Assembly (NCBI GenBank): GCA_016234495.1
Contig: JACRBI010000054.1
Location: 1-64,000, forward strand
Length of the DNA stretch: 64,000 nucleotides
Reading direction: 5' to 3'
Source: Chloroflexota bacterium
Lineage (GTDB): Bacteria; Chloroflexota; Anaerolineae; Anaerolineales; Villigracilaceae
Numbering within the stretch: the first letter of the stretch is position 1; each line of letters opens with the position of its first letter. The notes under the pieces are model-generated. The model had not been told where the DNA came from. It did not search any database and saw nothing but the letters and a program-made list of their open reading frames with translations. A program made the translations under genes and the position numbers. This document shows positions 1 to 64,000 of this stretch, in pieces.

Positions 1-138
1 AATCTTTAACGCGAATTTGGCGAATGAAGCGAATAACGCGAATTTCTTTAAATTTTCGCAAAATTCGCTCAATTAGCGCAATTCGCGTTAAGGCTCTGCC
101 ACATATTTATAAAATACTCAAGCTACTTTGAGAAAGCC
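1..138. repeat. GCGAATT palindromic element, copy 1 (cut by window edge)
   Basis: The arms CTTTAACGCGAATT and AATTCGCGTTAAGG face each other across about 90 bp. A tail (ACTTTGAGAAAGCC at 125-138) matches the tail of the copy at 44122-44277. The left outer arm lies outside the window. No gene is seen in 1-204; the rest of the stretch is the leader of the TerC-like gene. Confidence 0.75.
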
Positions 139-204
139 ATAGGTATATGCCAATTATCGTAATTGCCATTAAAATAAGACCATTCTTTTTTCAGGAGTAT
201 CAAA

Positions 205-1074
205 GTGGATTTTAGCTGGATTGCTCAACCCGAATCATGGATCGCGCTTCTTACCCTCATCGTGCTGGAGTTGGTGCTGGGTGTGGACAACGTGATCTTT
301 ATTTCCATCCTTGCAGGCAAATTACCGCAACATGACCAGAAACGCGCCCGCAGCACAGGCATCATGCTGGCGGTCATCACCCGCATATTGTTATTGCTTT
401 CCCTTTCGTGGGTCATCAGCCTTGAAGAAGCCCTGTTCACATTGCCATATTTCAATATAGGCATTTCAGGCCGTGACCTGATCCTGCTGACGGGCGGCAT
501 CTTCCTGCTTTGGAAAAGCACGAACGAAATACATGAAAAGCTGGAAGGCAAGGAAGGTCATGCTTCCGCGAAGGTGAGCGCAACCTTTATGAGCGTTATC
601 ATCCAGATCATGCTGCTGGATATTGTCTTCTCGCTGGATTCGGTCATTACCGCCGTTGGGATGGTGGACGAATTAATGATCATGATCATTGCGGTCATTG
701 TGGCGGCGGGCGTGATGGTCTTTACCTCGGGTCCACTTGGCGAGTTTGTTGAAAAACATCCGACCATAAAAATTCTCGCGCTCAGTTTCCTGCTCCTGAT
801 CGGCTTTACCCTGGTTGTGGAGGGATTGCATCAGCATATTCCAAAGGGATATGTTTACTTTGCGATGGGCTTCTCGGTTTTTGTAGAAATGATCAACCTG
901 CGCATCCGTGACAGCCATGTCAAGCCTGTCAATTTGCGCGATGCATATAAAGAGACGAAAGAGGTTGTCCAACTTACACCCGCCGCTGTCGCTGTCTCAA
1001 CTTCTGTAAAAGCCAGTGCCGCCAGAAAACAAAAACCAAAACCCGGTAGGAAAAGCGCAACGAAAAAGAAGTAA
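205..1074 (+). CDS. TerC family integral membrane protein
   Basis: A 289-residue polytopic inner-membrane protein of the TerC/Alx family, whose members are linked to metal (mainly manganese) export or loading of exported proteins. Two family hallmarks are visible: an acidic VLGVDNVIF motif near residue 28 and the paired FSLDSVITA motif near residue 145, each in a membrane helix. About seven hydrophobic segments are followed by a Lys/Arg-rich cytoplasmic tail (last 25 residues). The start is GTG at 205, preceded by AGGAG at 193-197. I see no yybP-ykoY-like manganese riboswitch upstream. Transported ion is not shown by the sequence. Confidence 0.9.
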   Translation: MDFSWIAQPESWIALLTLIVLELVLGVDNVIFISILAGKLPQHDQKRARSTGIMLAVITRILLLLSLSWVISLEEALFTLPYFNIGISGRDLILLTGGIFLLWKSTNEIHEKLEGKEGHASAKVSATFMSVIIQIMLLDIVFSLDSVITAVGMVDELMIMIIAVIVAAGVMVFTSGPLGEFVEKHPTIKILALSFLLLIGFTLVVEGLHQHIPKGYVYFAMGFSVFVEMINLRIRDSHVKPVNLRDAYKETKEVVQLTPAAVAVSTSVKASAARKQKPKPGRKSATKKK

Positions 1075-1075
1075 T

Positions 1076-1122
1076 AAAAAACAGGCTTTGAAGTCTTCAT
1101 AGACAACAAAGCCTGTTTTTTT
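1076..1122. terminator. Bidirectional terminator between terC-like gene and thrB
   Basis: A near-perfect stem (AAACAGGCTTTG / CAAAGCCTGTTT) is flanked by an A-run on the left and a T-run on the right. It can stop both convergent transcripts. Confidence 0.9.
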
Positions 1123-1126
1123 ATAT

Positions 1127-2014
1127 TTACGAAACCCGATGTGCGCCCGTCATGCTTGGCTTGGTGATGATCCCGCGCGCGATGATTCCCCGTTCTTCAA
1201 ACGCCCACACGACCTCGGCTTTCGTTTGTTCCGCTTTTTCGGGTGGGACAAAGGCAATGATGGACGGTCCTGCACCGGAGAGCGCGGCAGCGCCGAATCG
1301 TTTGGCTGTTTTATATGCCGACATTCCGCCAGAAATATGTCTCAAGCGATAAGGTTGATGAATGCGGTCGTCCATTACTTTTTGCAGGAGTTCAAGATCG
1401 CCGCTCCGCAGCGCATCGACAACCAGAGATGTGCGCCCAATGTTATAGATCGCATCTGCGCGGGAGACGGATTTTGGCAGGACTGCGCGCGCCACGCGGG
1501 TCGGCCAGTCTGCATCTGGTTTGACGATCACAATCGTAAATTCTGGAATTTCATAGCGGCGCGAAATGATTTCTTCACCCGCCATCACCGAAACGACCAG
1601 CCCGCCAAATAATGCAGGCGCAACATTATCGGGGTGGCCTTCCATTCCATTTGCAAGTTTCAATAATTCGTTTTCATTCAACGGTTTGCCAAGTATTTCA
1701 TTCGCGCCGAACAAGCCAGCTACAATTGCCGCCGCGCTCGAGCCAAGCCCGCTGCTCATGAGGATCTCGTTGTGCGCGCAAATCTCCGCTCCCTGAACCC
1801 CCTGCCCGCACACATCATGCACAAGCGCGAAAGCCTTTGTCAATAAATTCCTCGAGCCTTTGTTCAACTTCTCCGCGCCTTCGCCTGTCACGCGGTAGGT
1901 GATTTTTTCCGCTGGCTCAAAGCTGATTTCGTTCCAGATATCCAACGCAAGACCCAGACAATCAAAGCCTGGGCCTAGATTTGCAGATGTGGCGGGGACT
2001 CGGATTTTTATCAT
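1127..2014 (-). CDS. thrB: Homoserine kinase
   Basis: ATP-dependent phosphorylation of L-homoserine to O-phosphohomoserine in threonine synthesis. It is a 295-residue GHMP kinase: an N-terminal PATSANLGPGFDCLG motif and the phosphate-binding loop SSGLGSSAAA around residue 88, with a C-terminal GSGPS-like ALSGAGPS motif. The methionine at 2014 is preferred over one at 2023: the family begins MIKIRVPATSAN, and TATAAT lies 7 nt upstream of this ATG with no Shine-Dalgarno, so the mRNA may be leaderless. Divergent from threonine synthase, which uses its product. Confidence 0.95.
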   Translation of the reverse strand: MIKIRVPATSANLGPGFDCLGLALDIWNEISFEPAEKITYRVTGEGAEKLNKGSRNLLTKAFALVHDVCGQGVQGAEICAHNEILMSSGLGSSAAAIVAGLFGANEILGKPLNENELLKLANGMEGHPDNVAPALFGGLVVSVMAGEEIISRRYEIPEFTIVIVKPDADWPTRVARAVLPKSVSRADAIYNIGRTSLVVDALRSGDLELLQKVMDDRIHQPYRLRHISGGMSAYKTAKRFGAAALSGAGPSIIAFVPPEKAEQTKAEVVWAFEERGIIARGIITKPSMTGAHRVS

Positions 2015-2021
2015 GAGGCAC

Positions 2022-2027
2022 ATTATA
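2022..2027 (-). promoter_or_regulatory. -10 element of thrB, leaderless candidate
   Basis: TATAAT on the minus strand, then 7 nt, then the thrB ATG at 2014. No Shine-Dalgarno is present and no good -35 is seen; the upstream DNA is a repeat element. Confidence 0.5.
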
Positions 2028-2041
2028 ATCGCCGAAATCTA

Positions 2042-2136
2042 ATGTCATTGCGAGGCAGCGTAATTCTGCCGAAGCAATCTTCTGCCAAGCGGAGAATTGC
2101 TTCGGGCGAAAACCAAGAGCGCTCTCACAATGACAT
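2042..2136. repeat. ATGTCATTGCGAG palindromic repeat, copy 1
   Basis: Outer arms ATGTCATTGCGAG and CTCACAATGACAT, inner arms GAAGCAATCTTC and GAATTGCTTCGG. Lies between divergent thrB and thrC. Other copies: 20290-20375, 44065-44123 (broken), 45084-45168, 49107-49189. Confidence 0.9.
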
Positions 2137-2150
2137 GCACAGGAGCTGAT

Positions 2151-3185
2151 ATGACCTATCAAGGCTTGATCCATCGCTATGGGCATTTGCTTGACCTGCC
2201 TGCTCACACCAAAAATATTTCCCTGCTCGAAGGAGACACACCGCTGATTCCCATGCCGCGTTTGAGCAGGGATTTTGGCTGTGAGTTATTCATCAAATTT
2301 GAGGGATTGAATCCCACCGGCTCGTTCAAAGACCGCGGCATGACAGCCGCCATCAGCGAAGCCATTGGGCGCGGCGCGCAGACTGTGATTTGCGCCTCGA
2401 CAGGTAACACAGCCGCTTCAGCGGCGGCGTACGCGGCGCGGGCAGGCTTGCGCTCCATTGTGCTGATTCCCGAAGGGAAGGTGGCTGCGGGGAAGCTCGC
2501 TGGCGCAATCGCCTACGGCGCGGAGGTGATTCAAATCCAGGGTTCGTTTGATGATGCGCTTTCTCTGGTGGTGGAGATCACGCAAAAGACGCCGATTGCG
2601 TTGGTCAATTCGATCAACCCGTATCGTGTTGAAGGGCAGAAGACCGCCGCCTTTGAAATTTGCGATACGCTGGGACATGCCCCCGAGTGGCTTTGCCTGC
2701 CTGTTGGCAATGCGGGAAATATTACTTCATATTGGGCGGGATTCAGACAATATCAAAAGGGACTGCCGCGCGTGCTGGGTGTGCAGGCCGCGGGGGCCGC
2801 TCCGCTGGTGCTGGGGCATCCCGTTGATAAACCTGAAACAATAGCCACAGCCATTCGCATTGGCAAACCCGCGCGCGGCGAGCAGGCGCTCGAAGCGGCA
2901 CAACAATCCAATGGCAGAATCATCGCTGTATCAGATGCGGAGATATTATCAGCGCAGAAAATTCTCGCGGGCGAGGGCGTTTGGGTGGAGCCTGCTTCAG
3001 CGGCGGGGTTGGCCGGCTTGATCGCCGAATCAACTCGCGGGTCGTTTGATGCGCGCGGAAAAAGGATTGTCGTGGTTTGCACAGGTCACGGGTTGAAGGA
3101 TCCGTCGATCATCACTGAATCTTTCACGTCCCCGAAAATTATTCCCGCAAATTACGAAGCGCTGATTAACCTTGTCGGCGCGTAA
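2151..3185 (+). CDS. thrC: Threonine synthase
   Basis: PLP-dependent conversion of O-phosphohomoserine to threonine. The 344-residue protein has the fold-type II PLP motif PTGSFKDRG with the Schiff-base lysine at about residue 60, then CASTGNTAASAAAYAARAG, a PLP-phosphate glycine loop LPVGNAGN, and the late VEPASAAGLAG motif. An upstream methionine at 2097 lies inside the palindromic repeat; ATG 2151 has AGGAG 6-10 nt before it and starts the conserved part. The length fits the short bacterial ThrC form. Together with thrB, two consecutive steps of threonine synthesis. Confidence 0.95.
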   Translation: MTYQGLIHRYGHLLDLPAHTKNISLLEGDTPLIPMPRLSRDFGCELFIKFEGLNPTGSFKDRGMTAAISEAIGRGAQTVICASTGNTAASAAAYAARAGLRSIVLIPEGKVAAGKLAGAIAYGAEVIQIQGSFDDALSLVVEITQKTPIALVNSINPYRVEGQKTAAFEICDTLGHAPEWLCLPVGNAGNITSYWAGFRQYQKGLPRVLGVQAAGAAPLVLGHPVDKPETIATAIRIGKPARGEQALEAAQQSNGRIIAVSDAEILSAQKILAGEGVWVEPASAAGLAGLIAESTRGSFDARGKRIVVVCTGHGLKDPSIITESFTSPKIIPANYEALINLVGA

Positions 3186-3258
3186 ATATTCGCGGCATTG
3201 GCAATGATGTGTGTATAATCGGCTTGCAGGTAAACCCAACCCCAAAGGAGAGTGTTCA

Positions 3259-3426
3259 ATGGATAACAAATTTTTGCAGGTGATTGCGGCTTTACTCGTT
3301 CCACCGCTTGCTGTGTACATGAAGAACCGCAAGTTTGACGGGACTTTTTGGCTCAATATTATTTTGACCATGATGTTCGATGTGCCCGGTGTGCTTCACG
3401 CCCTGTATGTGGTGCTGAAAAAATAG
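3259..3426 (+). CDS. YqaE/Pmp3-family small membrane protein
   Basis: A 55-residue two-helix membrane peptide of the Pmp3/YqaE family, which is associated with membrane-potential and salt or cold stress in yeast, plants and bacteria. The family pattern is visible: a first helix with LLVPPLAVYM, a short loop with a Phe-Trp-N pair, then a second helix ending in a PGVLHALYVV stretch. ATG 3259 has AAAGGAG about 8 nt upstream. It is followed directly by a strong terminator, so it is likely monocistronic. Confidence 0.9.
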   Translation: MDNKFLQVIAALLVPPLAVYMKNRKFDGTFWLNIILTMMFDVPGVLHALYVVLKK

Positions 3427-3434
3427 GATGTTTG

Positions 3435-3466
3435 AAAAACTGCCCGGCGCGAACGGGCAGTTTTTT
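3435..3466 (+). terminator. Rho-independent terminator after the Pmp3-like gene
   Basis: Stem AAAACTGCCCG / CGGGCAGTTTT with a 6-nt loop and a run of six T. Confidence 0.92.
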
Positions 3467-3484
3467 GTTATTTGAATATCTTAC

Positions 3485-3513
3485 TTGACAGCCTTCGTTT
3501 ACGAATAGATAAT
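3485..3513 (+). promoter_or_regulatory. Sigma-70-type promoter of the ECF transporter operon
   Basis: TTGACA at 3485-3490, a 17-nt spacer and GATAAT at 3508-3513. The ATG of the ATPase gene follows 9 nt later with no Shine-Dalgarno, so the 5' leader would be 1-3 nt at most. Confidence 0.8.
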
Positions 3514-3522
3514 ATCGACGAT

Positions 3523-5145
3523 ATGACATCCACTCCACTACCGCTCGTTGTTGAAAACCTATCATTCCGTTACCGTGACCGTCCCGGCGCGGCGATCCAT
3601 AACCTTTCATTCACCGCCACGCCCGGTGAAGTTCTTTTAATTGCCGGCGCCAGCGGATGCGGCAAGACCACGCTTATCCGCTGCATCAATGGGTTAATTC
3701 CGCGCTCGTATAAAGGGGACATGAGTGGACAGGTGCTGGTCTTTGGCGAGGAAGTCAAAGACTGGAAGCTTTCACAGATCTCGCAAAAAATCGGGACGGT
3801 TCTGCAAGACCCTGAACGTCAAATCCTTGGCACGAAGGTGGTCAATGAGGTCGCGTTCGGGCTGGAGAATCTTGGAATGCCGCGCGCTGAAATTTATTCG
3901 CGCGTGGATGAAGCCTTGAACTTTTTGAAAATTCCGCATCTGCGTAACCGCGAGACGTTTCATCTTTCGGGCGGCGAAAAACAAAAAGTGGCGCTGGCGG
4001 GGATTCTCGCCATGCGCCCCTCGATCATCCTGCTCGATGAGCCGCTTGCCAGCCTCGACCCGGCCTCTGCACAGGATACGCTGGATGCGGTGCGTTTACT
4101 GGCGAATCAGGGCTTGTCCATTTTGATGGTGGAGCATCGCGTGGAGGATGTCTTGCGAATCAAGCCTGAGCGGGTGATGTTCATGAGTGAAGGCGAGATA
4201 CGTTACCTCGGCGATGTATCGGGGTTATCTAAAGTGGTGAACTATCGCGAGGTGAAATTGCCCGCGGAAGACATCGTCGAGCGCGCGAAGCGGGACCCTG
4301 CTCCAGCAGAGATTCATGCCCTTCCCGGAGTGAACAGCTTGCAGTTAAAACAAGATGCGCTTGTCAGGTTTGAAGATGTCGCATTCGGGTATGAATCCAA
4401 AGTTGAGATTCTGCATGGGATCAATCTTCAAATCAACCGCGGTGATGTAATTGCGGTGCTGGGTCCTAACGGCGCGGGCAAGACCACTTTTGTAAAACAT
4501 GCCATCGGTTTGTTGAAGCCGAAATCTGGCAGGGTTTTTGTCGGCGGCCGTGATACGAATGAAGCGAGTGTTGCGGAGATCGCGGGCATGTTGGGATATG
4601 TGTTTCAAAGTCCGAGCCACATGTTGTTTGCGCCGACCGTTCGTGAAGAGTTGGCATTTGGCCCGACGAATATGAAACACACGAAGGATCAAATTGAACT
4701 GGAGGTGAAAGAGGCGCTAAGAATCGTGAACCTTTCTGAAAAAGAAAATGACCCGCCGCTGGCGCTTTCATTCGGCCAGCAAAAGCGCGTGAGCATTGCG
4801 GCCATTCTTGCAATGCGTTCGCGCATCCTTGTGATGGATGAGCCGACCGCCGGACAGGATTATCAGAATTACATGAACTTCATGGATTCGATTTTGCAAA
4901 TGCCCGGCTTCGAAGCCATCATGTTTATCACACACGATGTTGACCTCGCGGCAATATACGCCAATCGTGTTTTGATCATCTCGGATGGCAGACTCATTGC
5001 GGATGGAAAGCCGCAGGATGTGCTCCGCGACTTTGACCGACTCAGAGCCAACCGCATCATACCGACCTCGCTGCTGGCTCTCAACCTCAAGCGACTCAGC
5101 GCAACCGGCCGTTTCATGCGAGCCGAGGCGTTGGCGCATGTTTAG
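3523..5145 (+). CDS. ECF transporter ATPase, two fused ABC domains
   Basis: Energy module of an energy-coupling-factor importer, carrying both nucleotide-binding domains in one 540-residue chain (YkoD-like arrangement, where EcfA1 and EcfA2 are otherwise separate). Domain 1: Walker A GASGCGKTT at residues 42-50, signature LSGGEKQK, Walker B IILLDEPLASLD. Domain 2: Walker A GPNGAGKTT near residue 320, signature LSFGQQKR (Gly-Gly replaced by Phe-Gly), Walker B ILVMDEPTAGQD. A TTG-initiated longer reading frame from 3472 would overlap the promoter, so ATG 3523 is chosen. First gene of a three-gene operon with the S and T components. Confidence 0.92.
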   Translation: MTSTPLPLVVENLSFRYRDRPGAAIHNLSFTATPGEVLLIAGASGCGKTTLIRCINGLIPRSYKGDMSGQVLVFGEEVKDWKLSQISQKIGTVLQDPERQILGTKVVNEVAFGLENLGMPRAEIYSRVDEALNFLKIPHLRNRETFHLSGGEKQKVALAGILAMRPSIILLDEPLASLDPASAQDTLDAVRLLANQGLSILMVEHRVEDVLRIKPERVMFMSEGEIRYLGDVSGLSKVVNYREVKLPAEDIVERAKRDPAPAEIHALPGVNSLQLKQDALVRFEDVAFGYESKVEILHGINLQINRGDVIAVLGPNGAGKTTFVKHAIGLLKPKSGRVFVGGRDTNEASVAEIAGMLGYVFQSPSHMLFAPTVREELAFGPTNMKHTKDQIELEVKEALRIVNLSEKENDPPLALSFGQQKRVSIAAILAMRSRILVMDEPTAGQDYQNYMNFMDSILQMPGFEAIMFITHDVDLAAIYANRVLIISDGRLIADGKPQDVLRDFDRLRANRIIPTSLLALNLKRLSATGRFMRAEALAHV

Positions 5146-5151
5146 GTGGCA

Positions 5152-5210
5152 GTAGGTCACGCTTCAAGCGTGACTGGTTTGAGCGAGGTCATGCTTGCAG
5201 CATGACCTAC
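5152..5210. repeat. GTAGGTCA palindromic repeat, tandem pair
   Basis: Two palindromes in a row: GTAGGTCACGC-TTCAA-GCGTGAC, then GAGGTCATGCT-TGC-AGCATGACCTAC. They sit in the gap between the ECF ATPase and S-component genes. Related copies: 12442-12468, 47671-47701, 48046-48072, 50773-50798. Confidence 0.85.
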
Positions 5211-5238
5211 TTCGTAAAATAAAAAAGGAGAGAGTGAA

Positions 5239-6189
5239 ATGGATAAGAAATTCACCAATGTATTAATTTCATTAGTTGTTGTGCTTGCCTTGTTCGGCGT
5301 GATCATGTTTGTGCTCGGTGCAAAGGAGCCCGCTGAAGGCGCCATGTTTAATTTCTCTGTCGATCAAGCCAGCGTCGTTTCGCGCTTTGTGTTCGTTGTG
5401 ATCGGCATCGCCATCGCGTTTGGTGTGTACTTTGCCACGCAAACCAATAAAGCCTGGGAAGTCGGCACCCGCGAGGTAGTATGGATGGCGATTGGCGCGG
5501 CGTTGTATGCCGTGTTTTCCTTTGTGTTCAACGGCACGGTTTTCGTTGTACCTTCCGCAAGCCAGGTTGCGCTCCGCCCTGCGATCGCGATTCCCATGTT
5601 CTTTGGTTTCGCTTTCGGCCCCATCGTCGGCTTTTTCACCGGCGCAGTCGGCAACATGTTTGGCGACGCGCTAACCGGCTTTGGCCTGTCTCCACAGTGG
5701 AGCATTGGCAATGGCTTGATCGGTTTCATCTCCGGCATGTGGATGCTGTTCTCAGATAAGAAGAAGAGCATGGACACCGTGTTTTATATCAGCGGCGCAT
5801 TGGCTGTCATTACCGCTCTGTTGTTCTTCATGAATCGCAGCATCCCCAATATGCTGTACTTCGATGTGGATAACGGCATCTTCGGCGACGCTCAGATCTC
5901 GCTCTTTGCCGGTATTTCCATCCTCGTTGGCTTTGCCCTGATGTTCGGCGTGCGCTATTTCTTCAAAAATGAAGATGTGGCAACCGCAGTCACCTGGGGC
6001 ATGTTGGGCAATATCCTTGGCCTGCTCTTCGCCTCGCTTTCGGATATTGTCATCAACGGCTTGAGCCTGCCGGCCACCATCGTCGGTCAATTCCTGCCCG
6101 CGGCTGGTCCCAACCTGATCTTCGCTGCCGTTCTCGTTCCGATGCTCGTTGTCGCGTACGCCTCCACCCGCAGACAGTCTGGTAGATAA
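5239..6189 (+). CDS. ECF transporter S component (substrate-specific membrane subunit)
   Basis: A 316-residue membrane protein with an N-terminal helix (10-28), then a second group of about six helices containing a glycine-rich, aromatic region typical of ECF S components (GFAFGPIVGFFTGAVGNMFG near residues 127-146). A further helical block runs to the C-terminus, making it longer than the usual 180-200 residues. ATG 5239 is preceded by AAAAAGGAGAG. Its position between the ATPase and the T component identifies its role. The vitamin or cofactor is not revealed: no TPP, cobalamin or FMN riboswitch is seen upstream. Confidence 0.85.
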   Translation: MDKKFTNVLISLVVVLALFGVIMFVLGAKEPAEGAMFNFSVDQASVVSRFVFVVIGIAIAFGVYFATQTNKAWEVGTREVVWMAIGAALYAVFSFVFNGTVFVVPSASQVALRPAIAIPMFFGFAFGPIVGFFTGAVGNMFGDALTGFGLSPQWSIGNGLIGFISGMWMLFSDKKKSMDTVFYISGALAVITALLFFMNRSIPNMLYFDVDNGIFGDAQISLFAGISILVGFALMFGVRYFFKNEDVATAVTWGMLGNILGLLFASLSDIVINGLSLPATIVGQFLPAAGPNLIFAAVLVPMLVVAYASTRRQSGR

Positions 6190-6204
6190 TTAGTTGTCAG
6201 TAAA

Positions 6205-6240
6205 CAGTAATCAGTGACCAATTTTGGTCACTGATTACTG
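6205..6240. repeat. AGTAATCAGTGACC palindrome
   Basis: Perfect inverted repeat CAGTAATCAGTGACCAA / TTGGTCACTGATTACTG between the S- and T-component genes. A related single arm lies at 28105-28130, next to the xdhC stop codon. Confidence 0.8.
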
Positions 6241-6279
6241 ACTTCTGATTACTCGATTTCATAATTCATACTAAATCTT

Positions 6280-7152
6280 ATGTTAGTCGCCTGGCGTTAT
6301 CGTAAACGCGAAAATTCCTTCATCCAAAGTTTTGATCCGCGCGCATGGGTCATCTTCTTTTTGTGCTTTCTTTTTTCGACCCTCACATTTTGGGATGTGC
6401 GTTTTTTGCTGTTTTTCTTTTTTATTGCGGTGTTTTCCCTTGTAACTTCAGGTGTCAAATGGCATGAAGTCCGCCGCGCGTTTTTATTTATCATTGGGCT
6501 GGTGTTTTTCTTTGGAATTCTCACCTTTCTTACCGGCCGCGGCGGTTCCGAGGTTTACGAGCAGGAACACCTGATCCGCGAATATCGGGCATCTTTTTCA
6601 ATTCTCGGTTGGACGCCTGTTTTGAAAGTCACGGTTGAACGCGCGTTTTATGCGGTGAGTCAATTTGTGCGCGTTTCAAGCATGGCAGTGATGACGGTTC
6701 TGATTCCATATTCGCTCAACCCCGCGCTGTATGGGATCACGTTCAAGGGACTTGGACTACCCGATAAATTTGCCTACGCCATGGATTTGACCATGCGCTT
6801 CATCCCAACCTTTGGCAGGGACTTCCAACTGACGATGGATGCGCAGCGGGCGAGGGGTTACGAACTCGAAAAGATCAGCGGCGGCATTGTCCAGCAGGTG
6901 CGGAAGCTGGGACCGATCGTTGTGCCGGTCACCATTCATGCGATCATCAGCAGCGAGGATATCATCGACGCGATGGATTTGCGCGCTTTCGGCGTTGGTC
7001 CGCGCACGTGGTTGGATGTGCTGACTTATACAACGAGAGACCGCGTCTTGATTGCAGTCGGGGTGCTGATTCTGTCCGCGTCGATCATGCTTGGGTTGAT
7101 GGGATTTGGCAAGTTCTGGGTGCCGCAAGTTTTAGTTCAGATGTTTTCGTAA
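6280..7152 (+). CDS. ECF transporter T component (EcfT/CbiQ family)
   Basis: Transmembrane coupling subunit of the ECF importer, 290 residues. Five or so hydrophobic helices surround a cytoplasmic segment carrying the two coupling motifs that contact the ATPases: MDAQRARGYE (Ala-Arg-Gly motif, near residue 190) and MDLRAFGVGPR (second motif, near 236). It completes the ATPase-S-T operon started at 3523, 90 bp after the S gene. The ATG at 6280 has no clear Shine-Dalgarno. A single dedicated S component suggests a group I ECF transporter. Confidence 0.92.
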   Translation: MLVAWRYRKRENSFIQSFDPRAWVIFFLCFLFSTLTFWDVRFLLFFFFIAVFSLVTSGVKWHEVRRAFLFIIGLVFFFGILTFLTGRGGSEVYEQEHLIREYRASFSILGWTPVLKVTVERAFYAVSQFVRVSSMAVMTVLIPYSLNPALYGITFKGLGLPDKFAYAMDLTMRFIPTFGRDFQLTMDAQRARGYELEKISGGIVQQVRKLGPIVVPVTIHAIISSEDIIDAMDLRAFGVGPRTWLDVLTYTTRDRVLIAVGVLILSASIMLGLMGFGKFWVPQVLVQMFS

Positions 7153-7210
7153 TATTGCCCCTTTGAACTCAAACAGGCTCTTTGGAATTAAGCGGGGCAA
7201 AACCTGTTTT

Positions 7211-7271
7211 ACCACAGAGCGCACAAAGAGCACGGAGAATTTTAATAGTTTTTCTCTGTGATCTCTGTGGT
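7211..7271. repeat. CCACAGAG inverted repeat, copy 1
   Basis: ACCACAGAGCGCAC ... CTCTGTGATCTCTGTGGT, with further pairing of GCGGGG (7192) and CCCCGC (7286). Related copies at 50043-50119 and 54992-55033. Confidence 0.7.
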
Positions 7272-7320
7272 GGGAATATTGAAAACCCCGCCAAATACCA
7301 GAGAGCCCTTAAACAAAAAA

Positions 7321-7340
7321 ACCGCCGTTCATTCGGCGGT
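7321..7340. terminator. Terminator, mainly for the DUF1684 gene
   Basis: Stem ACCGCCG / CGGCGGT with a 6-nt loop. On the minus strand it is followed by TTTTTTGTTT, on the plus strand by a weaker T-rich tract. Confidence 0.85.
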
Positions 7341-7348
7341 TTTGCTAT

Positions 7349-8158
7349 TTAATGTCTTGTGTACTTTTCACCAGCAGTCACTCGAAAATCAAGATGATTT
7401 TGTTCAGGGGCGAAGATGCAGGTTGCGTAGTCGGTGAAGGAACACGGCGGATTGTAGGCTTTGTTGAAATCAATGAATAATTTTCCGTCCGCTTCCGCAT
7501 CTGTGATGAGATAACGCCCGGTGGGGTAGGACTCTTTTTTGCTGGTGGGGTCCCAAAAGCGGATGAAGAAAGTACCGTCACTTTCCTTGTTGACGTCGAG
7601 TTGATAATGTTTGTTATTGAATGTAAATGAAAGAAACCCATCCACGGGGAATTCCGCTGTTTCGCCGGCGACGTTTGGAAAGTCTGCTTTTTTGGGAGTT
7701 TCGTATGGGGAATAGGTTGCCGGGATGAGAAAATTTTCGTCGATGTCGAACCAGGTGCGGGCGGGGAAAGATCGTCGCTCTTCGCGCTGGTTGTCCCAAA
7801 TGCGCACGCCAAATTTATTTCCGCGTTGAATGACAACGAACTGGACATCCTCCAGCTTTATTAAACTGGTGTCAGGTTGAAGGACGGCAAAATCGGTTTC
7901 TGTGCCATCCACATTTATTTTTTGATCAGGATTCGCAAACAGGGAAACTGAGCTGCCGTTGTATTCGAGATAGCCGAGGCTGGCAGGCAGGCGCTGAGGC
8001 AGAACAACCTCGGATTTTGGATCTGAGCCGAGCAGGTTCTTCCCAAGCTTCAGCCAGCATAGACCAGCGAGCGCGAGCCAGCCATTTTCCCTGCGGATGG
8101 ATTCGTCGCGTTCCCTGCGCCATTCGTTGACGGATTGCTGATATGAAATGTTAGCCAT
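7349..8158 (-). CDS. DUF1684 domain protein
   Basis: A 269-residue soluble protein of the DUF1684 family, of unknown biochemical role. The family pattern is clear: an N-terminal WRRERDESIRRENGWLALAG segment, a central beta-rich region, then GRYLITD and the strongly conserved C-terminal block FNKAYNPPCSFTDYATC (about residues 227-243) followed by a segment ending RVTAGEKY. The conserved Cys/Pro/Tyr cluster may form a binding site. It is transcribed alone: a terminator follows, and TATAAT lies 6 nt before its ATG with no Shine-Dalgarno. Confidence 0.85.
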   Translation of the reverse strand: MANISYQQSVNEWRRERDESIRRENGWLALAGLCWLKLGKNLLGSDPKSEVVLPQRLPASLGYLEYNGSSVSLFANPDQKINVDGTETDFAVLQPDTSLIKLEDVQFVVIQRGNKFGVRIWDNQREERRSFPARTWFDIDENFLIPATYSPYETPKKADFPNVAGETAEFPVDGFLSFTFNNKHYQLDVNKESDGTFFIRFWDPTSKKESYPTGRYLITDAEADGKLFIDFNKAYNPPCSFTDYATCIFAPEQNHLDFRVTAGEKYTRH

Positions 8159-8164
8159 ATTGAA

Positions 8165-8170
8165 ATTATA
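8165..8170 (-). promoter_or_regulatory. -10 element of the DUF1684 gene, leaderless candidate
   Basis: TATAAT on the minus strand, 6 nt, then ATG at 8158. There is no Shine-Dalgarno. A TTGACA lies only 4 nt upstream of the -10 and cannot serve as its -35. Confidence 0.55.
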
Positions 8171-8203
8171 CCTGTGTCAAAAAACTTTAACGGTTTTATT
8201 AAT

Positions 8204-8236
8204 AAAAAAATGACCCGCCGATAAAGACGGGTCATT
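8204..8236 (-). terminator. Terminator of the small membrane-protein gene
   Basis: Stem AATGACCCG / CGGGTCATT with a 10-nt loop, followed on the minus strand by a run of seven T. Confidence 0.88.
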
Positions 8237-8249
8237 GGTGAATTATGTT

Positions 8250-8834
8250 TTAGACTGCAACAGCGGGCACGGAGAAAAATATGGCCAGACCAATTACAAA
8301 GATCACAACAGAGAACAGTGAGAAGAAGAATCTCAAGTTGCTTTCCTCCTTGTTCAGCGATGCCCAGGCTGCGAAAGCCAAACCGATTGCGAGGAAGGTC
8401 AGGATCAGTTGAAGCTGGTCGCCGTATTCATCGTATTGCGAACCGATTTCAAAGTTGGTGTCTGAGTCGGCGAAGAATTGATCGGATTCGGCGTACATGT
8501 CGGTGTAGTATTGCTCATCCCAAACAGTTTCGGGGTCACGTTCAATCGCCGCCGTGAGCGCATCGGAAAAACTAGACTGATAGTACTCGGCGATTTCAGG
8601 GCGTTCGTCCACATTGAGGTACCAATTGTCGAAGTAATTGTAATCCTGGGTGATGTCTTGATTGGTGCGCAGGTATTCGGCATTGCCGTCGTTGAGCGCC
8701 TGCATTCCGAGAATTTCATATTTGTTCTGTTCTGAATCAGCCATTGCGCCTTTGTAGCTGACAAAGGCGGTGAATACGCTCAAGACTGCGATAAGCGCGC
8801 CCAGGAATATTTCGTTGCCAAAGAACTTTTTCAT
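8250..8834 (-). CDS. Hypothetical three-helix membrane protein
   Basis: A 194-residue protein I do not recognise. Residues 10-28 form a hydrophobic helix, possibly an uncleaved signal anchor. Residues 35-135 are a strongly acidic, Tyr/Asn/Asp-rich region without cysteines, presumably outside or inside as one domain. Two helices follow at about 140-158 and 168-190. AGAGGA lies 9-14 nt before the ATG, and a terminator follows the stop, so it is a single-gene unit. No enzyme motif is visible. Confidence 0.65.
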   Translation of the reverse strand: MKKFFGNEIFLGALIAVLSVFTAFVSYKGAMADSEQNKYEILGMQALNDGNAEYLRTNQDITQDYNYFDNWYLNVDERPEIAEYYQSSFSDALTAAIERDPETVWDEQYYTDMYAESDQFFADSDTNFEIGSQYDEYGDQLQLILTFLAIGLAFAAWASLNKEESNLRFFFSLFSVVIFVIGLAIFFSVPAVAV

Positions 8835-8974
8835 TTTTGTTTTTCCTCTTGGTATATTGATGTTAAGTCCACAGGACTTGCGGGCGCTAATATACCAGAA
8901 TTTGGGGATTGTAGGTTTACATTTTTGTTATAAAATCAGGCAGTTTTAAAATCAATTTGACCAAGGAGAGCAAC

Positions 8975-9529
8975 ATGGGATTAAAGCCCGATAACTGGAT
9001 CCGCAGGATGGCGCACGAACATAAAATGATCGAACCTTTTGTTGAGAATCAGGTCCGTAACGGGGTGATCTCCTACGGCGTTTCGTCGTATGGCTATGAC
9101 GTGCGTGTTGCGAACGAGTTCAAGATTTTTACCAATGTGTTCTCAGCAGTCGTTGACCCCAAGAATTTTGACGTCAAATCCATGGTGGATTTTGTCGGGG
9201 ATGTGTGTGTGGTTCCGCCGAATTCATTTGCCCTGGCGCGCACAATTGAATATTTTCGTATTCCGCGCAAGGTGTTGACGGTCTGTCTGGGGAAATCCAC
9301 TTATGCGCGGTGCGGCATCATCGTGAATGTGACGCCGTTTGAGCCTGAGTGGGAAGGGTTTGTGACGCTTGAGATTTCCAATACCACTCCGCTGCCAGCG
9401 AAAATTTATGCCAATGAAGGACTGGCGCAGGTCTTGTTCTTTGAGGCGGACGAAGAGTGTGATGTCTCTTATGCCGATAAAAAGGGGAAGTACCAGAAAC
9501 AGCAATCCATTGTTTTGCCGAAATTGTGA
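8975..9529 (+). CDS. dcd: dCTP deaminase
   Basis: Deaminates dCTP to dUTP in pyrimidine deoxynucleotide synthesis. The 184-residue protein has the trimeric dUTPase-like fold signature: [10 protein letters not shown] (with the conserved Ser and Arg of the active site), [16 protein letters not shown] carrying the catalytic glutamate, and a C-terminal [11 protein letters not shown] tail. ATG 8975 is chosen over one at 8957 because AAGGAGAG sits 6-12 nt before it and the family begins here. A bifunctional dCTP deaminase/dUTPase cannot be excluded from sequence alone. Confidence 0.95.
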
Positions 9530-9535
9530 TTTTTG

Positions 9536-9562
9536 GTAGGGGCGAGGTTACCTCGCCCTTAC
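9536..9562. repeat. GTAGGGGCGA inverted repeat, copy 1
   Basis: GTAGGGGCGAGG-TTA-CCTCGCCCTTAC between convergent dcd and the helicase gene, touching the helicase stop codon. Related copies at 42545-42604 and 53894-53957. Confidence 0.75.
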
Positions 9563-12357
9563 TAAACGCCCAGCCAGTCTCCCGCCATTTTTGCCAGTCC
9601 CGTTGTCGCTCCCTGACGCGCCGTGCATTGCGGAAGTGATTCCAGAAACAGCCTGCCGTACTGCTTGGTCAAGACTCGCCTGTCGAGGATGGCGACAACC
9701 CCACGGTCAGATGCGGAGCGGATCAAACGTCCGAATCCCTGGCGGAATTTCAAAATGGATTCGGGCAGATAATATTCATTGAAGGAATCTTCATACAGTT
9801 CGGAACGCGCCGAAATGATCGGGTCGGAGGGGACTCCAAACGGCAGCTTGGTGATAACAACAACGGAGAGTGAATCACCCGGCACATCCACGCCTTCCCA
9901 GAAGGAACGGGTACCAAGCAACACCGCCCGCTCTGTGGACTTGAATGATTCAAGTAAGGCATTTGGTGATGCGCCTTCGCCCTGCTCAAAGACGAAAATG
10001 TCCTCGCGCCCCAGCGGCCCGGTGATGGCTTGCGCCGTTTTCTTGAGCGCGGCATAAGATGTGAACAACACCAGCATTCGTCCGCCGGTGGCTTTGGCAG
10101 TGGAGATGATGGCGCGGTCCAGCGCCTGCTGATAGCCCTGCGCGTTCGGCTCTGGGATGTCATTGGCAACATAGAGCAATGTGCTTGATTCATAATCGAA
10201 TGGCGAGCCGAGCGCAAGCGTATCCACTTCATCCGCAGAGAGTGTGTTGCGGAGATAGCGAAACTCGCCATGTGTGGTCAGCGTGGCAGAGGCCATGATG
10301 ACTGCGGCTTTCTTATGCCATAAATGTTCCTGCATCAACGGCCCCACCCGCAGCGGGGCGGCGTTCAATGAAAGTCTCTCGCCGCGCGGGTTTACCTCCA
10401 CCCAATAGATCAGTTCATCAGATGGTTTGTGAATCATGCCTGAAGAGGCGGCTTCCGCTTCGTTCATTCGGCGCATTAAATTGCTCAGTGTTCCCATCAC
10501 ATCCTGCACGTTTTCATGGCCTTCCGCGTACACGTCGCCCAGCGCTTTGTATATTTCATCGAGTGTTTTCAGAAGCAAGCCTATCGTCTCGCTGATCTGA
10601 CCCCACATGATCTCCACATCATCCCAGCCGGGCATGGTGCGCGTGGCAGACACAACCCGCATCTGCCATGAATAATTGCTTGGCGGCTGCCCCTCGCGTT
10701 GACGGGCAATGAAGTCACCGAGGACGTTGAAAAATTCACGGGATATTTGCTCGAGGCGGAATGCCTGGTCGGTGGCGCGTTTTGATTTTTGCTGGAGTAG
10801 CCCAAAGTCGGAGGGGCGAAGCGCGTCGTGAGTCTCGGTCAGCAGTCTGCCGAGCAAGCCCGCAGACGATCCGCCCAATTCCTTCAGCATCCGCTCCAGA
10901 TCATTTTGAGTCATGCGGAACGAAAGCGCGCTGGTCACGGCGTTTTCCATGTGGTGCGCTTCATCGACGATCACGTAATCATATTCGGGCAGAACCTTGC
11001 TGCCCGTGGAAACATCCGACAGCAGCAGCGCGTGATTGACGATCAGCAAATGCGAATTGAGCGCGGCCTGCTTTGCGCGATGAAACGGACACGCGCCGCT
11101 CATGCGCCCGAGGCAGGTCTCGGTTGTGCAGGCATCGTCTTCGGCTGAAAGCCTGTTCCACACTTCGCGTTCGATAGGGCCTGTCAGATTTAATTCATTC
11201 CTGTCACCGCTGTCATTGCCGAGTTTCCAAACGAGCAGTTTGGCTAGCACGCGCATTTCGTTGGCATCTTTGGGTTTGTGTTCGCGCATGAACTTGAACC
11301 TGCGCGGGCAAAGATAATTCGAGCGGCCTTTCAACACAGCGGCGCGCACATCCAAATTCAAAGCGGCTTGCAGATCGGGGATATCTTTTTTAATGAGCTG
11401 ATCTTGCAGGTTGATGGTGTTGGTGGATACGACCACACGCGTATTGTTCTGGACTGCGAACATGGCCGCCGGCACAAGATAGGCGAACGATTTGCCAACA
11501 CCGGTTCCCGCTTCGACCAGTAAGTGGTTCCCGTTTGAAAGGGCATTGGTCACCGCTTTGAGCATGTCCACTTGTTCGGGGCGATGCTCGTACGTTTCAA
11601 AGTATTGCGCAAACGGTCCGCCGTACTCCAAAACTGATGCGGCTTCTTCCGGGTCAAGCGGAGTTGGCTCTTCGTTCTTCTCGATGGGAGAAAAATCTTT
11701 TTTCGCTGAATCAAACCTCGGCTTTGGAATTGAAGCGCTTGCAGTCGATTTGGATTTGATCCCTTCTTTGGCACGCGCTTGAAGTGCCTGTTCAAATGCC
11801 CAGCCTGCATCCCAATCTACAAAATTACCAAGCTCGACGATCTCCTGCAAAGTTTCAAGTGGAAGTTCCTTTGCCATATCGAGCAGGCGCACGTAAGCGG
11901 CTTGTGTGACGCGTGCATCGTCGAGAGCGCGATGGGTGGCTGGCAGGGGAATGTTCAATTGCTGGCCGAGCGAACCGAGGTTATAGCGGCTGGCGGTCGG
12001 CATCAGCACGGATGCGAGTTCGTAGGTGTCAATTGTTTGGTGATATTGGAAAAGTCCCGCCTTGCGCAGGAAGCCGATATCGAATTTGACATTGTGTCCA
12101 AGAATCGGCGCATCACCGACGAAATCGGAAAGCTCCTGCATGATGTCGCGCAATCGCGGAGCCTGCCGCACCATGGCATTGTCAATGCCGGTTAACCCAG
12201 TAATGAAATCAGGGATCGCTTTGCCCGGATTGATGAGCGTCGAAAATTCATCTTCCACTCGGCGACCGTGAAATTTAACAGCGGCGATTTCAATGATGGC
12301 TTCGCGGTTTTCATCGAGCCCGGTGGTTTCTATATCAATGGATACGATGGGTTTCAT
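9562..12357 (-). CDS. dinG: Exonuclease-helicase fusion, DinG family
   Basis: A 931-residue protein. Residues 1-175 form a DnaQ-type 3'-5' exonuclease with ExoI SIDIETTGLD, ExoII HNVKFDIGFL and ExoIII HRALDDARV; all acidic metal ligands are present. From about 240 a superfamily-2 XPD/DinG helicase follows: Walker A EAGTGVGKS, the DEAHH box, and the C-terminal motif VI QGFGRLIRS. Cysteines in CPRRF, CTTETC and GACPFH between Walker A and the DEAH box fit the Fe-S cluster domain of the family. This architecture matches Bacillus-type DinG. Likely roles are repair or recombination of structured DNA. Confidence 0.92.
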   Translation of the reverse strand: MKPIVSIDIETTGLDENREAIIEIAAVKFHGRRVEDEFSTLINPGKAIPDFITGLTGIDNAMVRQAPRLRDIMQELSDFVGDAPILGHNVKFDIGFLRKAGLFQYHQTIDTYELASVLMPTASRYNLGSLGQQLNIPLPATHRALDDARVTQAAYVRLLDMAKELPLETLQEIVELGNFVDWDAGWAFEQALQARAKEGIKSKSTASASIPKPRFDSAKKDFSPIEKNEEPTPLDPEEAASVLEYGGPFAQYFETYEHRPEQVDMLKAVTNALSNGNHLLVEAGTGVGKSFAYLVPAAMFAVQNNTRVVVSTNTINLQDQLIKKDIPDLQAALNLDVRAAVLKGRSNYLCPRRFKFMREHKPKDANEMRVLAKLLVWKLGNDSGDRNELNLTGPIEREVWNRLSAEDDACTTETCLGRMSGACPFHRAKQAALNSHLLIVNHALLLSDVSTGSKVLPEYDYVIVDEAHHMENAVTSALSFRMTQNDLERMLKELGGSSAGLLGRLLTETHDALRPSDFGLLQQKSKRATDQAFRLEQISREFFNVLGDFIARQREGQPPSNYSWQMRVVSATRTMPGWDDVEIMWGQISETIGLLLKTLDEIYKALGDVYAEGHENVQDVMGTLSNLMRRMNEAEAASSGMIHKPSDELIYWVEVNPRGERLSLNAAPLRVGPLMQEHLWHKKAAVIMASATLTTHGEFRYLRNTLSADEVDTLALGSPFDYESSTLLYVANDIPEPNAQGYQQALDRAIISTAKATGGRMLVLFTSYAALKKTAQAITGPLGREDIFVFEQGEGASPNALLESFKSTERAVLLGTRSFWEGVDVPGDSLSVVVITKLPFGVPSDPIISARSELYEDSFNEYYLPESILKFRQGFGRLIRSASDRGVVAILDRRVLTKQYGRLFLESLPQCTARQGATTGLAKMAGDWLGV

Positions 12358-12441
12358 ATTACGGGGTATCTCGTAATTGCTAAATTTAGGTTTTTATTTT
12401 TGTTGATTTCAAAGATAGAACAAGTGTACCATATCAAAAGT

Positions 12442-12468
12442 GTAGGTCACGCTTCAAGCGTGACCTAC
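12442..12468. repeat. GTAGGTCA palindrome, intergenic
   Basis: GTAGGTCACGC-TTCAA-GCGTGACCTAC, perfect 11-bp arms. The same sequence occurs inside menE at 48046-48072. Confidence 0.88.
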
Positions 12469-12471
12469 CGA

Positions 12472-13167
12472 TTATTCCTGCTCAAACAAACTTGTGATCT
12501 TTGCGATCTGGTCGCTGGTGAGCGCGCGATTCTTCACGCCCTGCCGCATGAACTCTTTGAGTTGTTTCAGCTTCATGGCAGGGATGGGAGAGTCGCCGGC
12601 GTCCAATTCAACATCGTCGCTGGTGAAAAGCAGAATGGGTTTTACCTCAGGGATGAATCCTTCATCCAGTTTTTTGGCGAAGAATTTTTTGAGCGTAATG
12701 ACTTCGTTTTCAGCATCCAACTCGGGGCGGCCAATGCTTTCCTGCCCGAAGATGCGCATGTAGGCTTGCATGAATCCGCCGCCGCTCATCTTCCAGCGGT
12801 TCTTCACGAATTCCACCTTTCCGCGCTGGTGATAGGCGAGCAATACCCACGCGCCAGATGGACCGACCAGTAAATGCGATACAGGCGCGGAATAATGATA
12901 CATGGTGAAGTCGCTGTGCAGGCCTTTGAGGCCGGCGTCAATTTTTTCATCGGGGCGGGGTGAGCGCCCCCAGCGGTTACCCATGTACATGCCGACCTGG
13001 GTCATGATGAACCCGATCAGCAGACAAATAACCGAGTATGAAAAGAGGTCGGGCTTTGCAAATGAGATGTACATGCCCAGCGCAAGAACTCCCAACGCCC
13101 CAATGCTTGTCCATTGACCGATCTTGCCGTTCCGTGTAATTAGCTTTTCGTTCTTTATGATTTTCAT
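12472..13167 (-). CDS. NERD-like membrane protein
   Basis: A 231-residue protein with two N-terminal helices (about 18-36 and 42-60), then a soluble domain. The segment DEKIDAGLKGL followed by hydrophobic strands (HLLVGPSGAWVLLAYHQRGKV) resembles the nuclease-related domain (NERD), which often sits in bacterial membrane proteins of unknown function. The usual NERD lysine-containing motif is not obvious, so activity is uncertain. The C-terminal 40 residues are helical. It has only a weak Shine-Dalgarno (GGTGA). The flanking DNA holds two repeat families. Confidence 0.55.
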   Translation of the reverse strand: MKIIKNEKLITRNGKIGQWTSIGALGVLALGMYISFAKPDLFSYSVICLLIGFIMTQVGMYMGNRWGRSPRPDEKIDAGLKGLHSDFTMYHYSAPVSHLLVGPSGAWVLLAYHQRGKVEFVKNRWKMSGGGFMQAYMRIFGQESIGRPELDAENEVITLKKFFAKKLDEGFIPEVKPILLFTSDDVELDAGDSPIPAMKLKQLKEFMRQGVKNRALTSDQIAKITSLFEQE

Positions 13168-13244
13168 TTTATTTCACCGTTTGTTTTATAAGTTACTAAA
13201 CTCGTTGAATTAATCATGAAAGAATCCACAATTTTAGTTTAGCA

Positions 13245-13358
13245 GGACTTACGCAAAACCCCAAGAGCAGGCCGCGAATTTCGCCAATTCACACGAATTG
13301 TTTAAAAAATTAGCGAAAATTCGTGCAATCCGTGGCTAAAGTTTTTGAACTGCGTAAC
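13245..13358. repeat. GCGAATT-type palindromic element, copy 3
   Basis: Outer ACTTACGCA / TGCGTAA and inner GCCGCGAATT / AATCCGTGGC arms around an AT-rich centre containing TTTAAAAAATT. It fills most of the 204-bp gap 13168-13371; nothing else is seen there. Confidence 0.7.
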
Positions 13359-13371
13359 CCAATTTAGGTGT

Positions 13372-14394
13372 TTATCCGGCACTCCGCAAACTCTCTTCGA
13401 TCGCTGATTTCATTGCGTCCAGCACTTTTACGTCCACGGCATGTTTTGCCACGCGGACGGCGTTCTTGATGGCCATTGTGTCGGAGCGGCCGTGACCGAT
13501 AAAGACCAGTCCGTTTATGCCCAACAGCGGAGCCGCTCCCTGCTCGCTTGGGTTGAGCAGCTTCTTGATCTCGCCCAGCGCAGGCTTCACCAGCAGGCCG
13601 CCGATCTTGGTCAGGATTCCGCCGTTCTTGATGATCTCGCGGATCTTGTCTGTGATCAACTTGGCCACGGCTTCGGACGATTTTAACATCACGTTGCCGG
13701 TAAAGCCGTCTGTGACGGCCACGTCCACTTTACCGCCGATGACTTCCTTGCCTTCCACGTTCCCGAAGTAGTTCAACTTCGACGACTTGAACAAGGGCGT
13801 TGCGCCTTTCACCAGTTCATTGCCCTTACCTTCCTCTTCCCCGTTGGAGACCAGACCAACTTTGGGGTTTTTCACTCCGCGCACCTTCTCGGCATAGATG
13901 CTCCCGAGGATTCCGAATTGGTAAAGGTTCTCAGGCTTGCAGTCCGGGTTCGCGCCGATGTCGAGCACCACGCATGTCCCGGTGGCAGTGGGGAAGATCG
14001 GAGCCAGTGCGGGGCGGTCTACGCCGCGGATACGTCCCAAACGGAACAGGGCGGTGACCATGCCTGCGCCGGTGTTGCCAGCCGTGACGAAAGCATCCGC
14101 TTCGCCGCTCTTGACCATGTCAATGCCGACAGCCATGGAATTCCTTGCATCCTTGCTGCGCGCCTTCAAGACGAGCTTCTCGCCCTTGTCGTCCATAGAC
14201 AGCATCTCGGGCGCGTCTACGATACGGATCTTTAATCCAGCCGTGTTTTGTTTGTCGAGCGACGGCTTGATGATCTTTTCATCGCCGACGAGGATGATCT
14301 CCACGCCGTATTCGCGCGCGGCCTGCACTGCTCCCTCCACATCCGGGGCCGGAAAATTGTCGCTTCCCATTGCATCTACAACGATTCGAACCAT
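13372..14394 (-). CDS. plsX: Phosphate acyltransferase PlsX
   Basis: Makes acyl-phosphate from acyl-ACP for membrane phospholipid synthesis (PlsX/PlsY pathway). The 340-residue chain begins with the family start VDAMGSDNFP and continues with VTAGNTGAGM, CVVLDIGANPDC, VGLVSNGEEEGKGN, the ADVAVTDGFTGNV-like block (VDVAVTDGFTGNVMLK), and the C-terminal GRSDTMAIKNAVR. AGGAGAG lies just before the ATG. The rpmF, fabH or fabD neighbours common elsewhere are absent here; tRNA-Leu is divergent upstream. Confidence 0.97.
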   Translation of the reverse strand: MVRIVVDAMGSDNFPAPDVEGAVQAAREYGVEIILVGDEKIIKPSLDKQNTAGLKIRIVDAPEMLSMDDKGEKLVLKARSKDARNSMAVGIDMVKSGEADAFVTAGNTGAGMVTALFRLGRIRGVDRPALAPIFPTATGTCVVLDIGANPDCKPENLYQFGILGSIYAEKVRGVKNPKVGLVSNGEEEGKGNELVKGATPLFKSSKLNYFGNVEGKEVIGGKVDVAVTDGFTGNVMLKSSEAVAKLITDKIREIIKNGGILTKIGGLLVKPALGEIKKLLNPSEQGAAPLLGINGLVFIGHGRSDTMAIKNAVRVAKHAVDVKVLDAMKSAIEESLRSAG

Positions 14395-14418
14395 GATTTC
14401 TCTCCTGTGATTATGTGC

Positions 14419-14446
14419 TTGACAAGAAAAGCAAGCCGATTATAAT
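14419..14446 (+). promoter_or_regulatory. Promoter of tRNA-Leu
   Basis: TTGACA at 14419-14424, a 16-nt spacer and TATAAT at 14441-14446; the mature tRNA starts 12 nt later. Confidence 0.85.
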
Positions 14447-14457
14447 ACGCCCTGCTT

Positions 14458-14539
14458 GCGCTAGTGCTGGAATAGGCAGACAGGCACGTTTGAGGTGCGT
14501 GTGCCGCAAGGCGTGGAGGTTCAAGTCCTCTCTAGCGCA
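14458..14539 (+). tRNA. tRNA-Leu (anticodon GAG)
   Basis: An 82-nt class II tRNA. Acceptor arms GCGCTAG and CTAGCGC pair perfectly with discriminator A. The anticodon stem CACGT / GCGTG encloses loop TTGAGGT, giving GAG, which reads CUC and CUU. A long variable arm (GTGCCGCAAGGCGT) and the T loop GGTTCAAGTCC are present. CCA is not encoded. A promoter precedes it and a terminator follows, so it is a single-gene unit. Confidence 0.96.
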
Positions 14540-14549
14540 CAAGCAATGA

Positions 14550-14576
14550 AAATCCCCGATATTTTTCGGGGATTTT
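14550..14576 (+). terminator. Terminator after tRNA-Leu
   Basis: Stem AAATCCCCGA / TCGGGGATTT followed by a T-run. Confidence 0.9.
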
Positions 14577-14613
14577 TTATTAAGTTTAAAACACAGACTG
14601 TTTAGAGAAGTAA

Positions 14614-16170
14614 TTACGGTGTAACCCATAATCTGAAGGGTCCAGCAAAATTGACTTCCCTGTAAAAATGATTGATTGCATAATCTTCCATTTCGGATTC
14701 AAGCTCTGGATCTCGCCCTATAAGAATTCCTGCAGGCGGATTTTGGCTTAGGAGATTGACTAGATCAGAAGAGTCGATGAGTTTGTATTTTAGTCGCTCA
14801 GTTTGATTAACAAGATGCGCAACCCTATACGCGAATGGTCCAGTCGCCAGTTCCGGGTAAATATCCCTCCCTGCTTCGATAACGTAAAACGGATTTAGGG
14901 TTAAGATCGGCCTTTCTGCGGAGGTATTAAACTCTAATTTTTCAGCCCTCCAATGGACAATAAATGGGAACCACATTTTGTGTGCTTGAAAAGTATTAGC
15001 TATTATTCCTGTATCTTTTAGCCCGAAGAGAGTGGAAATAATAATAATTGTTAAAATGAACTGAAGGAAAGTATTTTTTTCAATTCTTGGGAAATTATTA
15101 AATTGAATCAAATTAAATATGGTTCCCAAGAGAGTAATAGGAATAGGGGCGTAGAAGTATTGGTGAAAAGCTGGGGTAGGCAGAAACGATCCTATTGACC
15201 CAAAAATAATCAAAAAAGCCCAAAAAGCAGATTTGAACTGCCAAGATTTTTTTTCTCGATATTGTACCCAGGCTGGTATTAGGATTATGATAATTAGTGC
15301 AACAAAAATAAGCAGGTTGCTGTTGTTCGTGAAGATGTCGTTTATCAAATAGTTTAGTTTAAGAAGAAATGACATTCTGTCATCATAGCCGGTTTCAATG
15401 CGATACAGTGTGTTTAGACTGGCATAAATGAAGTTTCCAAAAATAAAATTTCGCGGTGCCATTGCAAATAATACAATTGATGGAAGCATTGAAACGGTTC
15501 CCCCAACTGCCAGCGCGAATATTAATTTCCAGTAATCAAACTTGCTTTTTGCGTAAGGATGAATTACACATGCCCAAATTAGGGCAGGGATAAATGTGGC
15601 AAAGGTTAATCGCGTACCTATGGCAAAGCCGAAAATTAATCCGCTAACCCCAACAGCTAAAAAGGGTCTGTTTTGATCTTTGCTCTGATAGAAAATAATA
15701 GCTCCTATTAAAGAAAGAAAAACTGGCAGGTCATGATTGAATGCAATCCCACTTGTGGCAGCAAATATTGGGTTTGCTAATAAAACCAACCCTGCAAGCA
15801 AGGCAACGCCTACCCGGATGCGTAGTTTCTCTCTTTTTAACAGAAAGTACGAACTCAAAGAAAGAGTCAAGACTGATAACGTCCCAAATAGCGCAGAGAA
15901 AAGCCTTGCCCCAAGAAGGCGAAAAGTTGTAAGTCTTTCAATTAATGCATATGCAAATATCAAATTCGGCATATGAAAGTAAGCATAATCACGATATGGT
16001 AGTAATCCTTTTGTCGCCAGTAAATATCCGCTAGCCAGAAACTGATGTTCGTCATGATTGTCTTCAAGCAACATGGCTCGATTTGTTATTAATAAAAATG
16101 CAAAAATGCCAAATAGTATTATTGCAATTATGTCCAGGTTTGATGAAGGTTTTGATAATTTTATATTCAT
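14614..16170 (-). CDS. Polytopic membrane protein, GT-C glycosyltransferase-like
   Basis: A 518-residue protein with about eleven hydrophobic helices. After helix 1 an acidic loop (MLLEDNHDEHQFLASG, near residues 34-49) is followed by LPYRDYAYFHMPN. This layout is that of GT-C family sugar transferases, where acidic residues of the first extracytoplasmic loop bind the metal or lipid-phosphate donor. The last 100 residues form a soluble extracytoplasmic tail. The base composition is clearly AT-richer than its neighbours and the gene lies directly after a tRNA gene, both hints of transfer. Donor and acceptor are unknown. Confidence 0.65.
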   Translation of the reverse strand: MNIKLSKPSSNLDIIAIILFGIFAFLLITNRAMLLEDNHDEHQFLASGYLLATKGLLPYRDYAYFHMPNLIFAYALIERLTTFRLLGARLFSALFGTLSVLTLSLSSYFLLKREKLRIRVGVALLAGLVLLANPIFAATSGIAFNHDLPVFLSLIGAIIFYQSKDQNRPFLAVGVSGLIFGFAIGTRLTFATFIPALIWACVIHPYAKSKFDYWKLIFALAVGGTVSMLPSIVLFAMAPRNFIFGNFIYASLNTLYRIETGYDDRMSFLLKLNYLINDIFTNNSNLLIFVALIIIILIPAWVQYREKKSWQFKSAFWAFLIIFGSIGSFLPTPAFHQYFYAPIPITLLGTIFNLIQFNNFPRIEKNTFLQFILTIIIISTLFGLKDTGIIANTFQAHKMWFPFIVHWRAEKLEFNTSAERPILTLNPFYVIEAGRDIYPELATGPFAYRVAHLVNQTERLKYKLIDSSDLVNLLSQNPPAGILIGRDPELESEMEDYAINHFYREVNFAGPFRLWVTP

Positions 16171-16241
16171 AAAGCTCCAAAATTTAAATTGTTCAATATC
16201 GTAAAGTATGGTTAATTAAATTACTTTCCGAAATGCTCCCT

Positions 16242-17003
16242 TCACTTTATTATCAAACTGCAACAGGTGACGGCGCCCTCGGCTTTCGCGAGTTCGTCCA
16301 CTGTGACATGTTTGATCTTGTACCCGCGGGCTTCCAGTTTTGCGCAGGTGTTTGGAAATGACGTGGGGTAAATGATCTGGCCGTTCACCGGCAAACAGTT
16401 CGCGGCGAATGGCTCAGACGGGTGGACTTCGATCAGGTCATAGCCTTTGAAATACTCCGGCGAAACCCAATTCTTATTAATGAGCAAGGTCTTATCATCT
16501 ACTTTGGTGACGGCCGTTTTGAGGTGCAGGCAGTCGGTCATTTCTGCGTCGATGACTTTGTAGCCGTAAACGCTCAACAAGTTTTGCAGCTGCTCAATGG
16601 CGGTTGGGTTGCTGCGCGAGGACAGGCCGACATAAATGGTTTTTCCGAGCACCAACACATCGCCGCCATCCACTGTGGCGGGAGCAGTGACATGTACCAG
16701 CGGACGGTGGGGGGATACTGCCCGGGTGATGGAGTCTGTCTCCGGTTTGCGAGAATCAGCTCCGGGCCGCGTGATGACCGCCACTTCATCCAGAATAAAG
16801 GCGATGTCTTCCACGAAAACTGAGTCGGGTAGATCCGCTTCGGCGGGCAATTCCACGACCTGACATCCAAGCGACGCCAGCGCGTGGACGTATGCGCGAT
16901 GCTGCGCGCGCGCAATTTCAACGTCGATCGGCGTGCGCTCGATGTGGGTGATCTCACATTCGTTAAAGCGCGGGCTGACATCGCGTGTAATTGCAATCGT
17001 CAT
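16242..17003 (-). CDS. DDAH-like amidinohydrolase
   Basis: A 253-residue pentein-fold enzyme of the dimethylarginine dimethylaminohydrolase group, which hydrolyses guanidino compounds to citrulline plus amine. Visible active-site elements: PDSVFVEDIAF (substrate-binding Asp/Glu), DGGDVLV, the catalytic His in CLHLKTAV, and the nucleophilic Cys in the C-terminal EGAVTCCSLI. GGAGAA precedes the ATG, which overlaps the stop region of the ABC ATPase gene, so it is the last gene of the transporter operon. The substrate could be methylarginine, arginine or another guanidino amino acid. Confidence 0.85.
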   Translation of the reverse strand: MTIAITRDVSPRFNECEITHIERTPIDVEIARAQHRAYVHALASLGCQVVELPAEADLPDSVFVEDIAFILDEVAVITRPGADSRKPETDSITRAVSPHRPLVHVTAPATVDGGDVLVLGKTIYVGLSSRSNPTAIEQLQNLLSVYGYKVIDAEMTDCLHLKTAVTKVDDKTLLINKNWVSPEYFKGYDLIEVHPSEPFAANCLPVNGQIIYPTSFPNTCAKLEARGYKIKHVTVDELAKAEGAVTCCSLIIK

Positions 17004-17765
17004 TTATTGTTCTCCGGTGCGATAGCGGTCGATCAATGCTTTTGTGCGCGGGTCTTGCGGATTGTTGAACAGGTCGGCAGGTTTGGCATCTTCGATGAGT
17101 TCGCCATCTCCCATTACCAATACGCGGTCTGCCACTTCACGGGCGAATCCCATTTCGTGAGTGACGACGATCATGGTCATGCCTTCTGTGGCGACCTTTT
17201 TCATCACGTTCAACACTTCGCCGATGAGTTCGGGGTCGAGCGCGGATGTGGGTTCGTCAAAGAGCATGACTCTCGGTTCCATGGTCAGCGCGCGCGCAAT
17301 AGCGACGCGTTGTTTTTGTCCGCCGGAGAGGCGGTTGGGATATTCGTCTTTTTTAAAGAGCAAGCCGACACGGTCCAGGTTTTCTTCGCCGAGTTCAATT
17401 GCCTTTTTCTTGTCCATGCCTTTGACGATGACCGGGCCTTCAATCACATTTTCAAGCACAGACTTGTGCGGGAAGAGATTGAATTCCTGAAATACCATGC
17501 CGGTCTTTAGCCGCACATCATGGACGAGTTGGCGGTGATACGCGCCTTTTTCGCCGCCGTCAACCTTGATGCCGTCAACTTCGATGGTGCCATGCGAGGG
17601 TTCTTCGAGGAAATTGATGCAGCGCAGGAGAGTGCTTTTGCCGGAACCACTGCGCCCGATCAGGCAGACAACCTGCCGCTGTTCAACTTCAAGGCTGATG
17701 TTTTTCAGCACGTGCAGGCGGCCAAAAAATTTGTCGAGGTTGGATATTTTTACGATCGGGACCAT
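17004..17765 (-). CDS. Polar amino-acid ABC transporter ATPase
   Basis: ATP-binding subunit (253 residues) of a GlnQ/HisP-type importer. Walker [11 protein letters not shown]-loop in [14 protein letters not shown], signature [15 protein letters not shown], Walker [15 protein letters not shown] and the switch histidine in [11 protein letters not shown] are all intact. The start at 17765 is chosen over 17798 because AAGGAGA lies 9 nt upstream and it falls one nucleotide after the permease stop. It sits between permease and DDAH-like genes in one operon. Confidence 0.95.
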
Positions 17766-17766
17766 G

Positions 17767-18732
17767 TTAGCGGTCTCCTTTGGATAGGCGGGTTTCAAGT
17801 CGGCTCTGCAGGGATGTCAGGAGGAGCGTCATAATCCAGTAAAAGATTGCGGCCATCACCAATGCTTCCATGTTACGGAATTCGGCGCGGCCTACTTTTT
17901 GAGCGCGCCACATCAATTCATGCACAAAGCCGGTGGCAGAGACGAGGGCTGAGTCTTTCGTCATGGCGATGAAATCATTGCCCATCGGGGGGATTGCGAA
18001 GCGGAGCGCCTGCGGCAGGACGATGCGGCGCATGGTCTGCGCGGGAGTCATACCGAGGGCAATGGCGGCTTCACGTTGACCTTTTCCCACAGAGGCAAGG
18101 CCTGCGCGAAAAGTTTCGCTCATGTAAGCGCCGTAGTTGAGGCCAAGCGCCAGCACCCCGGCCCAAAGTCCTGTAAGAACGATGTTAAGCTGGGGGAGCG
18201 CCAGGAAGAAGAAAAATATCTGAAGGTAAAGCGGCGTGCCGCGAATAAGCGACACGTAGAAAGTGCTCAACGCATAAATGAATGGATTGGATGATAAACG
18301 CCCAAGCGCGGCAAACAGCGCAAGAAGCATGGCAAGCAGAATGGATAGAATGGAAATTCGGATGGTCTGGATGATACCTTCTGCCACAAAATCAATATTT
18401 TCTTTAATGAACTCGCCATCTACGACAATTGTTTTTAGATCCAGCCCTTCATTTGGAAGGCCAAAGGGAAATGAAGCCAGGGGTTTTTCGATTTTCTCGC
18501 GCACCTGTCTGTTGTTTTGAGTAATTATATGAAAACTCCAGGCGGAGAGGCTGGTAACTCCTTCCCCTGATTTGATTTCAAGCCCGCTGAATAAAAAGAG
18601 TAAAAATAATAACAGGAAAACCCAGGAAAGAGCCACCTGCGTGCGAAATAGATTCTGTTTTCGTTGTTGCGCTTCAAAGAGCAGATCGGCCTGTGATTTT
18701 TGTTCGTCTGTGCCTTTTTTGAAAAGATTCAT
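17767..18732 (-). CDS. Polar amino-acid ABC transporter permease
   Basis: A 321-residue inner-membrane permease of the HisM/GlnP family. The N-terminus is extended (cytoplasmic 30 residues, one helix, then about 80 extracytoplasmic residues) before the standard permease core with the family motif [14 protein letters not shown] and the EAA loop [22 protein letters not shown]. Start: ATG 18732, with AAGG 9 nt before it; an in-frame ATG at 18741 abuts the AAGG. A single permease gene suggests a homodimer. Confidence 0.92.
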
Positions 18733-18758
18733 CGAAACCATCCTTAGGCAAAATGTAA

Positions 18759-18787
18759 AAGGGAAGCGGCATTAAGCCGCTTCCCTT
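18759..18787 (-). terminator. Hairpin between binding-protein and permease genes
   Basis: Perfect 12-bp stem AAGGGAAGCGGC / GCCGCTTCCCTT with a 5-nt loop, then a T-rich tract on the minus strand. It probably lets only part of the transcription through, keeping the binding protein in excess and protecting its 3' end. Confidence 0.75.
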
Positions 18788-18806
18788 GAAAAAACAATCC
18801 CGCTTG

Positions 18807-19706
18807 TTATTTTGTTACTTGGGTCAAATCCAGGGAGAACCACTGATCTGATAGCGCGGACAATCTGCCATCACTGTGCATGGCGGTGAACAGTTTATCC
18901 ACTTCGGCACGCAGGGAGGTGGTGTCGAGGCTCGAGGAGCGGTCAAAGGCAGCGGCGAGGATTTCGGTGAAGACCGGGTCGCCAAGCTGAACCACAGGAA
19001 GCCCCGCGGCAATGTTTTCGTTGACAACGGTAATGGCGGTCACATAGCCTGCGAAGTCTTCACGGCCGGCAGCAAGTGACTGTGCGCATTCCTGATCGGT
19101 GGGAAGTGGAACGGCTGTTGCGCCAGCAGGGGCCGTAGCAAAGATTTCGATGCTCGGGCCAAGATCACCGCCAGTGAGCCAGGTTTCGTAGGTTGTCGAA
19201 GCGCCCGCGCAGATGGCTTTACCAGCCAGATCGTCAAGCGATGCGAAACCGGCATCTTTGTTGACTGCAACAACTGCGGGAGTTCCATAATAAGGAACGC
19301 TGAAATCCAAAACCTGCTGGCGTTCCGGTGTGATAGTCATGGAACCAACGCTCACGTCCCATTTATCAGCCCATGCGCCAGCGGTGATTGTGTCCCAATC
19401 GGGGGTTGCAAAACAGGTTTCCACTTTTAGCGCGTCGCCAATTGCCTTGGCGACATCCACATCGAAACCTTGCATTTCAGCGGTGGTCAATGCGTCAGTG
19501 GGGCACTTGGTATCAGCAGGGCGTTTGCCTTCAGTGTTGAGGAACGACTGCGGCGCGTAATTCGGGTCTGTGGAGACGAGGATATAGCCGCGTTCATTGA
19601 TCGCGCCGAGCAGGTCAGAAGCGGTTGATGCTCCACCGCCCCCACAAGCGGCAAGGACGAGGGAGGCCGTAACGAGCAGGCTGGCCAGTGTCAAAAGTTT
19701 TTTCAT
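18807..19706 (-). CDS. Polar amino-acid ABC transporter substrate-binding lipoprotein
   Basis: A 299-residue lipoprotein: signal peptide with the lipobox LVLAAC, so Cys follows cleavage and anchors the protein. The mature part is a family 3 solute-binding protein (STDPNYAPQSF, MQGFDVDVAKAIGDAL, MTITPERQQVLDFSVPYY). GGAGGAG directly precedes ATG 19706; an in-frame ATG four codons earlier overlaps it. Four cysteines in the mature protein may form disulfides. First gene of the operon with permease, ATPase and DDAH-like hydrolase, so a guanidino amino acid is a reasonable ligand guess. Confidence 0.92.
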   Translation of the reverse strand: MKKLLTLASLLVTASLVLAACGGGGASTASDLLGAINERGYILVSTDPNYAPQSFLNTEGKRPADTKCPTDALTTAEMQGFDVDVAKAIGDALKVETCFATPDWDTITAGAWADKWDVSVGSMTITPERQQVLDFSVPYYGTPAVVAVNKDAGFASLDDLAGKAICAGASTTYETWLTGGDLGPSIEIFATAPAGATAVPLPTDQECAQSLAAGREDFAGYVTAITVVNENIAAGLPVVQLGDPVFTEILAAAFDRSSSLDTTSLRAEVDKLFTAMHSDGRLSALSDQWFSLDLTQVTK

Positions 19707-19737
19707 TATCTCCTCCAAGAGACATAAAAATTTTTTG

Positions 19738-19777
19738 GCAATCTATTAAATTGCCGCAGGATGAAATTTCCTGCATG
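19738..19777 (-). other. Two small inverted repeats upstream of the transporter operon
   Basis: GGCAAT-N7-ATTGCC at about 19737-19755 and GCAGGA-N7-TCCTGC at about 19757-19775, in the 5' leader region of the binding-protein gene. They could be operator half-sites or leader hairpins; no known box is recognised. Confidence 0.35.
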
Positions 19778-19872
19778 GTTAAGGATAGACTATTTTATTC
19801 ATTTGTGCAAGGATTTTTGTACATAATTCCATAATGGTACAATATCGGCATCCCTGTTGTGGAGGTTGTGAT

Positions 19873-20283
19873 ATGACTGCTGTTTTTCCGAGCGAAGAAT
19901 GGTTAAAGGGGCTTGAAACAAAACTGAACGCTGATGAAAAATATGGCGAAATCGCGAAGAACTGGGAGGGTGACTTGTTCTTTCGGATTGAAGCGGAGGG
20001 CAGCCTGAAGGAGGAACTCACGTTCTATCTTGACCTGTGGCATGGGAAGTGCCGAAAAGTGGAATACAACCCTGATTCATCCGCCTACCCAAAACCCACA
20101 TTCACGTTGAGCGCCACATACAACAACATCACTGCCATCCTTTCCGGCAAGATGAATCCCATGACAGCCATGATGACCATGAAGCTCAAGGTGCAGGGCA
20201 ATATGGGGTACATGATGCGCAACGTGCCAACCGTGCTTGATTTTGTGCGCGTGGCCGGCGAAGCGACGGAAGAAATAATGTAA
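19873..20283 (+). CDS. SCP2 sterol-binding-domain-like protein
   Basis: A 136-residue single-domain protein resembling the SCP2/YhbT fold: a helical N-terminus (FPSEEWLKGLETKLNADEKY), a central beta sheet, and the C-terminal KPTFTLSATYNNITAILSGK followed by MNPMTAMMTMKLKVQGN, typical of the lipid-binding groove of such proteins. The start at 19873 has GGAGG 8 nt before it; the longer frame from 19834 would include the promoter region (TACAAT near 19838). The ligand is unknown; fatty acids or isoprenoids are usual. Confidence 0.8.
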   Translation: MTAVFPSEEWLKGLETKLNADEKYGEIAKNWEGDLFFRIEAEGSLKEELTFYLDLWHGKCRKVEYNPDSSAYPKPTFTLSATYNNITAILSGKMNPMTAMMTMKLKVQGNMGYMMRNVPTVLDFVRVAGEATEEIM

Positions 20284-20289
20284 ATATTC

Positions 20290-20375
20290 ATGTCGTTGCG
20301 AAGGCGACAGCCCGAAGCAATCTCCAACTAAGAAGGGGATTGCTTCGGCGGAAGAGCACCGCCTCGCAATGACAT
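20290..20375. repeat. ATGTCATTGCGAG palindromic repeat, copy 2
   Basis: Outer arms ATGTCGTTGCGAAG and CTCGCAATGACAT, inner arms CCGAAGCAATC and GATTGCTTCGG. It fills the gap between the SCP2-like and AOR genes. Confidence 0.9.
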
Positions 20376-20385
20376 AAATTAGATT

Positions 20386-22203
20386 ATGCAACCCATCCTC
20401 AAAATAAACCTCACAACTGGCACAACCGAAGAATTCATCGTCCCCAAAGAATGGGAGCGTGACTTCCTCGGCGGGGCGTCGCTCGCGGCGCGGATTTTGT
20501 ATCCATATCTCACGCAGGAGCTTGACCCGCTTTCGGCTGAGTCTCCGCTGTTGTTTATCAACGGTCCGCTCACAGGGACGTCTGGTCCGACGACCGGGCG
20601 TTTTGTGATCTGCGGCAAAAGCCCGGCGACTGGCTTATGGGCTGAATCCAACATTGGCGGATTCTGGGGGCCGGAGCTCCGCAAGGCTGGCTACGACGGC
20701 TTGTGGATCACGGGAAAATCTCAAAGCCCCGTCTATCTCTGGATTGAAGAAGGCAGGCTTGAGGTCAGAAATGCCGCGCATGTTTGGGGCAAAGATGTTT
20801 ACCAGACGCAGGAATTCATCAAAGAGGAAGTCGGAGTCAAAGGGGCAAGAGTCGCAGTGATCGGCGAGGCAGGTGAGCGCGGTGTTTTGTACGCGTCCAT
20901 TTGCTGCGATCACGGACGTATGGCCGGGCGCACCGGACTGGGCGCGGTGATGGGCGCGAAGAATCTCAAAGCCATCGCAGTGCATGGACAAAAGAAAATT
21001 GAAGTCGCGAATTTGGAACGTTATTCAGTTCTGCGTTCTGAAGCCAATCGCACGCTTAAGCAGAGTAACGAAACCAAATTTTTTCACGAGTTAGGCACAG
21101 GCGGGACGGCTAATTTTTTTGAGTACATGGGCTCGATGCCGTCGAAATATTATCACCAGGGTTCTTTCCCAAATGTGGATAATGTCTCTGGCGCAAAAAT
21201 GGCCGAGTCTATTTTGGTTGGGTATCACGCCTGTCAGGGATGTGTGATCGCGTGTGGGCGGGTGGTGAAGTTGGAAGATGGCGCGCTTCGCGAACGCAAG
21301 GGACCTGAATGGGAAACGATCGTGGGGTTTGGCCCAAATTTGTTGATTGACGATTTGTCCGAAATTACCCGCCTGGGCGAATTGTGCGACCGCTACGGCA
21401 TGGATACGATCAGCACGGCCAATACGATCGGACTCGCATTTCATCTTTTCGAGCTGGGCAAATTAACGAAGCAGGATACTGGCGGGCTTGAACTTACGTG
21501 GGGCAATTTTTTGGCGGTGCGGCAGTTGATTCGCATGATCGCGCGCGGCGAGGGAATCGGTGAATTGCTTTCGCGCGGTTCACGTCAATTCGGCGCAGTA
21601 TTTGGCGCGGAAGATGAAGCCGTGCAGGTGAATGGACTCGAAGTCGCTTATCACGATCCGCGCGGGGTTTCAGGCATGGCGCTTTCGTATGCAACCAGTC
21701 CGCGCGGGGCGTGTCATAACCAATCGGATTATTTCATGGTGGAGTTGGGTCATATCGAAGAACGAATCGGCATCACATACTTTGACCGTCACGCGCAAGC
21801 TGAAAAAGCCGCGAACGTCGCGAAGCATCAAAATTGGCGCACAGTTTCCAACGCGATCGTGATGTGCATCTTTGCGACGATTGACCCGAATGAACAGGTG
21901 AATCTGATCAACGCGGCCTGCGGTTACGAGTGGACTCTCGACGATATGATGCTCTGCGGTGAACGGGCGTGGAACCTCAAACGCGCCATCAATAACCGAC
22001 TGGGATTAACCCGCGCAAACGATAAATTACCCAAGGCCCTGCTTGAGCCATACAAAGAAGGCGGCGCGGAAGGATTTGTCCCTGACCTGCCTGCCATGCT
22101 CGAAGCATATTACGAAGCGCGGGGCTGGGATAAGGAAAGCGGGAAACCGTCAAAAGAGAAGTTGATCGAGTTGGGGTTGGACGATGTGGCGGGAGAGTTG
22201 TGA
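20386..22203 (+). CDS. Aldehyde:ferredoxin oxidoreductase, tungsten-pterin family
   Basis: A 605-residue AOR-family enzyme that oxidises aldehydes to acids with ferredoxin, using a bis-pyranopterin tungsten (or Mo) centre and one [4Fe-4S] cluster. N-terminal domain: LGGASLAARILY, NGPLTGTSGPTTGRFV, and the pterin-binding GRMAGRTGLGAVMGAKNLKA. Cluster cysteines: the C-x2-C-x3-C set in ACQGCVIACG and a late cysteine in NAACGYEWT. Length is normal. It has no Shine-Dalgarno in the 10 nt after the repeat. The exact aldehyde is unknown. Confidence 0.93.
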   Translation: MQPILKINLTTGTTEEFIVPKEWERDFLGGASLAARILYPYLTQELDPLSAESPLLFINGPLTGTSGPTTGRFVICGKSPATGLWAESNIGGFWGPELRKAGYDGLWITGKSQSPVYLWIEEGRLEVRNAAHVWGKDVYQTQEFIKEEVGVKGARVAVIGEAGERGVLYASICCDHGRMAGRTGLGAVMGAKNLKAIAVHGQKKIEVANLERYSVLRSEANRTLKQSNETKFFHELGTGGTANFFEYMGSMPSKYYHQGSFPNVDNVSGAKMAESILVGYHACQGCVIACGRVVKLEDGALRERKGPEWETIVGFGPNLLIDDLSEITRLGELCDRYGMDTISTANTIGLAFHLFELGKLTKQDTGGLELTWGNFLAVRQLIRMIARGEGIGELLSRGSRQFGAVFGAEDEAVQVNGLEVAYHDPRGVSGMALSYATSPRGACHNQSDYFMVELGHIEERIGITYFDRHAQAEKAANVAKHQNWRTVSNAIVMCIFATIDPNEQVNLINAACGYEWTLDDMMLCGERAWNLKRAINNRLGLTRANDKLPKALLEPYKEGGAEGFVPDLPAMLEAYYEARGWDKESGKPSKEKLIELGLDDVAGEL

Positions 22204-22230
22204 CCTGAAACCATTTGGCTTGCCAAGAAC

Positions 22231-24243
22231 TTATCTAATTTCAAAAGCATCTATAGGTTCGGGTTCTATGCCAATAATCCTTTTATTCGAATGTTCGGCC
22301 TGTCTTAACAGCGATGTGAACTCATCAAGAATTTCTCTATAATTATCTCGTTGGTATGGGTGCTTGTTTACTGTTGCGTAGATTATTTTTCCGACAGATT
22401 GATAAACCTTTTGAATTGCGGTAAGTGTTAATAACCTTGTTCCAAATAATTCGTGATATTTCCCTATTCTTAGGCGTTTTACAAAAGATTCTACTTCTTC
22501 AGAGTCGATGCGGTGTAAGTCTCTGAGGAAAAGCCTTAGCACCGTCAATTTTTCTGATAAATAGTCAAAGGGTGCTTGAACAGGCCACTTGTTCTCGTCA
22601 ATTCTACAATCTAGCATTACTTCTTGGATATAATTAGTATCGAAGATGATATTTTCTGCATATCCTTTGCCCTTGGCTGTTAGATAAAGTGTTTCTTGTT
22701 CGTCTCCCCAGTCATCACGAAAAACATCATATCCATCAGATCTGATAATTTGGCATTCATTTCTTAATAAATCATTCAAGGCGGACTTTATATAATTTTC
22801 TTGATAACCAAATAGCACAAATGTGCTCCTGAGGATGCTAAGTGCACATTCTCCATCATTGTGTTCAAGAAACTTTAATATTCTAAATTTTACTAGCAGG
22901 CGAGCGTCATCAGTTATTCCGTTGGTATGAAATATGTTCTCAACCGGAGATTTCACGCTGCCACTAAATTGTTGTTCTCCCTGTCTAATACAGGACCGAA
23001 TTAAGAAATGTTGACTAAGCTCCTCTGCGGTCATATCTGCGATAGTTGTTAAAAACAAACCTTGAGCTATTATCAAGCCTAATCTGATATTTCTACCAGC
23101 AGCGTAATTAATAAAATCCTTAAATATCCCATCCCCAGAAGCAAGTTGTGAATGTATTCTCGTTAGAAAATTATGAATAAGTTTAAACTGATCTTCGGTT
23201 AAACCCAGAGTCGGAATAAAAAATTTATTGGATGTCGACAAAAAGTGCTTGACCCTTTCACAAACAACATCCATTGGTGTTGGGCCATCTTGAATGATAA
23301 CATCCAATAAGGTATCCGCTAAACCTTGCCTCATTCTAGTTTCTGGGCGAAGTGCTAATACAAATATGGGACCTTCGTAATTAGCAGCTTTCATGACGAA
23401 ATCAAGAATTTGCCTTTGTAGATGAGGGCTTAGACTGTCAAGATTGTCCAAGATTACAAAGGCCTTTCCTCTATGCCCTTTGTATCGAGTTTCAATCCAA
23501 TATCTCCATAAAAGAATCAAATAACTTAAGTGCCAAAATGAGCTTTTAGGCTTCAAACCATCCATAATCGCTTTTCGTTTATTAAGCTCCTCGTTAGAAA
23601 ATGGCATTGAGCAAGTGTCGTACAACTCAGGGGCTTCGTCTAGTAAACGACGAGCAACATGGGCAATATCAGAATTTTCGTGACCTTTATATTTCTTGAT
23701 TATTTCGTTCCAAAAAACGCCATATTCCTCTTTGTCCTTGATAAACTCTTTACATCGTGAATATAACTCCATGCAAATTTCGTTAATTAAGTTGTCGATA
23801 ACTTTTTGTGAATTGTCTAATGATAATTTAATTGTTCCTAGTTCGCCATGGCTATGCCTTCTGAAGTCAATGTTTGCACTAAGTAATCCGACATTATTTT
23901 CAAAAGATGTCTCATGTATTTTTCTGATTACAGAAAGAAGATAATTCAGGGTTGTGGTTTTGCCTGATCCTGCGGGGCCTTCAATGCAAAGAACCGGATT
24001 GCTTGGATTAAGTAGTTTTCCGAGTAACATTGCTTCGTATTCGCTAATATATGTAATATCTTGGGGGAATCCAGGAATTTTTGGAGACTCGATTTGAGGT
24101 TTTCCATGTATATATTTATCCTCATCTTTGTCTACTTCAGGAAAAAGGACTTTATTCGCTAGATTTTCAGCAGCTTTTATGTACCTATGCTCGCCAGTTG
24201 TGGTTTTATTCTTTTGTAGCAATAAGTCGCCTATTCTTTTCAT
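22231..24243 (-). CDS. P-loop ATPase with C-terminal helical region
   Basis: A 670-residue protein I cannot assign to a named family. Walker A GPAGSGKTT is at residues 89-97 and Walker B KAFVILDNLDS at 260-270, with a sensor or arginine-finger-like LALRPETR near 300. This is a KAP/STAND-like or Orc-like AAA ATPase core. A winged-helix-like segment follows near 470-545, then a helical C-terminus. AGGAGG precedes the ATG. Lower GC than its neighbours and an AT-rich partner gene 27 bp upstream suggest a transferred two-gene module, possibly defence-related (inference only). Confidence 0.7.
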   Translation of the reverse strand: MKRIGDLLLQKNKTTTGEHRYIKAAENLANKVLFPEVDKDEDKYIHGKPQIESPKIPGFPQDITYISEYEAMLLGKLLNPSNPVLCIEGPAGSGKTTTLNYLLSVIRKIHETSFENNVGLLSANIDFRRHSHGELGTIKLSLDNSQKVIDNLINEICMELYSRCKEFIKDKEEYGVFWNEIIKKYKGHENSDIAHVARRLLDEAPELYDTCSMPFSNEELNKRKAIMDGLKPKSSFWHLSYLILLWRYWIETRYKGHRGKAFVILDNLDSLSPHLQRQILDFVMKAANYEGPIFVLALRPETRMRQGLADTLLDVIIQDGPTPMDVVCERVKHFLSTSNKFFIPTLGLTEDQFKLIHNFLTRIHSQLASGDGIFKDFINYAAGRNIRLGLIIAQGLFLTTIADMTAEELSQHFLIRSCIRQGEQQFSGSVKSPVENIFHTNGITDDARLLVKFRILKFLEHNDGECALSILRSTFVLFGYQENYIKSALNDLLRNECQIIRSDGYDVFRDDWGDEQETLYLTAKGKGYAENIIFDTNYIQEVMLDCRIDENKWPVQAPFDYLSEKLTVLRLFLRDLHRIDSEEVESFVKRLRIGKYHELFGTRLLTLTAIQKVYQSVGKIIYATVNKHPYQRDNYREILDEFTSLLRQAEHSNKRIIGIEPEPIDAFEIR

Positions 24244-24270
24244 GTTTGCCTCCTGAGAATTTGTACTTAA

Positions 24271-24861
24271 TCATTGCCTAATTGAATGTAGAATAGTTGT
24301 AATGCCTTCTAATAATTCATCAAGTTTTTGATTGATTTCGTCTGTGTCGGGGTAAATTTTTTCTCGTTTTGATAAATCGTTTATTATTGGCGTTAACGTA
24401 GCCCAGAAAATATCTGCTGCGGCTGACAAGTTGCGAGTTTCATCTATTTCTCCTTCTAAAGTAAGCGCAGAAATACCTTCTCTGAATGTGTTTAGTTGAT
24501 TAAATTTTTGTATTATCATTTCTTCTCGTTGCTGAACAATTCTTTCCTCGGTGTCAGAAATTCTTAGATTTAAGAAATCCTTTGTGTCCTTTGTTAATCT
24601 TCTAAGCCTTGTCAGGCTAACGTAAAGTCTATTCTGAATTAATGAGGTTTGCCTTTTCCTTTGCTGAGATTCCCAAAATAGATTTAATAAAATAAAGCTG
24701 GTAAAAATTGATATTAATTGGAACAAGAAATCTATATATTTATTAGAAAAGGTAATTGGGTCAAACCCCATTAATGACTTGTATTTGATTGAAACAGCGA
24801 GGAGCGGTGTGGATAATAAGATGAGAAATAAGGAGATGTAGAATATGTGCTTTGCTTTCAT
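24271..24861 (-). CDS. Two-TM protein with cytoplasmic coiled coil
   Basis: A 196-residue protein with two helices (about 7-27 and 46-64) and a mainly helical soluble remainder rich in Arg/Glu (LTRLRRLTKDTKDF, EERIVQQREEM), likely a coiled coil on the inner face of the membrane. It is unrecognised by family. It precedes the P-loop ATPase gene in an apparent operon, shares its AT-rich composition and has only a weak AAGG Shine-Dalgarno. A membrane partner or effector of the ATPase is a fair guess. Confidence 0.65.
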   Translation of the reverse strand: MKAKHIFYISLFLILLSTPLLAVSIKYKSLMGFDPITFSNKYIDFLFQLISIFTSFILLNLFWESQQRKRQTSLIQNRLYVSLTRLRRLTKDTKDFLNLRISDTEERIVQQREEMIIQKFNQLNTFREGISALTLEGEIDETRNLSAAADIFWATLTPIINDLSKREKIYPDTDEINQKLDELLEGITTILHSIRQ

Positions 24862-25005
24862 TGACTTTTGCCTTGTTTAGGTATTTTTTTGTGTTTATAT
24901 TTCAAATGTATTTTTGTGTGGAGGTTAATTCTGAATTTCCCACACTTTTGTCTATAATACAACTCTTTTAGATTTTTCACAACTAACAAATGTCATGGAG
25001 CAAAA

Positions 25006-25101
25006 ATGAAACTCGTAACCGTCGCGCAGATGCGCGATATTGAAAAAGAAGCAACCCCCTCCTGCCTCCCCCAAATCCGACATGAAAACTTTTTATGTTA
25101 A
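25006..25101 (+). pseudogene. Truncated duplicate of the 5' end of nnr
   Basis: ATGGAGCAAAAATG and the first 16 codons (MKLVTVAQMRDIEKEA) repeat those of the full nnr gene at 25199 (MKLVTIAQMREIEKEA) with a few substitutions. The copy then runs into the palindrome and reads 15 unrelated residues to a TAA at 25101. It could be translated as a 31-residue leader peptide, but it looks like a remnant made when the palindrome inserted or duplicated its target. Confidence 0.8.
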
Positions 25102-25153
25102 CTACAATTTTAGTTGTCGGATTTGGGGGAGGTGTCCGAAGGACGGAGGGGGC
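25054..25153. repeat. CCCCCTCC-type inverted repeat
   Basis: Left arm 25054-25082 (CCCCCTCCTGCCTCCCCCAA and on to TCCGACA) and right arm 25116-25153 (TGTCGGATTTGGGGGAGGTG, then GACGGAGGGGG). The centre is AT-rich. It is flanked by the two copies of the nnr start. Confidence 0.85.
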
Positions 25154-25198
25154 TGAATTTGTTTACGGCAAAATTAGTAATCAACTCATGGAGCAAAA

Positions 25199-26773
25199 AT
25201 GAAACTCGTAACTATCGCGCAGATGCGTGAGATTGAAAAAGAAGCGGACGCAAACGGCCTGTCTTACGCCGAGATGATGGAAAACGCAGGCCGCGGTCTG
25301 GCGGAAGTTGTCAATGAAATTTCATTCGACGATGATTGGGAGGAAGCGCTGGGGCTTGTCGGCCCCGGCAACAATGGCGGCGATACGCTTGTCGCGTTGA
25401 CTCATCTCGTGGAAGATGGCTGGCACGCGCGTGCTTATGTGGTCAAGCGCAAGAAGAAAGATGAATTGGTGATGCGTCTGATCGAAGCGGGCGGGGAAGT
25501 GACCTTCGCGGATGATGACAAGGACTTTTCCGCGCTGGGCATGTGCTTTGAATCGACTGACGTTTTGCTCGATGGGCTGCTCGGTACGGGCATCAAACTT
25601 CCTCTCAAGGCTGAGATTTCGGCTGTGCTGGAGCAGTCGCTTTTCATCATGGATGATATGGAAGAGCAGCCTTACATCGTCGCGGTGGATTGTCCTTCCG
25701 GCATTGACTGCGACACCGGCGAGGCCGCGCTCGAGTGTCTGCCCGCTGATCTGACGGTCACGATGGCGGCGGTCAAGCGCGGAATGTTGAAACTGCCCGC
25801 CTTTGAATTCCTCGGCGATCTGGCCGTTGTGGATATTGGCCTGCCTGATGATCTCGCATCCTTTTATGGTTTGAAAACCGAAGTGGCGGACTCTGAATTG
25901 GTGGCGGGACTCCTTCCCGAGCGCGCGCTCGATTCACACAAAGGGACGTTTGGTACTGCGCTGATAGTTGCCGGTTCCGTCAACTACAGCGGCGCGGCGT
26001 ATCTGGCTGGCATGGCGGCGTACCGCTCTGGCGCAGGCTTGGTGACGATGGCTGTGCCGAGTCCGCTGCATGGCGCGCTGGCAGGTCAACTGCCCGAAGC
26101 CACGTGGATTTTGCTTCCGCACGAGTTGGGCTGTATCGCAGGCAATGCGTCGGCGCTGACCAAGTCACTTGAAAGCGCATCAGCTTTGCTCGTCGGGCCG
26201 GGATTCGGACTCGCAGCGCAGACAAAAGATTTTTTGGCAGGATTGCTCGCAGTGGAATCCAATGCCCAAGATCAGACATCCGCTGATTTGCCGCCCACGG
26301 TCGTGGATGCGGACGGGTTGAAACTGCTCGCGAAAATTTCTGACTGGCACAAAAAACTTCCGCCGCTCAGTGTGCTGACTCCGCACCCCGGCGAAATGTC
26401 AGTGCTGACGGGTTTATCGAAAGATGAAATACAAAACGACCGCGAAACCGTTGCCGCGAAATTTGCAGGTGAGTGGGGGCATGTGGTGGTGTTGAAAGGC
26501 GCGTTCACGGTGATTGCCGCGCCGAATGGGCAGATGACAGTCATCCCTGTTGCGTCGCCTGCATTGGCTCGCGCTGGCACAGGCGATGTGCTGGCAGGTT
26601 TAATTGTCGGTTTGCGCGCGCAAGGCCTGGATGCCTATGATGCCGCCGTCGCTGGCGCATATATCCACGCCGAAGCAGGCCTGATTGCCGCCGAAGACCT
26701 CGGCACAACCGCGTCTGTCCTGGCGGGCGATATTTTGAACAGCATTGCGGATGTGATCAGCGAGTTGGAGTAA
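25199..26773 (+). CDS. nnr: Bifunctional NAD(P)H-hydrate repair enzyme
   Basis: Repairs hydrated NAD(P)H: N-terminal epimerase plus C-terminal ADP/ATP-dependent dehydratase. The 524-residue chain has the YjeF_N motif GLVGPGNNGGDTLVALTHL (about residues 57-75) and the carbohydrate-kinase-like half with SHKGTFGTALIVAGS, TPHPGEMSVLTG, VVLKGAFTVI and the catalytic AGTGDVLAGLIVG. GTG or ATG upstream alternatives are absent; ATG 25199 lies after CATGGAGC. Its first 50 bp are duplicated 190 bp upstream. Confidence 0.95.
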   Translation: MKLVTIAQMREIEKEADANGLSYAEMMENAGRGLAEVVNEISFDDDWEEALGLVGPGNNGGDTLVALTHLVEDGWHARAYVVKRKKKDELVMRLIEAGGEVTFADDDKDFSALGMCFESTDVLLDGLLGTGIKLPLKAEISAVLEQSLFIMDDMEEQPYIVAVDCPSGIDCDTGEAALECLPADLTVTMAAVKRGMLKLPAFEFLGDLAVVDIGLPDDLASFYGLKTEVADSELVAGLLPERALDSHKGTFGTALIVAGSVNYSGAAYLAGMAAYRSGAGLVTMAVPSPLHGALAGQLPEATWILLPHELGCIAGNASALTKSLESASALLVGPGFGLAAQTKDFLAGLLAVESNAQDQTSADLPPTVVDADGLKLLAKISDWHKKLPPLSVLTPHPGEMSVLTGLSKDEIQNDRETVAAKFAGEWGHVVVLKGAFTVIAAPNGQMTVIPVASPALARAGTGDVLAGLIVGLRAQGLDAYDAAVAGAYIHAEAGLIAAEDLGTTASVLAGDILNSIADVISELE

Positions 26774-26782
26774 GGTCGGTTA

Positions 26783-26843
26783 CAAGTTTGAAGGTTGGAA
26801 AGTTGACAGGTTGAAGATTCAAACCTGTGAACCTTCAAACTTG
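26783..26843. repeat. CAAGTTTGAAGGTT inverted repeat
   Basis: Perfect 14-bp arms CAAGTTTGAAGGTT / AACCTTCAAACTTG with an inner pair ACAGGTTGAA / TTCAAACCTGT, downstream of nnr. Confidence 0.85.
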
Positions 26844-26848
26844 AAAAC

Positions 26849-26880
26849 AAAAGAGACTCTCCACTCGGAAAGTCTCTTTT
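26849..26880. terminator. Convergent terminator between nnr and the SPFH gene
   Basis: Stem AAAAGAGACT / AGTCTCTTTT, 12-nt loop, with T-rich tracts on both sides. Confidence 0.85.
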
Positions 26881-26909
26881 ACTAAAAGCTAATTGCCAAC
26901 AGCTAAACG

Positions 26910-27947
26910 CTAACTATTCATAAACGCTTCGAGGTTGTCCTTGCTGATGCGGTACGCCTTGCCGACTTTCTTTGCTTTCAAAGTTCCGTCTGCAATGGCA
27001 GCCATAATGTCATCTTCGGTGACTTTCATAACTTTCGCGGCTTCGGCGGGGGTCATAATATCTGCCATTGCAGACGCGCCGCCACCCCCGGCGCTTCCGC
27101 TTTGGTAGCCGCCTTGCAGAGCCTGCCCCATGATATTGCCGATGCCCATGCCTGCGCCGATTCCAGCCGTCAGCCCGGCGCCGCCGCCTTCGTTTTGAGC
27201 GGCATCGCGCATCGCATCCGCGGCCTGCAATTGGGTGTAGGTTTGCATGTCGAGCATGCCCATGTCGCGCAGTTCCTGAGCCGATTTATCCGAAGGCTTC
27301 AAGTTGCCGACATAGAAGGTCTTCAAAACGAGACCGATGGCTTCGAAATCTTCCTTGGCTTTCACGCGGACTGACGCGCCGATTTCCTCGGTCAGACCGA
27401 TCATTTCAGGAACAGAATGCTTCGCGCCGGTCTCGCCGAGCACGTCCTGCAATTTGGAGAGGAGCATGGTGCGCAGGCGTTCTTCGATTTCAGAGGTGCG
27501 GTAGGTGCCGGTCGTGCCGACGATCTGCGTCACGAACTGCTGCGGGTCTTTCACCTGGAACGAATACGTGCCAAAACCTTGCAACAGCGCCACACCCAAT
27601 CCCATGTTTGGGTTGCGGACGATGATCGGCTGCGGCGTGCCCCACTTCTTGGTTGCAAATTCCTTCATCGAAACAAAATAAACTTCAGCGGGGAAGGGCG
27701 TGCGGTCGTTGAAAGCCTTGCCGATGAAATCAATCAACTTCGGAATGTTCGCCGTCGCGATTGTATGCCGCCCCGCCTTGAAAACATCCAGCGCATTGCC
27801 GTCGCGGAAGAATACCGCGCTCTGGCTTTCGCGCACGATCACCTGCGAACCGATGCGGTAGTCACCGATCCCAGACTCAGGGAAGCGATGCACGATCTCA
27901 TCGTTCATTTCATTTGCATATTCAATGACATCAAAAATTCTAGCCAT
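26910..27947 (-). CDS. SPFH-domain protein with C-terminal HTH (excisionase-type)
   Basis: A 345-residue fusion. Residues 30-240 are an SPFH/band-7 domain of the YdjI (virion core protein-like) type: VIVRESQSAVFFRDG, RNPNMGLGVALLQGFGTYSF, the SEIEERLRTMLLSKL segment, and a KTFYVGNLKPS strand. A Gly-rich linker (about 255-295) leads to a 50-residue helix-turn-helix of the excisionase/MerR-like kind (MTPAEAAKVMKVTEDDIMAAI then KAYRISKDNLEAF). No membrane helix is seen. AAGGAGAG precedes the ATG. Likely a scaffold in membrane or stress biology; the HTH may bind DNA or peptides. Confidence 0.85.
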   Translation of the reverse strand: MARIFDVIEYANEMNDEIVHRFPESGIGDYRIGSQVIVRESQSAVFFRDGNALDVFKAGRHTIATANIPKLIDFIGKAFNDRTPFPAEVYFVSMKEFATKKWGTPQPIIVRNPNMGLGVALLQGFGTYSFQVKDPQQFVTQIVGTTGTYRTSEIEERLRTMLLSKLQDVLGETGAKHSVPEMIGLTEEIGASVRVKAKEDFEAIGLVLKTFYVGNLKPSDKSAQELRDMGMLDMQTYTQLQAADAMRDAAQNEGGGAGLTAGIGAGMGIGNIMGQALQGGYQSGSAGGGGASAMADIMTPAEAAKVMKVTEDDIMAAIADGTLKAKKVGKAYRISKDNLEAFMNS

Positions 27948-28127
27948 GTTTTCTCTCCTTTTTTATAAGCTTGTCAGATTATAGCCTTATTTCTTTACGA
28001 ATTCCAACCCGAATCGTTTCTGCTTCGACTGTCAGACGCTTCCCGCTTAACCTTGAGCTTGCTTCTGTTTTCTGGGGCATTTTCTTGCCGACGATTATTC
28101 CGCCAATCACCAATCACTGATAACTGC

Positions 28128-28931
28128 TCACTTCTCTATCTTCATTGACTTCCCCGTCCCCTTATCTTTTATCATCATCACCTCAGCCATGATGCTGACG
28201 GCAATTTCTTCGGGAGTCTCGGCTTGCAATTCCAATCCCATCGGCGAGTGGACTCGGGCGATCTGTTCCTCGCTGATGCCTTTCTCTTTCAACGCTTTGA
28301 CCGTGGTTGCCCATCTGCGGCGCGAACCAATCACGCCGATGTACGCGGCAGCGGAATCCAGCAGCGGGGCGAGTCCGGCCGCATCGACGGATGATCCTCT
28401 CGTGGTTAAGATCAGAACCGTGCGTCTGTCAATTTTTATATATTCAGGGAGTTTGTCCATCGTCACCGGATAATATGCGTCTGCTTCGGGGGTGGCTTCG
28501 GGCGTGCAAAATTCAGCCCGGTCATCATTGACCGCTACGCGGAATCCAAGCCACTTCGCCAAATGGACAACGGCTTTGCCCACGTGTCCCGCGCCGATGA
28601 CAACCAAAAGGGGAGCGGGAAGAATTGGTTCCACAAATACCTCCACCTGACCGCCGCACACGCCAACATCTCCGCGCGAGGGATCGGCCATGTTGTAATG
28701 CAGTCTGCGCGGCTGACCGTCAGTGATCGCCATCCATGCTTCGTCGAGCACGCGATGTTCAAGGTCGCCGCCGCCGACCGTGCCGATGAATTTTCCGTCG
28801 GGGTAGACCAGCATTTTGCTGCCCACATGCCGCGGCGTGGAGCCTTCGCTGCTCGTCACTGTGCATAGCGCGGCAGACCCATTATTCTTTTCGATTTCTG
28901 CAAGGGACTGGTAAATGGAAATGGTATTCAT
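28128..28931 (-). CDS. XdhC-family molybdenum cofactor insertion protein
   Basis: Chaperone that binds, sulfurates and inserts molybdenum cofactor into xanthine-dehydrogenase-type hydroxylases. The 267-residue protein has the N-terminal XdhC domain (CTVTSSEGSTPRHVGSKMLV, GGGDLEHRVL, DVGVCGGQVEVFVEP) and a C-terminal Rossmann domain (VVIGAGHVGKAVVHLA, GVIGSRRRW). It lies 4 kb from the molybdenum hydroxylase large subunit, its probable client. The stop codon is next to a repeat arm (GAGCAGTTATCAGTGATTGG). No Shine-Dalgarno is visible. Confidence 0.92.
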   Translation of the reverse strand: MNTISIYQSLAEIEKNNGSAALCTVTSSEGSTPRHVGSKMLVYPDGKFIGTVGGGDLEHRVLDEAWMAITDGQPRRLHYNMADPSRGDVGVCGGQVEVFVEPILPAPLLVVIGAGHVGKAVVHLAKWLGFRVAVNDDRAEFCTPEATPEADAYYPVTMDKLPEYIKIDRRTVLILTTRGSSVDAAGLAPLLDSAAAYIGVIGSRRRWATTVKALKEKGISEEQIARVHSPMGLELQAETPEEIAVSIMAEVMMIKDKGTGKSMKIEK

Positions 28932-28964
28932 GGCGCAGAAAAATCCAGATGTGTGCAGGGTTCT

Positions 28965-29294
28965 TTACAACAATTTCTTGATGGCGTGTTTGTGCAGCGG
29001 AAGATCGTCCTGAACGGTATTCCAGACATTTGAGAGGTTGACGCTGAAATTTTCGGGGATGATCTTTTTGCAGATGCCAGTCATCTTGGACCAGGGCAGG
29101 CTGGGGTGTTCACCCTGATATTCGGCTGATATGCAATTGGCCGCCTGCCCGATGACTTCGATCTGACGCACGACCGCATCCTGCACCATGACGCGCGAGA
29201 GGAACTCGTTCTCAGACATGCCTCGTGTGTAGCGGTCGATCTGCTCGATGGCCGCGAAGATGTGATGTAAATAAACGGCGTCCTGACTACTCAT
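28965..29294 (-). CDS. HepT-like protein with degenerate active site
   Basis: A 109-residue helical protein of the HepT/DUF86 family, normally the RNase toxin half of HepT-MntA toxin-antitoxin pairs. The overall pattern is kept (AIEQIDRYTRG, QDAVVRQIEVIGQAANCIS, LPWSKMTGI, NVWNTVQDDLP). However, the R-x4-6-H-x-Y catalytic motif, expected right after the LPW-x4-G stretch, reads ICKKIIPENF, with Cys, Pro and Asn in place of Arg, His and Tyr. No MntA-type nucleotidyltransferase is adjacent. Probably an inactive remnant or a repurposed binding protein. Confidence 0.75.
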   Translation of the reverse strand: MSSQDAVYLHHIFAAIEQIDRYTRGMSENEFLSRVMVQDAVVRQIEVIGQAANCISAEYQGEHPSLPWSKMTGICKKIIPENFSVNLSNVWNTVQDDLPLHKHAIKKLL

Positions 29295-29369
29295 GGCTGA
29301 CTGCCTTGACTTGATTTGAAATGGTTTTTTGCGTACTTTTCATATATCCATTGTACCGTAATAAATTCT

Positions 29370-30422
29370 TCATTGCGAAGTTATGACCGCCCAGCCCTGT
29401 GTTTGCTTCTTTTGCTCATACAGGCTGCTGTCTGCTCTTTTGATCAACAGCTCGGGAGTATCACCATGCTTAAAAACCGCAATGCCGAAACTAAAGGACG
29501 CACAGTCTATTTCAGTGAATTTATTCTTGAGCCGCAAGATGAGCTGGTGGGTTTGACCTTCGCTCAGGGATGGGCAAATGACAATGAATTCATCCCCTCC
29601 CCAGCGTCCCACAATGTCGTTTTCGCGGACGTTTTTTTGAAGCTCCTGACCGAAACTTGCCAATACCTGATCGCCGGCGATATGCCCCTGCGTGTCGTTG
29701 ATTTTTTTGAAATTGTCGATGTCGGTCAAAACGATCGAGAAGGGTTTTTGCTGATGGATGAGTGTGTCCATTAATTCGTTGAGCATTCGGCGGTTGTTGA
29801 TCCCGGTCAGCATGTCGGTATGGGCGATGGAGTGCATGATGTTCGAGCGGATCTCGACTTCCTGCATTTTGTTCTTCAAGTGCAGGATCGTTGAAAACAA
29901 ACTGATATAAAAAACATTGGACAAAAAGGTCTGGATGATGGTGTCTGCATTGTGGACAAGATTCTCATCTTTTGGCGAAAGGACCAGAAATGTGACTCCA
30001 AGCGCGGAAATGATCAGTAACACGCTGGCTGAAATAATCAGCGCATGGCGCGGTTTGAGCATCACGAACGGCGTCACATACAGGGTCGCCATCCAAAGAT
30101 AGTATTTGTTTATGTTTAGGATTCCCGTTGGGATGCCGATCACGATCTCGTTGGCGTAGATGGAGACCATGTATAAACTTACAAGACAAATGGACAGGAT
30201 TTCAAACAGCTCGAAATATTTCTTCCCGCCTTTCTTGAGGGCAAAAATAAAAACTGAGAAGAATAAAATAAAAAACGGGAGAAATATATTGGAAATAATA
30301 TTCGAGTTGTTCGTCAGGTTGTCGCCGACCCAGACCCCCAAACAGGTAAGGACTCCAATATAAAGCGCCGGCTTGTATATTTTTATTTTGATCTCATCCA
30401 GAAACATTTCAGTATCGTGCAT
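29370..30422 (-). CDS. Membrane-bound diguanylate cyclase (GGDEF)
   Basis: A 350-residue protein: six hydrophobic helices in residues 15-180, a short helical linker and a full GGDEF domain (about 190-345). The active site WGGDEFIVICPS is canonical, with DIDNFKKINDTQGH upstream, so cyclic-di-GMP synthesis is expected. No RxxD inhibitory site is obvious five residues before GGDEF (the region reads RENDIVGRWGGDEF, so R-E-N-D at that place could in fact serve as an I-site). AGGA precedes the ATG. The helices may sense a membrane or periplasmic cue. Confidence 0.92.
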   Translation of the reverse strand: MHDTEMFLDEIKIKIYKPALYIGVLTCLGVWVGDNLTNNSNIISNIFLPFFILFFSVFIFALKKGGKKYFELFEILSICLVSLYMVSIYANEIVIGIPTGILNINKYYLWMATLYVTPFVMLKPRHALIISASVLLIISALGVTFLVLSPKDENLVHNADTIIQTFLSNVFYISLFSTILHLKNKMQEVEIRSNIMHSIAHTDMLTGINNRRMLNELMDTLIHQQKPFSIVLTDIDNFKKINDTQGHIAGDQVLASFGQELQKNVRENDIVGRWGGDEFIVICPSLSEGQTHQLILRLKNKFTEIDCASFSFGIAVFKHGDTPELLIKRADSSLYEQKKQTQGWAVITSQ

Positions 30423-30504
30423 TGTTTTGTCCTGATGATGAATTTGAAATCATTTTCCCAAGAAAGAGATTAGACCTCTTGCATAAGTGTGTCATAATAG
30501 GCAC

Positions 30505-30942
30505 ATGAACTACGAGACAATTGAACATCTAAAAGATAGCGACTTCAAACGACTCACGGGCGTCCAGCGCGAAACCTTCGATCAGATGCTCGCAGTCATC
30601 GAAAAAGGGTTGCGAGACTTCGGGAGACCACCGAAACTAAGCCGAGCCGATCAACTGTTGATGACCTTGATGTACTGGCGAGAATATCGAACGGAATTTC
30701 ATATTGCACAATCCTATGGTGTCAGTGAAGCAACAGTTTGCCGCACCATCCAGAAAGTAGAAAATGCCTTAGTCCGTTCAAAAAAGTTTCGTTTGCCTGG
30801 CAAGAAGGCACTCCAAGCTAGCGATATGGTGTTCGAGGTGGTGCTGGTAGATGTCAGTGAACAACCCATAGAGCGCCCCAAAAAAGCCAAAAACGGCATT
30901 ACAGTGGCAAAAAGAAGCGTCACACCCAAAAAGCGCAGGTAA
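30505..30942 (+). CDS. IS5-type transposase, first frame
   Basis: A 145-residue N-terminal part of a DDE_Tnp_4-type transposase: a helix-turn-helix (FHIAQSYGVSEATVCRTIQK) and the first catalytic aspartate in EVVLVDVSEQPIERP. The frame runs past A-tracts at 30880-30885 and 30889-30893 and ends at 30942. The -1 frame across this point gives the expected SGKKKRHTQKAQVMADRK continuation, so the full enzyme needs a -1 shift. ATG 30505 is preferred over GTG 30487, which lies in the terminal repeat. Confidence 0.88.
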   Translation: MNYETIEHLKDSDFKRLTGVQRETFDQMLAVIEKGLRDFGRPPKLSRADQLLMTLMYWREYRTEFHIAQSYGVSEATVCRTIQKVENALVRSKKFRLPGKKALQASDMVFEVVLVDVSEQPIERPKKAKNGITVAKRSVTPKKRR

Positions 30943-31322
30943 TGGCAGATCGAAAGAGTGCCCAAATCATCACCACTGCCTTTAGTTATGGAAGCAAACA
31001 TGACTTTCAACTGTTCAAAGAGGATGCCTGTGAATTCTCTGAAAATCTTCGTATTCTGGCAGATGCTGGCTATCAAGGATTGACGGAACTTCACCAGAAC
31101 AGCCAGACACCCTTCAAGAAATCCAAATACCATGCTCTGACGAAGCGAGAAATACAGAGTAATCGAAACTTGGCGCGGAAGCGGATTGTGATTGAGCATA
31201 TATTTCGTAAGTTGAAAGTATTTCGCATCTTGAGTGAAAGGTATCGCAATCGAAGAAAGAGGTTTGCTTTGCGCTTTAACCTGATCGCTACTATTTACAA
31301 CCTTGAACTCACCTCAAGCTGA
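30942..31322 (+). CDS. IS5-type transposase, second frame
   Basis: C-terminal catalytic half of the transposase, 126 residues from the first methionine but open further upstream in the -1 frame to the A-tract near 30889. The second aspartate lies in ILADAGYQGL and the glutamate in KRIVIEHIFRKLKVFRIL, followed by the usual RYRNRRKRFALRFNLIATIYN tail. Either made as a fusion by programmed -1 frameshifting, as in IS427-group elements, or separated by a one-base mutation. Confidence 0.85.
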   Translation: MADRKSAQIITTAFSYGSKHDFQLFKEDACEFSENLRILADAGYQGLTELHQNSQTPFKKSKYHALTKREIQSNRNLARKRIVIEHIFRKLKVFRILSERYRNRRKRFALRFNLIATIYNLELTSS

Positions 31323-31458
31323 CTTTTGCAAGAGGTCTATTTATTCAAAATAACGAACGGGAACTTCCCGCTCTGCGGACGGGAGCAATTGCCAATGCTA
31401 TTGGCGCAGATTAAACAGAAACTTGATTCTTTGACTGCGGTATTTTAGCCTGCCTGGT

Positions 31459-32802
31459 TTACCTTTCCAGCAAACCCAAAATGGCAGGCAATAACTGTTT
31501 CTTCCGCGAGACGACACCTTGCGCTTCGCGTGTGCCGTCTGCGAGCGGCGGGTAGGGGAGGTCATCCAAAACGGACGGGGCGTTGGATGTGACCAGCAGG
31601 CGGCTTGTGCCGCGCACGACATCGGTGACCAGCAGCATGGCGAAGTCCAGCCCGCGTTTGTCGCGCAGTTCATTGAGCGCGGTTTGAAGCGGCTCAAGAT
31701 GCTCGGTGAGCTGCAGGATGTCGGTCACTTCGGCTTGCGCCACTGCGAATTTGAATCCGCCGCCTTCGAAGGGTTTGATGTCTGTGCTGACGACATCCTT
31801 CGGCTCGCGGTTGGAGAGTCCTGCGCCGGCGCTGAGCACGGCTTTGCCGTAGGATTCGAGCGTCTCGCCTTTGAGCGGACTTCCGCCGGCAAACGCCCAG
31901 CGGGATAATTTTTCGGCGGCGGCTTTGTCACGCGGCGTAGTGGTGGGAGATGTCAGGATGAGCGTATCAGCCAACAGCCCGGCCAGAAGCGTGCCTGCCA
32001 GCGGGGGCGGCATGGAGAATCCAGCTTCGGCGGTTAGTTCCGTTACCAGCGTCGACGTTGATCCGACTGTATCCACGGTGAAGCGGATCGGTTGGTGGGT
32101 GTATGGATTTCCGAGGCGGTGATGATCTAAAATCTCGAGCAGTTCGGCTTCTTCAAGCGCGGCAATCGCCTGACGCGGTTCGTTGTGATCTACGAGGATG
32201 ATCTTGAGGCGCGGCGGGTTGAGCACTTCGCGCTGACTGGCGATGCCGACGTAAACTCCATGTTCATCTACGACCCAGTAATCGTCGTGTTCGTCGCGCA
32301 GAATCTTGTTGAGCGAATCGCGGATGTGGGCGTTGACGGCATACTTCGGCACGTTGGTGTTGGCGGCGTCGCGGCAGGGCGCAGACATCATCTCGCGCAC
32401 GGTTGTATCGCCGGGGCGTGGACCGAGCGTGTCGGTGAAATATTTGAACAGGCTCATGCCGTTGATGATGCCGTAGGGTTTGCCGTCCTCGCTGACGACG
32501 GGCGCAACGCCGCCCGTCTTGCTGGCGAGAGTCCATGCCGCGCCGAGCTGCGAATCGGGGCGGGTGGTGTCGAGTCGGCGCATGACAGATTCAAACCGCG
32601 GTGATGCATCTGTAAGCAGGAAGGGCGCGTCGAGGCCGAGCGTTTTCAGCACCCAGGATGTTTGCGCGTTGAGAGCGCCTGCGCGCGCGGCAACGGTGTT
32701 GACGCCGTCGCGTTCGCGCAGCAGCCAGGCGTATCCCATGGCAGATGCGATGGAATCAGTATCGGGGTTGACGTGTCCAATGACGTAAATTTGATCGGGC
32801 AT
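31459..32802 (-). CDS. ppaC: Manganese-dependent inorganic pyrophosphatase with CBS domains
   Basis: Hydrolyses pyrophosphate; 447-residue DHH-DHHA2 enzyme with an inserted regulatory CBS pair, as in adenine-nucleotide-regulated family II pyrophosphatases. Metal ligands: GHVNPDTDSIASA, VDHNE and DHHRLGN. The CBS insert runs from about residue 70 to 190 (VAPVVSEDGKPYGIINGMSLF, YWVVDEHGVYVGIAS). The C-terminal DHHA2 domain has TSRLLVTSN and the SRKKQLLPAI signature (substrate arginine and lysines). It begins 16 bp after the Mo hydroxylase gene and may be read through from it. Confidence 0.94.
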   Translation of the reverse strand: MPDQIYVIGHVNPDTDSIASAMGYAWLLRERDGVNTVAARAGALNAQTSWVLKTLGLDAPFLLTDASPRFESVMRRLDTTRPDSQLGAAWTLASKTGGVAPVVSEDGKPYGIINGMSLFKYFTDTLGPRPGDTTVREMMSAPCRDAANTNVPKYAVNAHIRDSLNKILRDEHDDYWVVDEHGVYVGIASQREVLNPPRLKIILVDHNEPRQAIAALEEAELLEILDHHRLGNPYTHQPIRFTVDTVGSTSTLVTELTAEAGFSMPPPLAGTLLAGLLADTLILTSPTTTPRDKAAAEKLSRWAFAGGSPLKGETLESYGKAVLSAGAGLSNREPKDVVSTDIKPFEGGGFKFAVAQAEVTDILQLTEHLEPLQTALNELRDKRGLDFAMLLVTDVVRGTSRLLVTSNAPSVLDDLPYPPLADGTREAQGVVSRKKQLLPAILGLLER

Positions 32803-32817
32803 AGGTTTATCCGCTGG

Positions 32818-35800
32818 TTATTTTGATTTTAAAGCCTTCCAAACTCTTTCAGGCGTGACGGGAATTTCATCCACATTTGCGCCGATGGCATCGAGGATGG
32901 CGTTGCCGACAGCTGGCGCGACACCGTCCATTGGAATCTCCGCGACGGCTTTGACTCCAAACGGATGACTCGGCTCGAACGTCTCAACGAAAATTGTTTC
33001 CAGTTCTGGCATCTCGTCAGCGCGGAAGAGGTGATAGCGGTCGAAGTCGCGTTCGATGGCATTGCCTTTTTCATCGTAGCGCATTTCCTCGGTGACGGCG
33101 TAGCCGAGCGCCTGAGTAAGACCGCCTTCGATCTGACCTGACGCCGTCTGCGGGTTGATGATGATGCCCGAGTCGACCGCCATCACCAGCCTGTCCACTG
33201 TGACCGCGCCAGTTTCCACATCGACGGTGACTTCGGCGAACTGCGCCGCGAATGGCGGCGGCGAGACCGGCGAGACATAACTGGCCACGCCCATGATCTG
33301 CTCCTGATTATTTCTGTGCAGGCTGTCGAGCGCGATCTCGCTGAATGGAATGGTCTGACCGTTGGGGGCTATTGCCGTTCGGTTGGAAAGTTGCAAGTTG
33401 GAAGGCTCAACATCCAGCCCTGCATCCTTGAACATTCTGGCCGCCCGAATTTTGATTCTCTCCGCCACGATCTTCGCGGCGTTCGTGGCGGCAGTTCCTG
33501 AAACATAAGTTGTTGAAGAAGCATACGCGCCTTTGTCGAACGGAGTGAAATCCGTGTCGGATGAATAGCAGATCATGTCTTCGACGGGAACGCCTAAAAC
33601 TTCCGCTGCCATTTGCGCGAGGACAGTATCCGAGCCGGTGCCCAGGTCTGTTGCGCCGACGAGCAAATTGAACGAGCCGTCATCGTTCATCTTGATGGAC
33701 GCGCCGCCCATGTCAAGGTAGGGGATGGCTGTGCCTTGCATGACCATCGCAACGCCGATACCTTTGCGGACGGACGATAGACGATTGACGGTGGACGGTC
33801 TATGGCCTTCGGTCAATCGTCCGCTTCTCCATTCCTCATTCCCATATTTATCATCCCAATTGATCGCGGCGCGGCCTTGCGCCACGCATTGTTCCAACCC
33901 AACCGTGTGGATGATCTCCGGGCGCGGCTCGCGCCCTTCATTCCATGCGGTTGAAAACGGATGATACTCTCCGGGGTGAATCGCATTCTTCAAGCGGAAG
34001 TCGATCGGGTCAAAGCCCATCGCGCGCGCGATCTTTTCCATGTGACGGTCAAGCGGCCAGTAGCCCTGCGGTACGCCATAGCCGCGAAACGCTCCGGCAG
34101 GCGGCGTGTTGGTGTAAACCACGTCGGCATAAAAGCGGATGTTTGGCGCTTTGCGATACTCGCCGTCACCGACGTACAATGCCATCGACTTGTGACCCGT
34201 GTTGCCGGTCACTGTCAGCGCGTGACAGCCATACGCGCCGGTATCCGACAACGCATACATCGAGTTGGCTGTGATCGTGCCGTCTTTCTTCACGCCGGTC
34301 TTCATCCGCACGCGCATCGGGTGACGCGAACGCGCCGCTATAAATTCCTCCTCGCGGGTGTACTCGTACATCACCGGCCGCTTTGTTGCGATGGTCAAAT
34401 GCGCGGCCACGTCTTCCATCAGCACTTCCTGTTTGCCGCCGAATCCGCCGCCGATGCGCGGCTTGATCACGCGGATTCTCTTCACGGGCAAGCCCAGCAC
34501 CGGCGCCATCATTCTGCGCACGTGGAACGGCACCTGCGTGGATGTGCGAATCACAAGACGGTCATCTTCATCCCAATACGTCACCACCACATGCGGCTCG
34601 ATGTGCGCCTGCTGAACTTTCGGCACTTCATATTCCGCTTCGAAAATTTCATCGGCTTCAGCGAATCCTTTTTCGATATCGCCGATGTCAATGCGGATGT
34701 GAGCCGCGAGATTCTTCTCTGGATTTGAATCTGCGAAGTTGACATATTCCGGCTCGTCGTGGATTCGGATCGGACTCCCCATGGCCTGTCTTGCGTCAAG
34801 GATCGGAGTCAGCACCTCGTACTCGACCTCGATCAACGCGAGAGCTTTTTCCGCGATCTCGGCAGTTTCTGCTGCGACGAATGCCACGCGGTCACCAACA
34901 AAGCGGACTTTTTTATCCAGAGAGAAAGCATCCAACGGCCCGGGAATCGGGTCAGACTGCCCTGCGGTGGAATACACCACCCGCGGCAGATCCTGCCACG
35001 TGAGGACTGCGGCAACGCCGTCGAGCGCTTTGGCTTTGCTGGTATCTATATTTTTAATTAATGCGTGCGCGTGCGGTGAATGTAAAACCTTGGCATGGAG
35101 CATTCCGCGCTTTTCGAAATCTGCGGCGAAGGCGGGTTTGCCTTGCACGAGTTTGACCGCATCCACTTTGATCTCTGGCTTGCCGACGGTCTGGTAGGTT
35201 TTTGATTCGGGAGATAAAACTACTTTTGGCCGAACCTGCACACCCGTCAGGTTTGAAGCGGGGGCGTCATTTTGCGGCGAGTCATCTTTGGGTGTGCCGA
35301 AGTCCCAATTAATGGAACCCAGTTCGAGCGGCGCATCGCCCCTTAATTCCGCGGCGGCCTTTAACACGGCCTGCACAGGTTTGAGATAGCCTGTACAGCG
35401 GCAGAGCACACCGGAAATTGCCTCGCGGACTTCGGCCTCGTTTGGGTTGGGATTTTTTTCAAGCAGTGATTTCGCGGCGAGGATTTGCGCGGGCGTGCAA
35501 TAGCCGCATTGGATCGCGCCCGTTTCAACGAACGCCTTTTGCAGGGGATGCAGGCCGTCGGTTAATTTCCAACCTTGTTCGGGGTGCTCACCGAGCGCTT
35601 CGATGGTGGCGACCTTGTGACCTTCCGCCTGCGCGGCAAGCATTGAACCTGCGTTGACAGGTTTTCCATTTAATAAAACTGTGTCTGCGCCGCTCAAGCC
35701 GCCCTCATCGCCGAACTTGACTCCGTGGAAGCCCATCCCGCGCAAAGCGGCGAGCAGGGTGGTGGCGGGGGCGAGGTCAATGTTGTGGTCTATGCCGTTG

Positions 35801-35820
35801 ATGTGTAGTGTGATGTTCAT
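32818..35820 (-). CDS. Molybdenum hydroxylase, fused FeS and Mo-pterin subunit
   Basis: A 1000-residue xanthine dehydrogenase-family protein. Residues 1-75 have the plant-type ferredoxin fold but all four cluster cysteines are replaced: the place of GCxxGxCGAC reads GDEGGLSGAD, and VNSC reads VNAG. The second [2Fe-2S] domain is intact (IQCGYC, LCRC). From about 215 the Mo domain follows: GGGFGGKQEV, PPAGAFRGYG, VGATDLGTGSD, and the catalytic glutamate region VAEIPMDGVAPAVGNA. Two repeat-derived segments lie inside. AGGAG precedes the ATG. XdhC (28128) and the FAD subunit (38851) are its likely partners. The substrate, a purine or other heterocycle, is unknown. Confidence 0.9.
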   Translation of the reverse strand: MNITLHINGIDHNIDLAPATTLLAALRGMGFHGVKFGDEGGLSGADTVLLNGKPVNAGSMLAAQAEGHKVATIEALGEHPEQGWKLTDGLHPLQKAFVETGAIQCGYCTPAQILAAKSLLEKNPNPNEAEVREAISGVLCRCTGYLKPVQAVLKAAAELRGDAPLELGSINWDFGTPKDDSPQNDAPASNLTGVQVRPKVVLSPESKTYQTVGKPEIKVDAVKLVQGKPAFAADFEKRGMLHAKVLHSPHAHALIKNIDTSKAKALDGVAAVLTWQDLPRVVYSTAGQSDPIPGPLDAFSLDKKVRFVGDRVAFVAAETAEIAEKALALIEVEYEVLTPILDARQAMGSPIRIHDEPEYVNFADSNPEKNLAAHIRIDIGDIEKGFAEADEIFEAEYEVPKVQQAHIEPHVVVTYWDEDDRLVIRTSTQVPFHVRRMMAPVLGLPVKRIRVIKPRIGGGFGGKQEVLMEDVAAHLTIATKRPVMYEYTREEEFIAARSRHPMRVRMKTGVKKDGTITANSMYALSDTGAYGCHALTVTGNTGHKSMALYVGDGEYRKAPNIRFYADVVYTNTPPAGAFRGYGVPQGYWPLDRHMEKIARAMGFDPIDFRLKNAIHPGEYHPFSTAWNEGREPRPEIIHTVGLEQCVAQGRAAINWDDKYGNEEWRSGRLTEGHRPSTVNRLSSVRKGIGVAMVMQGTAIPYLDMGGASIKMNDDGSFNLLVGATDLGTGSDTVLAQMAAEVLGVPVEDMICYSSDTDFTPFDKGAYASSTTYVSGTAATNAAKIVAERIKIRAARMFKDAGLDVEPSNLQLSNRTAIAPNGQTIPFSEIALDSLHRNNQEQIMGVASYVSPVSPPPFAAQFAEVTVDVETGAVTVDRLVMAVDSGIIINPQTASGQIEGGLTQALGYAVTEEMRYDEKGNAIERDFDRYHLFRADEMPELETIFVETFEPSHPFGVKAVAEIPMDGVAPAVGNAILDAIGANVDEIPVTPERVWKALKSK
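33383..33411. repeat. GGTTGGAAAGTTG repeat-like stretch inside the Mo hydroxylase gene
   Basis: Reads like part of the repeat at 26783-26843 (GGTTGGAAAGTTG...) and encodes PSNLQLSNRT. The flanking alignment needs no gap, so chance similarity is possible. Confidence 0.35.
33772..33822. repeat. CCATAGACC-family palindrome inside the Mo hydroxylase gene
   Basis: GGACGATAGACGATTGAC ... GGTCAATCGTCC, 51 bp, in frame, encoding the segment GRLTEGHRPSTVNRLSSVR (about residues 680-698), absent from typical family members. Related copies at 39183-39238, 56552-56584, 57027-57054. Confidence 0.8.
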
Positions 35821-35833
35821 GGAGACTCCTAGG

Positions 35834-36346
35834 TTATTTCAACCGTGATTTTAACTCTTGCAGGTGAATGAGAATGTCCGGGTGGAGATCGAACTTGCTT
35901 GCTTGCGAAACGGCTTTTTGCGTGATGTGTTCCAGTTCTTCAAGCGTTATATGACCGTTCTTGATTAGAAAAATAATGTCATCGAAATCGGTGAACAAAC
36001 CGCGATCTACTTTGCTGAGTGCAATGCTGTATGGGTCAATAACATGGATTTCTAAATTCTCGAATTGACCAATATATATGTTGCGATCAGCGTTCCCTTC
36101 TGGCAGGGGAATAAAGCGATCTATGGGAACAATATCAACCTGTAGTTTCATTTCCCTGGCTTTGCTCATAATGATGCGATGTAATTCGATTGGATGGATA
36201 TCATCTCCGACGAAGTCTATATCACGTGATGGGCGCGGGCTTCCGAGAAGCGTAAGCGCGCTTCCTCCAAGGAGAAATAATCGGGAAGCAGGCGGAACCT
36301 GTTTACCAAGCGCCGTTAAGATGGATTGAAGCTCGCCATTATCCAT
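35834..36346 (-). CDS. DUF6036-like nucleotidyltransferase
   Basis: A 170-residue nucleotidyltransferase-fold protein: GGSALTLLGSPRPSRDIDFVGDD gives the GS...D-x-D catalytic pattern, and a third carboxylate may come from VDIVPID. Such stand-alone NTases often form the toxin half of two-gene toxin-antitoxin loci. ATG 36346 lies 2 nt after the stop of the upstream 160-residue gene, with AGGTG in that gene's last codons, so the two are translationally coupled. The longer frame from 36415 is rejected. Substrate unknown. Confidence 0.75.
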   Translation of the reverse strand: MDNGELQSILTALGKQVPPASRLFLLGGSALTLLGSPRPSRDIDFVGDDIHPIELHRIIMSKAREMKLQVDIVPIDRFIPLPEGNADRNIYIGQFENLEIHVIDPYSIALSKVDRGLFTDFDDIIFLIKNGHITLEELEHITQKAVSQASKFDLHPDILIHLQELKSRLK

Positions 36347-36348
36347 GA

Positions 36349-36831
36349 TTACACCTGCCCCAATTCCAGTTCTTTTAGCCAAATATCTGCGGCGTGTTGA
36401 TATGTGCCAAGCCAATTGATATGCGATCCGCTCAACTCTTGCTGGCGTTTTGCCAATGCGCGGAGGTTTTCTTCAGGATTTGTTGTGGGGAATAGCCCCA
36501 GTTCCTTTGAAAACAAATCCGGCAATTTGTTTTGTGAAAGGTATTTTTGTTCAAGCCAAACTGCCGCGCTGTAAAAGCATTTTAATATCAATCGAGATGC
36601 CGTATCTATTGTTTTTTCAACCGAATTTGCATGGACGGAAAATTCGGGGTGACAAAGAAAAAGCGGAATAAGGCTTAACTGCAAACGCGCTTCCTGGCTT
36701 TCCGCGAGGGCGGCAATTAATCTGGCGGGAGAAAGTTTCGGAGGGCGAGCGGGCTTGGAACCCAATATAAACCGCACATCCCTCGCCCAAAGTTCGGATA
36801 CCAGTTGGTCTTCAAGTGTTGGGGTGTTCAT
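36349..36831 (-). CDS. Hypothetical partner of the nucleotidyltransferase
   Basis: A 160-residue, mostly helical soluble protein without recognised domain. Two cysteines and several tryptophans are spread through it; no metal site or HTH is visible. Its ATG overlaps the methyltransferase stop codon (TAATG) and its stop is 2 nt before the nucleotidyltransferase ATG, so the three genes form one coupled operon. An antitoxin or accessory role for the NTase is plausible but unproven. Confidence 0.6.
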   Translation of the reverse strand: MNTPTLEDQLVSELWARDVRFILGSKPARPPKLSPARLIAALAESQEARLQLSLIPLFLCHPEFSVHANSVEKTIDTASRLILKCFYSAAVWLEQKYLSQNKLPDLFSKELGLFPTTNPEENLRALAKRQQELSGSHINWLGTYQHAADIWLKELELGQV

Positions 36832-37892
36832 TAATCTTTCAACCTTCTAATTCCTTCTCTCAATTCATCGATCACTTTCAACTTGCCGTTCTCTTTATAC
36901 AGCCATGAATCCCAGCCGTTAGCCGGTGCGCCATTTGACAATTCCCGTGCCACCGCGTGGATCGAGCCGACAAGTTCCCTGCATTTGAGATGTCCATTAG
37001 CAAGGATGCGCGCAGGCGTGCGGTCTTTTGCAAAATACAGGTTTTGACCGGGCTTGAGCAGTCCGTTTTCGAGCAGGCTCCCGAAGGGAATCCGCGCTGG
37101 TTTGGGCTTCTCGACTGTCAGAGATCCGTCCGGTGCAATTTTAACCTCGTCAATTCGCTTCTGCGCAACCTTGATATATTTTTTATCACGCTCAATGCCG
37201 ATGTAATGTCGCCCCAGTTTCTTCGCCACTGCGCCGGTAGTCCCGCTTCCAAAAAATGGGTCAAGGATTACGTCCCCGACATTACTGCTGGACATTAGCA
37301 CGCGATACAACAGCGACTCTGGTTTCTGGGTTGGGTGAGCCTTTGTCCCGTTGGATTTGATGCGCTCTTTTCCAGTCGCCAGCGGCAAAGCCCAGTCTGA
37401 CCGCATTTGCAGGTCATCGTTCAAGGCTTTCATCGAATGGTGATTGAAGGTGTATTTCGCGCCTTTATTTTTTTGCGCCCAGATCATCGTTTCGTGCGCG
37501 TTGGTGAACCGCACGCCACGGAAATTCGGCATGGGGTTTGTCTTCAGCCAGATGATATCGTTCAAAATCCAGAATCCCAAATCCTGCATGATCGCGCCGA
37601 CACGGTAGATGTTGTGATACGAGCCAATGACCCAGATCGTGCCAGTCTGTTTCAGCACGCGCCGAATCGCGGATAACCACTCGCTGGTGAAGGAGTCGTA
37701 CTCTGCAAAACTGCTGAACTTGTCCCACTTGTTATTGACCGCGTCCACTTTGCTTAAGTCGGGGCGGTACAGGTCATTTTGCAGTTGGAGGTTATAGGGA
37801 GGGTCGGCGAATACCAAATCCACCGAATTCTCGGGGAGTGACTTGAGAATCTCAATGCAGTCGCCTTGCAGGATTTGGTTGAGGGGGAGCAT
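36831..37892 (-). CDS. CcrM-like adenine-N6 DNA methyltransferase
   Basis: A 353-residue beta-class methyltransferase closely resembling Caulobacter CcrM (GANTC). DPPYNLQLQNDLYRPD (motif IV) comes first, then WVIGSYHNIYRVG, NDIIWLKTNPMPNFRG, HPTQKPESLLYRV and motif I DPFFGSGTTG. The C-terminal 80 residues match the RAMA-type extension of CcrM (RIPFGSLLENGLLKPGQ, GSIHAVA, NGWDSWLY). No restriction gene is adjacent, so it is a solitary methyltransferase. Start at ATG 37892: TATAAT lies 10 nt before it without a Shine-Dalgarno. Confidence 0.92.
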   Translation of the reverse strand: MLPLNQILQGDCIEILKSLPENSVDLVFADPPYNLQLQNDLYRPDLSKVDAVNNKWDKFSSFAEYDSFTSEWLSAIRRVLKQTGTIWVIGSYHNIYRVGAIMQDLGFWILNDIIWLKTNPMPNFRGVRFTNAHETMIWAQKNKGAKYTFNHHSMKALNDDLQMRSDWALPLATGKERIKSNGTKAHPTQKPESLLYRVLMSSSNVGDVILDPFFGSGTTGAVAKKLGRHYIGIERDKKYIKVAQKRIDEVKIAPDGSLTVEKPKPARIPFGSLLENGLLKPGQNLYFAKDRTPARILANGHLKCRELVGSIHAVARELSNGAPANGWDSWLYKENGKLKVIDELREGIRRLKD

Positions 37893-37902
37893 CACAAGGC
37901 GA

Positions 37903-37908
37903 ATTATA
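37903..37908 (-). promoter_or_regulatory. -10 element of the methyltransferase operon
   Basis: TATAAT on the minus strand, in the 19-bp gap between the C39-like gene stop and the methyltransferase ATG, 10 nt from the ATG. The -35 region would lie in the preceding gene and is weak. Confidence 0.5.
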
Positions 37909-37911
37909 CCT

Positions 37912-38775
37912 TTACCCATCCGGCGAAATGACCGTGATGGAAAATCGCGGCGGGTAGAACAGGAATTTCCTGCCCCAGAAATCCATCAATTGGTCGGTTG
38001 TCATTTTAAAAAATTTCGGGGTGACCGGCTTGAGTTTGTCCGCAGGCCACGGGTCGGCCGGGTTGAGCAGCAGCCATTGTGACTCAGCGCCGTCATAGCC
38101 GATCAGCACCATGGTATGCGGCATTCCCCCGAGCAAAGCAAGCAGCGGATTGTATTCAAGGTTCTTATTTTGGCGGTCAATTGTCATTTGCCATGCGCCG
38201 TGAATGAGGATGAGCCTGCCGGCCTGTAAATTTTCGATCAAGTCAGACGGTTTGCGGCGCGCCTGCATCTTCACCTTGAACGACCTGCCGTATTTACGGG
38301 TCAGGCTCTTTGTAAAATCCTTCAAAGCCAGAATCGCCTGCCAGGGAGTCATCATGCCAGGCAGCGGGCTGCTGGTCGAGAAGCGATACTTCCAGCCCCA
38401 AACTCCAAGCAAGTCAAGCTCACGGACATAACTTTGGATGTTGCGGTCAGGCTCCAATGCGCGGCCCTGCGTGGCCAGGTCCTTGAGCAGGTTCATGCAC
38501 ATCAACACGGAAGTAGTGACGCACTCATTCGGCGTCGGCCCATATCCCTGGCTTTGGAAATAATGCAGGAAATAAGATTCCCCGTCCTGTCTGTTTTCAG
38601 AATTTTGCGGCATTCCCCAAATTTTTTCTGTGATGCCTTGCGGCGGAAGTGTGTGCCGGCGATTTCGATATATTCTGTCCAAAAGCGCATCAAGCCAGCG
38701 GATAAAATTCGGTCGCGCCTGACTTTGGGCTGGTTCGCCCGAACTGTCATTTCCCTTGGCTTTGAGAGAATCCAT
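37912..38775 (-). CDS. C39-like papain-fold peptidase domain protein
   Basis: A 287-residue protein without signal peptide. The region from about 80 onward resembles peptidase_C39_2: the candidate nucleophile in TPNECVTTSVLMCMN, the histidine in GGMPHTMVLIGYD, and the Asp/Asn in LLNPADPWP. The residues are in the order and spacing of the catalytic triad. The N-terminal 75 residues are polar. GGAGG precedes the ATG. Its substrate is not indicated. It ends 20 bp before the methyltransferase gene but the latter has its own -10. Confidence 0.75.
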   Translation of the reverse strand: MDSLKAKGNDSSGEPAQSQARPNFIRWLDALLDRIYRNRRHTLPPQGITEKIWGMPQNSENRQDGESYFLHYFQSQGYGPTPNECVTTSVLMCMNLLKDLATQGRALEPDRNIQSYVRELDLLGVWGWKYRFSTSSPLPGMMTPWQAILALKDFTKSLTRKYGRSFKVKMQARRKPSDLIENLQAGRLILIHGAWQMTIDRQNKNLEYNPLLALLGGMPHTMVLIGYDGAESQWLLLNPADPWPADKLKPVTPKFFKMTTDQLMDFWGRKFLFYPPRFSITVISPDG

Positions 38776-38809
38776 TGCGCCTCCGGCCAGGTAACAATAA
38801 AAATTAAAA

Positions 38810-38839
38810 ACTCAACTACGCAGCAAACCGTAGTTGAGT
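38810..38839 (-). terminator. Terminator of the FAD-subunit gene
   Basis: Perfect stem ACTCAACTACG / CGTAGTTGAGT, 8-nt loop, then TTTTTAATTTTT on the minus strand. It separates the Mo hydroxylase FAD gene from the downstream island. Confidence 0.88.
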
Positions 38840-38850
38840 CAAATGCAGGG

Positions 38851-39606
38851 CTAAATTGTTCCGAGGCATCTTTTTGCCAGCGTGGATGCCACATCCATAC
38901 GATAGGCGGCGGAAGCCCATTCATCTGTCGCTTCGTGGAAGGCATTGCGCGCAGCAGATTCGATGCCGTCTGCTTCGGTGCCGTCCATTGCCAGCATGGG
39001 ACTCTTGCCATAGCCGCCAAGCGCCAGCCGCGTGCGGCCGGAGTTCCACTGGGCGAGCGCGGCGCAGACGATGGGTTTGTCGGCGGGGGTGCGGGAGACA
39101 AATTCAAATGCGAGTTTGGTGTTGAGGGGGACGGTGACCGCGGTGATCAGTCCGTGTGGGCGGAGGGGGAGAAAATCACCAAGACCATAGACGATGGACG
39201 ATTGACCGTCCACGGTTTTCGGTCCATGGTCTATGGTCAACTTTGCATCCATTGCCAGCAAGGCCGTTGCGAATGGAGAACGTCCGTCACTTGCGACGAG
39301 CGTTCCGGCGACAGTGGCTGAATTGCGGATGTTGATCGGCGCTTCGAGTTTGATGGCGGCTTTCAATGCTGCGGGGCAAGCCTCGTTTTCGAGCAATGAC
39401 TGGAGTGTGGCAGTCGCTCCGATTTCGAGGTCATTGCCTTTTTTTGTTAGGAAGTCCAAACCCAAAGCTTGAAGATCAACCGCTTGGACAGAATCAACTG
39501 TCGGCTGGGAGAGAAGCGTTCCTCCTCCGAGCGGGACGGTGTTCGGTTGAGTCAAAAGATTTAGGGCTTCGTCAAGAGTCTGCGGGCGGTGATAAGTCGT
39601 GATCAT
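38851..39606 (-). CDS. Molybdenum hydroxylase FAD-binding subunit
   Basis: A 251-residue CoxM/XdhB-type flavoprotein. FAD-binding motifs: LGGGTLLSQPTV near residue 30 and RNSATVAGTLVASDGRSP near 100. The C-terminal CO-dehydrogenase flavoprotein domain follows with RLALGGYGKSPML. Residues 130-150 (DHGPKTVDGQSSIVYG) are encoded by a palindromic repeat. GGAGG precedes the ATG. It would hand electrons from the large subunit (32818-35820) to an acceptor. The gene ends in its own terminator and is separated from the large subunit by the methyltransferase island. Confidence 0.9.
   Translation of the reverse strand: MITTYHRPQTLDEALNLLTQPNTVPLGGGTLLSQPTVDSVQAVDLQALGLDFLTKKGNDLEIGATATLQSLLENEACPAALKAAIKLEAPINIRNSATVAGTLVASDGRSPFATALLAMDAKLTIDHGPKTVDGQSSIVYGLGDFLPLRPHGLITAVTVPLNTKLAFEFVSRTPADKPIVCAALAQWNSGRTRLALGGYGKSPMLAMDGTEADGIESAARNAFHEATDEWASAAYRMDVASTLAKRCLGTI
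39183..39238. repeat. CCATAGACC-family palindrome inside the FAD-subunit gene
   Basis: GACCATAGACGATGGAC ... GTCCATGGTCTATGGTC, 56 bp, read in frame. It replaces the loop that normally precedes the ADFF/GDF segment of the family. Confidence 0.85.
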
Positions 39607-39631
39607 GTGTGCCTCCGTGAAATTCGCCCAT

Positions 39632-39637
39632 ATTATA
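39632..39637 (-). promoter_or_regulatory. -10 element of the FAD-subunit gene
   Basis: TATAAT on the minus strand 25 nt upstream of the ATG, following the terminator of the anti-sigma-like gene. Confidence 0.5.
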
Positions 39638-39643
39638 CGTTAA

Positions 39644-39677
39644 AAAAATATCGCCATCTTGCGATGACGATATTTTT
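39644..39677 (-). terminator. Terminator of the sigma/anti-sigma-like operon
   Basis: Stem AAAAATATCGCCATC / GATGACGATATTTTT with a 4-nt loop and a T-run on the minus strand. Confidence 0.85.
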
Positions 39678-39679
39678 GG

Positions 39680-41911
39680 TTAACCCGGCAGGGTGTAGGG
39701 GGCGAGTTCTGGCAATAGGAACTCGTCTTTCAGCGCCTGGATGAGGATTTCGAATTCGTCGCCGTTGCTGTAGTGACCGTAGAAGCGCCACACCGGCTGG
39801 AGATATTGCGCGTCTGCGCCGGCGGTTGGATCGGTCATTGAGTAGATTGGGTTTCTGATGTAGTAAGCCAGTTCCACTTTTTCGATGGTTGCTGTCGGTG
39901 GGATGTAATCTTGCGGTGCGGCGCTTTCGGTATCGTCATAAACATAAGGCTGGTCTGCTGTGACGGTTAACCCGGGCGACCCTTCTGCGATGATAGAACC
40001 CGCGGAAATTCTGAGGACGGGCAGACCGCCGAAAGTTTCATCGGGGACGATTAAAACTTCCAATTCGATCAGATCGCCCTGAATGCCGATGATCGCGTCG
40101 GTTGGGTTGCCGGCTGGCGCGAGTTGGACGTAGGACGCGCCATCTTCAGTTGTAAAGATGATTGCAGATTGACCGTCAAGATTCGTCAGTTCCTGCCTGC
40201 CTCTTATGATCTGGAATTGAAGGTCTGGGAATGGGATTTCATAGCGCTCAACATTGATACTGAATTGTCCGGCGTTTTCTGATCCCCAAACGATGATGGG
40301 CCGTCCGTGAAATTTTTCCAGACCTTGCATACTTGTGCCTATCAGAAGCAGGGAATAGTATTGTCCGCTTTGATCTGTGCCTGTTATGCTGTATTCTGTT
40401 ACTTGTGTCCCGCCCACCTGCTTGTGGATCACGACGCTTAACATGCCGCGCAAGCCTTCGATGCGGGCAGTGTTCAACGGTGAGGGAGTGAGGGTGGGGG
40501 GAGGGGTCGGTGACGGCACAGGTGTTCCGCTCAGGTTGAGTTTGTAAAAAGCCCCACCCCCGCCTCCACCGCCGTTTGTGCCATGGAAAATTTCCATCAG
40601 GCCGGGCTGTGGATTGGGGTCAAGCACTTTTTGGAAGGCTTCTTCTGCGGTGAGGATGCCGAGCCTGCCAACCGATTCAGGGTTTATTGAATAGCCTGAA
40701 AATATGATGTTGCTCTGGTCATCAAGTGTGACATCAAAACGAATGGGCATCATGAAATCAAAGGTCATTTGATACCCATCTGACGTGAGCGGCAGGATGC
40801 CATATTGACGGCCTTCATTTTCAATTGCCATTTCAACGTTGTAGCCAAAGTTGAAACCGTGTTGCCTGAGGAAGTTATCGATGAAGGCGAGAGCTTGCCC
40901 TCCGGGAAGTTTTCCTAAAGTGAAGTTTTCAAAATCCGAGTAGTACGTGAAATAATGATCCGAGCGGACTGTCAACTTTTGTTTGCCGTCAATGAGCAGA
41001 TAATCGAAGTTGCCGGAGATTTGACCCGGGGTTTCGCTCACTTCGCCATTCATCCCGAATTGCTGCGCCAAAGCGCGCGCTTCATCCATCGTCGCGGGCT
41101 GACTTATTTTCAGCGAATACACATTCGCTTCCGCAGGCGACTCGGGCAATGGCTGTGAGAGGGTTAATTTAGTTCCGCGCCAGTCATAGCCTCCGTCAGT
41201 TGCGACGGGAGTTGATGGGATGGGCGTTGAAATTTCCTGTATCGCAATTGGTGTTGGTGTTGCGCCGTTGAACATAACCTCCGTCACGAAGGTCAGCGAC
41301 GATTCTCCGACTCGCCCGGTCACTTCCCAACAGCCGGTGGTGGGGAATATCAAAGCGGAGACCTGGAAACCAGTATCGCCGTACCCATCCGGAATGTCGG
41401 CGCGAAGCGGTTCCGCATCCACAGACGCGTCTGTGTCCAGCCGATGACCTTCAATCGTCAGCGCGCCAGTCACAGCCCGCACCCAGCCCCACTTCATGCT
41501 GAGCGAGCCATCGGCCTCCAGATTGTGCGGCTCCATCATCACCTTGCCGTCAGGCCAGAGCACAGTCCACAATTCGCCGTTGCCCAAATATTCCGGGGAG
41601 GGAACGGTTTCGCCGGGCGGCAAACTTCCATTGGGTTCAGTCACCGGGCAAATAAATCCGTCGCCTGCGGCGGGAGTGCCTGATAAAAGTGAGCGGGTCG
41701 CAAAATTCAAGGCCAACACCAATGCCACGATCGCAGCCGCCCAGCCCAGCGTTGGAAAAATATTCTGGCGTAACGACCCAAATAAATTTCGTTTTGGTTT
41801 ATGCGCGGCGGTTAACTTTGTTTCGAGTTCATGCTCAAACATGATATTCGGCTTTATTCCCTGTGCTGTGTTTTCAAGCATCTCAATTATTTTTTTATCT
41901 TCGTGATTCAT
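39680..41911 (-). CDS. Large single-pass membrane protein, anti-sigma-like
   Basis: A 743-residue protein encoded right after an ECF sigma factor (TAATG overlap). The N-terminal 50 residues (MNHEDKKIIEMLENTAQGIKP) are cytoplasmic and may bind the sigma factor, one helix follows at about 55-73, and the rest is extracytoplasmic. This outer part is beta-rich, with two Gly-rich strands (GGGGGGAF) and a Pro/Thr/Ser linker (PVPSPTPPPTLTPSP) near residue 465. The histidine/cysteine motif of zinc anti-sigma factors is not seen, so the anti-sigma role is inferred from context. Confidence 0.65.
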   Translation of the reverse strand: MNHEDKKIIEMLENTAQGIKPNIMFEHELETKLTAAHKPKRNLFGSLRQNIFPTLGWAAAIVALVLALNFATRSLLSGTPAAGDGFICPVTEPNGSLPPGETVPSPEYLGNGELWTVLWPDGKVMMEPHNLEADGSLSMKWGWVRAVTGALTIEGHRLDTDASVDAEPLRADIPDGYGDTGFQVSALIFPTTGCWEVTGRVGESSLTFVTEVMFNGATPTPIAIQEISTPIPSTPVATDGGYDWRGTKLTLSQPLPESPAEANVYSLKISQPATMDEARALAQQFGMNGEVSETPGQISGNFDYLLIDGKQKLTVRSDHYFTYYSDFENFTLGKLPGGQALAFIDNFLRQHGFNFGYNVEMAIENEGRQYGILPLTSDGYQMTFDFMMPIRFDVTLDDQSNIIFSGYSINPESVGRLGILTAEEAFQKVLDPNPQPGLMEIFHGTNGGGGGGGAFYKLNLSGTPVPSPTPPPTLTPSPLNTARIEGLRGMLSVVIHKQVGGTQVTEYSITGTDQSGQYYSLLLIGTSMQGLEKFHGRPIIVWGSENAGQFSINVERYEIPFPDLQFQIIRGRQELTNLDGQSAIIFTTEDGASYVQLAPAGNPTDAIIGIQGDLIELEVLIVPDETFGGLPVLRISAGSIIAEGSPGLTVTADQPYVYDDTESAAPQDYIPPTATIEKVELAYYIRNPIYSMTDPTAGADAQYLQPVWRFYGHYSNGDEFEILIQALKDEFLLPELAPYTLPG

Positions 41912-42486
41912 TATTCCACCTCCAATGCCAGAGAGGTTCGTTCGCGCAGATCCTGCAAGCCGCGCCCGATTAACATTTTCACGGCGGCTTCGCTTTTGTT
42001 CAGCACACTGCCGATCTCGGCCATGCTCAACTCGCCGAAAAAACGCAGGATCAATGCTTCGGCTCTTTCGGCGCTGATCTGTTTCAACGCGCGGGATATG
42101 GATTCGATTCGCAGACGAGACATCGCCGCTTTATCAGTCGGCAGGCTTGGGCTTGGAATGTGAAGCGCCGCCTCAATCGGGACCTCCGGCCTGCGTCTCC
42201 TAAAGAAGAGGAATCGTTTCTTTGAGGCGATTCCCATCAACCACGCCGCGAAGGGAGCATCTCCGCGATACGAGCGGATACCCTCCAGCGCGGCCATGAA
42301 AGTTTGCGAAGTTAAATCCTCGGCATCTTTCACGTTGCCGGTATGCGCCGCATGGTAGCGATAGACGCGCGTCACGTGCCGGCGATACAACTCCGCGAAA
42401 GCATCCGCGCTCACTGCGGCTTCTTGCGCAAGACTTATCTCGTCGGCGGGCGTGCTTTGTGTTTGTTCAGTCATGATTGTGATCAT
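41911..42486 (-). CDS. ECF-type RNA polymerase sigma factor
   Basis: A 191-residue sigma-70 family protein. Region 2 (FAELYRRHVTRVYRYHAAHTGNVKDAEDLTSQTFMAALEG) binds core and -10; region 4 (RAEALILRFFGELSMAEIGSVLNKSEAAVKMLIGRGL) is the -35-binding HTH. The linker holds RRRRP. AGGAGG stands 3 nt before ATG 42486; a second ATG at 42474 is possible. The Shine-Dalgarno lies in an inverted repeat (42490-42517). It is co-translated with the membrane protein downstream. Confidence 0.93.
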   Translation of the reverse strand: MITIMTEQTQSTPADEISLAQEAAVSADAFAELYRRHVTRVYRYHAAHTGNVKDAEDLTSQTFMAALEGIRSYRGDAPFAAWLMGIASKKRFLFFRRRRPEVPIEAALHIPSPSLPTDKAAMSRLRIESISRALKQISAERAEALILRFFGELSMAEIGSVLNKSEAAVKMLIGRGLQDLRERTSLALEVE

Positions 42487-42489
42487 AGA

Positions 42490-42517
42490 CCTCCTGTCGT
42501 TAATAAGTTACAGGAGG
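42490..42517 (-). promoter_or_regulatory. Inverted repeat covering the sigma-factor Shine-Dalgarno
   Basis: CCTCCTGT and ACAGGAGG, perfect 8-bp arms with a 12-nt loop. On the mRNA the AGGAGG would pair with an upstream CCTCCT and be hidden. It might also be an operator. Confidence 0.6.
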
Positions 42518-42544
42518 CGTTCAAAAAGTAACAGGGAATTTTTT

Positions 42545-42604
42545 GTAGGGGCGACCCGCCTTGGTTAATTAAGGTGCTGCCAAATCCAAACAGGTCGCCC
42601 CTAC
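42545..42604. repeat. GTAGGGGCGACC inverted repeat, copy 2
   Basis: GTAGGGGCGACCCGCCTTGG ... CAGGTCGCCCCTAC between the sigma-factor leader and the thioesterase gene. Confidence 0.8.
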
Positions 42605-42607
42605 TTT

Positions 42608-43081
42608 TTAATCCGGATAAACTTTCCACCCCAATTCATCCAACCTCGACGTATCCAATTTGTCTGGCGGCACGTTGATGTGAATCGCATTTGCCTCGGC
42701 CAGCAGTTCGCCGCTTTCAGCGTCGAAGATCCCAGCCCAACACTCGACGAATTTTTTGCGATCCTTGCCCGCCCTGCCGATGATCTTCAGCGGCTGTCCG
42801 ATCGGAACATTCTTGCGATACTTCACTTCGAGTTTTCCAGTGAACATAAAACGCGGCGTCTCGGCGCTGCCCATGAACGCGCGTCCGCTCACTTCATCGA
42901 GAATCGCCGCGACAATCCCGCCGTGCAAAACGCCGGGGTATCCCTGAAAATGATCGGGCGCAGTGTACGCAGTTTCGACAACGCCCGGCTCGGTTTCATA
43001 AACATGCAAATGCAAGCCGACTGGATTTTCCAATCCGCAGATAAAACAGTGACGTGAGTTGGGTTGTTTGATTTTGGACAT
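42608..43081 (-). CDS. PaaI-like hotdog-fold thioesterase
   Basis: A 157-residue acyl-CoA thioesterase-like protein. The hallmark CFICGLENPVGLHL and the hotdog helix GVLHGGIVAAILDEVSGRA (with the candidate catalytic Asp/Glu) are clear. The start at 43081 is chosen because the family begins near SRHCFICG and a TATAAT lies 7 nt upstream; the 231-residue open frame would run into the divergent gene. With men genes nearby it could be the DHNA-CoA thioesterase of menaquinone synthesis, which is otherwise unassigned here; this is a guess from context. Confidence 0.8.
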   Translation of the reverse strand: MSKIKQPNSRHCFICGLENPVGLHLHVYETEPGVVETAYTAPDHFQGYPGVLHGGIVAAILDEVSGRAFMGSAETPRFMFTGKLEVKYRKNVPIGQPLKIIGRAGKDRKKFVECWAGIFDAESGELLAEANAIHINVPPDKLDTSRLDELGWKVYPD

Positions 43082-43087
43082 GCGCGG

Positions 43088-43096
43088 GATTATACT
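43088..43096. promoter_or_regulatory. Shared symmetric -10 of two divergent genes
   Basis: Minus strand: TATAAT at 43093-43088, 6-7 nt before the thioesterase ATG (43081). Plus strand: TATACT at 43091-43096, 6 nt before the dehydrogenase ATG (43103), with TTGATT 17 nt upstream at 43068-43073. The gap between the two start codons is 21 bp, and neither gene has a Shine-Dalgarno. Confidence 0.6.
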
Positions 43097-43102
43097 CCGG
43101 CC

Positions 43103-44065
43103 ATGAAAATATTCATCACCCGCATCATCCCAGACCGGGGGCTGGTTCTGGTCAAGGAGCATTACCCAACCTGTGACATCTGGTCTGCCGACATGCCGCC
43201 TTCGCGTGAAGAACTTCTTCAACGAGTCCGCGGCGTGGATGGGTTGCTCTGCCTGCTCACCGAAAAAATTGACGCCGAATTGATGGATGCAGCCGGGCCG
43301 CAATTAAAAGTCATCAGCAGCATGTCCGTTGGCGTGGATCACATTGACGTGGCCGCTGCCACCGCGCGTGGAATTCCCATCGGCAACACGCCCGGCGTGC
43401 TGACAGATGCCACAGCCGACATGGCTTTTGCCTTGCTGTTCGCATCCGCGCGGCGCGTGGTCGAAGGCGAAAAGTACGTCCGCGACGGAAAGTGGGAGAC
43501 TTGGAATCCAAAACTCCTACTCGGCGCGGACTTTGTCGGCGCGACTCTGGGAATTGTTGGTTTCGGGAGAATTGGTCAGGCCGTGGCGAAACGTGCCCAG
43601 GGCTTTGACATGCGCGTGATCTATTACGACCCAACCGCTCAACCTGCTTTCGATGCACAGCCCGCTGATCTCGAGACTCTTTTGCGCGAATCGGATTTTG
43701 TCTCGATCCATGTGCCGTTGACTGAAAAGACAAGGCGCATGGTCAATGCGGAATTTCTGGCGCAGATGAAGTCCAATTCAATTTTGGTCAACACCTCGCG
43801 CGGTGGGGTGGTGGATCAAGCCGCTTTATATGACGCGCTGAAAGCCAAGAAGATTTTTGCCGCCGCGTTGGATGTCACCGACCCTGAGCCATTGCCAACG
43901 GACAATCCATTGCTTGAATTGGAAAACTGCCTCATCGTCCCGCATCTTGGCAGCGCCAGCCAGCACACACGAGATATGATGTCCCTGCTCGCGGCGGAGA
44001 ATTTAATCGCAGGCTTGAAAGGGGAACGCCTGCCGAATTGTGTAAATCCAGAAGTCTACAAGTGA
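43103..44065 (+). CDS. D-2-hydroxyacid dehydrogenase (glyoxylate/hydroxypyruvate reductase type)
   Basis: A 320-residue NAD(P)H-dependent enzyme. Substrate loop SMSVGVDHIDVAAATARGIP, cofactor-binding LGIVGFGRIGQAVAKRA, and the triad Arg (NTSRGGVVDQ), Glu (DPEPLP) and His (VPHLGSAS) are intact. The pattern is closest to GyaR/GRHPR enzymes, which reduce glyoxylate or hydroxypyruvate, or oxidise D-glycerate. ATG 43103 fits the family start MKIFITR; the upstream frame from 43064 lies in the divergent gene. Its TGA overlaps the next repeat. Confidence 0.9.
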   Translation: MKIFITRIIPDRGLVLVKEHYPTCDIWSADMPPSREELLQRVRGVDGLLCLLTEKIDAELMDAAGPQLKVISSMSVGVDHIDVAAATARGIPIGNTPGVLTDATADMAFALLFASARRVVEGEKYVRDGKWETWNPKLLLGADFVGATLGIVGFGRIGQAVAKRAQGFDMRVIYYDPTAQPAFDAQPADLETLLRESDFVSIHVPLTEKTRRMVNAEFLAQMKSNSILVNTSRGGVVDQAALYDALKAKKIFAAALDVTDPEPLPTDNPLLELENCLIVPHLGSASQHTRDMMSLLAAENLIAGLKGERLPNCVNPEVYK

Positions 44066-44123
44066 TGTCGTTGCGAGCCGCCCTCTCGCGAAGCAACCTC
44101 CTGTTAAGTGGGGATTGCTACGG
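44065..44123. repeat. ATGTCATTGCGAG repeat, copy 3, interrupted
   Basis: ATGTCGTTGCGAG and GCGAAGCAACC followed by GGGGATTGCTACGGC, where it breaks off into the GCGAATT element. The missing outer right arm suggests a nested insertion. Confidence 0.75.
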
Positions 44124-44277
44124 CTTTTTCAAAGTCGAAAAATCTTTAACGCTAATTACGCTAATTGAACGAATTTCGCGAAAACTATAAAAAATTCGCG
44201 CTATTTGCTTCATTCGCCAAATTCGCGTTAAGGCCTTGTCGCAATTTTACAAAATAGCCAGGCTAATTTGAGAACGC
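44122..44277. repeat. GCGAATT palindromic element, copy 2
   Basis: Outer arms GGCTTTTTCAAAGT and AATTTGAGAACGC, inner arms CTTTAACGC and GCGTTAAGG. The inner right arm is the reverse complement of the left arm of copy 1, while the tail has the same orientation. Confidence 0.8.
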
Positions 44278-44288
44278 TTTCCTCGCAA

Positions 44289-44309
44289 CACTTGCGCCGC
44301 ACGCAAGTG
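44289..44309. repeat. CACTTGCG palindrome
   Basis: CACTTGCG-CCGCA-CGCAAGTG just downstream of menG. A weaker relative lies at 58550-58571, next to another GCGAATT element. Confidence 0.7.
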
Positions 44310-44322
44310 CAGGTGTGACATG

Positions 44323-45015
44323 TCACTTCTCTCCCCAGTGAATCGCGATCGTGCCAAACATCAGGCGTTTGAAATCCACCTTCTTGAATCCAGCCGCCAT
44401 CATGCGTGACGCCATCTCCTCGGCAGTGACAAATCCTTCGGTGGTTTCAGGCAAATAGCGGTACGCCTCGCTGACCCCGGTCAACAGGCCGCCAAGCGTG
44501 GGGATGATGAAGTGCATGTGAATCCAGATGAACGGCGACAAAATATTTTTCTTCGGGCGGGTGGTGTCGAGCACGATCATACGTCCGCCGGGCTTGAGCA
44601 CGCGGAACTGTTCCTCGATGGCTTTTTGCAGATCGATCACATTGCGCATGAGAAAACCAGAGATGACCGCGTCGAAGGATGAATCGTTAAAGGGCAGCCT
44701 CAGCGCGTCGGCAGTGGAAAAATTCAAAGCGCTGATCCTTTGTCCAACGCGCATCATCTCGTGGGTAAAGTCAGATGCGATGACCTTCGCCCGCGGGAAC
44801 TGCGTCGCGGCTTCGCGTGCCAGGTCGCCGGTACCAGTTCCCAGGTCCAGCAGTGACGCGGAGTTATCCATCCGCGCAAGTTTGATGACCATCTTGCGCC
44901 AGCGAATATCCTGCCCGCCAGTCATGAGTCGATTCATCAAGTCATAGCGTTTTGCGATACGGGTAAACATATTTTGAACGTACGCCGCGCGTTCGTTGCC
45001 TGTAAGTTGGGTCAT
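44323..45015 (-). CDS. menG: Demethylmenaquinone methyltransferase
   Basis: UbiE/MenG family, 230 residues; C-methylates demethylmenaquinone with SAM, the last step of menaquinone synthesis. SAM motif LDLGTGTGDLA near residue 57, family blocks NRLMTGGQDIRWRK, ISGFLMRNVIDL and FVTAEEMASRMMAAGF. AAGGAG lies 6 nt before the ATG, and a TATAAT on the minus strand lies about 25 nt upstream. Divergent from menA. Confidence 0.94.
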   Translation of the reverse strand: MTQLTGNERAAYVQNMFTRIAKRYDLMNRLMTGGQDIRWRKMVIKLARMDNSASLLDLGTGTGDLAREAATQFPRAKVIASDFTHEMMRVGQRISALNFSTADALRLPFNDSSFDAVISGFLMRNVIDLQKAIEEQFRVLKPGGRMIVLDTTRPKKNILSPFIWIHMHFIIPTLGGLLTGVSEAYRYLPETTEGFVTAEEMASRMMAAGFKKVDFKRLMFGTIAIHWGEK

Positions 45016-45083
45016 GAGGTTCTCCTTAAGTTCGGCATATTATACCCATACGGGCACTTGTAAACGCATGATATACTCGCCGA

Positions 45084-45168
45084 ATGTCATTGCGAGGAGC
45101 GCTCTTTGCGACGAAGCAATCTCCTGTTGTACCAGAGATTGCTTCGCGAAGACCGCTCGCAATGACAT
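45084..45168. repeat. ATGTCATTGCGAG palindromic repeat, copy 4
   Basis: Outer arms ATGTCATTGCGAGGAGCG / CGCTCGCAATGACAT, inner arms GAAGCAATCTC / GAGATTGCTTCG, immediately upstream of menA. Confidence 0.92.
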
Positions 45169-45188
45169 TTCAGTTACAGGAGATTTCG

Positions 45189-46067
45189 ATGAATTTACTT
45201 CAAATCTGGTGGCTTGCGATTCGTCCGCGCACATTGCCGGCCGCTGCTTCCGGTGTTGTGATGGGCAGCGCGCTTGCGTGGCGCGACGGCTCATTTCAAC
45301 TTCTGCCTGCGCTGGCTGCTTTGCTGGTGGCACTGCTTTTGCAAATCGGCAGCAACGTGGCGAATGATGTTTTTGATTTCGAGCGCGGCGCGGATACGGC
45401 GGAGCGGCAAGGCCCGCTGCGCGTGACTCAGGCTGGACTACTCACGCCCGCGCAGGTCAAACGCGGTATGTGGATTATCTTCGGGCTGGCGGCTTTTTGC
45501 GGACTTTACCTTGCAGCGCTTCGCGGCTGGACCGTGATCTGGATCGGCGTTGCAGCCATTGTCTCAGCGATAGCATATACCGGCGGGCCATTCCCGCTTG
45601 GCTATTATGGACTTGGCGATTTATTCGTGTTCATCTTCTTCGGCCTCGCCGCAGTGGCAGGGACGTATTATGTGCAAGTCGGTTCTGTCAGCGCCGCCGC
45701 GTGGTGGATGTCTGTGCCGATTGGATTAATCATCACTGCGATTTTGGTTGTCAATAATTTGCGCGACCTCGAAAATGACCGCGCCGCAGGCAAGCACACG
45801 CTGGCGGTGCGAATCGGCTCGCAGGCCACAAAAATTGAATATGTTTTGCTTATCGCGATTGCGTATCTGTTGTTGCCCGTTTTGCTTGTGATGAATCTGA
45901 TTCCCGCAATGACAATGCTGACATGGGTTTCGCTGCCGCTTGCATTTAAATCCACGCGCACGGTGTTGGCTCAGACAGGCCGTCCGCTCAATGCCGCGCT
46001 CGCGGGGACAGGTCAAACCGCGTTGGCTTATAGTCTTTTGTTCTTTTTGGGGATATTGCTTTCATAA
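45189..46067 (+). CDS. menA: 1,4-dihydroxy-2-naphthoate polyprenyltransferase
   Basis: UbiA-superfamily membrane enzyme that prenylates DHNA to demethylmenaquinone. It has 292 residues and about nine helices. First Asp-rich motif NDVFDFERGADTAERQGP, second NNLRDLENDRAAGKHTLAVRIG. ATG 45189 has AGGAG 6 nt upstream; the longer frame from 45084 is made of the palindromic repeat and is rejected. It faces menG across a divergent gap. Confidence 0.94.
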   Translation: MNLLQIWWLAIRPRTLPAAASGVVMGSALAWRDGSFQLLPALAALLVALLLQIGSNVANDVFDFERGADTAERQGPLRVTQAGLLTPAQVKRGMWIIFGLAAFCGLYLAALRGWTVIWIGVAAIVSAIAYTGGPFPLGYYGLGDLFVFIFFGLAAVAGTYYVQVGSVSAAAWWMSVPIGLIITAILVVNNLRDLENDRAAGKHTLAVRIGSQATKIEYVLLIAIAYLLLPVLLVMNLIPAMTMLTWVSLPLAFKSTRTVLAQTGRPLNAALAGTGQTALAYSLLFFLGILLS

Positions 46068-46071
46068 AACG

Positions 46072-46103
46072 AGGTGACAGTCCTTACAAAGTTACTGTCA
46101 CCT
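46072..46103. repeat. AGGTGACAGT inverted repeat between menA and menH
   Basis: Perfect arms AGGTGACAGT / ACTGTCACCT with a 12-nt loop. Its right arm contributes part of the menH stop codon. There is no T-run, so it is not a standard terminator. Confidence 0.75.
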
Positions 46104-46872
46104 ATGCTAAAAAATTTTTCAGCAGCGAAATATATTTTTCAGGTTGCTCCGCATGGACATTGTGCCCCGCTTCGGGCACAATGTTTTTTTGTGCCGACGG
46201 AATCCGCTCGGACATTTTGTGAATCACCTGAAGGTACTTTTCATCTTTCGCGCCTGAGATCAACAAGACGGGAAATGAAAGTTTGGACAACGAGTCCCAA
46301 AGCGGAGTCTGCGCGCCGGGGCTGAGGTCGCGGATGACTTTTGCCATCCAGCGCGGGTCATTTTGTTTGGCTGATTCTTTGATCGTGGATAATTTTTCAG
46401 GGTGGGAATTCAAGCTGGCGAAGAGCGGCATTCGATACCAGTTTTCCACAAAAGCGGACATACCATCCCTCAAAATAGATTCAGCGCGGGCGGAGTCTTC
46501 CACTAGCCTTTTAGCGCGTTCGGTTTCGTCCATGATGCCAGGGCTGGCGGATTCGAGAATGAGGGAGTGAATTCTTTCGGGATGATGAACCGCAAAATGC
46601 AAAGCAACTCGTCCGCCAAGCGAGTATCCAATAAGATGAATTTTCGGCGCGGGGATTTTATCGAGCAATTGCAAAAGCCAGTCGGTCAAAACATCAAAGT
46701 TGAGCGGGGAATTAATTTCAAGGTTCGTGTTTTTGCCATGACCAATTAAGTCGGGCAGGATACAAAAATATTGTTCCTGTAGCGCGACATTTATGTCGTG
46801 CCAGCTTTTCTCGCTTCCGAGAAAACCATGCAGAAAAACGAGCGGAGGGCTTTCCGAATTGCCGAGAAACAT
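46102..46872 (-). CDS. menH: Alpha/beta hydrolase, SHCHC synthase (MenH) candidate
   Basis: A 256-residue alpha/beta hydrolase. FLHGFLGSEKSW gives the oxyanion region, GYSLGGRVAL the nucleophile elbow, and EAGHNVHAEQP the histidine; DEKYLQV supplies the Asp area. Its place at the end of the menF-D-B-E run and its size suggest MenH, which eliminates pyruvate from SEPHCHC. The ATG overlaps the DAHP synthase stop (TAATG), so the genes are co-translated. Confidence 0.88.
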   Translation of the reverse strand: MFLGNSESPPLVFLHGFLGSEKSWHDINVALQEQYFCILPDLIGHGKNTNLEINSPLNFDVLTDWLLQLLDKIPAPKIHLIGYSLGGRVALHFAVHHPERIHSLILESASPGIMDETERAKRLVEDSARAESILRDGMSAFVENWYRMPLFASLNSHPEKLSTIKESAKQNDPRWMAKVIRDLSPGAQTPLWDSLSKLSFPVLLISGAKDEKYLQVIHKMSERIPSAQKNIVPEAGHNVHAEQPEKYISLLKNFLA

Positions 46873-47657
46873 TAGATTAATTTGCGTCCCATCGCAGAGG
46901 CGATGCGGCGCATGTCTTCAATGAAAGTGGGCAACGATTCAAGCGGAAGCGATTGCTCGCCATCGGATAGCGCTTCTGTGGGATTCGGGTGAACTTCCAC
47001 GATCAAACCGTCCGCGCCGGCTGCGAGGGCGGCGCGTGATGCGGCCGGGACCAAATCTGCGCGGCCTGTGGCATGGCTTGGGTCGGCGATGATCGGAAAC
47101 TGCGTGGATGTTTTGACTTGCGCGATGGCGCTCACATCCAATACGTTGCGCGTGGACGAATCAAAACTGCGGATGCCGCGCTCGCATAAAATGATTTGTT
47201 CATTTCCGCGCGAGGCGATGTGTTCCGCCGCCGCCAGCCACTCCGCAATTGTGGACATGAATCCGCGCTTGAGCAGAATCGGTTTCGGCTGTTCGCCTGC
47301 CGCCCACAACAGCGGAAAGTGCTGCATGTTGCGGCTTCCAATTTGAATGATGTCGCTGTATTCAACGACCATCGGCAATTGCTCCACACCCAGCGCTTCG
47401 GAGATGACGAGCATCCCAAACTCATCCGCAATTGCGCGAAGAATTTTCAAACCGTCGAGTCCGAGTCCTTGAAAGGCATCTGGCGAGGTGCGCGGCTTGA
47501 ATGCTCCGCCGCGCAAGATTCGCAAACCAAGCGCGCGCATGGATTTTGCAACGGCGTATGTCTGCTCGTAACTTTCGACCGAGCACGGTCCAGTCATGAG
47601 CAGAATGTCATCGCTGCCGATGGTGAGGTTGTTGGGAAGTGAAATGATGTTTGTCAT
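46872..47657 (-). CDS. 3-deoxy-7-phosphoheptulonate synthase
   Basis: First enzyme of the shikimate pathway, here 261 residues, i.e. the core TIM barrel without the N-terminal regulatory domain of many relatives. Motifs GPCSVES, LRGGAFKPRTSPDAFQGLG, QIGSRNMQHFPLL, LLKRGFM, CERGIRSFD, DPSHATGR and IVEVHPNPTEALSDG match the AroQ-type/KDO8P-like DAHP synthases. It overlaps menE by 4 nt (ATGA) and menH by the TAATG junction, so it is embedded in the menaquinone operon and may supply chorismate for it. Confidence 0.92.
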   Translation of the reverse strand: MTNIISLPNNLTIGSDDILLMTGPCSVESYEQTYAVAKSMRALGLRILRGGAFKPRTSPDAFQGLGLDGLKILRAIADEFGMLVISEALGVEQLPMVVEYSDIIQIGSRNMQHFPLLWAAGEQPKPILLKRGFMSTIAEWLAAAEHIASRGNEQIILCERGIRSFDSSTRNVLDVSAIAQVKTSTQFPIIADPSHATGRADLVPAASRAALAAGADGLIVEVHPNPTEALSDGEQSLPLESLPTFIEDMRRIASAMGRKLI

Positions 47658-49093
47658 AGTTTTGTGTTTAGACCTGACAGGATTCTAAATCCTGTCAGGT
47701 CTTTAATTTCAGCGCGCTTCAATTTTCCCGAAGCCGTATGTGGCAGCGACTCGACGAAGATGATTTGCTTCGGGATTTTATAACCTGCGATTTTTCCGCG
47801 TAAAAAGTGGATGAGATTTTCTTCGCTGACGGATTCGCGGACGACGACAGCCGCCGCAACCGACTGCCCCCAGGCTGGGTCGGGCAATCCGACGACACAG
47901 GCTTCGCTGACGACGGGGTGACTCGTCAATGCGCGCTCCACTTCTTCGGGGTAAATATTCTCCCCGCCGCTGACGATTAAATCTGTGCGGCGGGTGAGCA
48001 CCCACAAGTCGCCGTCTGAATCAAGATAGCCGACATCGCCAGTATGTAGGTCACGCTTCAAGCGTGACCTACCCAAATATCCTTGCATGACTGTCTTTCC
48101 ACTGACGACAATTTCGCCAACCTGATTGGCAGGCACGGGTTGATTATTTTCATCCACAATTGTGACGGTTGTTCCGCTCATCGGTTTGCCGACACTGCCG
48201 GGCTTTGCGCGAGTCTGCTCGGGGGTGGAGGTGGCGACCTGCGAGGTCGCTTCGGTCAAGCCGTAGGTGAGCGCAATCGGTAAGTTCAAATCCAATGCGG
48301 CCTTGAGCAAACTTTCTGGTGCGCCCGCTCCGCCAAGGAGAATCACCCGCAGAGACGGTGACGGCTTGAAGTGTGGATATTTTTCCAGCAGGCGGTGCAA
48401 CATGGTTGGGACAAGCGAAACGTGGGTGATGTTTTCTTCTGTCAGCGCATGGTGGACGGCATCCACGTCAAAGCCGGAGTGGAGGACGATTTCAATTCCA
48501 TATATCGCGGCGCGGAAGACGATGGACATTCCGCCGATGTGATAGAGCGGCATGGTCAACAGCCAGCGGTCACTTGCTTGAACGGGCAATCTTTCAGCGG
48601 AAGCCAATGCGCTGGCATAGTGATTGTCGAAGGTCAGCAGTGCGCCTTTGGGAAAGCCAGTTGTTCCAGAGGTGAAAAATATCCCTTGAACGGAATCAGG
48701 CTCAGGCGTGGAATGAATCGAGGAGGAAAAATGCTGAGGCGAAGATAAAAATTCGGAGAGCAGAATCCGCTTTGGGTGTTTGAGATGTTCCGATTCGCAA
48801 ATCAATAAATCGCATTGACTTTGCTCCACCTGCCAGCGGAGTTCGGACTCGGTAAGGCGCGTGTTGAGCGGAACGGCGACCGCGCCGATCTTTGCCAGTG
48901 CGTGGATGAGCGCAACATAAAATGGTTGGTTGCTGAGGTGAATACCGACGCGCGCACCGTGCGAAATGTTTTGCGCTTCAAGTTCAACGGCGATAGACTC
49001 TGCCCAGGCGTTGAGGGCGGAGTATGTCCACGTTTGATTTTTAAATTCAAGCGCGAGAATTTTTTGTGCGGCGCGTTTCGTAAGCCAGTCCAT
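47654..49093 (-). CDS. menE: o-Succinylbenzoate--CoA ligase
   Basis: Activates o-succinylbenzoate with ATP and CoA. The 479-residue AMP-forming ligase has IFFTSGTTGFPKGALLT, LTYGLTEATSQVATS, HTGDVGYLDSDGD, SGGENIYPEEVE and the catalytic lysine in ASGKLKRAEI. Two parts come from palindromic repeats: GRSRLKRDL just before HTGD (48046-48072) and the last 15 residues DLTGFRILSGLNTKL (47671-47701). AAAGGA precedes ATG 49093; the frame from 49189 is repeat-derived and rejected. Confidence 0.93.
   Translation of the reverse strand: MDWLTKRAAQKILALEFKNQTWTYSALNAWAESIAVELEAQNISHGARVGIHLSNQPFYVALIHALAKIGAVAVPLNTRLTESELRWQVEQSQCDLLICESEHLKHPKRILLSEFLSSPQHFSSSIHSTPEPDSVQGIFFTSGTTGFPKGALLTFDNHYASALASAERLPVQASDRWLLTMPLYHIGGMSIVFRAAIYGIEIVLHSGFDVDAVHHALTEENITHVSLVPTMLHRLLEKYPHFKPSPSLRVILLGGAGAPESLLKAALDLNLPIALTYGLTEATSQVATSTPEQTRAKPGSVGKPMSGTTVTIVDENNQPVPANQVGEIVVSGKTVMQGYLGRSRLKRDLHTGDVGYLDSDGDLWVLTRRTDLIVSGGENIYPEEVERALTSHPVVSEACVVGLPDPAWGQSVAAAVVVRESVSEENLIHFLRGKIAGYKIPKQIIFVESLPHTASGKLKRAEIKDLTGFRILSGLNTKL
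47671..47701. repeat. GACCTGACAGG palindrome forming the MenE C-terminus
   Basis: GACCTGACAGGATT-CTA-AATCCTGTCAGGTC, nearly perfect 14-bp arms, read in frame as DLTGFRILSGL. Confidence 0.85.
48046..48072. repeat. GTAGGTCA palindrome inside menE
   Basis: Identical in core to the intergenic copy at 12442-12468. Read in frame it gives GRSRLKRDL. Confidence 0.9.
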
Positions 49094-49106
49094 TTGATTC
49101 CTTTCT

Positions 49107-49189
49107 ATGTCATTGCGAGGCGTAGCCGAAGCAATCTTCTTGCTACGTGGAGATTGCTTCGCCGCAAAGAACGCGGCTCGCAATGACAT
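49107..49189. repeat. ATGTCATTGCGAG palindromic repeat, copy 5
   Basis: Outer arms ATGTCATTGCGAGGC / GGCTCGCAATGACAT, inner arms GAAGCAATCT / AGATTGCTTC, between menB and menE. Confidence 0.92.
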
Positions 49190-49195
49190 GGTGAC

Positions 49196-50023
49196 TTACG
49201 GCAGCCACGGATACTTGCGGAAGTTTGGCTTGCGCTTTTCGTTGTAGGCGTTGCGGCCTTCCTGTCCTTCTTCGGACATGTAGAAAAGCATGGTGGCATT
49301 GCCCGCGAGTTCCTGCAAACCGGCCTGCCCGTCGAGTTCGGCGTTGAACGCAGACTTGAGATTGCGAATCGCGAGCGGACTCATCGCAAGAATTTCCTGC
49401 GCCCACTGAATACCCTCGGCTTCGAGTTGTTCAACGGGAACGACCTTGTTGACCAATCCCATGTCGAGCGCCTCCTGCGCGTTGTACTGGCGGCAGAGAT
49501 ACCAAATCTCGCGCGCCTTTTTCTGACCGACAACCCGCGCCAAATAGGATGATCCAAAACCCGCATCGAACGAACCGACCTTCGGACCTGTCTGCCCGAA
49601 AATGGCATTGTCAGCGGCGATGGTTAGATCCGCGATGACGTGCAGAACATGTCCGCCGCCGATGGCGTATCCTGCCACAAGTGCGATGACCGGCTTCGGC
49701 ATACTGCGAATGATCTTTTGCAATTTGAGCACGTTCAAGCGCGGCACGCCGTCACTGCCCACATAGCCCGCGTTGCCGCGCACTTTCTGGTCGCCGCCAG
49801 AGCAGAAGGAATATTTTCCATCTTTTGCCGGGCCGTTGCCTGTGAGCAGAACCGCGCCGATGCGAGTGTCTTCCCACGCGTTCTCGAAGGCTTCGATCAT
49901 TTCCTTGATCGTGTCGGGGCGGAAGGCGTTGCGGACTTCGGGACGGTTGAACGCAATCCGCGCGATGCCGTCCGCTTTTTCGTAGGTGATGTCTTGGTAT
50001 TCTTTGGCTTTGATCCAGTTCAT
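49196..50023 (-). CDS. menB: 1,4-dihydroxy-2-naphthoyl-CoA synthase
   Basis: Crotonase-fold enzyme closing the second ring of menaquinone. 275 residues with [25 protein letters not shown], the substrate loop [13 protein letters not shown], the oxyanion [26 protein letters not shown] and the C-terminal [21 protein letters not shown], all MenB hallmarks. ATG 50023 has GAGGAA upstream; the 16 extra codons of the longer frame come from a repeat-containing gap. Confidence 0.97.
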
Positions 50024-50042
50024 GATTCCTCTTTTAGTTTTC

Positions 50043-50119
50043 ACCACAGAGCGCACGGACGCTTCGCGCACAGAGAAATCCTTTAAGAATTCCTCCGTGA
50101 TCTCTGTGTTCTCCGTGGT
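50043..50119. repeat. CCACAGAG inverted repeat, copy 2
   Basis: ACCACAGAGCGCACGGACGC ... CTCTGTGTTCTCCGTGGT between menD and menB; its end abuts the menD stop codon. Confidence 0.7.
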
Positions 50120-51858
50120 TAAGTGGTTTTCTCTTTTACGTGCCGATTTAATTCTTTTCTCAGCGCCTCAAACTTCTTCGCGTCGCTGGGAATTTCGATG
50201 ATGGTGGATTTTTCTGACGCGAGTGAATTTTCGAGCGTGGATTTCAGCGCGAGGCGTTCCACACGGACATAATCGATGCCATAGAGTTTTGCGGCGTGTT
50301 CGAAGGTCAATCCATGCGGGGCGGTGAATAATTCCGTGAACGGCGGCTCGAACTTCGAGATGGGCAGGCGCTCGAAAATCCCGCCGCCGCCGTTGTTGAT
50401 GATAATGATCGTGACGCGGATTCCGCAGCGTTGAATCGCAAGCAGTCCGTTCATGTCGTGATAAAAAGTTGTGTCGCCGCTGACGAAGACCAGCCCCGGC
50501 AGATATGCTGCCGCGCCAAGCGCGCTGGAAAGTGTGCCGTCAATTCCGCTCGCGCCGCGGTTGGCAAAGACTTGCACAGGCTTTTGACTCGGCTGAGCGA
50601 ATTGGTCAAGGTGGCGGACAGGCAAACTATTGGCGACGAAGAGTCCGCCGCCTGCCGGGAGTTGACTCGACACATCGGTCAGGATTCCACCCTCGAAGTC
50701 TGGTTCTGACCGAAGAGTATGGACTTCGTCCCAGACAGCGCGTTCGAGCTCCACCCATGCGGGTAGCCACAAGATGTCAGGTTGAAAACCTGACCTACCG
50801 AGCAACTCCTCACACAACAAAAGCGGATCGCACCACATGGAATGTGTCACGCGGAAGCGGTCATCGCGCCAGCGCGGAACATCGGAGATATGGATTTGCG
50901 GGACATCTTCGAGGCTATCGAGATAATCGCATAATGTGTTGCTGGTGGGAACATCGCCGAAGCGCAGAATCAATTGCGGGTGCAGGTTGGTTGGCAGGAA
51001 TGTATCGTATCCGCCGAGAATGTTTTCGTTGACATGTTCGCCGAAGCGCAAGCCAGAGAGTGAGTCTGTGAAAATGGGATAGCCGAGTCTTGTTGCGAGT
51101 TCGGTCAACCGCGCGGGGAAATCCCCGGCGGGGCAGCGCGGACCGCAGACGATGAGTCCGCGCGGGGCGGAGGAAATTTTGTCGGCGAGGAAATCTATCT
51201 GCGCGGGGGCGGGGAAAAGTTGGGGATGAGAAAATGTCACTTGCGCGGGAGCAGTTGTCAGCGCGGAAAGGAGCGCGTCATTCATCCACAAAGGAAGATC
51301 ATCGGGAACGTCAATCGGTTCAAGCGGTTTCCGAAATTGGAAATTCAAATGCACCGCGCCGGGCAAAGGCGATTGCGATGTCTCGAAGGCGCGCGCGGCG
51401 AGCGTTTGCAAATATCGAAAAAGATGTTTGGAGAAATTCGCTTCGGGCGCGGGGACATCGGCAAACCAGCGGACGTGGTCGCCGAAAAGTTTGAGCTGGT
51501 CAATGGTTTGGTTCGCGCCGCTCTCGCGCATCTCCGCGGGACGGTCGGCGGTGAGCACGATCAGCGGCACTTCGCTGTAATTCGACTCAATGATGGCGGG
51601 GAAAAAATTTGCGGCGGCGGTGCCGGAAGTGCAAAGAAGCGCGACAGGCTTTTGACTCGCGCGCGCAAGTCCGAGTGCAAAATAGGATGCAGAACGTTCG
51701 TCGTTGTGGACATAAACTTTGATGCCGCTTTCGGCGAATGCAATTGCCAGCGGCGTGGAGCGCGAACCCGGCGCGATGCAAACCGAATCCAGCCCAAGTT
51801 TTTTTAACTCGTTGACGAAGATACCCGACCAGGTCGTGTTGCGGTTGGCGGTGTTCAT
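50119..51858 (-). CDS. menD: 2-succinyl-5-enolpyruvyl-6-hydroxy-3-cyclohexene-1-carboxylate synthase
   Basis: ThDP-dependent enzyme joining isochorismate and 2-oxoglutarate. 579 residues: [14 protein letters not shown], the Glu-containing [32 protein letters not shown] and the ThDP/Mg motif [14 protein letters not shown] with [12 protein letters not shown]. An in-frame palindrome (50773-50798) encodes GRSGFQPD in the middle domain. Start at 51858: ATGA overlaps the menF stop and GAGGCGG is 8 nt upstream. Confidence 0.95.
50773..50798. repeat. GTAGGTCA-family palindrome inside menD
   Basis: GATGTCAGGTT-GA-AAACCTGACCTAC, read in frame as GRSGFQPDI. Confidence 0.8.
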
Positions 51859-53174
51859 GCGCATTCCGCCTCGCTGCGTGCCGCATTTAATAAAAAGCGA
51901 ATCTTCAAACCCGTTTCGTCCCACTCTTTTTGCGGATCGGAATTTGCGACAATGCCCGCGCCGCCGAAAAGTGTGGCGCTGTTTTCGCGGAATAATCCCG
52001 AACGAATCGCAACCACGAAATCGCCGTCTCCGTTTGAGTCCACCCAGCCGATGGGAGCCGCGTACCAGCCGCGCTCGAATCTTTCAAGCTCACGGATGAC
52101 TTGCAGCGCTTCTTCAGTTGGCGTGCCGCCGACAGCGGGAGTCGGATGAAGCGCGGCAACGATGTTGAGAATGTTATGGTCTGGTTTCAATGCGCCTGTG
52201 ATTTTTGTGCGAAGATGTTGAATGTTCGGCAGACGCAAAAGTTTTGGCGCGGAATCAATCTCCAGCGATTCGGTCAGCGGCAGCATCTTTTCGCGTATCT
52301 GCTCGACGACAAAAATATGTTCGCTTTGGTCTTTGGCAGAATTCAAAAGTTGTTTGCCAAGCATTTCATCTTCGGCCGGAAATTCTCCGCGCCGAATGGA
52401 GCCTGCGATTGCGGCGGTTTTAAATTTCGCGCCGTTGACTGACACCAATCGCTCAGGTGTCGCGCCTGCAAAAATTGTTGCGGACGAAAATTCAAACATG
52501 AATCGAAAACATGCCGGGCATGATGCGCCGAGATTTTCAAGCATGGCAGGAACGTCAAATGCGCGGTTACCTGTCGCGTACATCGGACGCGCGAGCACGA
52601 TTTTTTTCAACCCGCCCTGTCGGATCATTCCCACCGAGCGTTCGATTGCAGTTTGCCAGTCGGCGCGGGATGTTTCCTGCGCGATGATTTCATCGGGCAT
52701 GGATGGGGATTGAAGAATCGCGGACTCAAATTTGGCGATGAATGATTCCGCTTCGAGACGAACCGCTTCACGCTTCGCGTCACCCGACAATTGATTCACG
52801 GAAATGAAATAATCAGCGCCGACGCGGATCAGCGCGTAACGCGGCAGGATCAGCGCCGCAGACGGGAACGAGTCCCAGTCGCCGCGTTCGGTCGAGTTGA
52901 AGAATGATCCGCCGCCGAGCAGAATTGGGCGCGGCAACGAGTCCGATTCGTTGATGCATATAATTTGCTGAAATAATTCCAGTGCAGATTGACCAAGTTC
53001 TGCAAAACGATTTCCGCTGTCAGTGGAAACCTGCGCGGTAATTCCAAGCCCGGCAATGGCTACCGGCGACTGCATGCTCTCGAAATAAAAACGCTCACTG
53101 CCGGCGCCGAAGCGCAGGAAATCTGTCAGCGAGGTTGATTTGTATGGAATAGTGTAATTGACGATGCGATTCAA
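51855..53174 (-). CDS. menF: Isochorismate synthase
   Basis: Converts chorismate to isochorismate, entry step of menaquinone synthesis; 439 residues from the TTG at 53174. Chorismate-binding motifs KKIVLARPMY, GATPERLVSVNG, SSIRRG-like AGSIRRGEFPAEDE, ALHPTPAVGGTPTEEAL and ERGWYAAPIGWVD are present. The ATG at 53222 overlaps the tetR stop by 17 nt and has no Shine-Dalgarno, whereas GGAG lies 7 nt before TTG 53174; start choice is moderate. Operon: tetR-menF-menD-menB-menE. Confidence 0.92.
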   Translation of the reverse strand: MNRIVNYTIPYKSTSLTDFLRFGAGSERFYFESMQSPVAIAGLGITAQVSTDSGNRFAELGQSALELFQQIICINESDSLPRPILLGGGSFFNSTERGDWDSFPSAALILPRYALIRVGADYFISVNQLSGDAKREAVRLEAESFIAKFESAILQSPSMPDEIIAQETSRADWQTAIERSVGMIRQGGLKKIVLARPMYATGNRAFDVPAMLENLGASCPACFRFMFEFSSATIFAGATPERLVSVNGAKFKTAAIAGSIRRGEFPAEDEMLGKQLLNSAKDQSEHIFVVEQIREKMLPLTESLEIDSAPKLLRLPNIQHLRTKITGALKPDHNILNIVAALHPTPAVGGTPTEEALQVIRELERFERGWYAAPIGWVDSNGDGDFVVAIRSGLFRENSATLFGGAGIVANSDPQKEWDETGLKIRFLLNAARSEAECA

Positions 53175-53205
53175 GAAAAATCTCCGGCACAAAACAAATG
53201 GTACG

Positions 53206-53799
53206 TTAGGTTCTGCCAACACTTTGCAACAATAATTTCCGCAAGGCAGGCAGCGAGCGGACAGGGTCAGGCTCGCCGGTGTACACCCAGCGCAGGATGA
53301 CCTCGTTCAACGCGCCCATCCATGCGCAAGCGGCGATCTCTGTATCCAATGGGGGGATGCTTCCGTCGGAGACGGCTTGATCGAGATTGTTTTTGATGAT
53401 GGCGATAAACCTGTCATTGACGGCGCGGCGTTTCTCCTCGAAGGCGAGTCCCAGCCCTGTGGCTTGCACGAGCGCGATCTTCGCCAGTCCGCGGTATTGG
53501 CCGAAAGTCTCCAAACAGACGCGCAAAGCCAGGTCGAGGCGTGCCATGCCCGAGGTCGAAGTGGCGAGGCGGTCTTTTAATCTGCCTTCTAGCAGGTCGG
53601 CGAAGGTGTCCACCAAGGCGAGGAAAATATCCTGTTTGCTGGGGAAGTAGAAATAGAACGAGCCTTTGGATGTGTTCGACTCGGCCACGATGTCATCAAC
53701 CTTGGTGTCATGGTAGCCTTTGCTGGCGAAGACGGTCACTGCCGCTTCGAGGATGCGGGCGCGAGTTTCGTGGGAGGGGTTGGCAGGGGCTTCTGTCAT
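53206..53799 (-). CDS. TetR/AcrR-family transcriptional regulator
   Basis: A 197-residue regulator. The N-terminal HTH is standard (ILEAAVTVFASKGYHDTKVDDIVAESNTS then KGSFYFYFPSKQDIF, residues 15-60); the C-terminal ligand domain is unassigned. First gene before menF, 31 nt from its TTG start. A palindromic operator (53810-53830) lies between its own promoter and ATG, so autorepression and control of the men genes are likely. Ligand unknown. Confidence 0.92.
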   Translation of the reverse strand: MTEAPANPSHETRARILEAAVTVFASKGYHDTKVDDIVAESNTSKGSFYFYFPSKQDIFLALVDTFADLLEGRLKDRLATSTSGMARLDLALRVCLETFGQYRGLAKIALVQATGLGLAFEEKRRAVNDRFIAIIKNNLDQAVSDGSIPPLDTEIAACAWMGALNEVILRWVYTGEPDPVRSLPALRKLLLQSVGRT

Positions 53800-53809
53800 G
53801 GTGAATAAA

Positions 53810-53830
53810 CCGACTGGTCAGTCTAGTCGG
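53810..53830 (-). promoter_or_regulatory. Probable TetR operator
   Basis: CCGACTGGTCAGTCTAGTCGG holds overlapping palindromes: GACTG-GT-CAGTC and CCGACT-N9-AGTCGG. It starts 11 nt upstream of the tetR ATG and directly after the expected transcription start. Confidence 0.75.
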
Positions 53831-53836
53831 CTGAAA

Positions 53837-53865
53837 AGAATAGCACAACCAAAAAGCCGCGTCAA
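53837..53865 (-). promoter_or_regulatory. Promoter of the tetR-men operon
   Basis: Minus strand TTGACG at 53865-53860, 17-nt spacer, TATTCT at 53842-53837. The -35 lies inside the terminator hairpin of the upstream F420 oxidoreductase gene. Confidence 0.75.
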
Positions 53866-53877
53866 GGTGACGCGGCT
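53851..53877 (-). terminator. Terminator of the F420 gene run
   Basis: Perfect stem AGCCGCGTCA / TGACGCGGCT with a 3-nt loop, followed on the minus strand by TTTTT. Confidence 0.88.
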
Positions 53878-53893
53878 CATATATAAAAAATGA

Positions 53894-53957
53894 CAGTAGG
53901 GGCGACCCGCCCAGACAGAAAAGTTTCCTGTCTTACCATGAAGGGTCGCCCCTGCTG
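53894..53957. repeat. GTAGGGGCGACC inverted repeat, copy 3
   Basis: CAGTAGGGGCGACCCGCC ... GGGTCGCCCCTGCTG, with an inner pair CAGACAGAAAA / TTTCCTGTCTT, downstream of the oxidoreductase. Confidence 0.82.
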
Positions 53958-53968
53958 TTTTTGTGAGA

Positions 53969-54967
<999 letters not shown>

Positions 54968-54991
54968 GAGGTTCTCCTTGAAATAAAATTT

Positions 54992-55033
54992 GCCACAGAG
55001 TCCTCAGAGATAAAACTCCGTGTGCTCTGTGGC
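54992..55033. repeat. CCACAGAG inverted repeat, copy 3
   Basis: GCCACAGAG ... CTCTGTGGC with an inner CTCAGAGATAAAACTCCG region, between the oxidoreductase and cofC. Confidence 0.7.
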
Positions 55034-55041
55034 TAAATGGT

Positions 55042-55650
55042 TTACGTCTTTAAACCTTCCAATTTGCGTACCATTTCCAGGTCCTCTGGAAGATCGAGGT
55101 CCAATCCCAAAGACGGTAATTCAATAATCTCCAACTGGGCGCCGGCTTTTTTTGCGCGCTCACAATGCCGCTGAAATGAATCCTCGCCGAAGTCATACTC
55201 GATCAGCCCCGCGGGGCACATCAACAAGGCATTTGTCCCTTTGCGATGGCGGTCCGGCGCAATGACAACCACCGGCGGCTTCACCGCGCGATCGATCAAC
55301 GCCAGCACATCCTCGCGTTCCAGCAATGGCAGGTCGGCGGGCAGAACCAAAACGCCATGTGTCGCATGAACTTTGGCCATAACCGACGCGCGCGTCAGCG
55401 CAGTATTCAAATGAGGCTGACCATCTTCCTGCACGGTCTTTGCCCCGTGATTGCGGGCAATCGTCAGCGCCTGCGGATCGCGGCTCACCACCAGCACCTG
55501 ATCCAGTTCTTTCAAAGTCGAAAGCGTTTTGAGCGTGCGTTCCAACAATTCCTGATTTAATGCAGTCCGTTCATTCTCGGTAAGCGCTCCAGACAAACGT
55601 GACTTTCCGCGCCGCAAAGGTTTTACAGGGACAATTGCCCAAAGTGTCAT
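55042..55650 (-). CDS. cofC: 2-phospho-L-lactate guanylyltransferase (CofC/FbiD)
   Basis: Activates phospholactate or PEP with GTP for F420 synthesis. 202 residues in a nucleotidyltransferase fold: AIVPVKPLRRGKSRLSG (P-loop-like GTP-binding signature), VVSRDPQALTIARNHGA, and VLPADLPLLEREDV with the metal-binding Asp. The stop of cofD lies 2 nt upstream, so the two are co-transcribed. Whether it prefers phospholactate or phosphoenolpyruvate cannot be read from the sequence. Confidence 0.92.
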   Translation of the reverse strand: MTLWAIVPVKPLRRGKSRLSGALTENERTALNQELLERTLKTLSTLKELDQVLVVSRDPQALTIARNHGAKTVQEDGQPHLNTALTRASVMAKVHATHGVLVLPADLPLLEREDVLALIDRAVKPPVVVIAPDRHRKGTNALLMCPAGLIEYDFGEDSFQRHCERAKKAGAQLEIIELPSLGLDLDLPEDLEMVRKLEGLKT

Positions 55651-55652
55651 AT

Positions 55653-56612
55653 TTATAAACTCCCGGCAAAGTTTAACACATTCGCCGCCAACAAGGCGCG
55701 GTCATCAAAAGTATTCATAAGTGTATTCGTGACCAGCGTCTTCGTTTCAATTTTATCTGATAAAGAAGAGTCCACCGTATCCAACACAAATCCGCTCAAT
55801 AAGGTACGGTAATGATTCGCGACGGCCAGCGCCGAGGGTTCAATGCCAAGTTCTCTGTACATCTTTGCAGCAGGTCCTTTTACGGTCTGCCCGCCAATGA
55901 TGGGCGAGACTGCGACCACCGGCTTGTTTATTTTTTGGATGACCCGCAGAATCGGATCCACGCTCACCCAGGGATTCGACGGGCAAATGAGTATTGCCTC
56001 GGCTGAATCAATCGCTTCGCGCACACCCGGAGCTGGTTCAGCGACTTGGACTCCGTCGAACCGAAAGCCTTTCACCTGCGGCTCGCAGTGTCTGTGGACG
56101 AAATATTCCTGAAAGGCCAACTCGCCTTCGTCGGTCTCCACCAATGTCCGCACAGGTGAATCGGACATTGGCAGAACTGTGTGCTTGACTCCCCATGCTT
56201 TGCAAAAATCCCTTGTGACTTGAGTCAGCGATTGTCCTTCTTTCATCCTTCTTGTTCTTTCAAGGTGCGTGGCAATGTCCTGATCGCCGAGACTGAACCA
56301 GTTTGGTCCGCCAAGTTTTTCGATATTCGCAAGGGTATTCCAGCTTTCGTTGACGCGCCCCCAGCCTGTTTCGGGGTTGGCCAGCCCCGCCAGCGTGTAA
56401 CAGACCGTGTCAAGGTCGGGGCAGATGTACATCCCCAAATGCTCAAAATCATCGCCGGTGTTGACGATGACAGTTAAATCTTCGGGAGGGAGAATTTGGG
56501 CAAGTCCGTGCGCCAGTTTCGCGCCGCCGACTCCGCCTGCAAGGGCGACGATTCGACGGTGGACGATGGACGGCTGACCGTGGGATGCGTCTTTAGAATT
56601 CGTTGGTTTCAT
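55653..56612 (-). CDS. cofD: 2-phospho-L-lactate transferase (CofD/FbiA)
   Basis: Joins the activated phospho-acid to the deazaflavin Fo. 319 residues from ATG 56612; the core starts with [19 protein letters not shown], continues with [39 protein letters not shown] and [14 protein letters not shown], all CofD motifs. The first 20 residues include repeat-encoded sequence (56552-56584) and overlap the end of the S23-type gene. No Shine-Dalgarno is seen, so the start is uncertain. Confidence 0.93.
56552..56584. repeat. CCATAGACC-family repeat at the cofD N-terminus
   Basis: CGACGGTGGACGATGGACGG and CTGACCGTGGG on the plus strand; encodes [11 protein letters not shown] just before the first conserved CofD strand. 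Confidence 0.65.
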
Positions 56613-57003
56613 ATGGGGTGTGATCTTCGCGGATATTTTTGTTTGAGGGAACCAATGATTTTCTAAAAGCGCTACTGCGTTTAGCAAGCTCCTGCGCTTT
56701 TGCGTCAAATTGATTCAGATATGCTTCATCGGTGACATATTTTCGGCGCGTGATAAGTCTTTGACATGCAACCGTCTCAATCAAAGATCGAAGTGCCAAT
56801 CCCAAAAAGCGATTTTGTTCAGGATCGCTCTGCCCTGTTGACCCTTCCGCAATATTTAGCGAGACAGATGTAGCTGCGCGAGTGATTTGTGATTTTAGAT
56901 TGAACCGCTCGCTCTCAGGGAGTTTTTCTGCTAATTCATAGATTGCATCACTGTATTCCAGAGATAATTTCCAGACATCGAGGTTTTCGAATTTGAAAGA
57001 CAT
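56593..57003 (-). CDS. S23-type four-helix bundle protein
   Basis: A 136-residue helical protein of the family encoded in 23S rRNA intervening sequences and also found alone (TIGR02436-like): FENLDVWKLSLEYSDAIYELA, LKSQITRAATSVSLNIAEG, RFLGLALRSLIET. Its function is unknown. It lies between the nitroreductase and cofD inside the F420 run; its stop at 56593 is 20 nt beyond the cofD ATG. A second family member lies at 59412-59783, at the other end of the run. Confidence 0.88.
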   Translation of the reverse strand: MSFKFENLDVWKLSLEYSDAIYELAEKLPESERFNLKSQITRAATSVSLNIAEGSTGQSDPEQNRFLGLALRSLIETVACQRLITRRKYVTDEAYLNQFDAKAQELAKRSSAFRKSLVPSNKNIREDHTPYETNEF

Positions 57004-57026
57004 TTCAATTCCTTGTTTTGAAAATA

Positions 57027-57054
57027 CAGTCTATGGTCTACTGTCCACCGTCAA
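57027..57054. repeat. CCATAGACC-family repeat at the nitroreductase C-terminus
   Basis: CAGTCTATGGTCTACTGTCC and ACCGTCAA on the plus strand. It encodes LTVDSRP and supplies the TAG stop. Confidence 0.65.
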
Positions 57055-57654
57055 AAGCACTTCACTCATTGGTTTTCTTTCTCTTACCTGTGGATTTTCA
57101 GCGGGATAGCCAAGCAGGAACATGGCCTGCGGCTCCCATGATTTTGGCAGGTTCAAAACTTCCTGTACGGTTTCCTGTGCGAACAGTGGACTGCAGACCC
57201 AGACTCCGCCCAGCCCTTCGGCGTGCGCAGCCAGAAGCAGCTGCATCCCCGCATTGGCGGCAGATTGAGTTGCCATGATGAACTCGGCTTTTTTTCTGCG
57301 GCGGTCGGGGTATTTGTCCATCTCGCTCATGTCTACGCTGAGGATGACGACCAGCGGCGCAGAGAGGATTCTGTCTTTGGAGCGGGTTACACGGCTGGAA
57401 ATTTCCTCGGGCGAAATATGCTCGTTTTCAAGTTCCTGCTGGAAATTTTTTGCCATTGATTCTGCGAGGAGGGTTTTGGCAGATAACTCTGTCAGGACAG
57501 CAAATCTCCATGGCTGGCGGTTGTGCGCGGATGGGGCGAATGTGGCAGTGGTGAGAATCTCCTCGATCACCGAATCAGGTATCGGGTCCGCTTTGAAGCG
57601 GCGGATCGAGCGGCGAGTCTTCATGAAGCGATGCAAATCTTCTTTTGCTGGCAT
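57031..57654 (-). CDS. Nitroreductase-family protein, FbiB C-terminal-like
   Basis: A 207-residue FMN-dependent nitroreductase-fold protein: TRRSIRRFKADPIP, ATFAPSAHNRQPWRFAVL (FMN-binding), QSAANAGMQLLLAAHAEGLGGVWV and LLGYPAENP. In actinobacteria the same domain is fused to the CofE-type ligase as FbiB, where it reduces dehydro-F420-0. Here it stands 57 bp downstream of cofE as a separate gene, so the same role is likely. An unrelated nitroreductase function remains possible. Confidence 0.85.
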   Translation of the reverse strand: MPAKEDLHRFMKTRRSIRRFKADPIPDSVIEEILTTATFAPSAHNRQPWRFAVLTELSAKTLLAESMAKNFQQELENEHISPEEISSRVTRSKDRILSAPLVVILSVDMSEMDKYPDRRRKKAEFIMATQSAANAGMQLLLAAHAEGLGGVWVCSPLFAQETVQEVLNLPKSWEPQAMFLLGYPAENPQVRERKPMSEVLLTVDSRP

Positions 57655-57711
57655 TTTGTTTTCGCGTCGAATCCCAGTGTATCAAACGCGGATAAGATTC
57701 CTGTTAGTGTT

Positions 57712-58533
57712 TTAGCGGAACATATCCTGTTCTTTCGGGCGGATGAGTTCTTTGAGCGAGCCTTCGCCCAGCGGATAAGGGAAGCCGCGCACATGCACGG
57801 CGGGGATTCCCTCGGCGGCCTGCCCCATGACGAGAGATGCGGCGGCGGCGAGTTCATCTGCCACTGCAACGACGGTAACTTTGAGTGTATAACCAAACAG
57901 GTCTTTCCAGCCGCGTTCGTCAATCAACGCGGGGAGTCCGCTGAGTCCAATGCAAATTCCGACCGTGCCGTTGCGCCAGGCGCGGCCATGCGAGTCGATG
58001 ATCATCACGCCGACATTTTTGCCTGTGTCTTGTTTAATTTTTTCGCGAATGTTTCGAGCAGATAGATCGGGATCTTTGGGGAGAAGTAAAACGTATTCTT
58101 CAGCCCTCACCCCTGGCACCTCTCCCTCAGGGAGAGGGGGAGCAACGTTTGAGTGGTCAATGCCGGCGTTGGCACACACAAAACCGAGTTTGTGTTCAAC
58201 GATGATCGTTCCGACACGCACGCGTAAAACTTCATTACTTTCCTGTAACATGAGTTCCACAACCCGCGCGTCTTTATCCGCTTTTTGGGCGAGTTCAACA
58301 GCCTGCGAAGATGGTGTCACGGTCGCAAGGTTTACGATTCGTCCTTCACTTTTGCTGACGATCTTCTGCGCGAGAACAAGGATGTCATCGTTTTGCAATT
58401 CAAGGTTTGATTCGTTCAACGACTTAACGAGAATATCCGCCAGGTTGTCGCCTTGGCGGATGAGTGGGATGTTTTCGAGGGGGGTTAATCTAAGAGGTTG
58501 CAAGGATTTATCTATTGGGCTTACACAGGTCAA
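57712..58533 (-). CDS. cofE: Coenzyme F420-0:L-glutamate ligase
   Basis: Adds gamma-linked glutamates to F420-0 with GTP. 273 residues: LENIPLIRQGDNLADILV, DDILVLAQKIVSKSEGR, ELMLQESNEVLRV, NAGIDHSNV, MIIDSHGRAWRNGTVGICIGLSG, the last with the nucleotide-binding region. The loop after NAGIDHSNV carries an insert APPLPEGEVPGVRAEEY encoded by a palindrome (58104-58141); relatives go directly to YVLLPKDPD. The TTG at 58533 opens the frame; no Shine-Dalgarno supports it, so the start is uncertain. Confidence 0.93.
   Translation of the reverse strand: MTCVSPIDKSLQPLRLTPLENIPLIRQGDNLADILVKSLNESNLELQNDDILVLAQKIVSKSEGRIVNLATVTPSSQAVELAQKADKDARVVELMLQESNEVLRVRVGTIIVEHKLGFVCANAGIDHSNVAPPLPEGEVPGVRAEEYVLLLPKDPDLSARNIREKIKQDTGKNVGVMIIDSHGRAWRNGTVGICIGLSGLPALIDERGWKDLFGYTLKVTVVAVADELAAAASLVMGQAAEGIPAVHVRGFPYPLGEGSLKELIRPKEQDMFR
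58104..58141. repeat. CCTCTCCCTGAGGGAGAGG repeat inside cofE
   Basis: CCTCACCCCTGGCACCTCTC and CCTCAGGGAGAGGGGG on the plus strand, with the palindrome CCTCTCCC-T-C-A-GGGAGAGG at its core. Read in frame as PPLPEGEVPGVRA. Confidence 0.85.
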
Positions 58534-58576
58534 AATATTTTAGCTGCGAACACTTGCGCCGCGCGCCAGTGCGGTG

Positions 58577-58634
58577 TTTCGCGAATTTGTTCGAATTTTT
58601 TAAAAATTTAGCGAAAATTCGTGTAATTCGCGGC
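58577..58634. repeat. GCGAATT palindromic element, copy 4
   Basis: CGCGAATT / AATTCGCG around a TTTTTTAAAAATTTAGCGAA centre, between cofE and the F420 reductase gene. Preceded by a CACTTGCG-like palindrome (58550-58571). Confidence 0.8.
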
Positions 58635-58659
58635 AGTTCTTTATAATCTGCGAACCCTT

Positions 58660-59343
58660 TCAATCTGTGGATTGTTTTGCGCCAGTGATCTTGATGCCTG
58701 CATGAGTGGAGCCGTATTTTTTATTGATGCCGATCAGCACGCTGGTCAGCCCTTCAACGACGACCGAGTTTTCGATTGGGCCGGCGTCCCAGCCTCGCAG
58801 GCCGGCGGCTTCGACCAGTTTAATGGTTTCGGCGCGCGCTTCCTTGCTGGTGCCGGTGACGAGCACGTCACATTCCACGTCGGCGTTGTCGAGCAGGTGT
58901 TCATGCGAAATATTTTGGAAGGCGGCGCACACCTGTACATCGTCGCCTAGTATTTGCTTTGCCTCCTGCGCGGCGGAACCTGCGGCGGGCATTTGCACCG
59001 TGGCAACTTTCGGCGGCACAAGCGGCACGGTCACGTCCACAAGGATTTTTCCCTTGAGTTCCGCTTTGATTGTTTCCAGCGTATCGCGATGCGCGGAGTA
59101 TGGGACGGTCAGCACGGCGATATTCGAATCACGCGCCGCTTCGAGGTTGCTCATCCCTTCGACGGAGATTCCATCCCCGAGCATTTGCCTGATCTCACTC
59201 GCCGCGGCGACAGCCTTCTCTGCCGTGCGTGAGCCAATGCGGACATGATAGCCTGCGCGCGCCCAGCGGTACGCCAGTCCCTTGCCTTCCTTGCCTGTCC
59301 CGCCGAGTACGGCGATGGATAATAAAAGATTTGAATTTGACAT
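58660..59343 (-). CDS. npdG: NADPH-dependent F420 reductase
   Basis: Passes hydride between NADPH and F420. 227 residues with an N-terminal Rossmann motif AVLGGTGKEGKGLAYRWA, the NADP 2'-phosphate site RIGSRTAEKA, the VLTVPYSAH segment, VTVPLVPPK, and QNISHEHLLDNADVECDVLVTG with the family histidines. GGAG stands 5 nt before the ATG. First gene of the F420 run; its product closes the redox loop between NADPH and F420. Confidence 0.94.
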   Translation of the reverse strand: MSNSNLLLSIAVLGGTGKEGKGLAYRWARAGYHVRIGSRTAEKAVAAASEIRQMLGDGISVEGMSNLEAARDSNIAVLTVPYSAHRDTLETIKAELKGKILVDVTVPLVPPKVATVQMPAAGSAAQEAKQILGDDVQVCAAFQNISHEHLLDNADVECDVLVTGTSKEARAETIKLVEAAGLRGWDAGPIENSVVVEGLTSVLIGINKKYGSTHAGIKITGAKQSTD

Positions 59344-59411
59344 GCGGTCTCCGTGAAAAATAATGTTGGTGATTTTAAGTGTCGAATGTGTCGAAGTGTC
59401 AGGGTGTCGTG

Positions 59412-59783
59412 TTATTTCGGCTGGAGTCTCAGCGAACGTTTGAGGGCGTTGATTAAGCCTTTGGTTTTGTATGCCTGGTCGTAATGTGTTTTCCGTGTAT
59501 TCTCGTCAATGTAACCAATATCAAACGCAGCATAGAGGAGTGATTGAACTTCAACAGCCGAACGGCGCGCGATGACTAAAAAACGGGCAAATTCTATATT
59601 AGATTCACAATCAAAACCTTCTGCAATATTTGTCATGGCGGAAACAGACGCCCTGCGGATTTGATCTCGTAAGCCGAAGTCTTTACTGAATTCACCCGTG
59701 CTGGTTAATTTGTAAACTATCTTTACCAAATTACGTGCTTCCTGCCACGCAATAATATCTTCAAACTTTTTGATTAACGCCAT
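59412..59783 (-). CDS. S23-type four-helix bundle protein (second copy)
   Basis: A 123-residue paralogue of the protein at 56593: FEDIIAWQEARNLVKIVYKL, LRDQIRRASVSAMTNIAEGF, FARFLVIARRSAVEVQSLL. The family is helical and of unknown function. It is flanked by repeat-like ends (GTGTCGAAGTGTCAGGGTGTCG downstream, GACACTTTTGACACTACGAC upstream), hinting at mobility. It is not within a 23S rRNA gene here. Confidence 0.88.
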   Translation of the reverse strand: MALIKKFEDIIAWQEARNLVKIVYKLTSTGEFSKDFGLRDQIRRASVSAMTNIAEGFDCESNIEFARFLVIARRSAVEVQSLLYAAFDIGYIDENTRKTHYDQAYKTKGLINALKRSLRLQPK

Positions 59784-59828
59784 AAACCCTCCATGCTACA
59801 GATGACACTTTTGACACTACGACACTTT

Positions 59829-61181
59829 TCAAGACACTTTGGAGACTTCTTCCTCATATCGTTTCCAAATACGTGGAGCGATTTCCCGGGCGCGGGCGGC
59901 GATCTCTTCTTCGTTGAGCGTCAAAAGTTCGCGGTCTTTCATCAGGATTTTGCCAGCCGCGATGGTGGTCGTGACCATGCTCTGATTAAAACCAAAGACG
60001 ATATGCCACGGCAGGTTGCCGGCGGTCAGCGGCGTGAACGGATGATAATCTACGAACATCAGGTCGGCGAACGCGCCGGGTGTGATCTGCCCAATAGGCG
60101 CGGCAGGGAAGAACATGTTTGCCAGCGCGGCATTGTTGTAGATCGCCATTTGTTGAACATCGTAGCCACCCATGCGGCGCGGGTCACGGTGATGAGCTTT
60201 GTGCAAGAGATACACAGTTTTCCACTCTTCCCACATGGCATTGGAGAAACCGTCATTTCCCAGACAGACTTTAACTCCCAAGCGCATCATCGATTCGACA
60301 GGAGCCACGCCCACGCCGTTGTTCATGTTCGAGCGCGGCTGATGGGTGAGCCATGTGCCTGTCTCTTTTAGAATTTCCATCTCACGCGCATCAAAATGGA
60401 TGCCATGCGCTGTAATCGTGTTCGGGCCGAGAATTCCATGCTTGAGCAGGCGGTCAATGACGCGCATCTGGCTTTTGCTCAGGCTGTCATATTCATCTGA
60501 TTCATGCTCGGCAGTGTGGATGTGGAAGCCTGTCCCTTCCGGCGCGGCGGCGCGGCAAGCCTGCAAGGTGACGCCGGAAAGCGTCAGACTGGCGTGCAGC
60601 CCAAAGGTCGCAGCGAGGTGCGGATGCGGGTCAGTGGCCAGCCGTTTAATGAATCGCATATTTTCGTTGATGCCCGCGTTGGCTTTATCCATTCCGTCAC
60701 GGTCAGTCACTTCATAACATAGGACGCCGCGCAATCCGCTTTTATCCACCGCATCGGCGATCAGGTCAAGTGAACCGTCAATGCAATTTGGAGAAGCGTG
60801 ATGATCGATGAGAGTCGTCGTGCCGTGCTTGATCGCATCCACCAGACAGACCAGCGCCGAAAAACGGACCGCTTCCGCATCCAGCGAACGATCAAGCGGC
60901 CACCACAACTTTTGCAGAATCTCAGGGAAGTCTTTGGGTGCCGGCCCGGGGATCGCCATGCCGCGCGCGAATGCGCCATAAAAATGCGTGTGCGCGCAAA
61001 TGCTGCCGGGCATCACGTACTGTCCGCGCGCGTCGAGCGTTTTTGCTTTTGGATATTTCGCGGTCAGTGATTTGGTGGTGCCGATCTCTTTGATGCGGTC
61101 ACCGACGATGTAGATCGCGTGGTTTTGCAGAATCCGATTTGTGGATTCCCAGGTGATGATATTTGCGTTTGTAATTAGCAT
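59829..61181 (-). CDS. ssnA: SsnA-like amidohydrolase
   Basis: A 450-residue metal-dependent hydrolase of the cytosine deaminase/SsnA group. Metal ligands: HTHFYGAFARGM, the FHIHTAEHESD histidines, TAHGIHFDAREM and CLGNDGFSN. This subgroup commonly accompanies selenium-related molybdenum hydroxylases and purine breakdown; a Mo hydroxylase lies 24 kb away here. ATG 61181 is 2 nt after the stop of the NACHT gene; the longer frame from 61244 is rejected. Substrate unproven. Confidence 0.85.
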   Translation of the reverse strand: MLITNANIITWESTNRILQNHAIYIVGDRIKEIGTTKSLTAKYPKAKTLDARGQYVMPGSICAHTHFYGAFARGMAIPGPAPKDFPEILQKLWWPLDRSLDAEAVRFSALVCLVDAIKHGTTTLIDHHASPNCIDGSLDLIADAVDKSGLRGVLCYEVTDRDGMDKANAGINENMRFIKRLATDPHPHLAATFGLHASLTLSGVTLQACRAAAPEGTGFHIHTAEHESDEYDSLSKSQMRVIDRLLKHGILGPNTITAHGIHFDAREMEILKETGTWLTHQPRSNMNNGVGVAPVESMMRLGVKVCLGNDGFSNAMWEEWKTVYLLHKAHHRDPRRMGGYDVQQMAIYNNAALANMFFPAAPIGQITPGAFADLMFVDYHPFTPLTAGNLPWHIVFGFNQSMVTTTIAAGKILMKDRELLTLNEEEIAARAREIAPRIWKRYEEEVSKVS

Positions 61182-61183
61182 GG

Positions 61184-63712
61184 TTAACCGAATCCGTATT
61201 GACTGGGATGTGGGAGTTTTACGCCTGAGGCGCCGATCTCCCAAAGAGTGTTATATGCCGCTTCGCGCAGTTCGGGGTCGTCCCTGTACATTGCGCCGTA
61301 AAGTTGAGTGACCACGCCTTCGTTGGGTGTGAACTTCAAATAGGGTAATGCCGCCAGCCGCGTATCGGGGTCGTCACATTTTAGGGCAAGCAGGAGCATT
61401 TCTGTTGCAGGCGCGCCGGGCGGAATACCCACTCCCTGCTTGCTTGCGAACTCCAGCAGCCACGGCGACTCAGACGGCGCTCTAAGTTTGCGCGGCGCGC
61501 GGGCTTCAATGTGGGCCGACGCATCCAGCACCTCGGATGCGGCATTGCGGACGATCCATTGGTCGTCGTCAATTTGAATTTTTTGCAGGGCTTCGACTGC
61601 CCATTTTTCGTGGATGCGTCCCAGCCCGTACACCACGGCGCGGCGCAGGAGGATGTCGCTGAGTGTGAGTCCATCTTTCAGCATGGCGTGACCTTCAGCG
61701 GTATCGTTTGCAAGCGCTTCTCCTGCGGCGCGGCGCACATCTTCATCACCGTGGAGCAAGGAATGTGCCACAATTTCGAGCGCCTCATTCGTGCCGATCG
61801 CAACCAAAGCCATACATGCGGCACGCCGCACCGACAGGCTTGGGGCATTCATAACATGCTCAATTACTTTGACGGCCTTCGTGTCACGGATCGCGCCGCT
61901 CCCCAGCACAGCCAGATGGATCAACTCAAAAGACATCGTAGTCTCAAACTGGCGGAAAAGCGCAGCCACGCCCGGGTCGTTGCTGGCAACGAAAGCGGCC
62001 ATTGCCTGTCCGCGCAGACTGATTGGGATGCCTTCCGTTTGCAGGATGGCGGCCAGGGTGCTGAATAATTTTCCGCGCCAGGGCGCATTCTTCGGCGCAT
62101 CACGCAGCCAGCGTGCCGCAACAAAAAGCGGACGGTGCATCGGCATTCGTGAAAACTCCAAAAGGGATTGGACGAGTTTACTGGCATCGCCGCGCGCGGC
62201 AAAATAATGCATGGCAAGATACTTGCCCGACCAGTCTTTGTGATCGAGAAGTGTTTCCTCGGCTTTGTATTCGTTCAGCGCCTGACCTGCCAGATAACCT
62301 GCAAAGACGGGATGCGCAAAACGCATTTTGTTATTGGGACAGTTGATCAGCAAGCCGCTGGCAGCCATCTTTCCAAGCAAACCGGATTTTGGCGCAGCGA
62401 CTCGTTTTTCGTTTTTCTCCCCTTTTTTGGGCGGCGCTTCTTCGGCTGGTTCTTCTGCCAAGCCTTCTTCTGCTGCCAGTGTGTCTTCGCTGACTTCAAA
62501 TGATTTGACCCACTCGCGCGCCTTGCGCGGATCAAAGTGCGGCTGCGCGCTGAGCAGCACTTGCATGGCGAGTGTTTCCAGCGCGGCGATGGGCGTGTTG
62601 GATGGCGAAATACGGCGGATGTGCGTCGCGATCGAATCCAGCACATGCGGCCCAAGGCTGTCGCCAGCGTACGCGCCCCAGGCTTTGAGAGTCAACTCAA
62701 GGGGTGATAAATTTCCATTGTCAGCACTCAGCCAGACGTTAAGCAAGATCGGGTCTACCAGAGCAGGGCCAGCCTGCGCCCAGGATTCCATCGCCACCGT
62801 TTTTGACCAGAGTTCGCCCCAGCGTTCGATAAATTCATTGCTCTGCGACACAGACCAGGTCATCAATGCCAGCGGCGCAAACCCAAGGCCGATCAGCCCG
62901 TCCAAATATTCCGGTGCGCCGGTTGTGATGATGTGCGTTTTGGGAAAGTTATAAATGAGTGTCTTTAAATATTCTGTGACAACCTGCTGGCTATCCGGCG
63001 TGAGTTCGTCGTAGCCGTCCAAAAGAAGAAGGGCGTCGCCGCTGTCAAATGTATTTTCAAAAAAAGACGGCAGGCGGCCCACATCAAATAATGGAGCGGA
63101 TTCGGCTGTGGCATCGATCAGCGGGCCGAGTATGTTTTTGGATTCGATAACAGGCAGTTTCAAGTCTGCGACATGGACGAGGAACGGGACTGCGTTTTGC
63201 AGCCTGCCCAATTTATCGCTTCGATTCGCGGCGAGAGAGGCGATGTGCGCGAGGGAGATTGTCTTGCCGACGCCGGGCTGCCCAATGACCACGATATTTA
63301 CATTGCCCGATAATGCCTGCGCGAGGGTCAGGGTCGGCGCGTGATATGCGGCGGCAATTTCAGGCCAGGCGGGCAGGTAGGGCAGTGTCTGTGAAATGAC
63401 ATCTTCAAACAACGGCGGTTCGCCGGGCATGACGATACTCGGCGGCGCAACGAGCAAAGGTTCCTGAATGATCTCGTCCAGCGCGAAGAGCGGCGCGGCG
63501 AGGTGCATTCCCTGTGCGCGGCGCAAAGTGATGCGGCGGTGATTTTCTTCAACGGCGGTTGTCTTGCGAGTGTGCGCAACCTCGCGTTGTTCCTTCAGGC
63601 TGGCGCGTAATTCGTCCCATAGCGGGCGGGCACGGGCAACCAGCCACCAGAAGATGGATGCAACTGCAAAACCAATGAAGAATGAGAAGGGATCAATTGC
63701 AAATCTGAACAT
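61184..63712 (-). CDS. Membrane-anchored NACHT-type NTPase with HEAT repeats
   Basis: An 842-residue STAND-type ATPase. A membrane helix at 10-27, a linker, then the NACHT core: Walker A GQPGVGKT (144-151), Walker B ALLLLDGYDEL (227-237) and a downstream arginine-rich sensor region. The C-terminal 240 residues are HEAT-like repeats (MALVAIGTNEALEIVAHSLL, RRAAGEALANDTA, RRAVVYGLGRI). Domain order resembles signalling and defence NTPases, but its co-transcription with a zinc-ribbon protein and SsnA suggests another role. The ATG is 6 bp after the zinc-ribbon stop. Confidence 0.85.
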   Translation of the reverse strand: MFRFAIDPFSFFIGFAVASIFWWLVARARPLWDELRASLKEQREVAHTRKTTAVEENHRRITLRRAQGMHLAAPLFALDEIIQEPLLVAPPSIVMPGEPPLFEDVISQTLPYLPAWPEIAAAYHAPTLTLAQALSGNVNIVVIGQPGVGKTISLAHIASLAANRSDKLGRLQNAVPFLVHVADLKLPVIESKNILGPLIDATAESAPLFDVGRLPSFFENTFDSGDALLLLDGYDELTPDSQQVVTEYLKTLIYNFPKTHIITTGAPEYLDGLIGLGFAPLALMTWSVSQSNEFIERWGELWSKTVAMESWAQAGPALVDPILLNVWLSADNGNLSPLELTLKAWGAYAGDSLGPHVLDSIATHIRRISPSNTPIAALETLAMQVLLSAQPHFDPRKAREWVKSFEVSEDTLAAEEGLAEEPAEEAPPKKGEKNEKRVAAPKSGLLGKMAASGLLINCPNNKMRFAHPVFAGYLAGQALNEYKAEETLLDHKDWSGKYLAMHYFAARGDASKLVQSLLEFSRMPMHRPLFVAARWLRDAPKNAPWRGKLFSTLAAILQTEGIPISLRGQAMAAFVASNDPGVAALFRQFETTMSFELIHLAVLGSGAIRDTKAVKVIEHVMNAPSLSVRRAACMALVAIGTNEALEIVAHSLLHGDEDVRRAAGEALANDTAEGHAMLKDGLTLSDILLRRAVVYGLGRIHEKWAVEALQKIQIDDDQWIVRNAASEVLDASAHIEARAPRKLRAPSESPWLLEFASKQGVGIPPGAPATEMLLLALKCDDPDTRLAALPYLKFTPNEGVVTQLYGAMYRDDPELREAAYNTLWEIGASGVKLPHPSQYGFG

Positions 63713-63718
63713 GTTGGT

Positions 63719-64000
63719 TTAGTTTGCAAACAAGATTCGCCCGCAGGATGGACAGTTTGTCAACTGTTTGGGCGAGCGCGCATTTTGCTGTGTGGCAGGA
63801 TTCAATGTTGTGCCGCAGGAGGCGCAGGCGCCGTCAACGATCTCTGCTATGGCTGTACCCCTTTTTTGCTGGCGCAGATTCTCGTATGTTTGCAGCAGGC
63901 TGCCTTCGATGGGACCGAGCGCGGCTTCACGTTCTTCGGCAAACCTTTCGAGTTCGAGCGCGATCCTCGATTGGTCGGCGAGTAAATTTTTATGCTCGTT
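63719..64000 (-). CDS. Zinc-ribbon coiled-coil protein (partial, 5' end outside window)
   Basis: The last 93 codons of a gene running off the window: a helical segment LADQSRIALELERFAEEREA, then GSLLQTYENLRQQKRGTA and a C4 zinc ribbon CASCGTTL ... CPSCGRILFAN. This matches the C4-type zinc-ribbon (zf-RING_7/DUF164-like) proteins with an N-terminal coiled coil. The start is not visible. Probably first in an operon with the NACHT protein and SsnA. Confidence 0.82.
   Translation of the reverse strand, partial: NEHKNLLADQSRIALELERFAEEREAALGPIEGSLLQTYENLRQQKRGTAIAEIVDGACASCGTTLNPATQQNARSPKQLTNCPSCGRILFAN

Follow-up and report, generated by a model that had tools for sequence, protein, structure and literature searches.

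We found that a fused Fe-S/Mo protein of the XdhD type, encoded by an Anaerolineales bacterium, lacks all four cysteine ligands of its FeS-II [2Fe-2S] cluster, and that their replacement by Asp-Ser/Thr-Asp-Gly is under purifying selection across a large clade. In the family to which this protein belongs, FeS-II has been lost at least six times and the other cluster, FeS-I, at least six times. The losses occurred in either order, and the Mo site and the FAD subunit were kept.

The former FeS-II site

The window analyzed here is a stretch of 64,000 nucleotides from a Chloroflexota genome, and its relevant features are listed in Table 1. The Mo/Fe-S protein, whose N-terminus is GFHGVKFGDEGGLSGADTVLLNGKPVNAGSML, has the MoCo domains, the catalytic glutamate and the FeS-I cysteines of the xanthine oxidase family, and the gene for an FAD subunit is also present. 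It lacks the four plant-ferredoxin cysteines of FeS-II and has D38, S43, D46 and G58 in their place. The original prediction, which had described the replacements as Asp, Ser, Asp and Gly and both FeS-I and the Mo site as intact, was thus correct on these points: C105, C108, C140 and C142 are present, and E961 is invariant. (The G58 codon falls slightly beyond the interval 35670-35820 that the prediction covered.) Locus L115 is one example of a cluster-bearing relative for comparison. In Pfam searches, the protein matched Fer2_2 (99.7 bits) and, far over the cut-offs, PF02738, PF20256 and PF01315 (a/b hammerhead); Fer2 (PF00111) was not matched.

Table 1. Features of the window discussed in the text
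Feature	Position	Strand	Remarks
XdhC-family Mo-enzyme maturation factor	28128-28931	(-)	
Fused Fe-S/Mo subunit, XdhD-type molybdenum hydroxylase	32818-35820	(-)	ORF, 1000 aa, ATG start
E961, catalytic glutamate of Mo site	32938-32940	(-)	invariant
E628	33937-33939	(-)	aligns with E. coli XdhD E606
FeS-I ligands C140 and C142	35395-35403	(-)	CRC, intact
FeS-I ligands C105 and C108	35497-35508	(-)	QCGYC, intact
Former FeS-II loop, D38-E-G-G-L-S43-G-A-D46	35683-35709	(-)	Cys positions 1-3 are Asp, Ser, Asp
FeS-II position 1, D38	35707-35709	(-)	
FeS-II position 2, S43	35692-35694	(-)	
FeS-II position 3, D46	35683-35685	(-)	
FeS-II position 4, G58	35647-35649	(-)	Cys in cluster-bearing relatives
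Genes between Mo and FAD subunits	35834-38775	(-)	nucleotidyltransferase-like, 160-aa protein, CcrM-like DNA methylase, 287-aa protein
FAD-binding subunit (YgfM/TIGR03312-like)	38851-39606	(-)	251 aa; PF00941
F420-dependent luciferase-like oxidoreductase	53969-54967	(-)	
F420 gene group	55042-59343	(-)	
CofC	55042-55650	(-)	
CofD	55653-56708	(-)	
Nitroreductase	57031-57654	(-)	
F420 ligase CofE	57712-58533	(-)	
F420_oxidored	58660-59343	(-)	
SsnA aminohydrolase	59829-61244	(-)	TIGR03314, 502 vs cut-off 455.5 bits

Several known enzymes share parts of this architecture. XdhABC and 4-hydroxybenzoyl-CoA reductase have the same Mo-domain architecture, FeS-I motif and catalytic Glu, and the reductive 4-hydroxybenzoyl-CoA reductase (1rm6) is the best PDB sequence match of the window enzyme; in contrast to it, both have the two [2Fe-2S] clusters. 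The aldehyde oxidoreductase of Desulfovibrio gigas is likewise a fused Fe-S/Mo polypeptide with no FAD domain in the chain, but it keeps both clusters and lacks the FAD domain (PMC2997495, PMC12316806).

The replacement of the FeS-II ligands is widespread and conserved. Among 152 genomes from this bacterium's family, 131 contain a strong match to the Mo/Fe-S protein, and a collection of named genomes contains 80 loci at 71-91% identity, mostly labelled Anaerolineales or Chloroflexi MAGs; almost every one of these 80 has D-S/T-D-G and an intact FeS-I. Nearly all of the sequences compared come from MAGs. The motif D-S/T-D-G together with an intact FeS-I occurs in ~100 orthologues from independent Anaerolineales MAGs. 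We tabulated the four positions, as the original prediction had suggested, in the 115 Anaerolineae sequences that lack FeS-II: D38 and D46 are each found in 108, Ser or Thr at position 43 in 110, and G58 in 94. K35, G37, E39, G41 and G44 are fixed around the former ligands, and when residues 28-64 and 98-146 of cluster-bearing and FeS-II-less proteins are compared, it is chiefly at the ligand positions that the two differ consistently. Among close orthologues, in which synonymous sites are nearly saturated, the FeS-II domain has a dN/dS of ~0.11, the FeS-I domain 0.03 and the Mo part 0.04. The 98 sequences that lack FeS-II but have FeS-I conserve the latter strictly, and thus the clusters are not merely drifting away in this clade, a point that counts against a dispensable relay.

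The original prediction allowed that a sequencing error, or a ferredoxin subunit encoded elsewhere, might account for the missing ligands. In-frame stops in a few MAG copies would fit an artifact or a decaying gene. However, identical residues in ~100 independent assemblies and strong purifying selection lead us to reject both sequencing error and a pseudogene. A Fer2_2 profile search of the bacterium's own genome gave four matches, the Mo/Fe-S protein and those at three other Mo-hydroxylase loci, and revealed no unpaired XO-type Fe-S subunit, so a complementing subunit of that type is rejected as well. Taken together, an origin of the missing ligands in error, decay or complementation is exceedingly improbable. 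Compensating cysteines within the Mo protein were also considered and rejected: residues 1-165 hold none beyond those of FeS-I, which are the sole cysteines upstream of residue 532.

We consider it very likely that the FeS-II site holds no [2Fe-2S] cluster and that the ferredoxin-like domain stays folded thanks to the acidic and polar replacements. Structure prediction was uninformative about the site. The full-length AlphaFold model had a pLDDT of 46.6 and the N-terminal domain model 69.7, with the former cluster loop below 50; in Foldseek searches with the N-terminal model, Fe-S subunits of the XO family ranked first, with TM-scores of only ~0.4.

Recurrent loss of either cluster

Sampling of the class and phylum yielded 171 distinct Anaerolineae sequences: 98 lack FeS-II only, 52 have both clusters, 17 have neither and 4 lack FeS-I only. 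All four states therefore occur, including loss of FeS-I with FeS-II kept, a state found in a clade with support 98 (IQ-TREE). Patterns at the ligand positions (FeS-II|FeS-I) include DSDG|CCCC, CCCC|SESE, DSDG|CESD, SDSI|SDSE and DTDQ|SNDE, and the phylum search added further cluster-less sequences with STAD|SSDE (L228, L229) and STAD|SADE (L242). An apparent GCCC state in family f2 was discarded as a one-residue shift in a BLAST alignment; those proteins carry all four cysteines. Across the four groups of Anaerolineae, E961, Q429, R579 and E628 are invariant, and E961 is invariant in the outgroups too.

Phylogenies were built from the Mo domain alone. In the FastTree phylogeny, FeS-II losses number 6 (Fitch) to 8 (Dollo) and FeS-I losses 7 to 10. 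The IQ-TREE phylogeny of 84 rows gives 9 FeS-II changes and 6 FeS-I changes, or 8 and 6 once three long outgroup rows are removed, and on that reduced tree a single origin is rejected for both FeS-II (p-AU 3.2e-6) and FeS-I (p-AU 2.3e-6). Cluster-bearing outgroups and the wider family indicate that the direction of change was probably loss. Support near the base of the window clade is low, and the cluster-bearing loci L115, L118, L157 and L161 may fall inside or outside it. The phylogeny called for by the original prediction bears out a large clade defined by loss of FeS-II. The "new subgroup" that the prediction offered as one explanation was nonetheless too narrow, because loss recurs within one XdhD-type family and affects either cluster or both. 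Our literature search, conducted outside subscription journals and UniProt notes, found no earlier notice of this cluster loss.

XdhD of E. coli is a further case. The protein (NC_000913) lacks all eight cysteines (Asp-Ala-Asp-Ser at FeS-II and Ser-Asn-Ser-Asp at FeS-I), and of 5426 E. coli genomes, 5128 match at least 80% of the 504 bases that encode its N-terminus, with an identity of 95% or higher in almost every case. The XdhD homologue of Cetobacterium somerae (L221) keeps all eight cysteines and is 45% identical to E. coli XdhD, and so the loss in E. coli was a separate one. On the tree, these two pair with each other on long branches, apart from the Anaerolineae clade but close to it.

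The FAD subunit was not lost along with the clusters. We searched 15 genomes whose enzymes lack one or both clusters, and its gene is present in every one, although not always linked; in one of the 15 (G398) the match is weak and partial only. Gene neighborhoods had hinted at loss of the FAD gene in lineages without FeS-I, and the whole-genome searches refuted this. The FAD loops are mostly kept and are degenerate in L213, L217, L252 and L253. Thus, the cluster losses cannot be put down simply to a missing flavin partner. Relocation of a cluster to the FAD subunit was rejected, too: the FAD subunit of 4-hydroxybenzoyl-CoA reductase carries an extra [4Fe-4S] cluster, whereas that of the window lacks an insertion and contains just three cysteines, which are poorly conserved. 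An essential relay would be expected to lose a link seldom, and after the flavin partner had gone. The links have been lost repeatedly and in either order with the FAD subunit kept, which argues that the relay is not obligatory in this group.

The replacement residues are unusually acidic. With one consensus per loss event, Asp or Glu occupies 24 of 58 replaced positions against a background of 0.131 (p 8e-8, with the loss events hand-chosen and treated as independent). A change from a Cys codon to Asp or Glu needs more than one base change, and acidic replacement therefore looks selected. We infer that two carboxylates often replace the negative charge around which the cluster loops were built. 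The same residues might bind a metal, either an O-ligated [2Fe-2S] cluster or a mononuclear ion, and the relay would then survive in altered form. Asp-Ser/Thr-Asp is near-invariant and acidic replacements are convergent across separate lineages, both of which speak for this reading. However, position 4 is usually Gly and otherwise mostly non-coordinating, the lineages differ (SDSV, STAD, DADS) in a way unlike a single conserved metal site, and we know of no precedent for a redox-active mononuclear substitute for such a cluster. We consider such a metal site improbable and favor a cluster-free, perhaps charge-mimicking one.

Genomic context and the likely substrate

The genes for SsnA, the F420 group, the luciferase-like enzyme, the FAD subunit, the Mo protein and the XdhC-family factor all lie on one strand of the window. 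The F420-dependent luciferase-like gene adjoins the FAD and Mo genes at locus L116 and is nearby at L111 and L117; at L116 and L111, ssnA and the F420 enzyme, FAD and Mo genes are compact, on one strand and within ~10 kb. SsnA scores above its cut-off in 46 of 50 genomes that have the enzyme, in each of the four cluster states, and in 13 of 23 that do not (p 0.0008, not corrected for kinship); those 13 genomes led us to reject SsnA as an exclusive partner.

The features of the XdhD group are present in part. The XdhD model TIGR03313 scores 693 bits, well below its cut-off of 1101.9, yet no other NCBIfam family scores higher for the protein, and the FAD subunit matches TIGR03312 under the cut-off. 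The context linked to XdhD, SsnA and a YgfM-type FAD subunit, is present in the same region. YgfK, HyuA and YgeW/X/Y of the E. coli uricolytic cluster had no match within the window. In SsnA clusters of Chloroflexota, an F420 enzyme replaces YgfK, according to Li et al. (PMC12507026), who also proposed that E606 of XdhD orients urate for yanthine formation. At the equivalent position, every one of the 171 Anaerolineae sequences has Glu, as do Cetobacterium and E. coli, and the aligned sequences from halophiles, Ponticoccus and the paralogues do not. More distant Chloroflexota relatives with all eight cysteines adjoin ssnA and homologues of ygeY, ygeW, yqeA or hyuA.

A close parallel is XdhD-YgfM of E. 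coli (TIGR03313/TIGR03312). It too has its Fe-S and Mo domains fused in one chain and a short FAD subunit encoded separately, has the E606 glutamate and the linkage to SsnA, and has lost the FeS-II ligands, at 36% identity to the window enzyme. Unlike the latter, it has also lost FeS-I and has Gln in place of the conserved R579, and its pathway uses YgfK where the window has an F420 enzyme. The Cetobacterium homologue is likewise a fused protein next to ssnA, with an FAD subunit and purine transporters, but with its full set of cysteines.

We suspect, at about even odds, that the window encodes an XdhD-type enzyme that probably reduces urate and for which the Fe-S relay would be dispensable. 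The Mo/Fe-S subunit, the YgfM-like FAD subunit, SsnA and the F420-dependent reductase would then act together in a reductive purine (urate to yanthine) pathway. Judged from gene content and conserved residues, the link to urate is a good inference and not a demonstration, because SsnA also occurs in genomes without the enzyme.

Electron transfer with an incomplete relay

FAD is the terminal step of the Mo-FeS-I-FeS-II chain, and the original prediction held that removal of FeS-II would break the electron path. In aldehyde oxidoreductase, Mo, FeS-I and FeS-II are arranged in a chain with gaps of ~12 Å (PMC12316806, one passage of which swaps the cluster numbering). As a general rule, a broken path appears untenable: for XdhD, which has none of the eight cysteines, activity has been reported in the presence of NADH and the FAD subunit. 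Purified E. coli XdhD-YgfM with NADH reduces urate to yanthine, in assays with 10 uM enzyme, and deletion of xdhD abolishes yanthine (Li et al. 2025, PMC12507026). Activity with a flavin subunit has thus been reported for one cluster-free protein of the wider family, in this one paper on E. coli XdhD. In the main text of PMC12507026 we found no metal analysis or EPR spectrum of XdhD, and the word "cysteine" does not occur there; nor did we find any mention of the missing Fe-S ligands in a commentary (PMC12990295).

Based on these results, we somewhat favor the view that the Mo/Fe-S enzyme is active and need not pass electrons along the Mo-FeS-I-FeS-II-FAD relay. In the window clade, a direct, slower step between FAD and FeS-I is simplest, since FeS-I is strictly kept there; the conserved FeS-I of the window enzyme could possibly exchange electrons with the FAD subunit across a longer gap, although we hold this with less than even confidence. 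Such a step cannot serve lineages that lack FeS-I or both clusters. These need a route that avoids the clusters. For relatives lacking both, direct transfer of hydride to Mo would be the simplest one; a reaction without net redox change, or a flavin lying close to Mo, may also serve. It is conceivable, and we suggest it only tentatively, that a whole family of XO-type enzymes exchanges reducing equivalents with Mo without an Fe-S relay, whether by hydride ping-pong, transhydroxylation or direct flavin contact, the clusters being optional, structural and repeatedly replaced by charge-mimicking Asp/Ser/Glu sites.

In one form of the hydride route, NAD(P)H, F420H2 or close-range FADH2 of the FAD subunit would reduce Mo(VI)=S directly, and Mo(IV) would then dehydroxylate the purine in a ping-pong reaction. 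No relay would be needed anywhere in the family, and the surviving clusters would be structural. Such a reaction accommodates losses in either order, including loss of FeS-I with FeS-II kept, which a shortened FeS-I relay fails to explain, and it fits the activity reported for ligand-free XdhD with NADH and the F420 genes in the window cluster. However, the FAD subunit, kept throughout and mostly with its FAD loops, would be superfluous if the donor met Mo, and a nicotinamide or F420 site near Mo lacks structural support. We regard this reading as unlikely.

Alternatively, the enzyme might be a redox-neutral transhydroxylase or isomerase that hydroxylates one purine (or position) and dehydroxylates another, for example converting xanthine to yanthine via urate. 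Mo would cycle without net electron exchange, and the relay would be free to decay. Recurrent loss of relay parts beside an invariant Mo site is in keeping with this, as are the canonical XDH genes that adjoin the gene at L116, L117, L161-L163, L195 and L197, but the FAD subunit is conserved and the XdhD assay used urate and NADH. We think such a reaction quite unlikely and prefer an active enzyme with a dispensable relay.

Two [2Fe-2S] clusters joining Mo to FAD are regarded as a fixed feature of xanthine-oxidase-family enzymes. For proteins of the kind described here, the database annotation "Fe-S-binding" is wrong or half wrong. The anaerobic urate pathway recently described in gut bacteria is also affected: its first enzyme, E. 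coli XdhD, lacks Fe-S ligands, which leaves the route of electrons from NADH to Mo to be explained. Close relatives with two clusters, one (either one) or none, and with the same Mo site, form a natural series in which the purpose of the relay can be tested directly, without mutagenesis.

Residues and cluster ligands among relatives

At the alignment columns of residues 587 and 588 of the window enzyme, enzymes without the plant-type [2Fe-2S] cluster (FeS-II) have Tyr-Trp, whereas cluster-bearing ones have mostly Phe-Phe. This difference may reflect kinship only, or it may mark an aromatic electron-hopping site. E. coli XdhD has none of the eight Fe-S cysteines, and Gln occupies the position of the relatives' conserved Arg (window R579); RefSeq nonetheless names it a Mo/Fe-S-binding subunit.

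One clade of relatives (loci L191, L193, L196 and L198, from genomes G406, G226, G160 and G432) has the reverse of the cluster loss in the window enzyme. All four FeS-II cysteines are present and the second cluster, FeS-I, is gone, its four ligand positions reading SESE, SDSE or SDAE.

Gene arrangement

In two relatives' loci (L116 and L111) the ssnA, F420, FAD and Mo genes form a compact set. In the window, by contrast, a menaquinone biosynthesis cluster on the same contig separates the FAD and Mo genes from the SsnA and F420 genes. Near the Mo gene, two overlapping ORFs look by eye like a transposase split across two frames. The protein with NACHT and HEAT-repeat domains beside ssnA may act in signalling or defence as a member of the STAND type.

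Coordinates of features in the window and in E. coli
Feature	Location	Remarks
Overlapping ORFs	window 30487-31322	151 and 126 aa
Menaquinone biosynthesis cluster	window 44323-53222	
Menaquinone cluster, F420 genes and SsnA	window 44323-61244	CofC, CofD, CofE, F420_oxidored and LLM enzyme, on far side of menaquinone cluster
NACHT and HEAT-repeat protein	window 61184-63712	842 aa; adjoins ssnA
xdhD, E. coli MG1655	L119:7317-10187	

FAD subunits of cluster-less Mo proteins

In four loci from genomes with cluster-less Mo proteins (L213, L217, L252 and L253), the second FAD-binding loop of the FAD subunit is degenerate, and the GG of RN-ATxGG is missing. This degeneration hints that some lineages may be gradually losing the ability to bind flavin.
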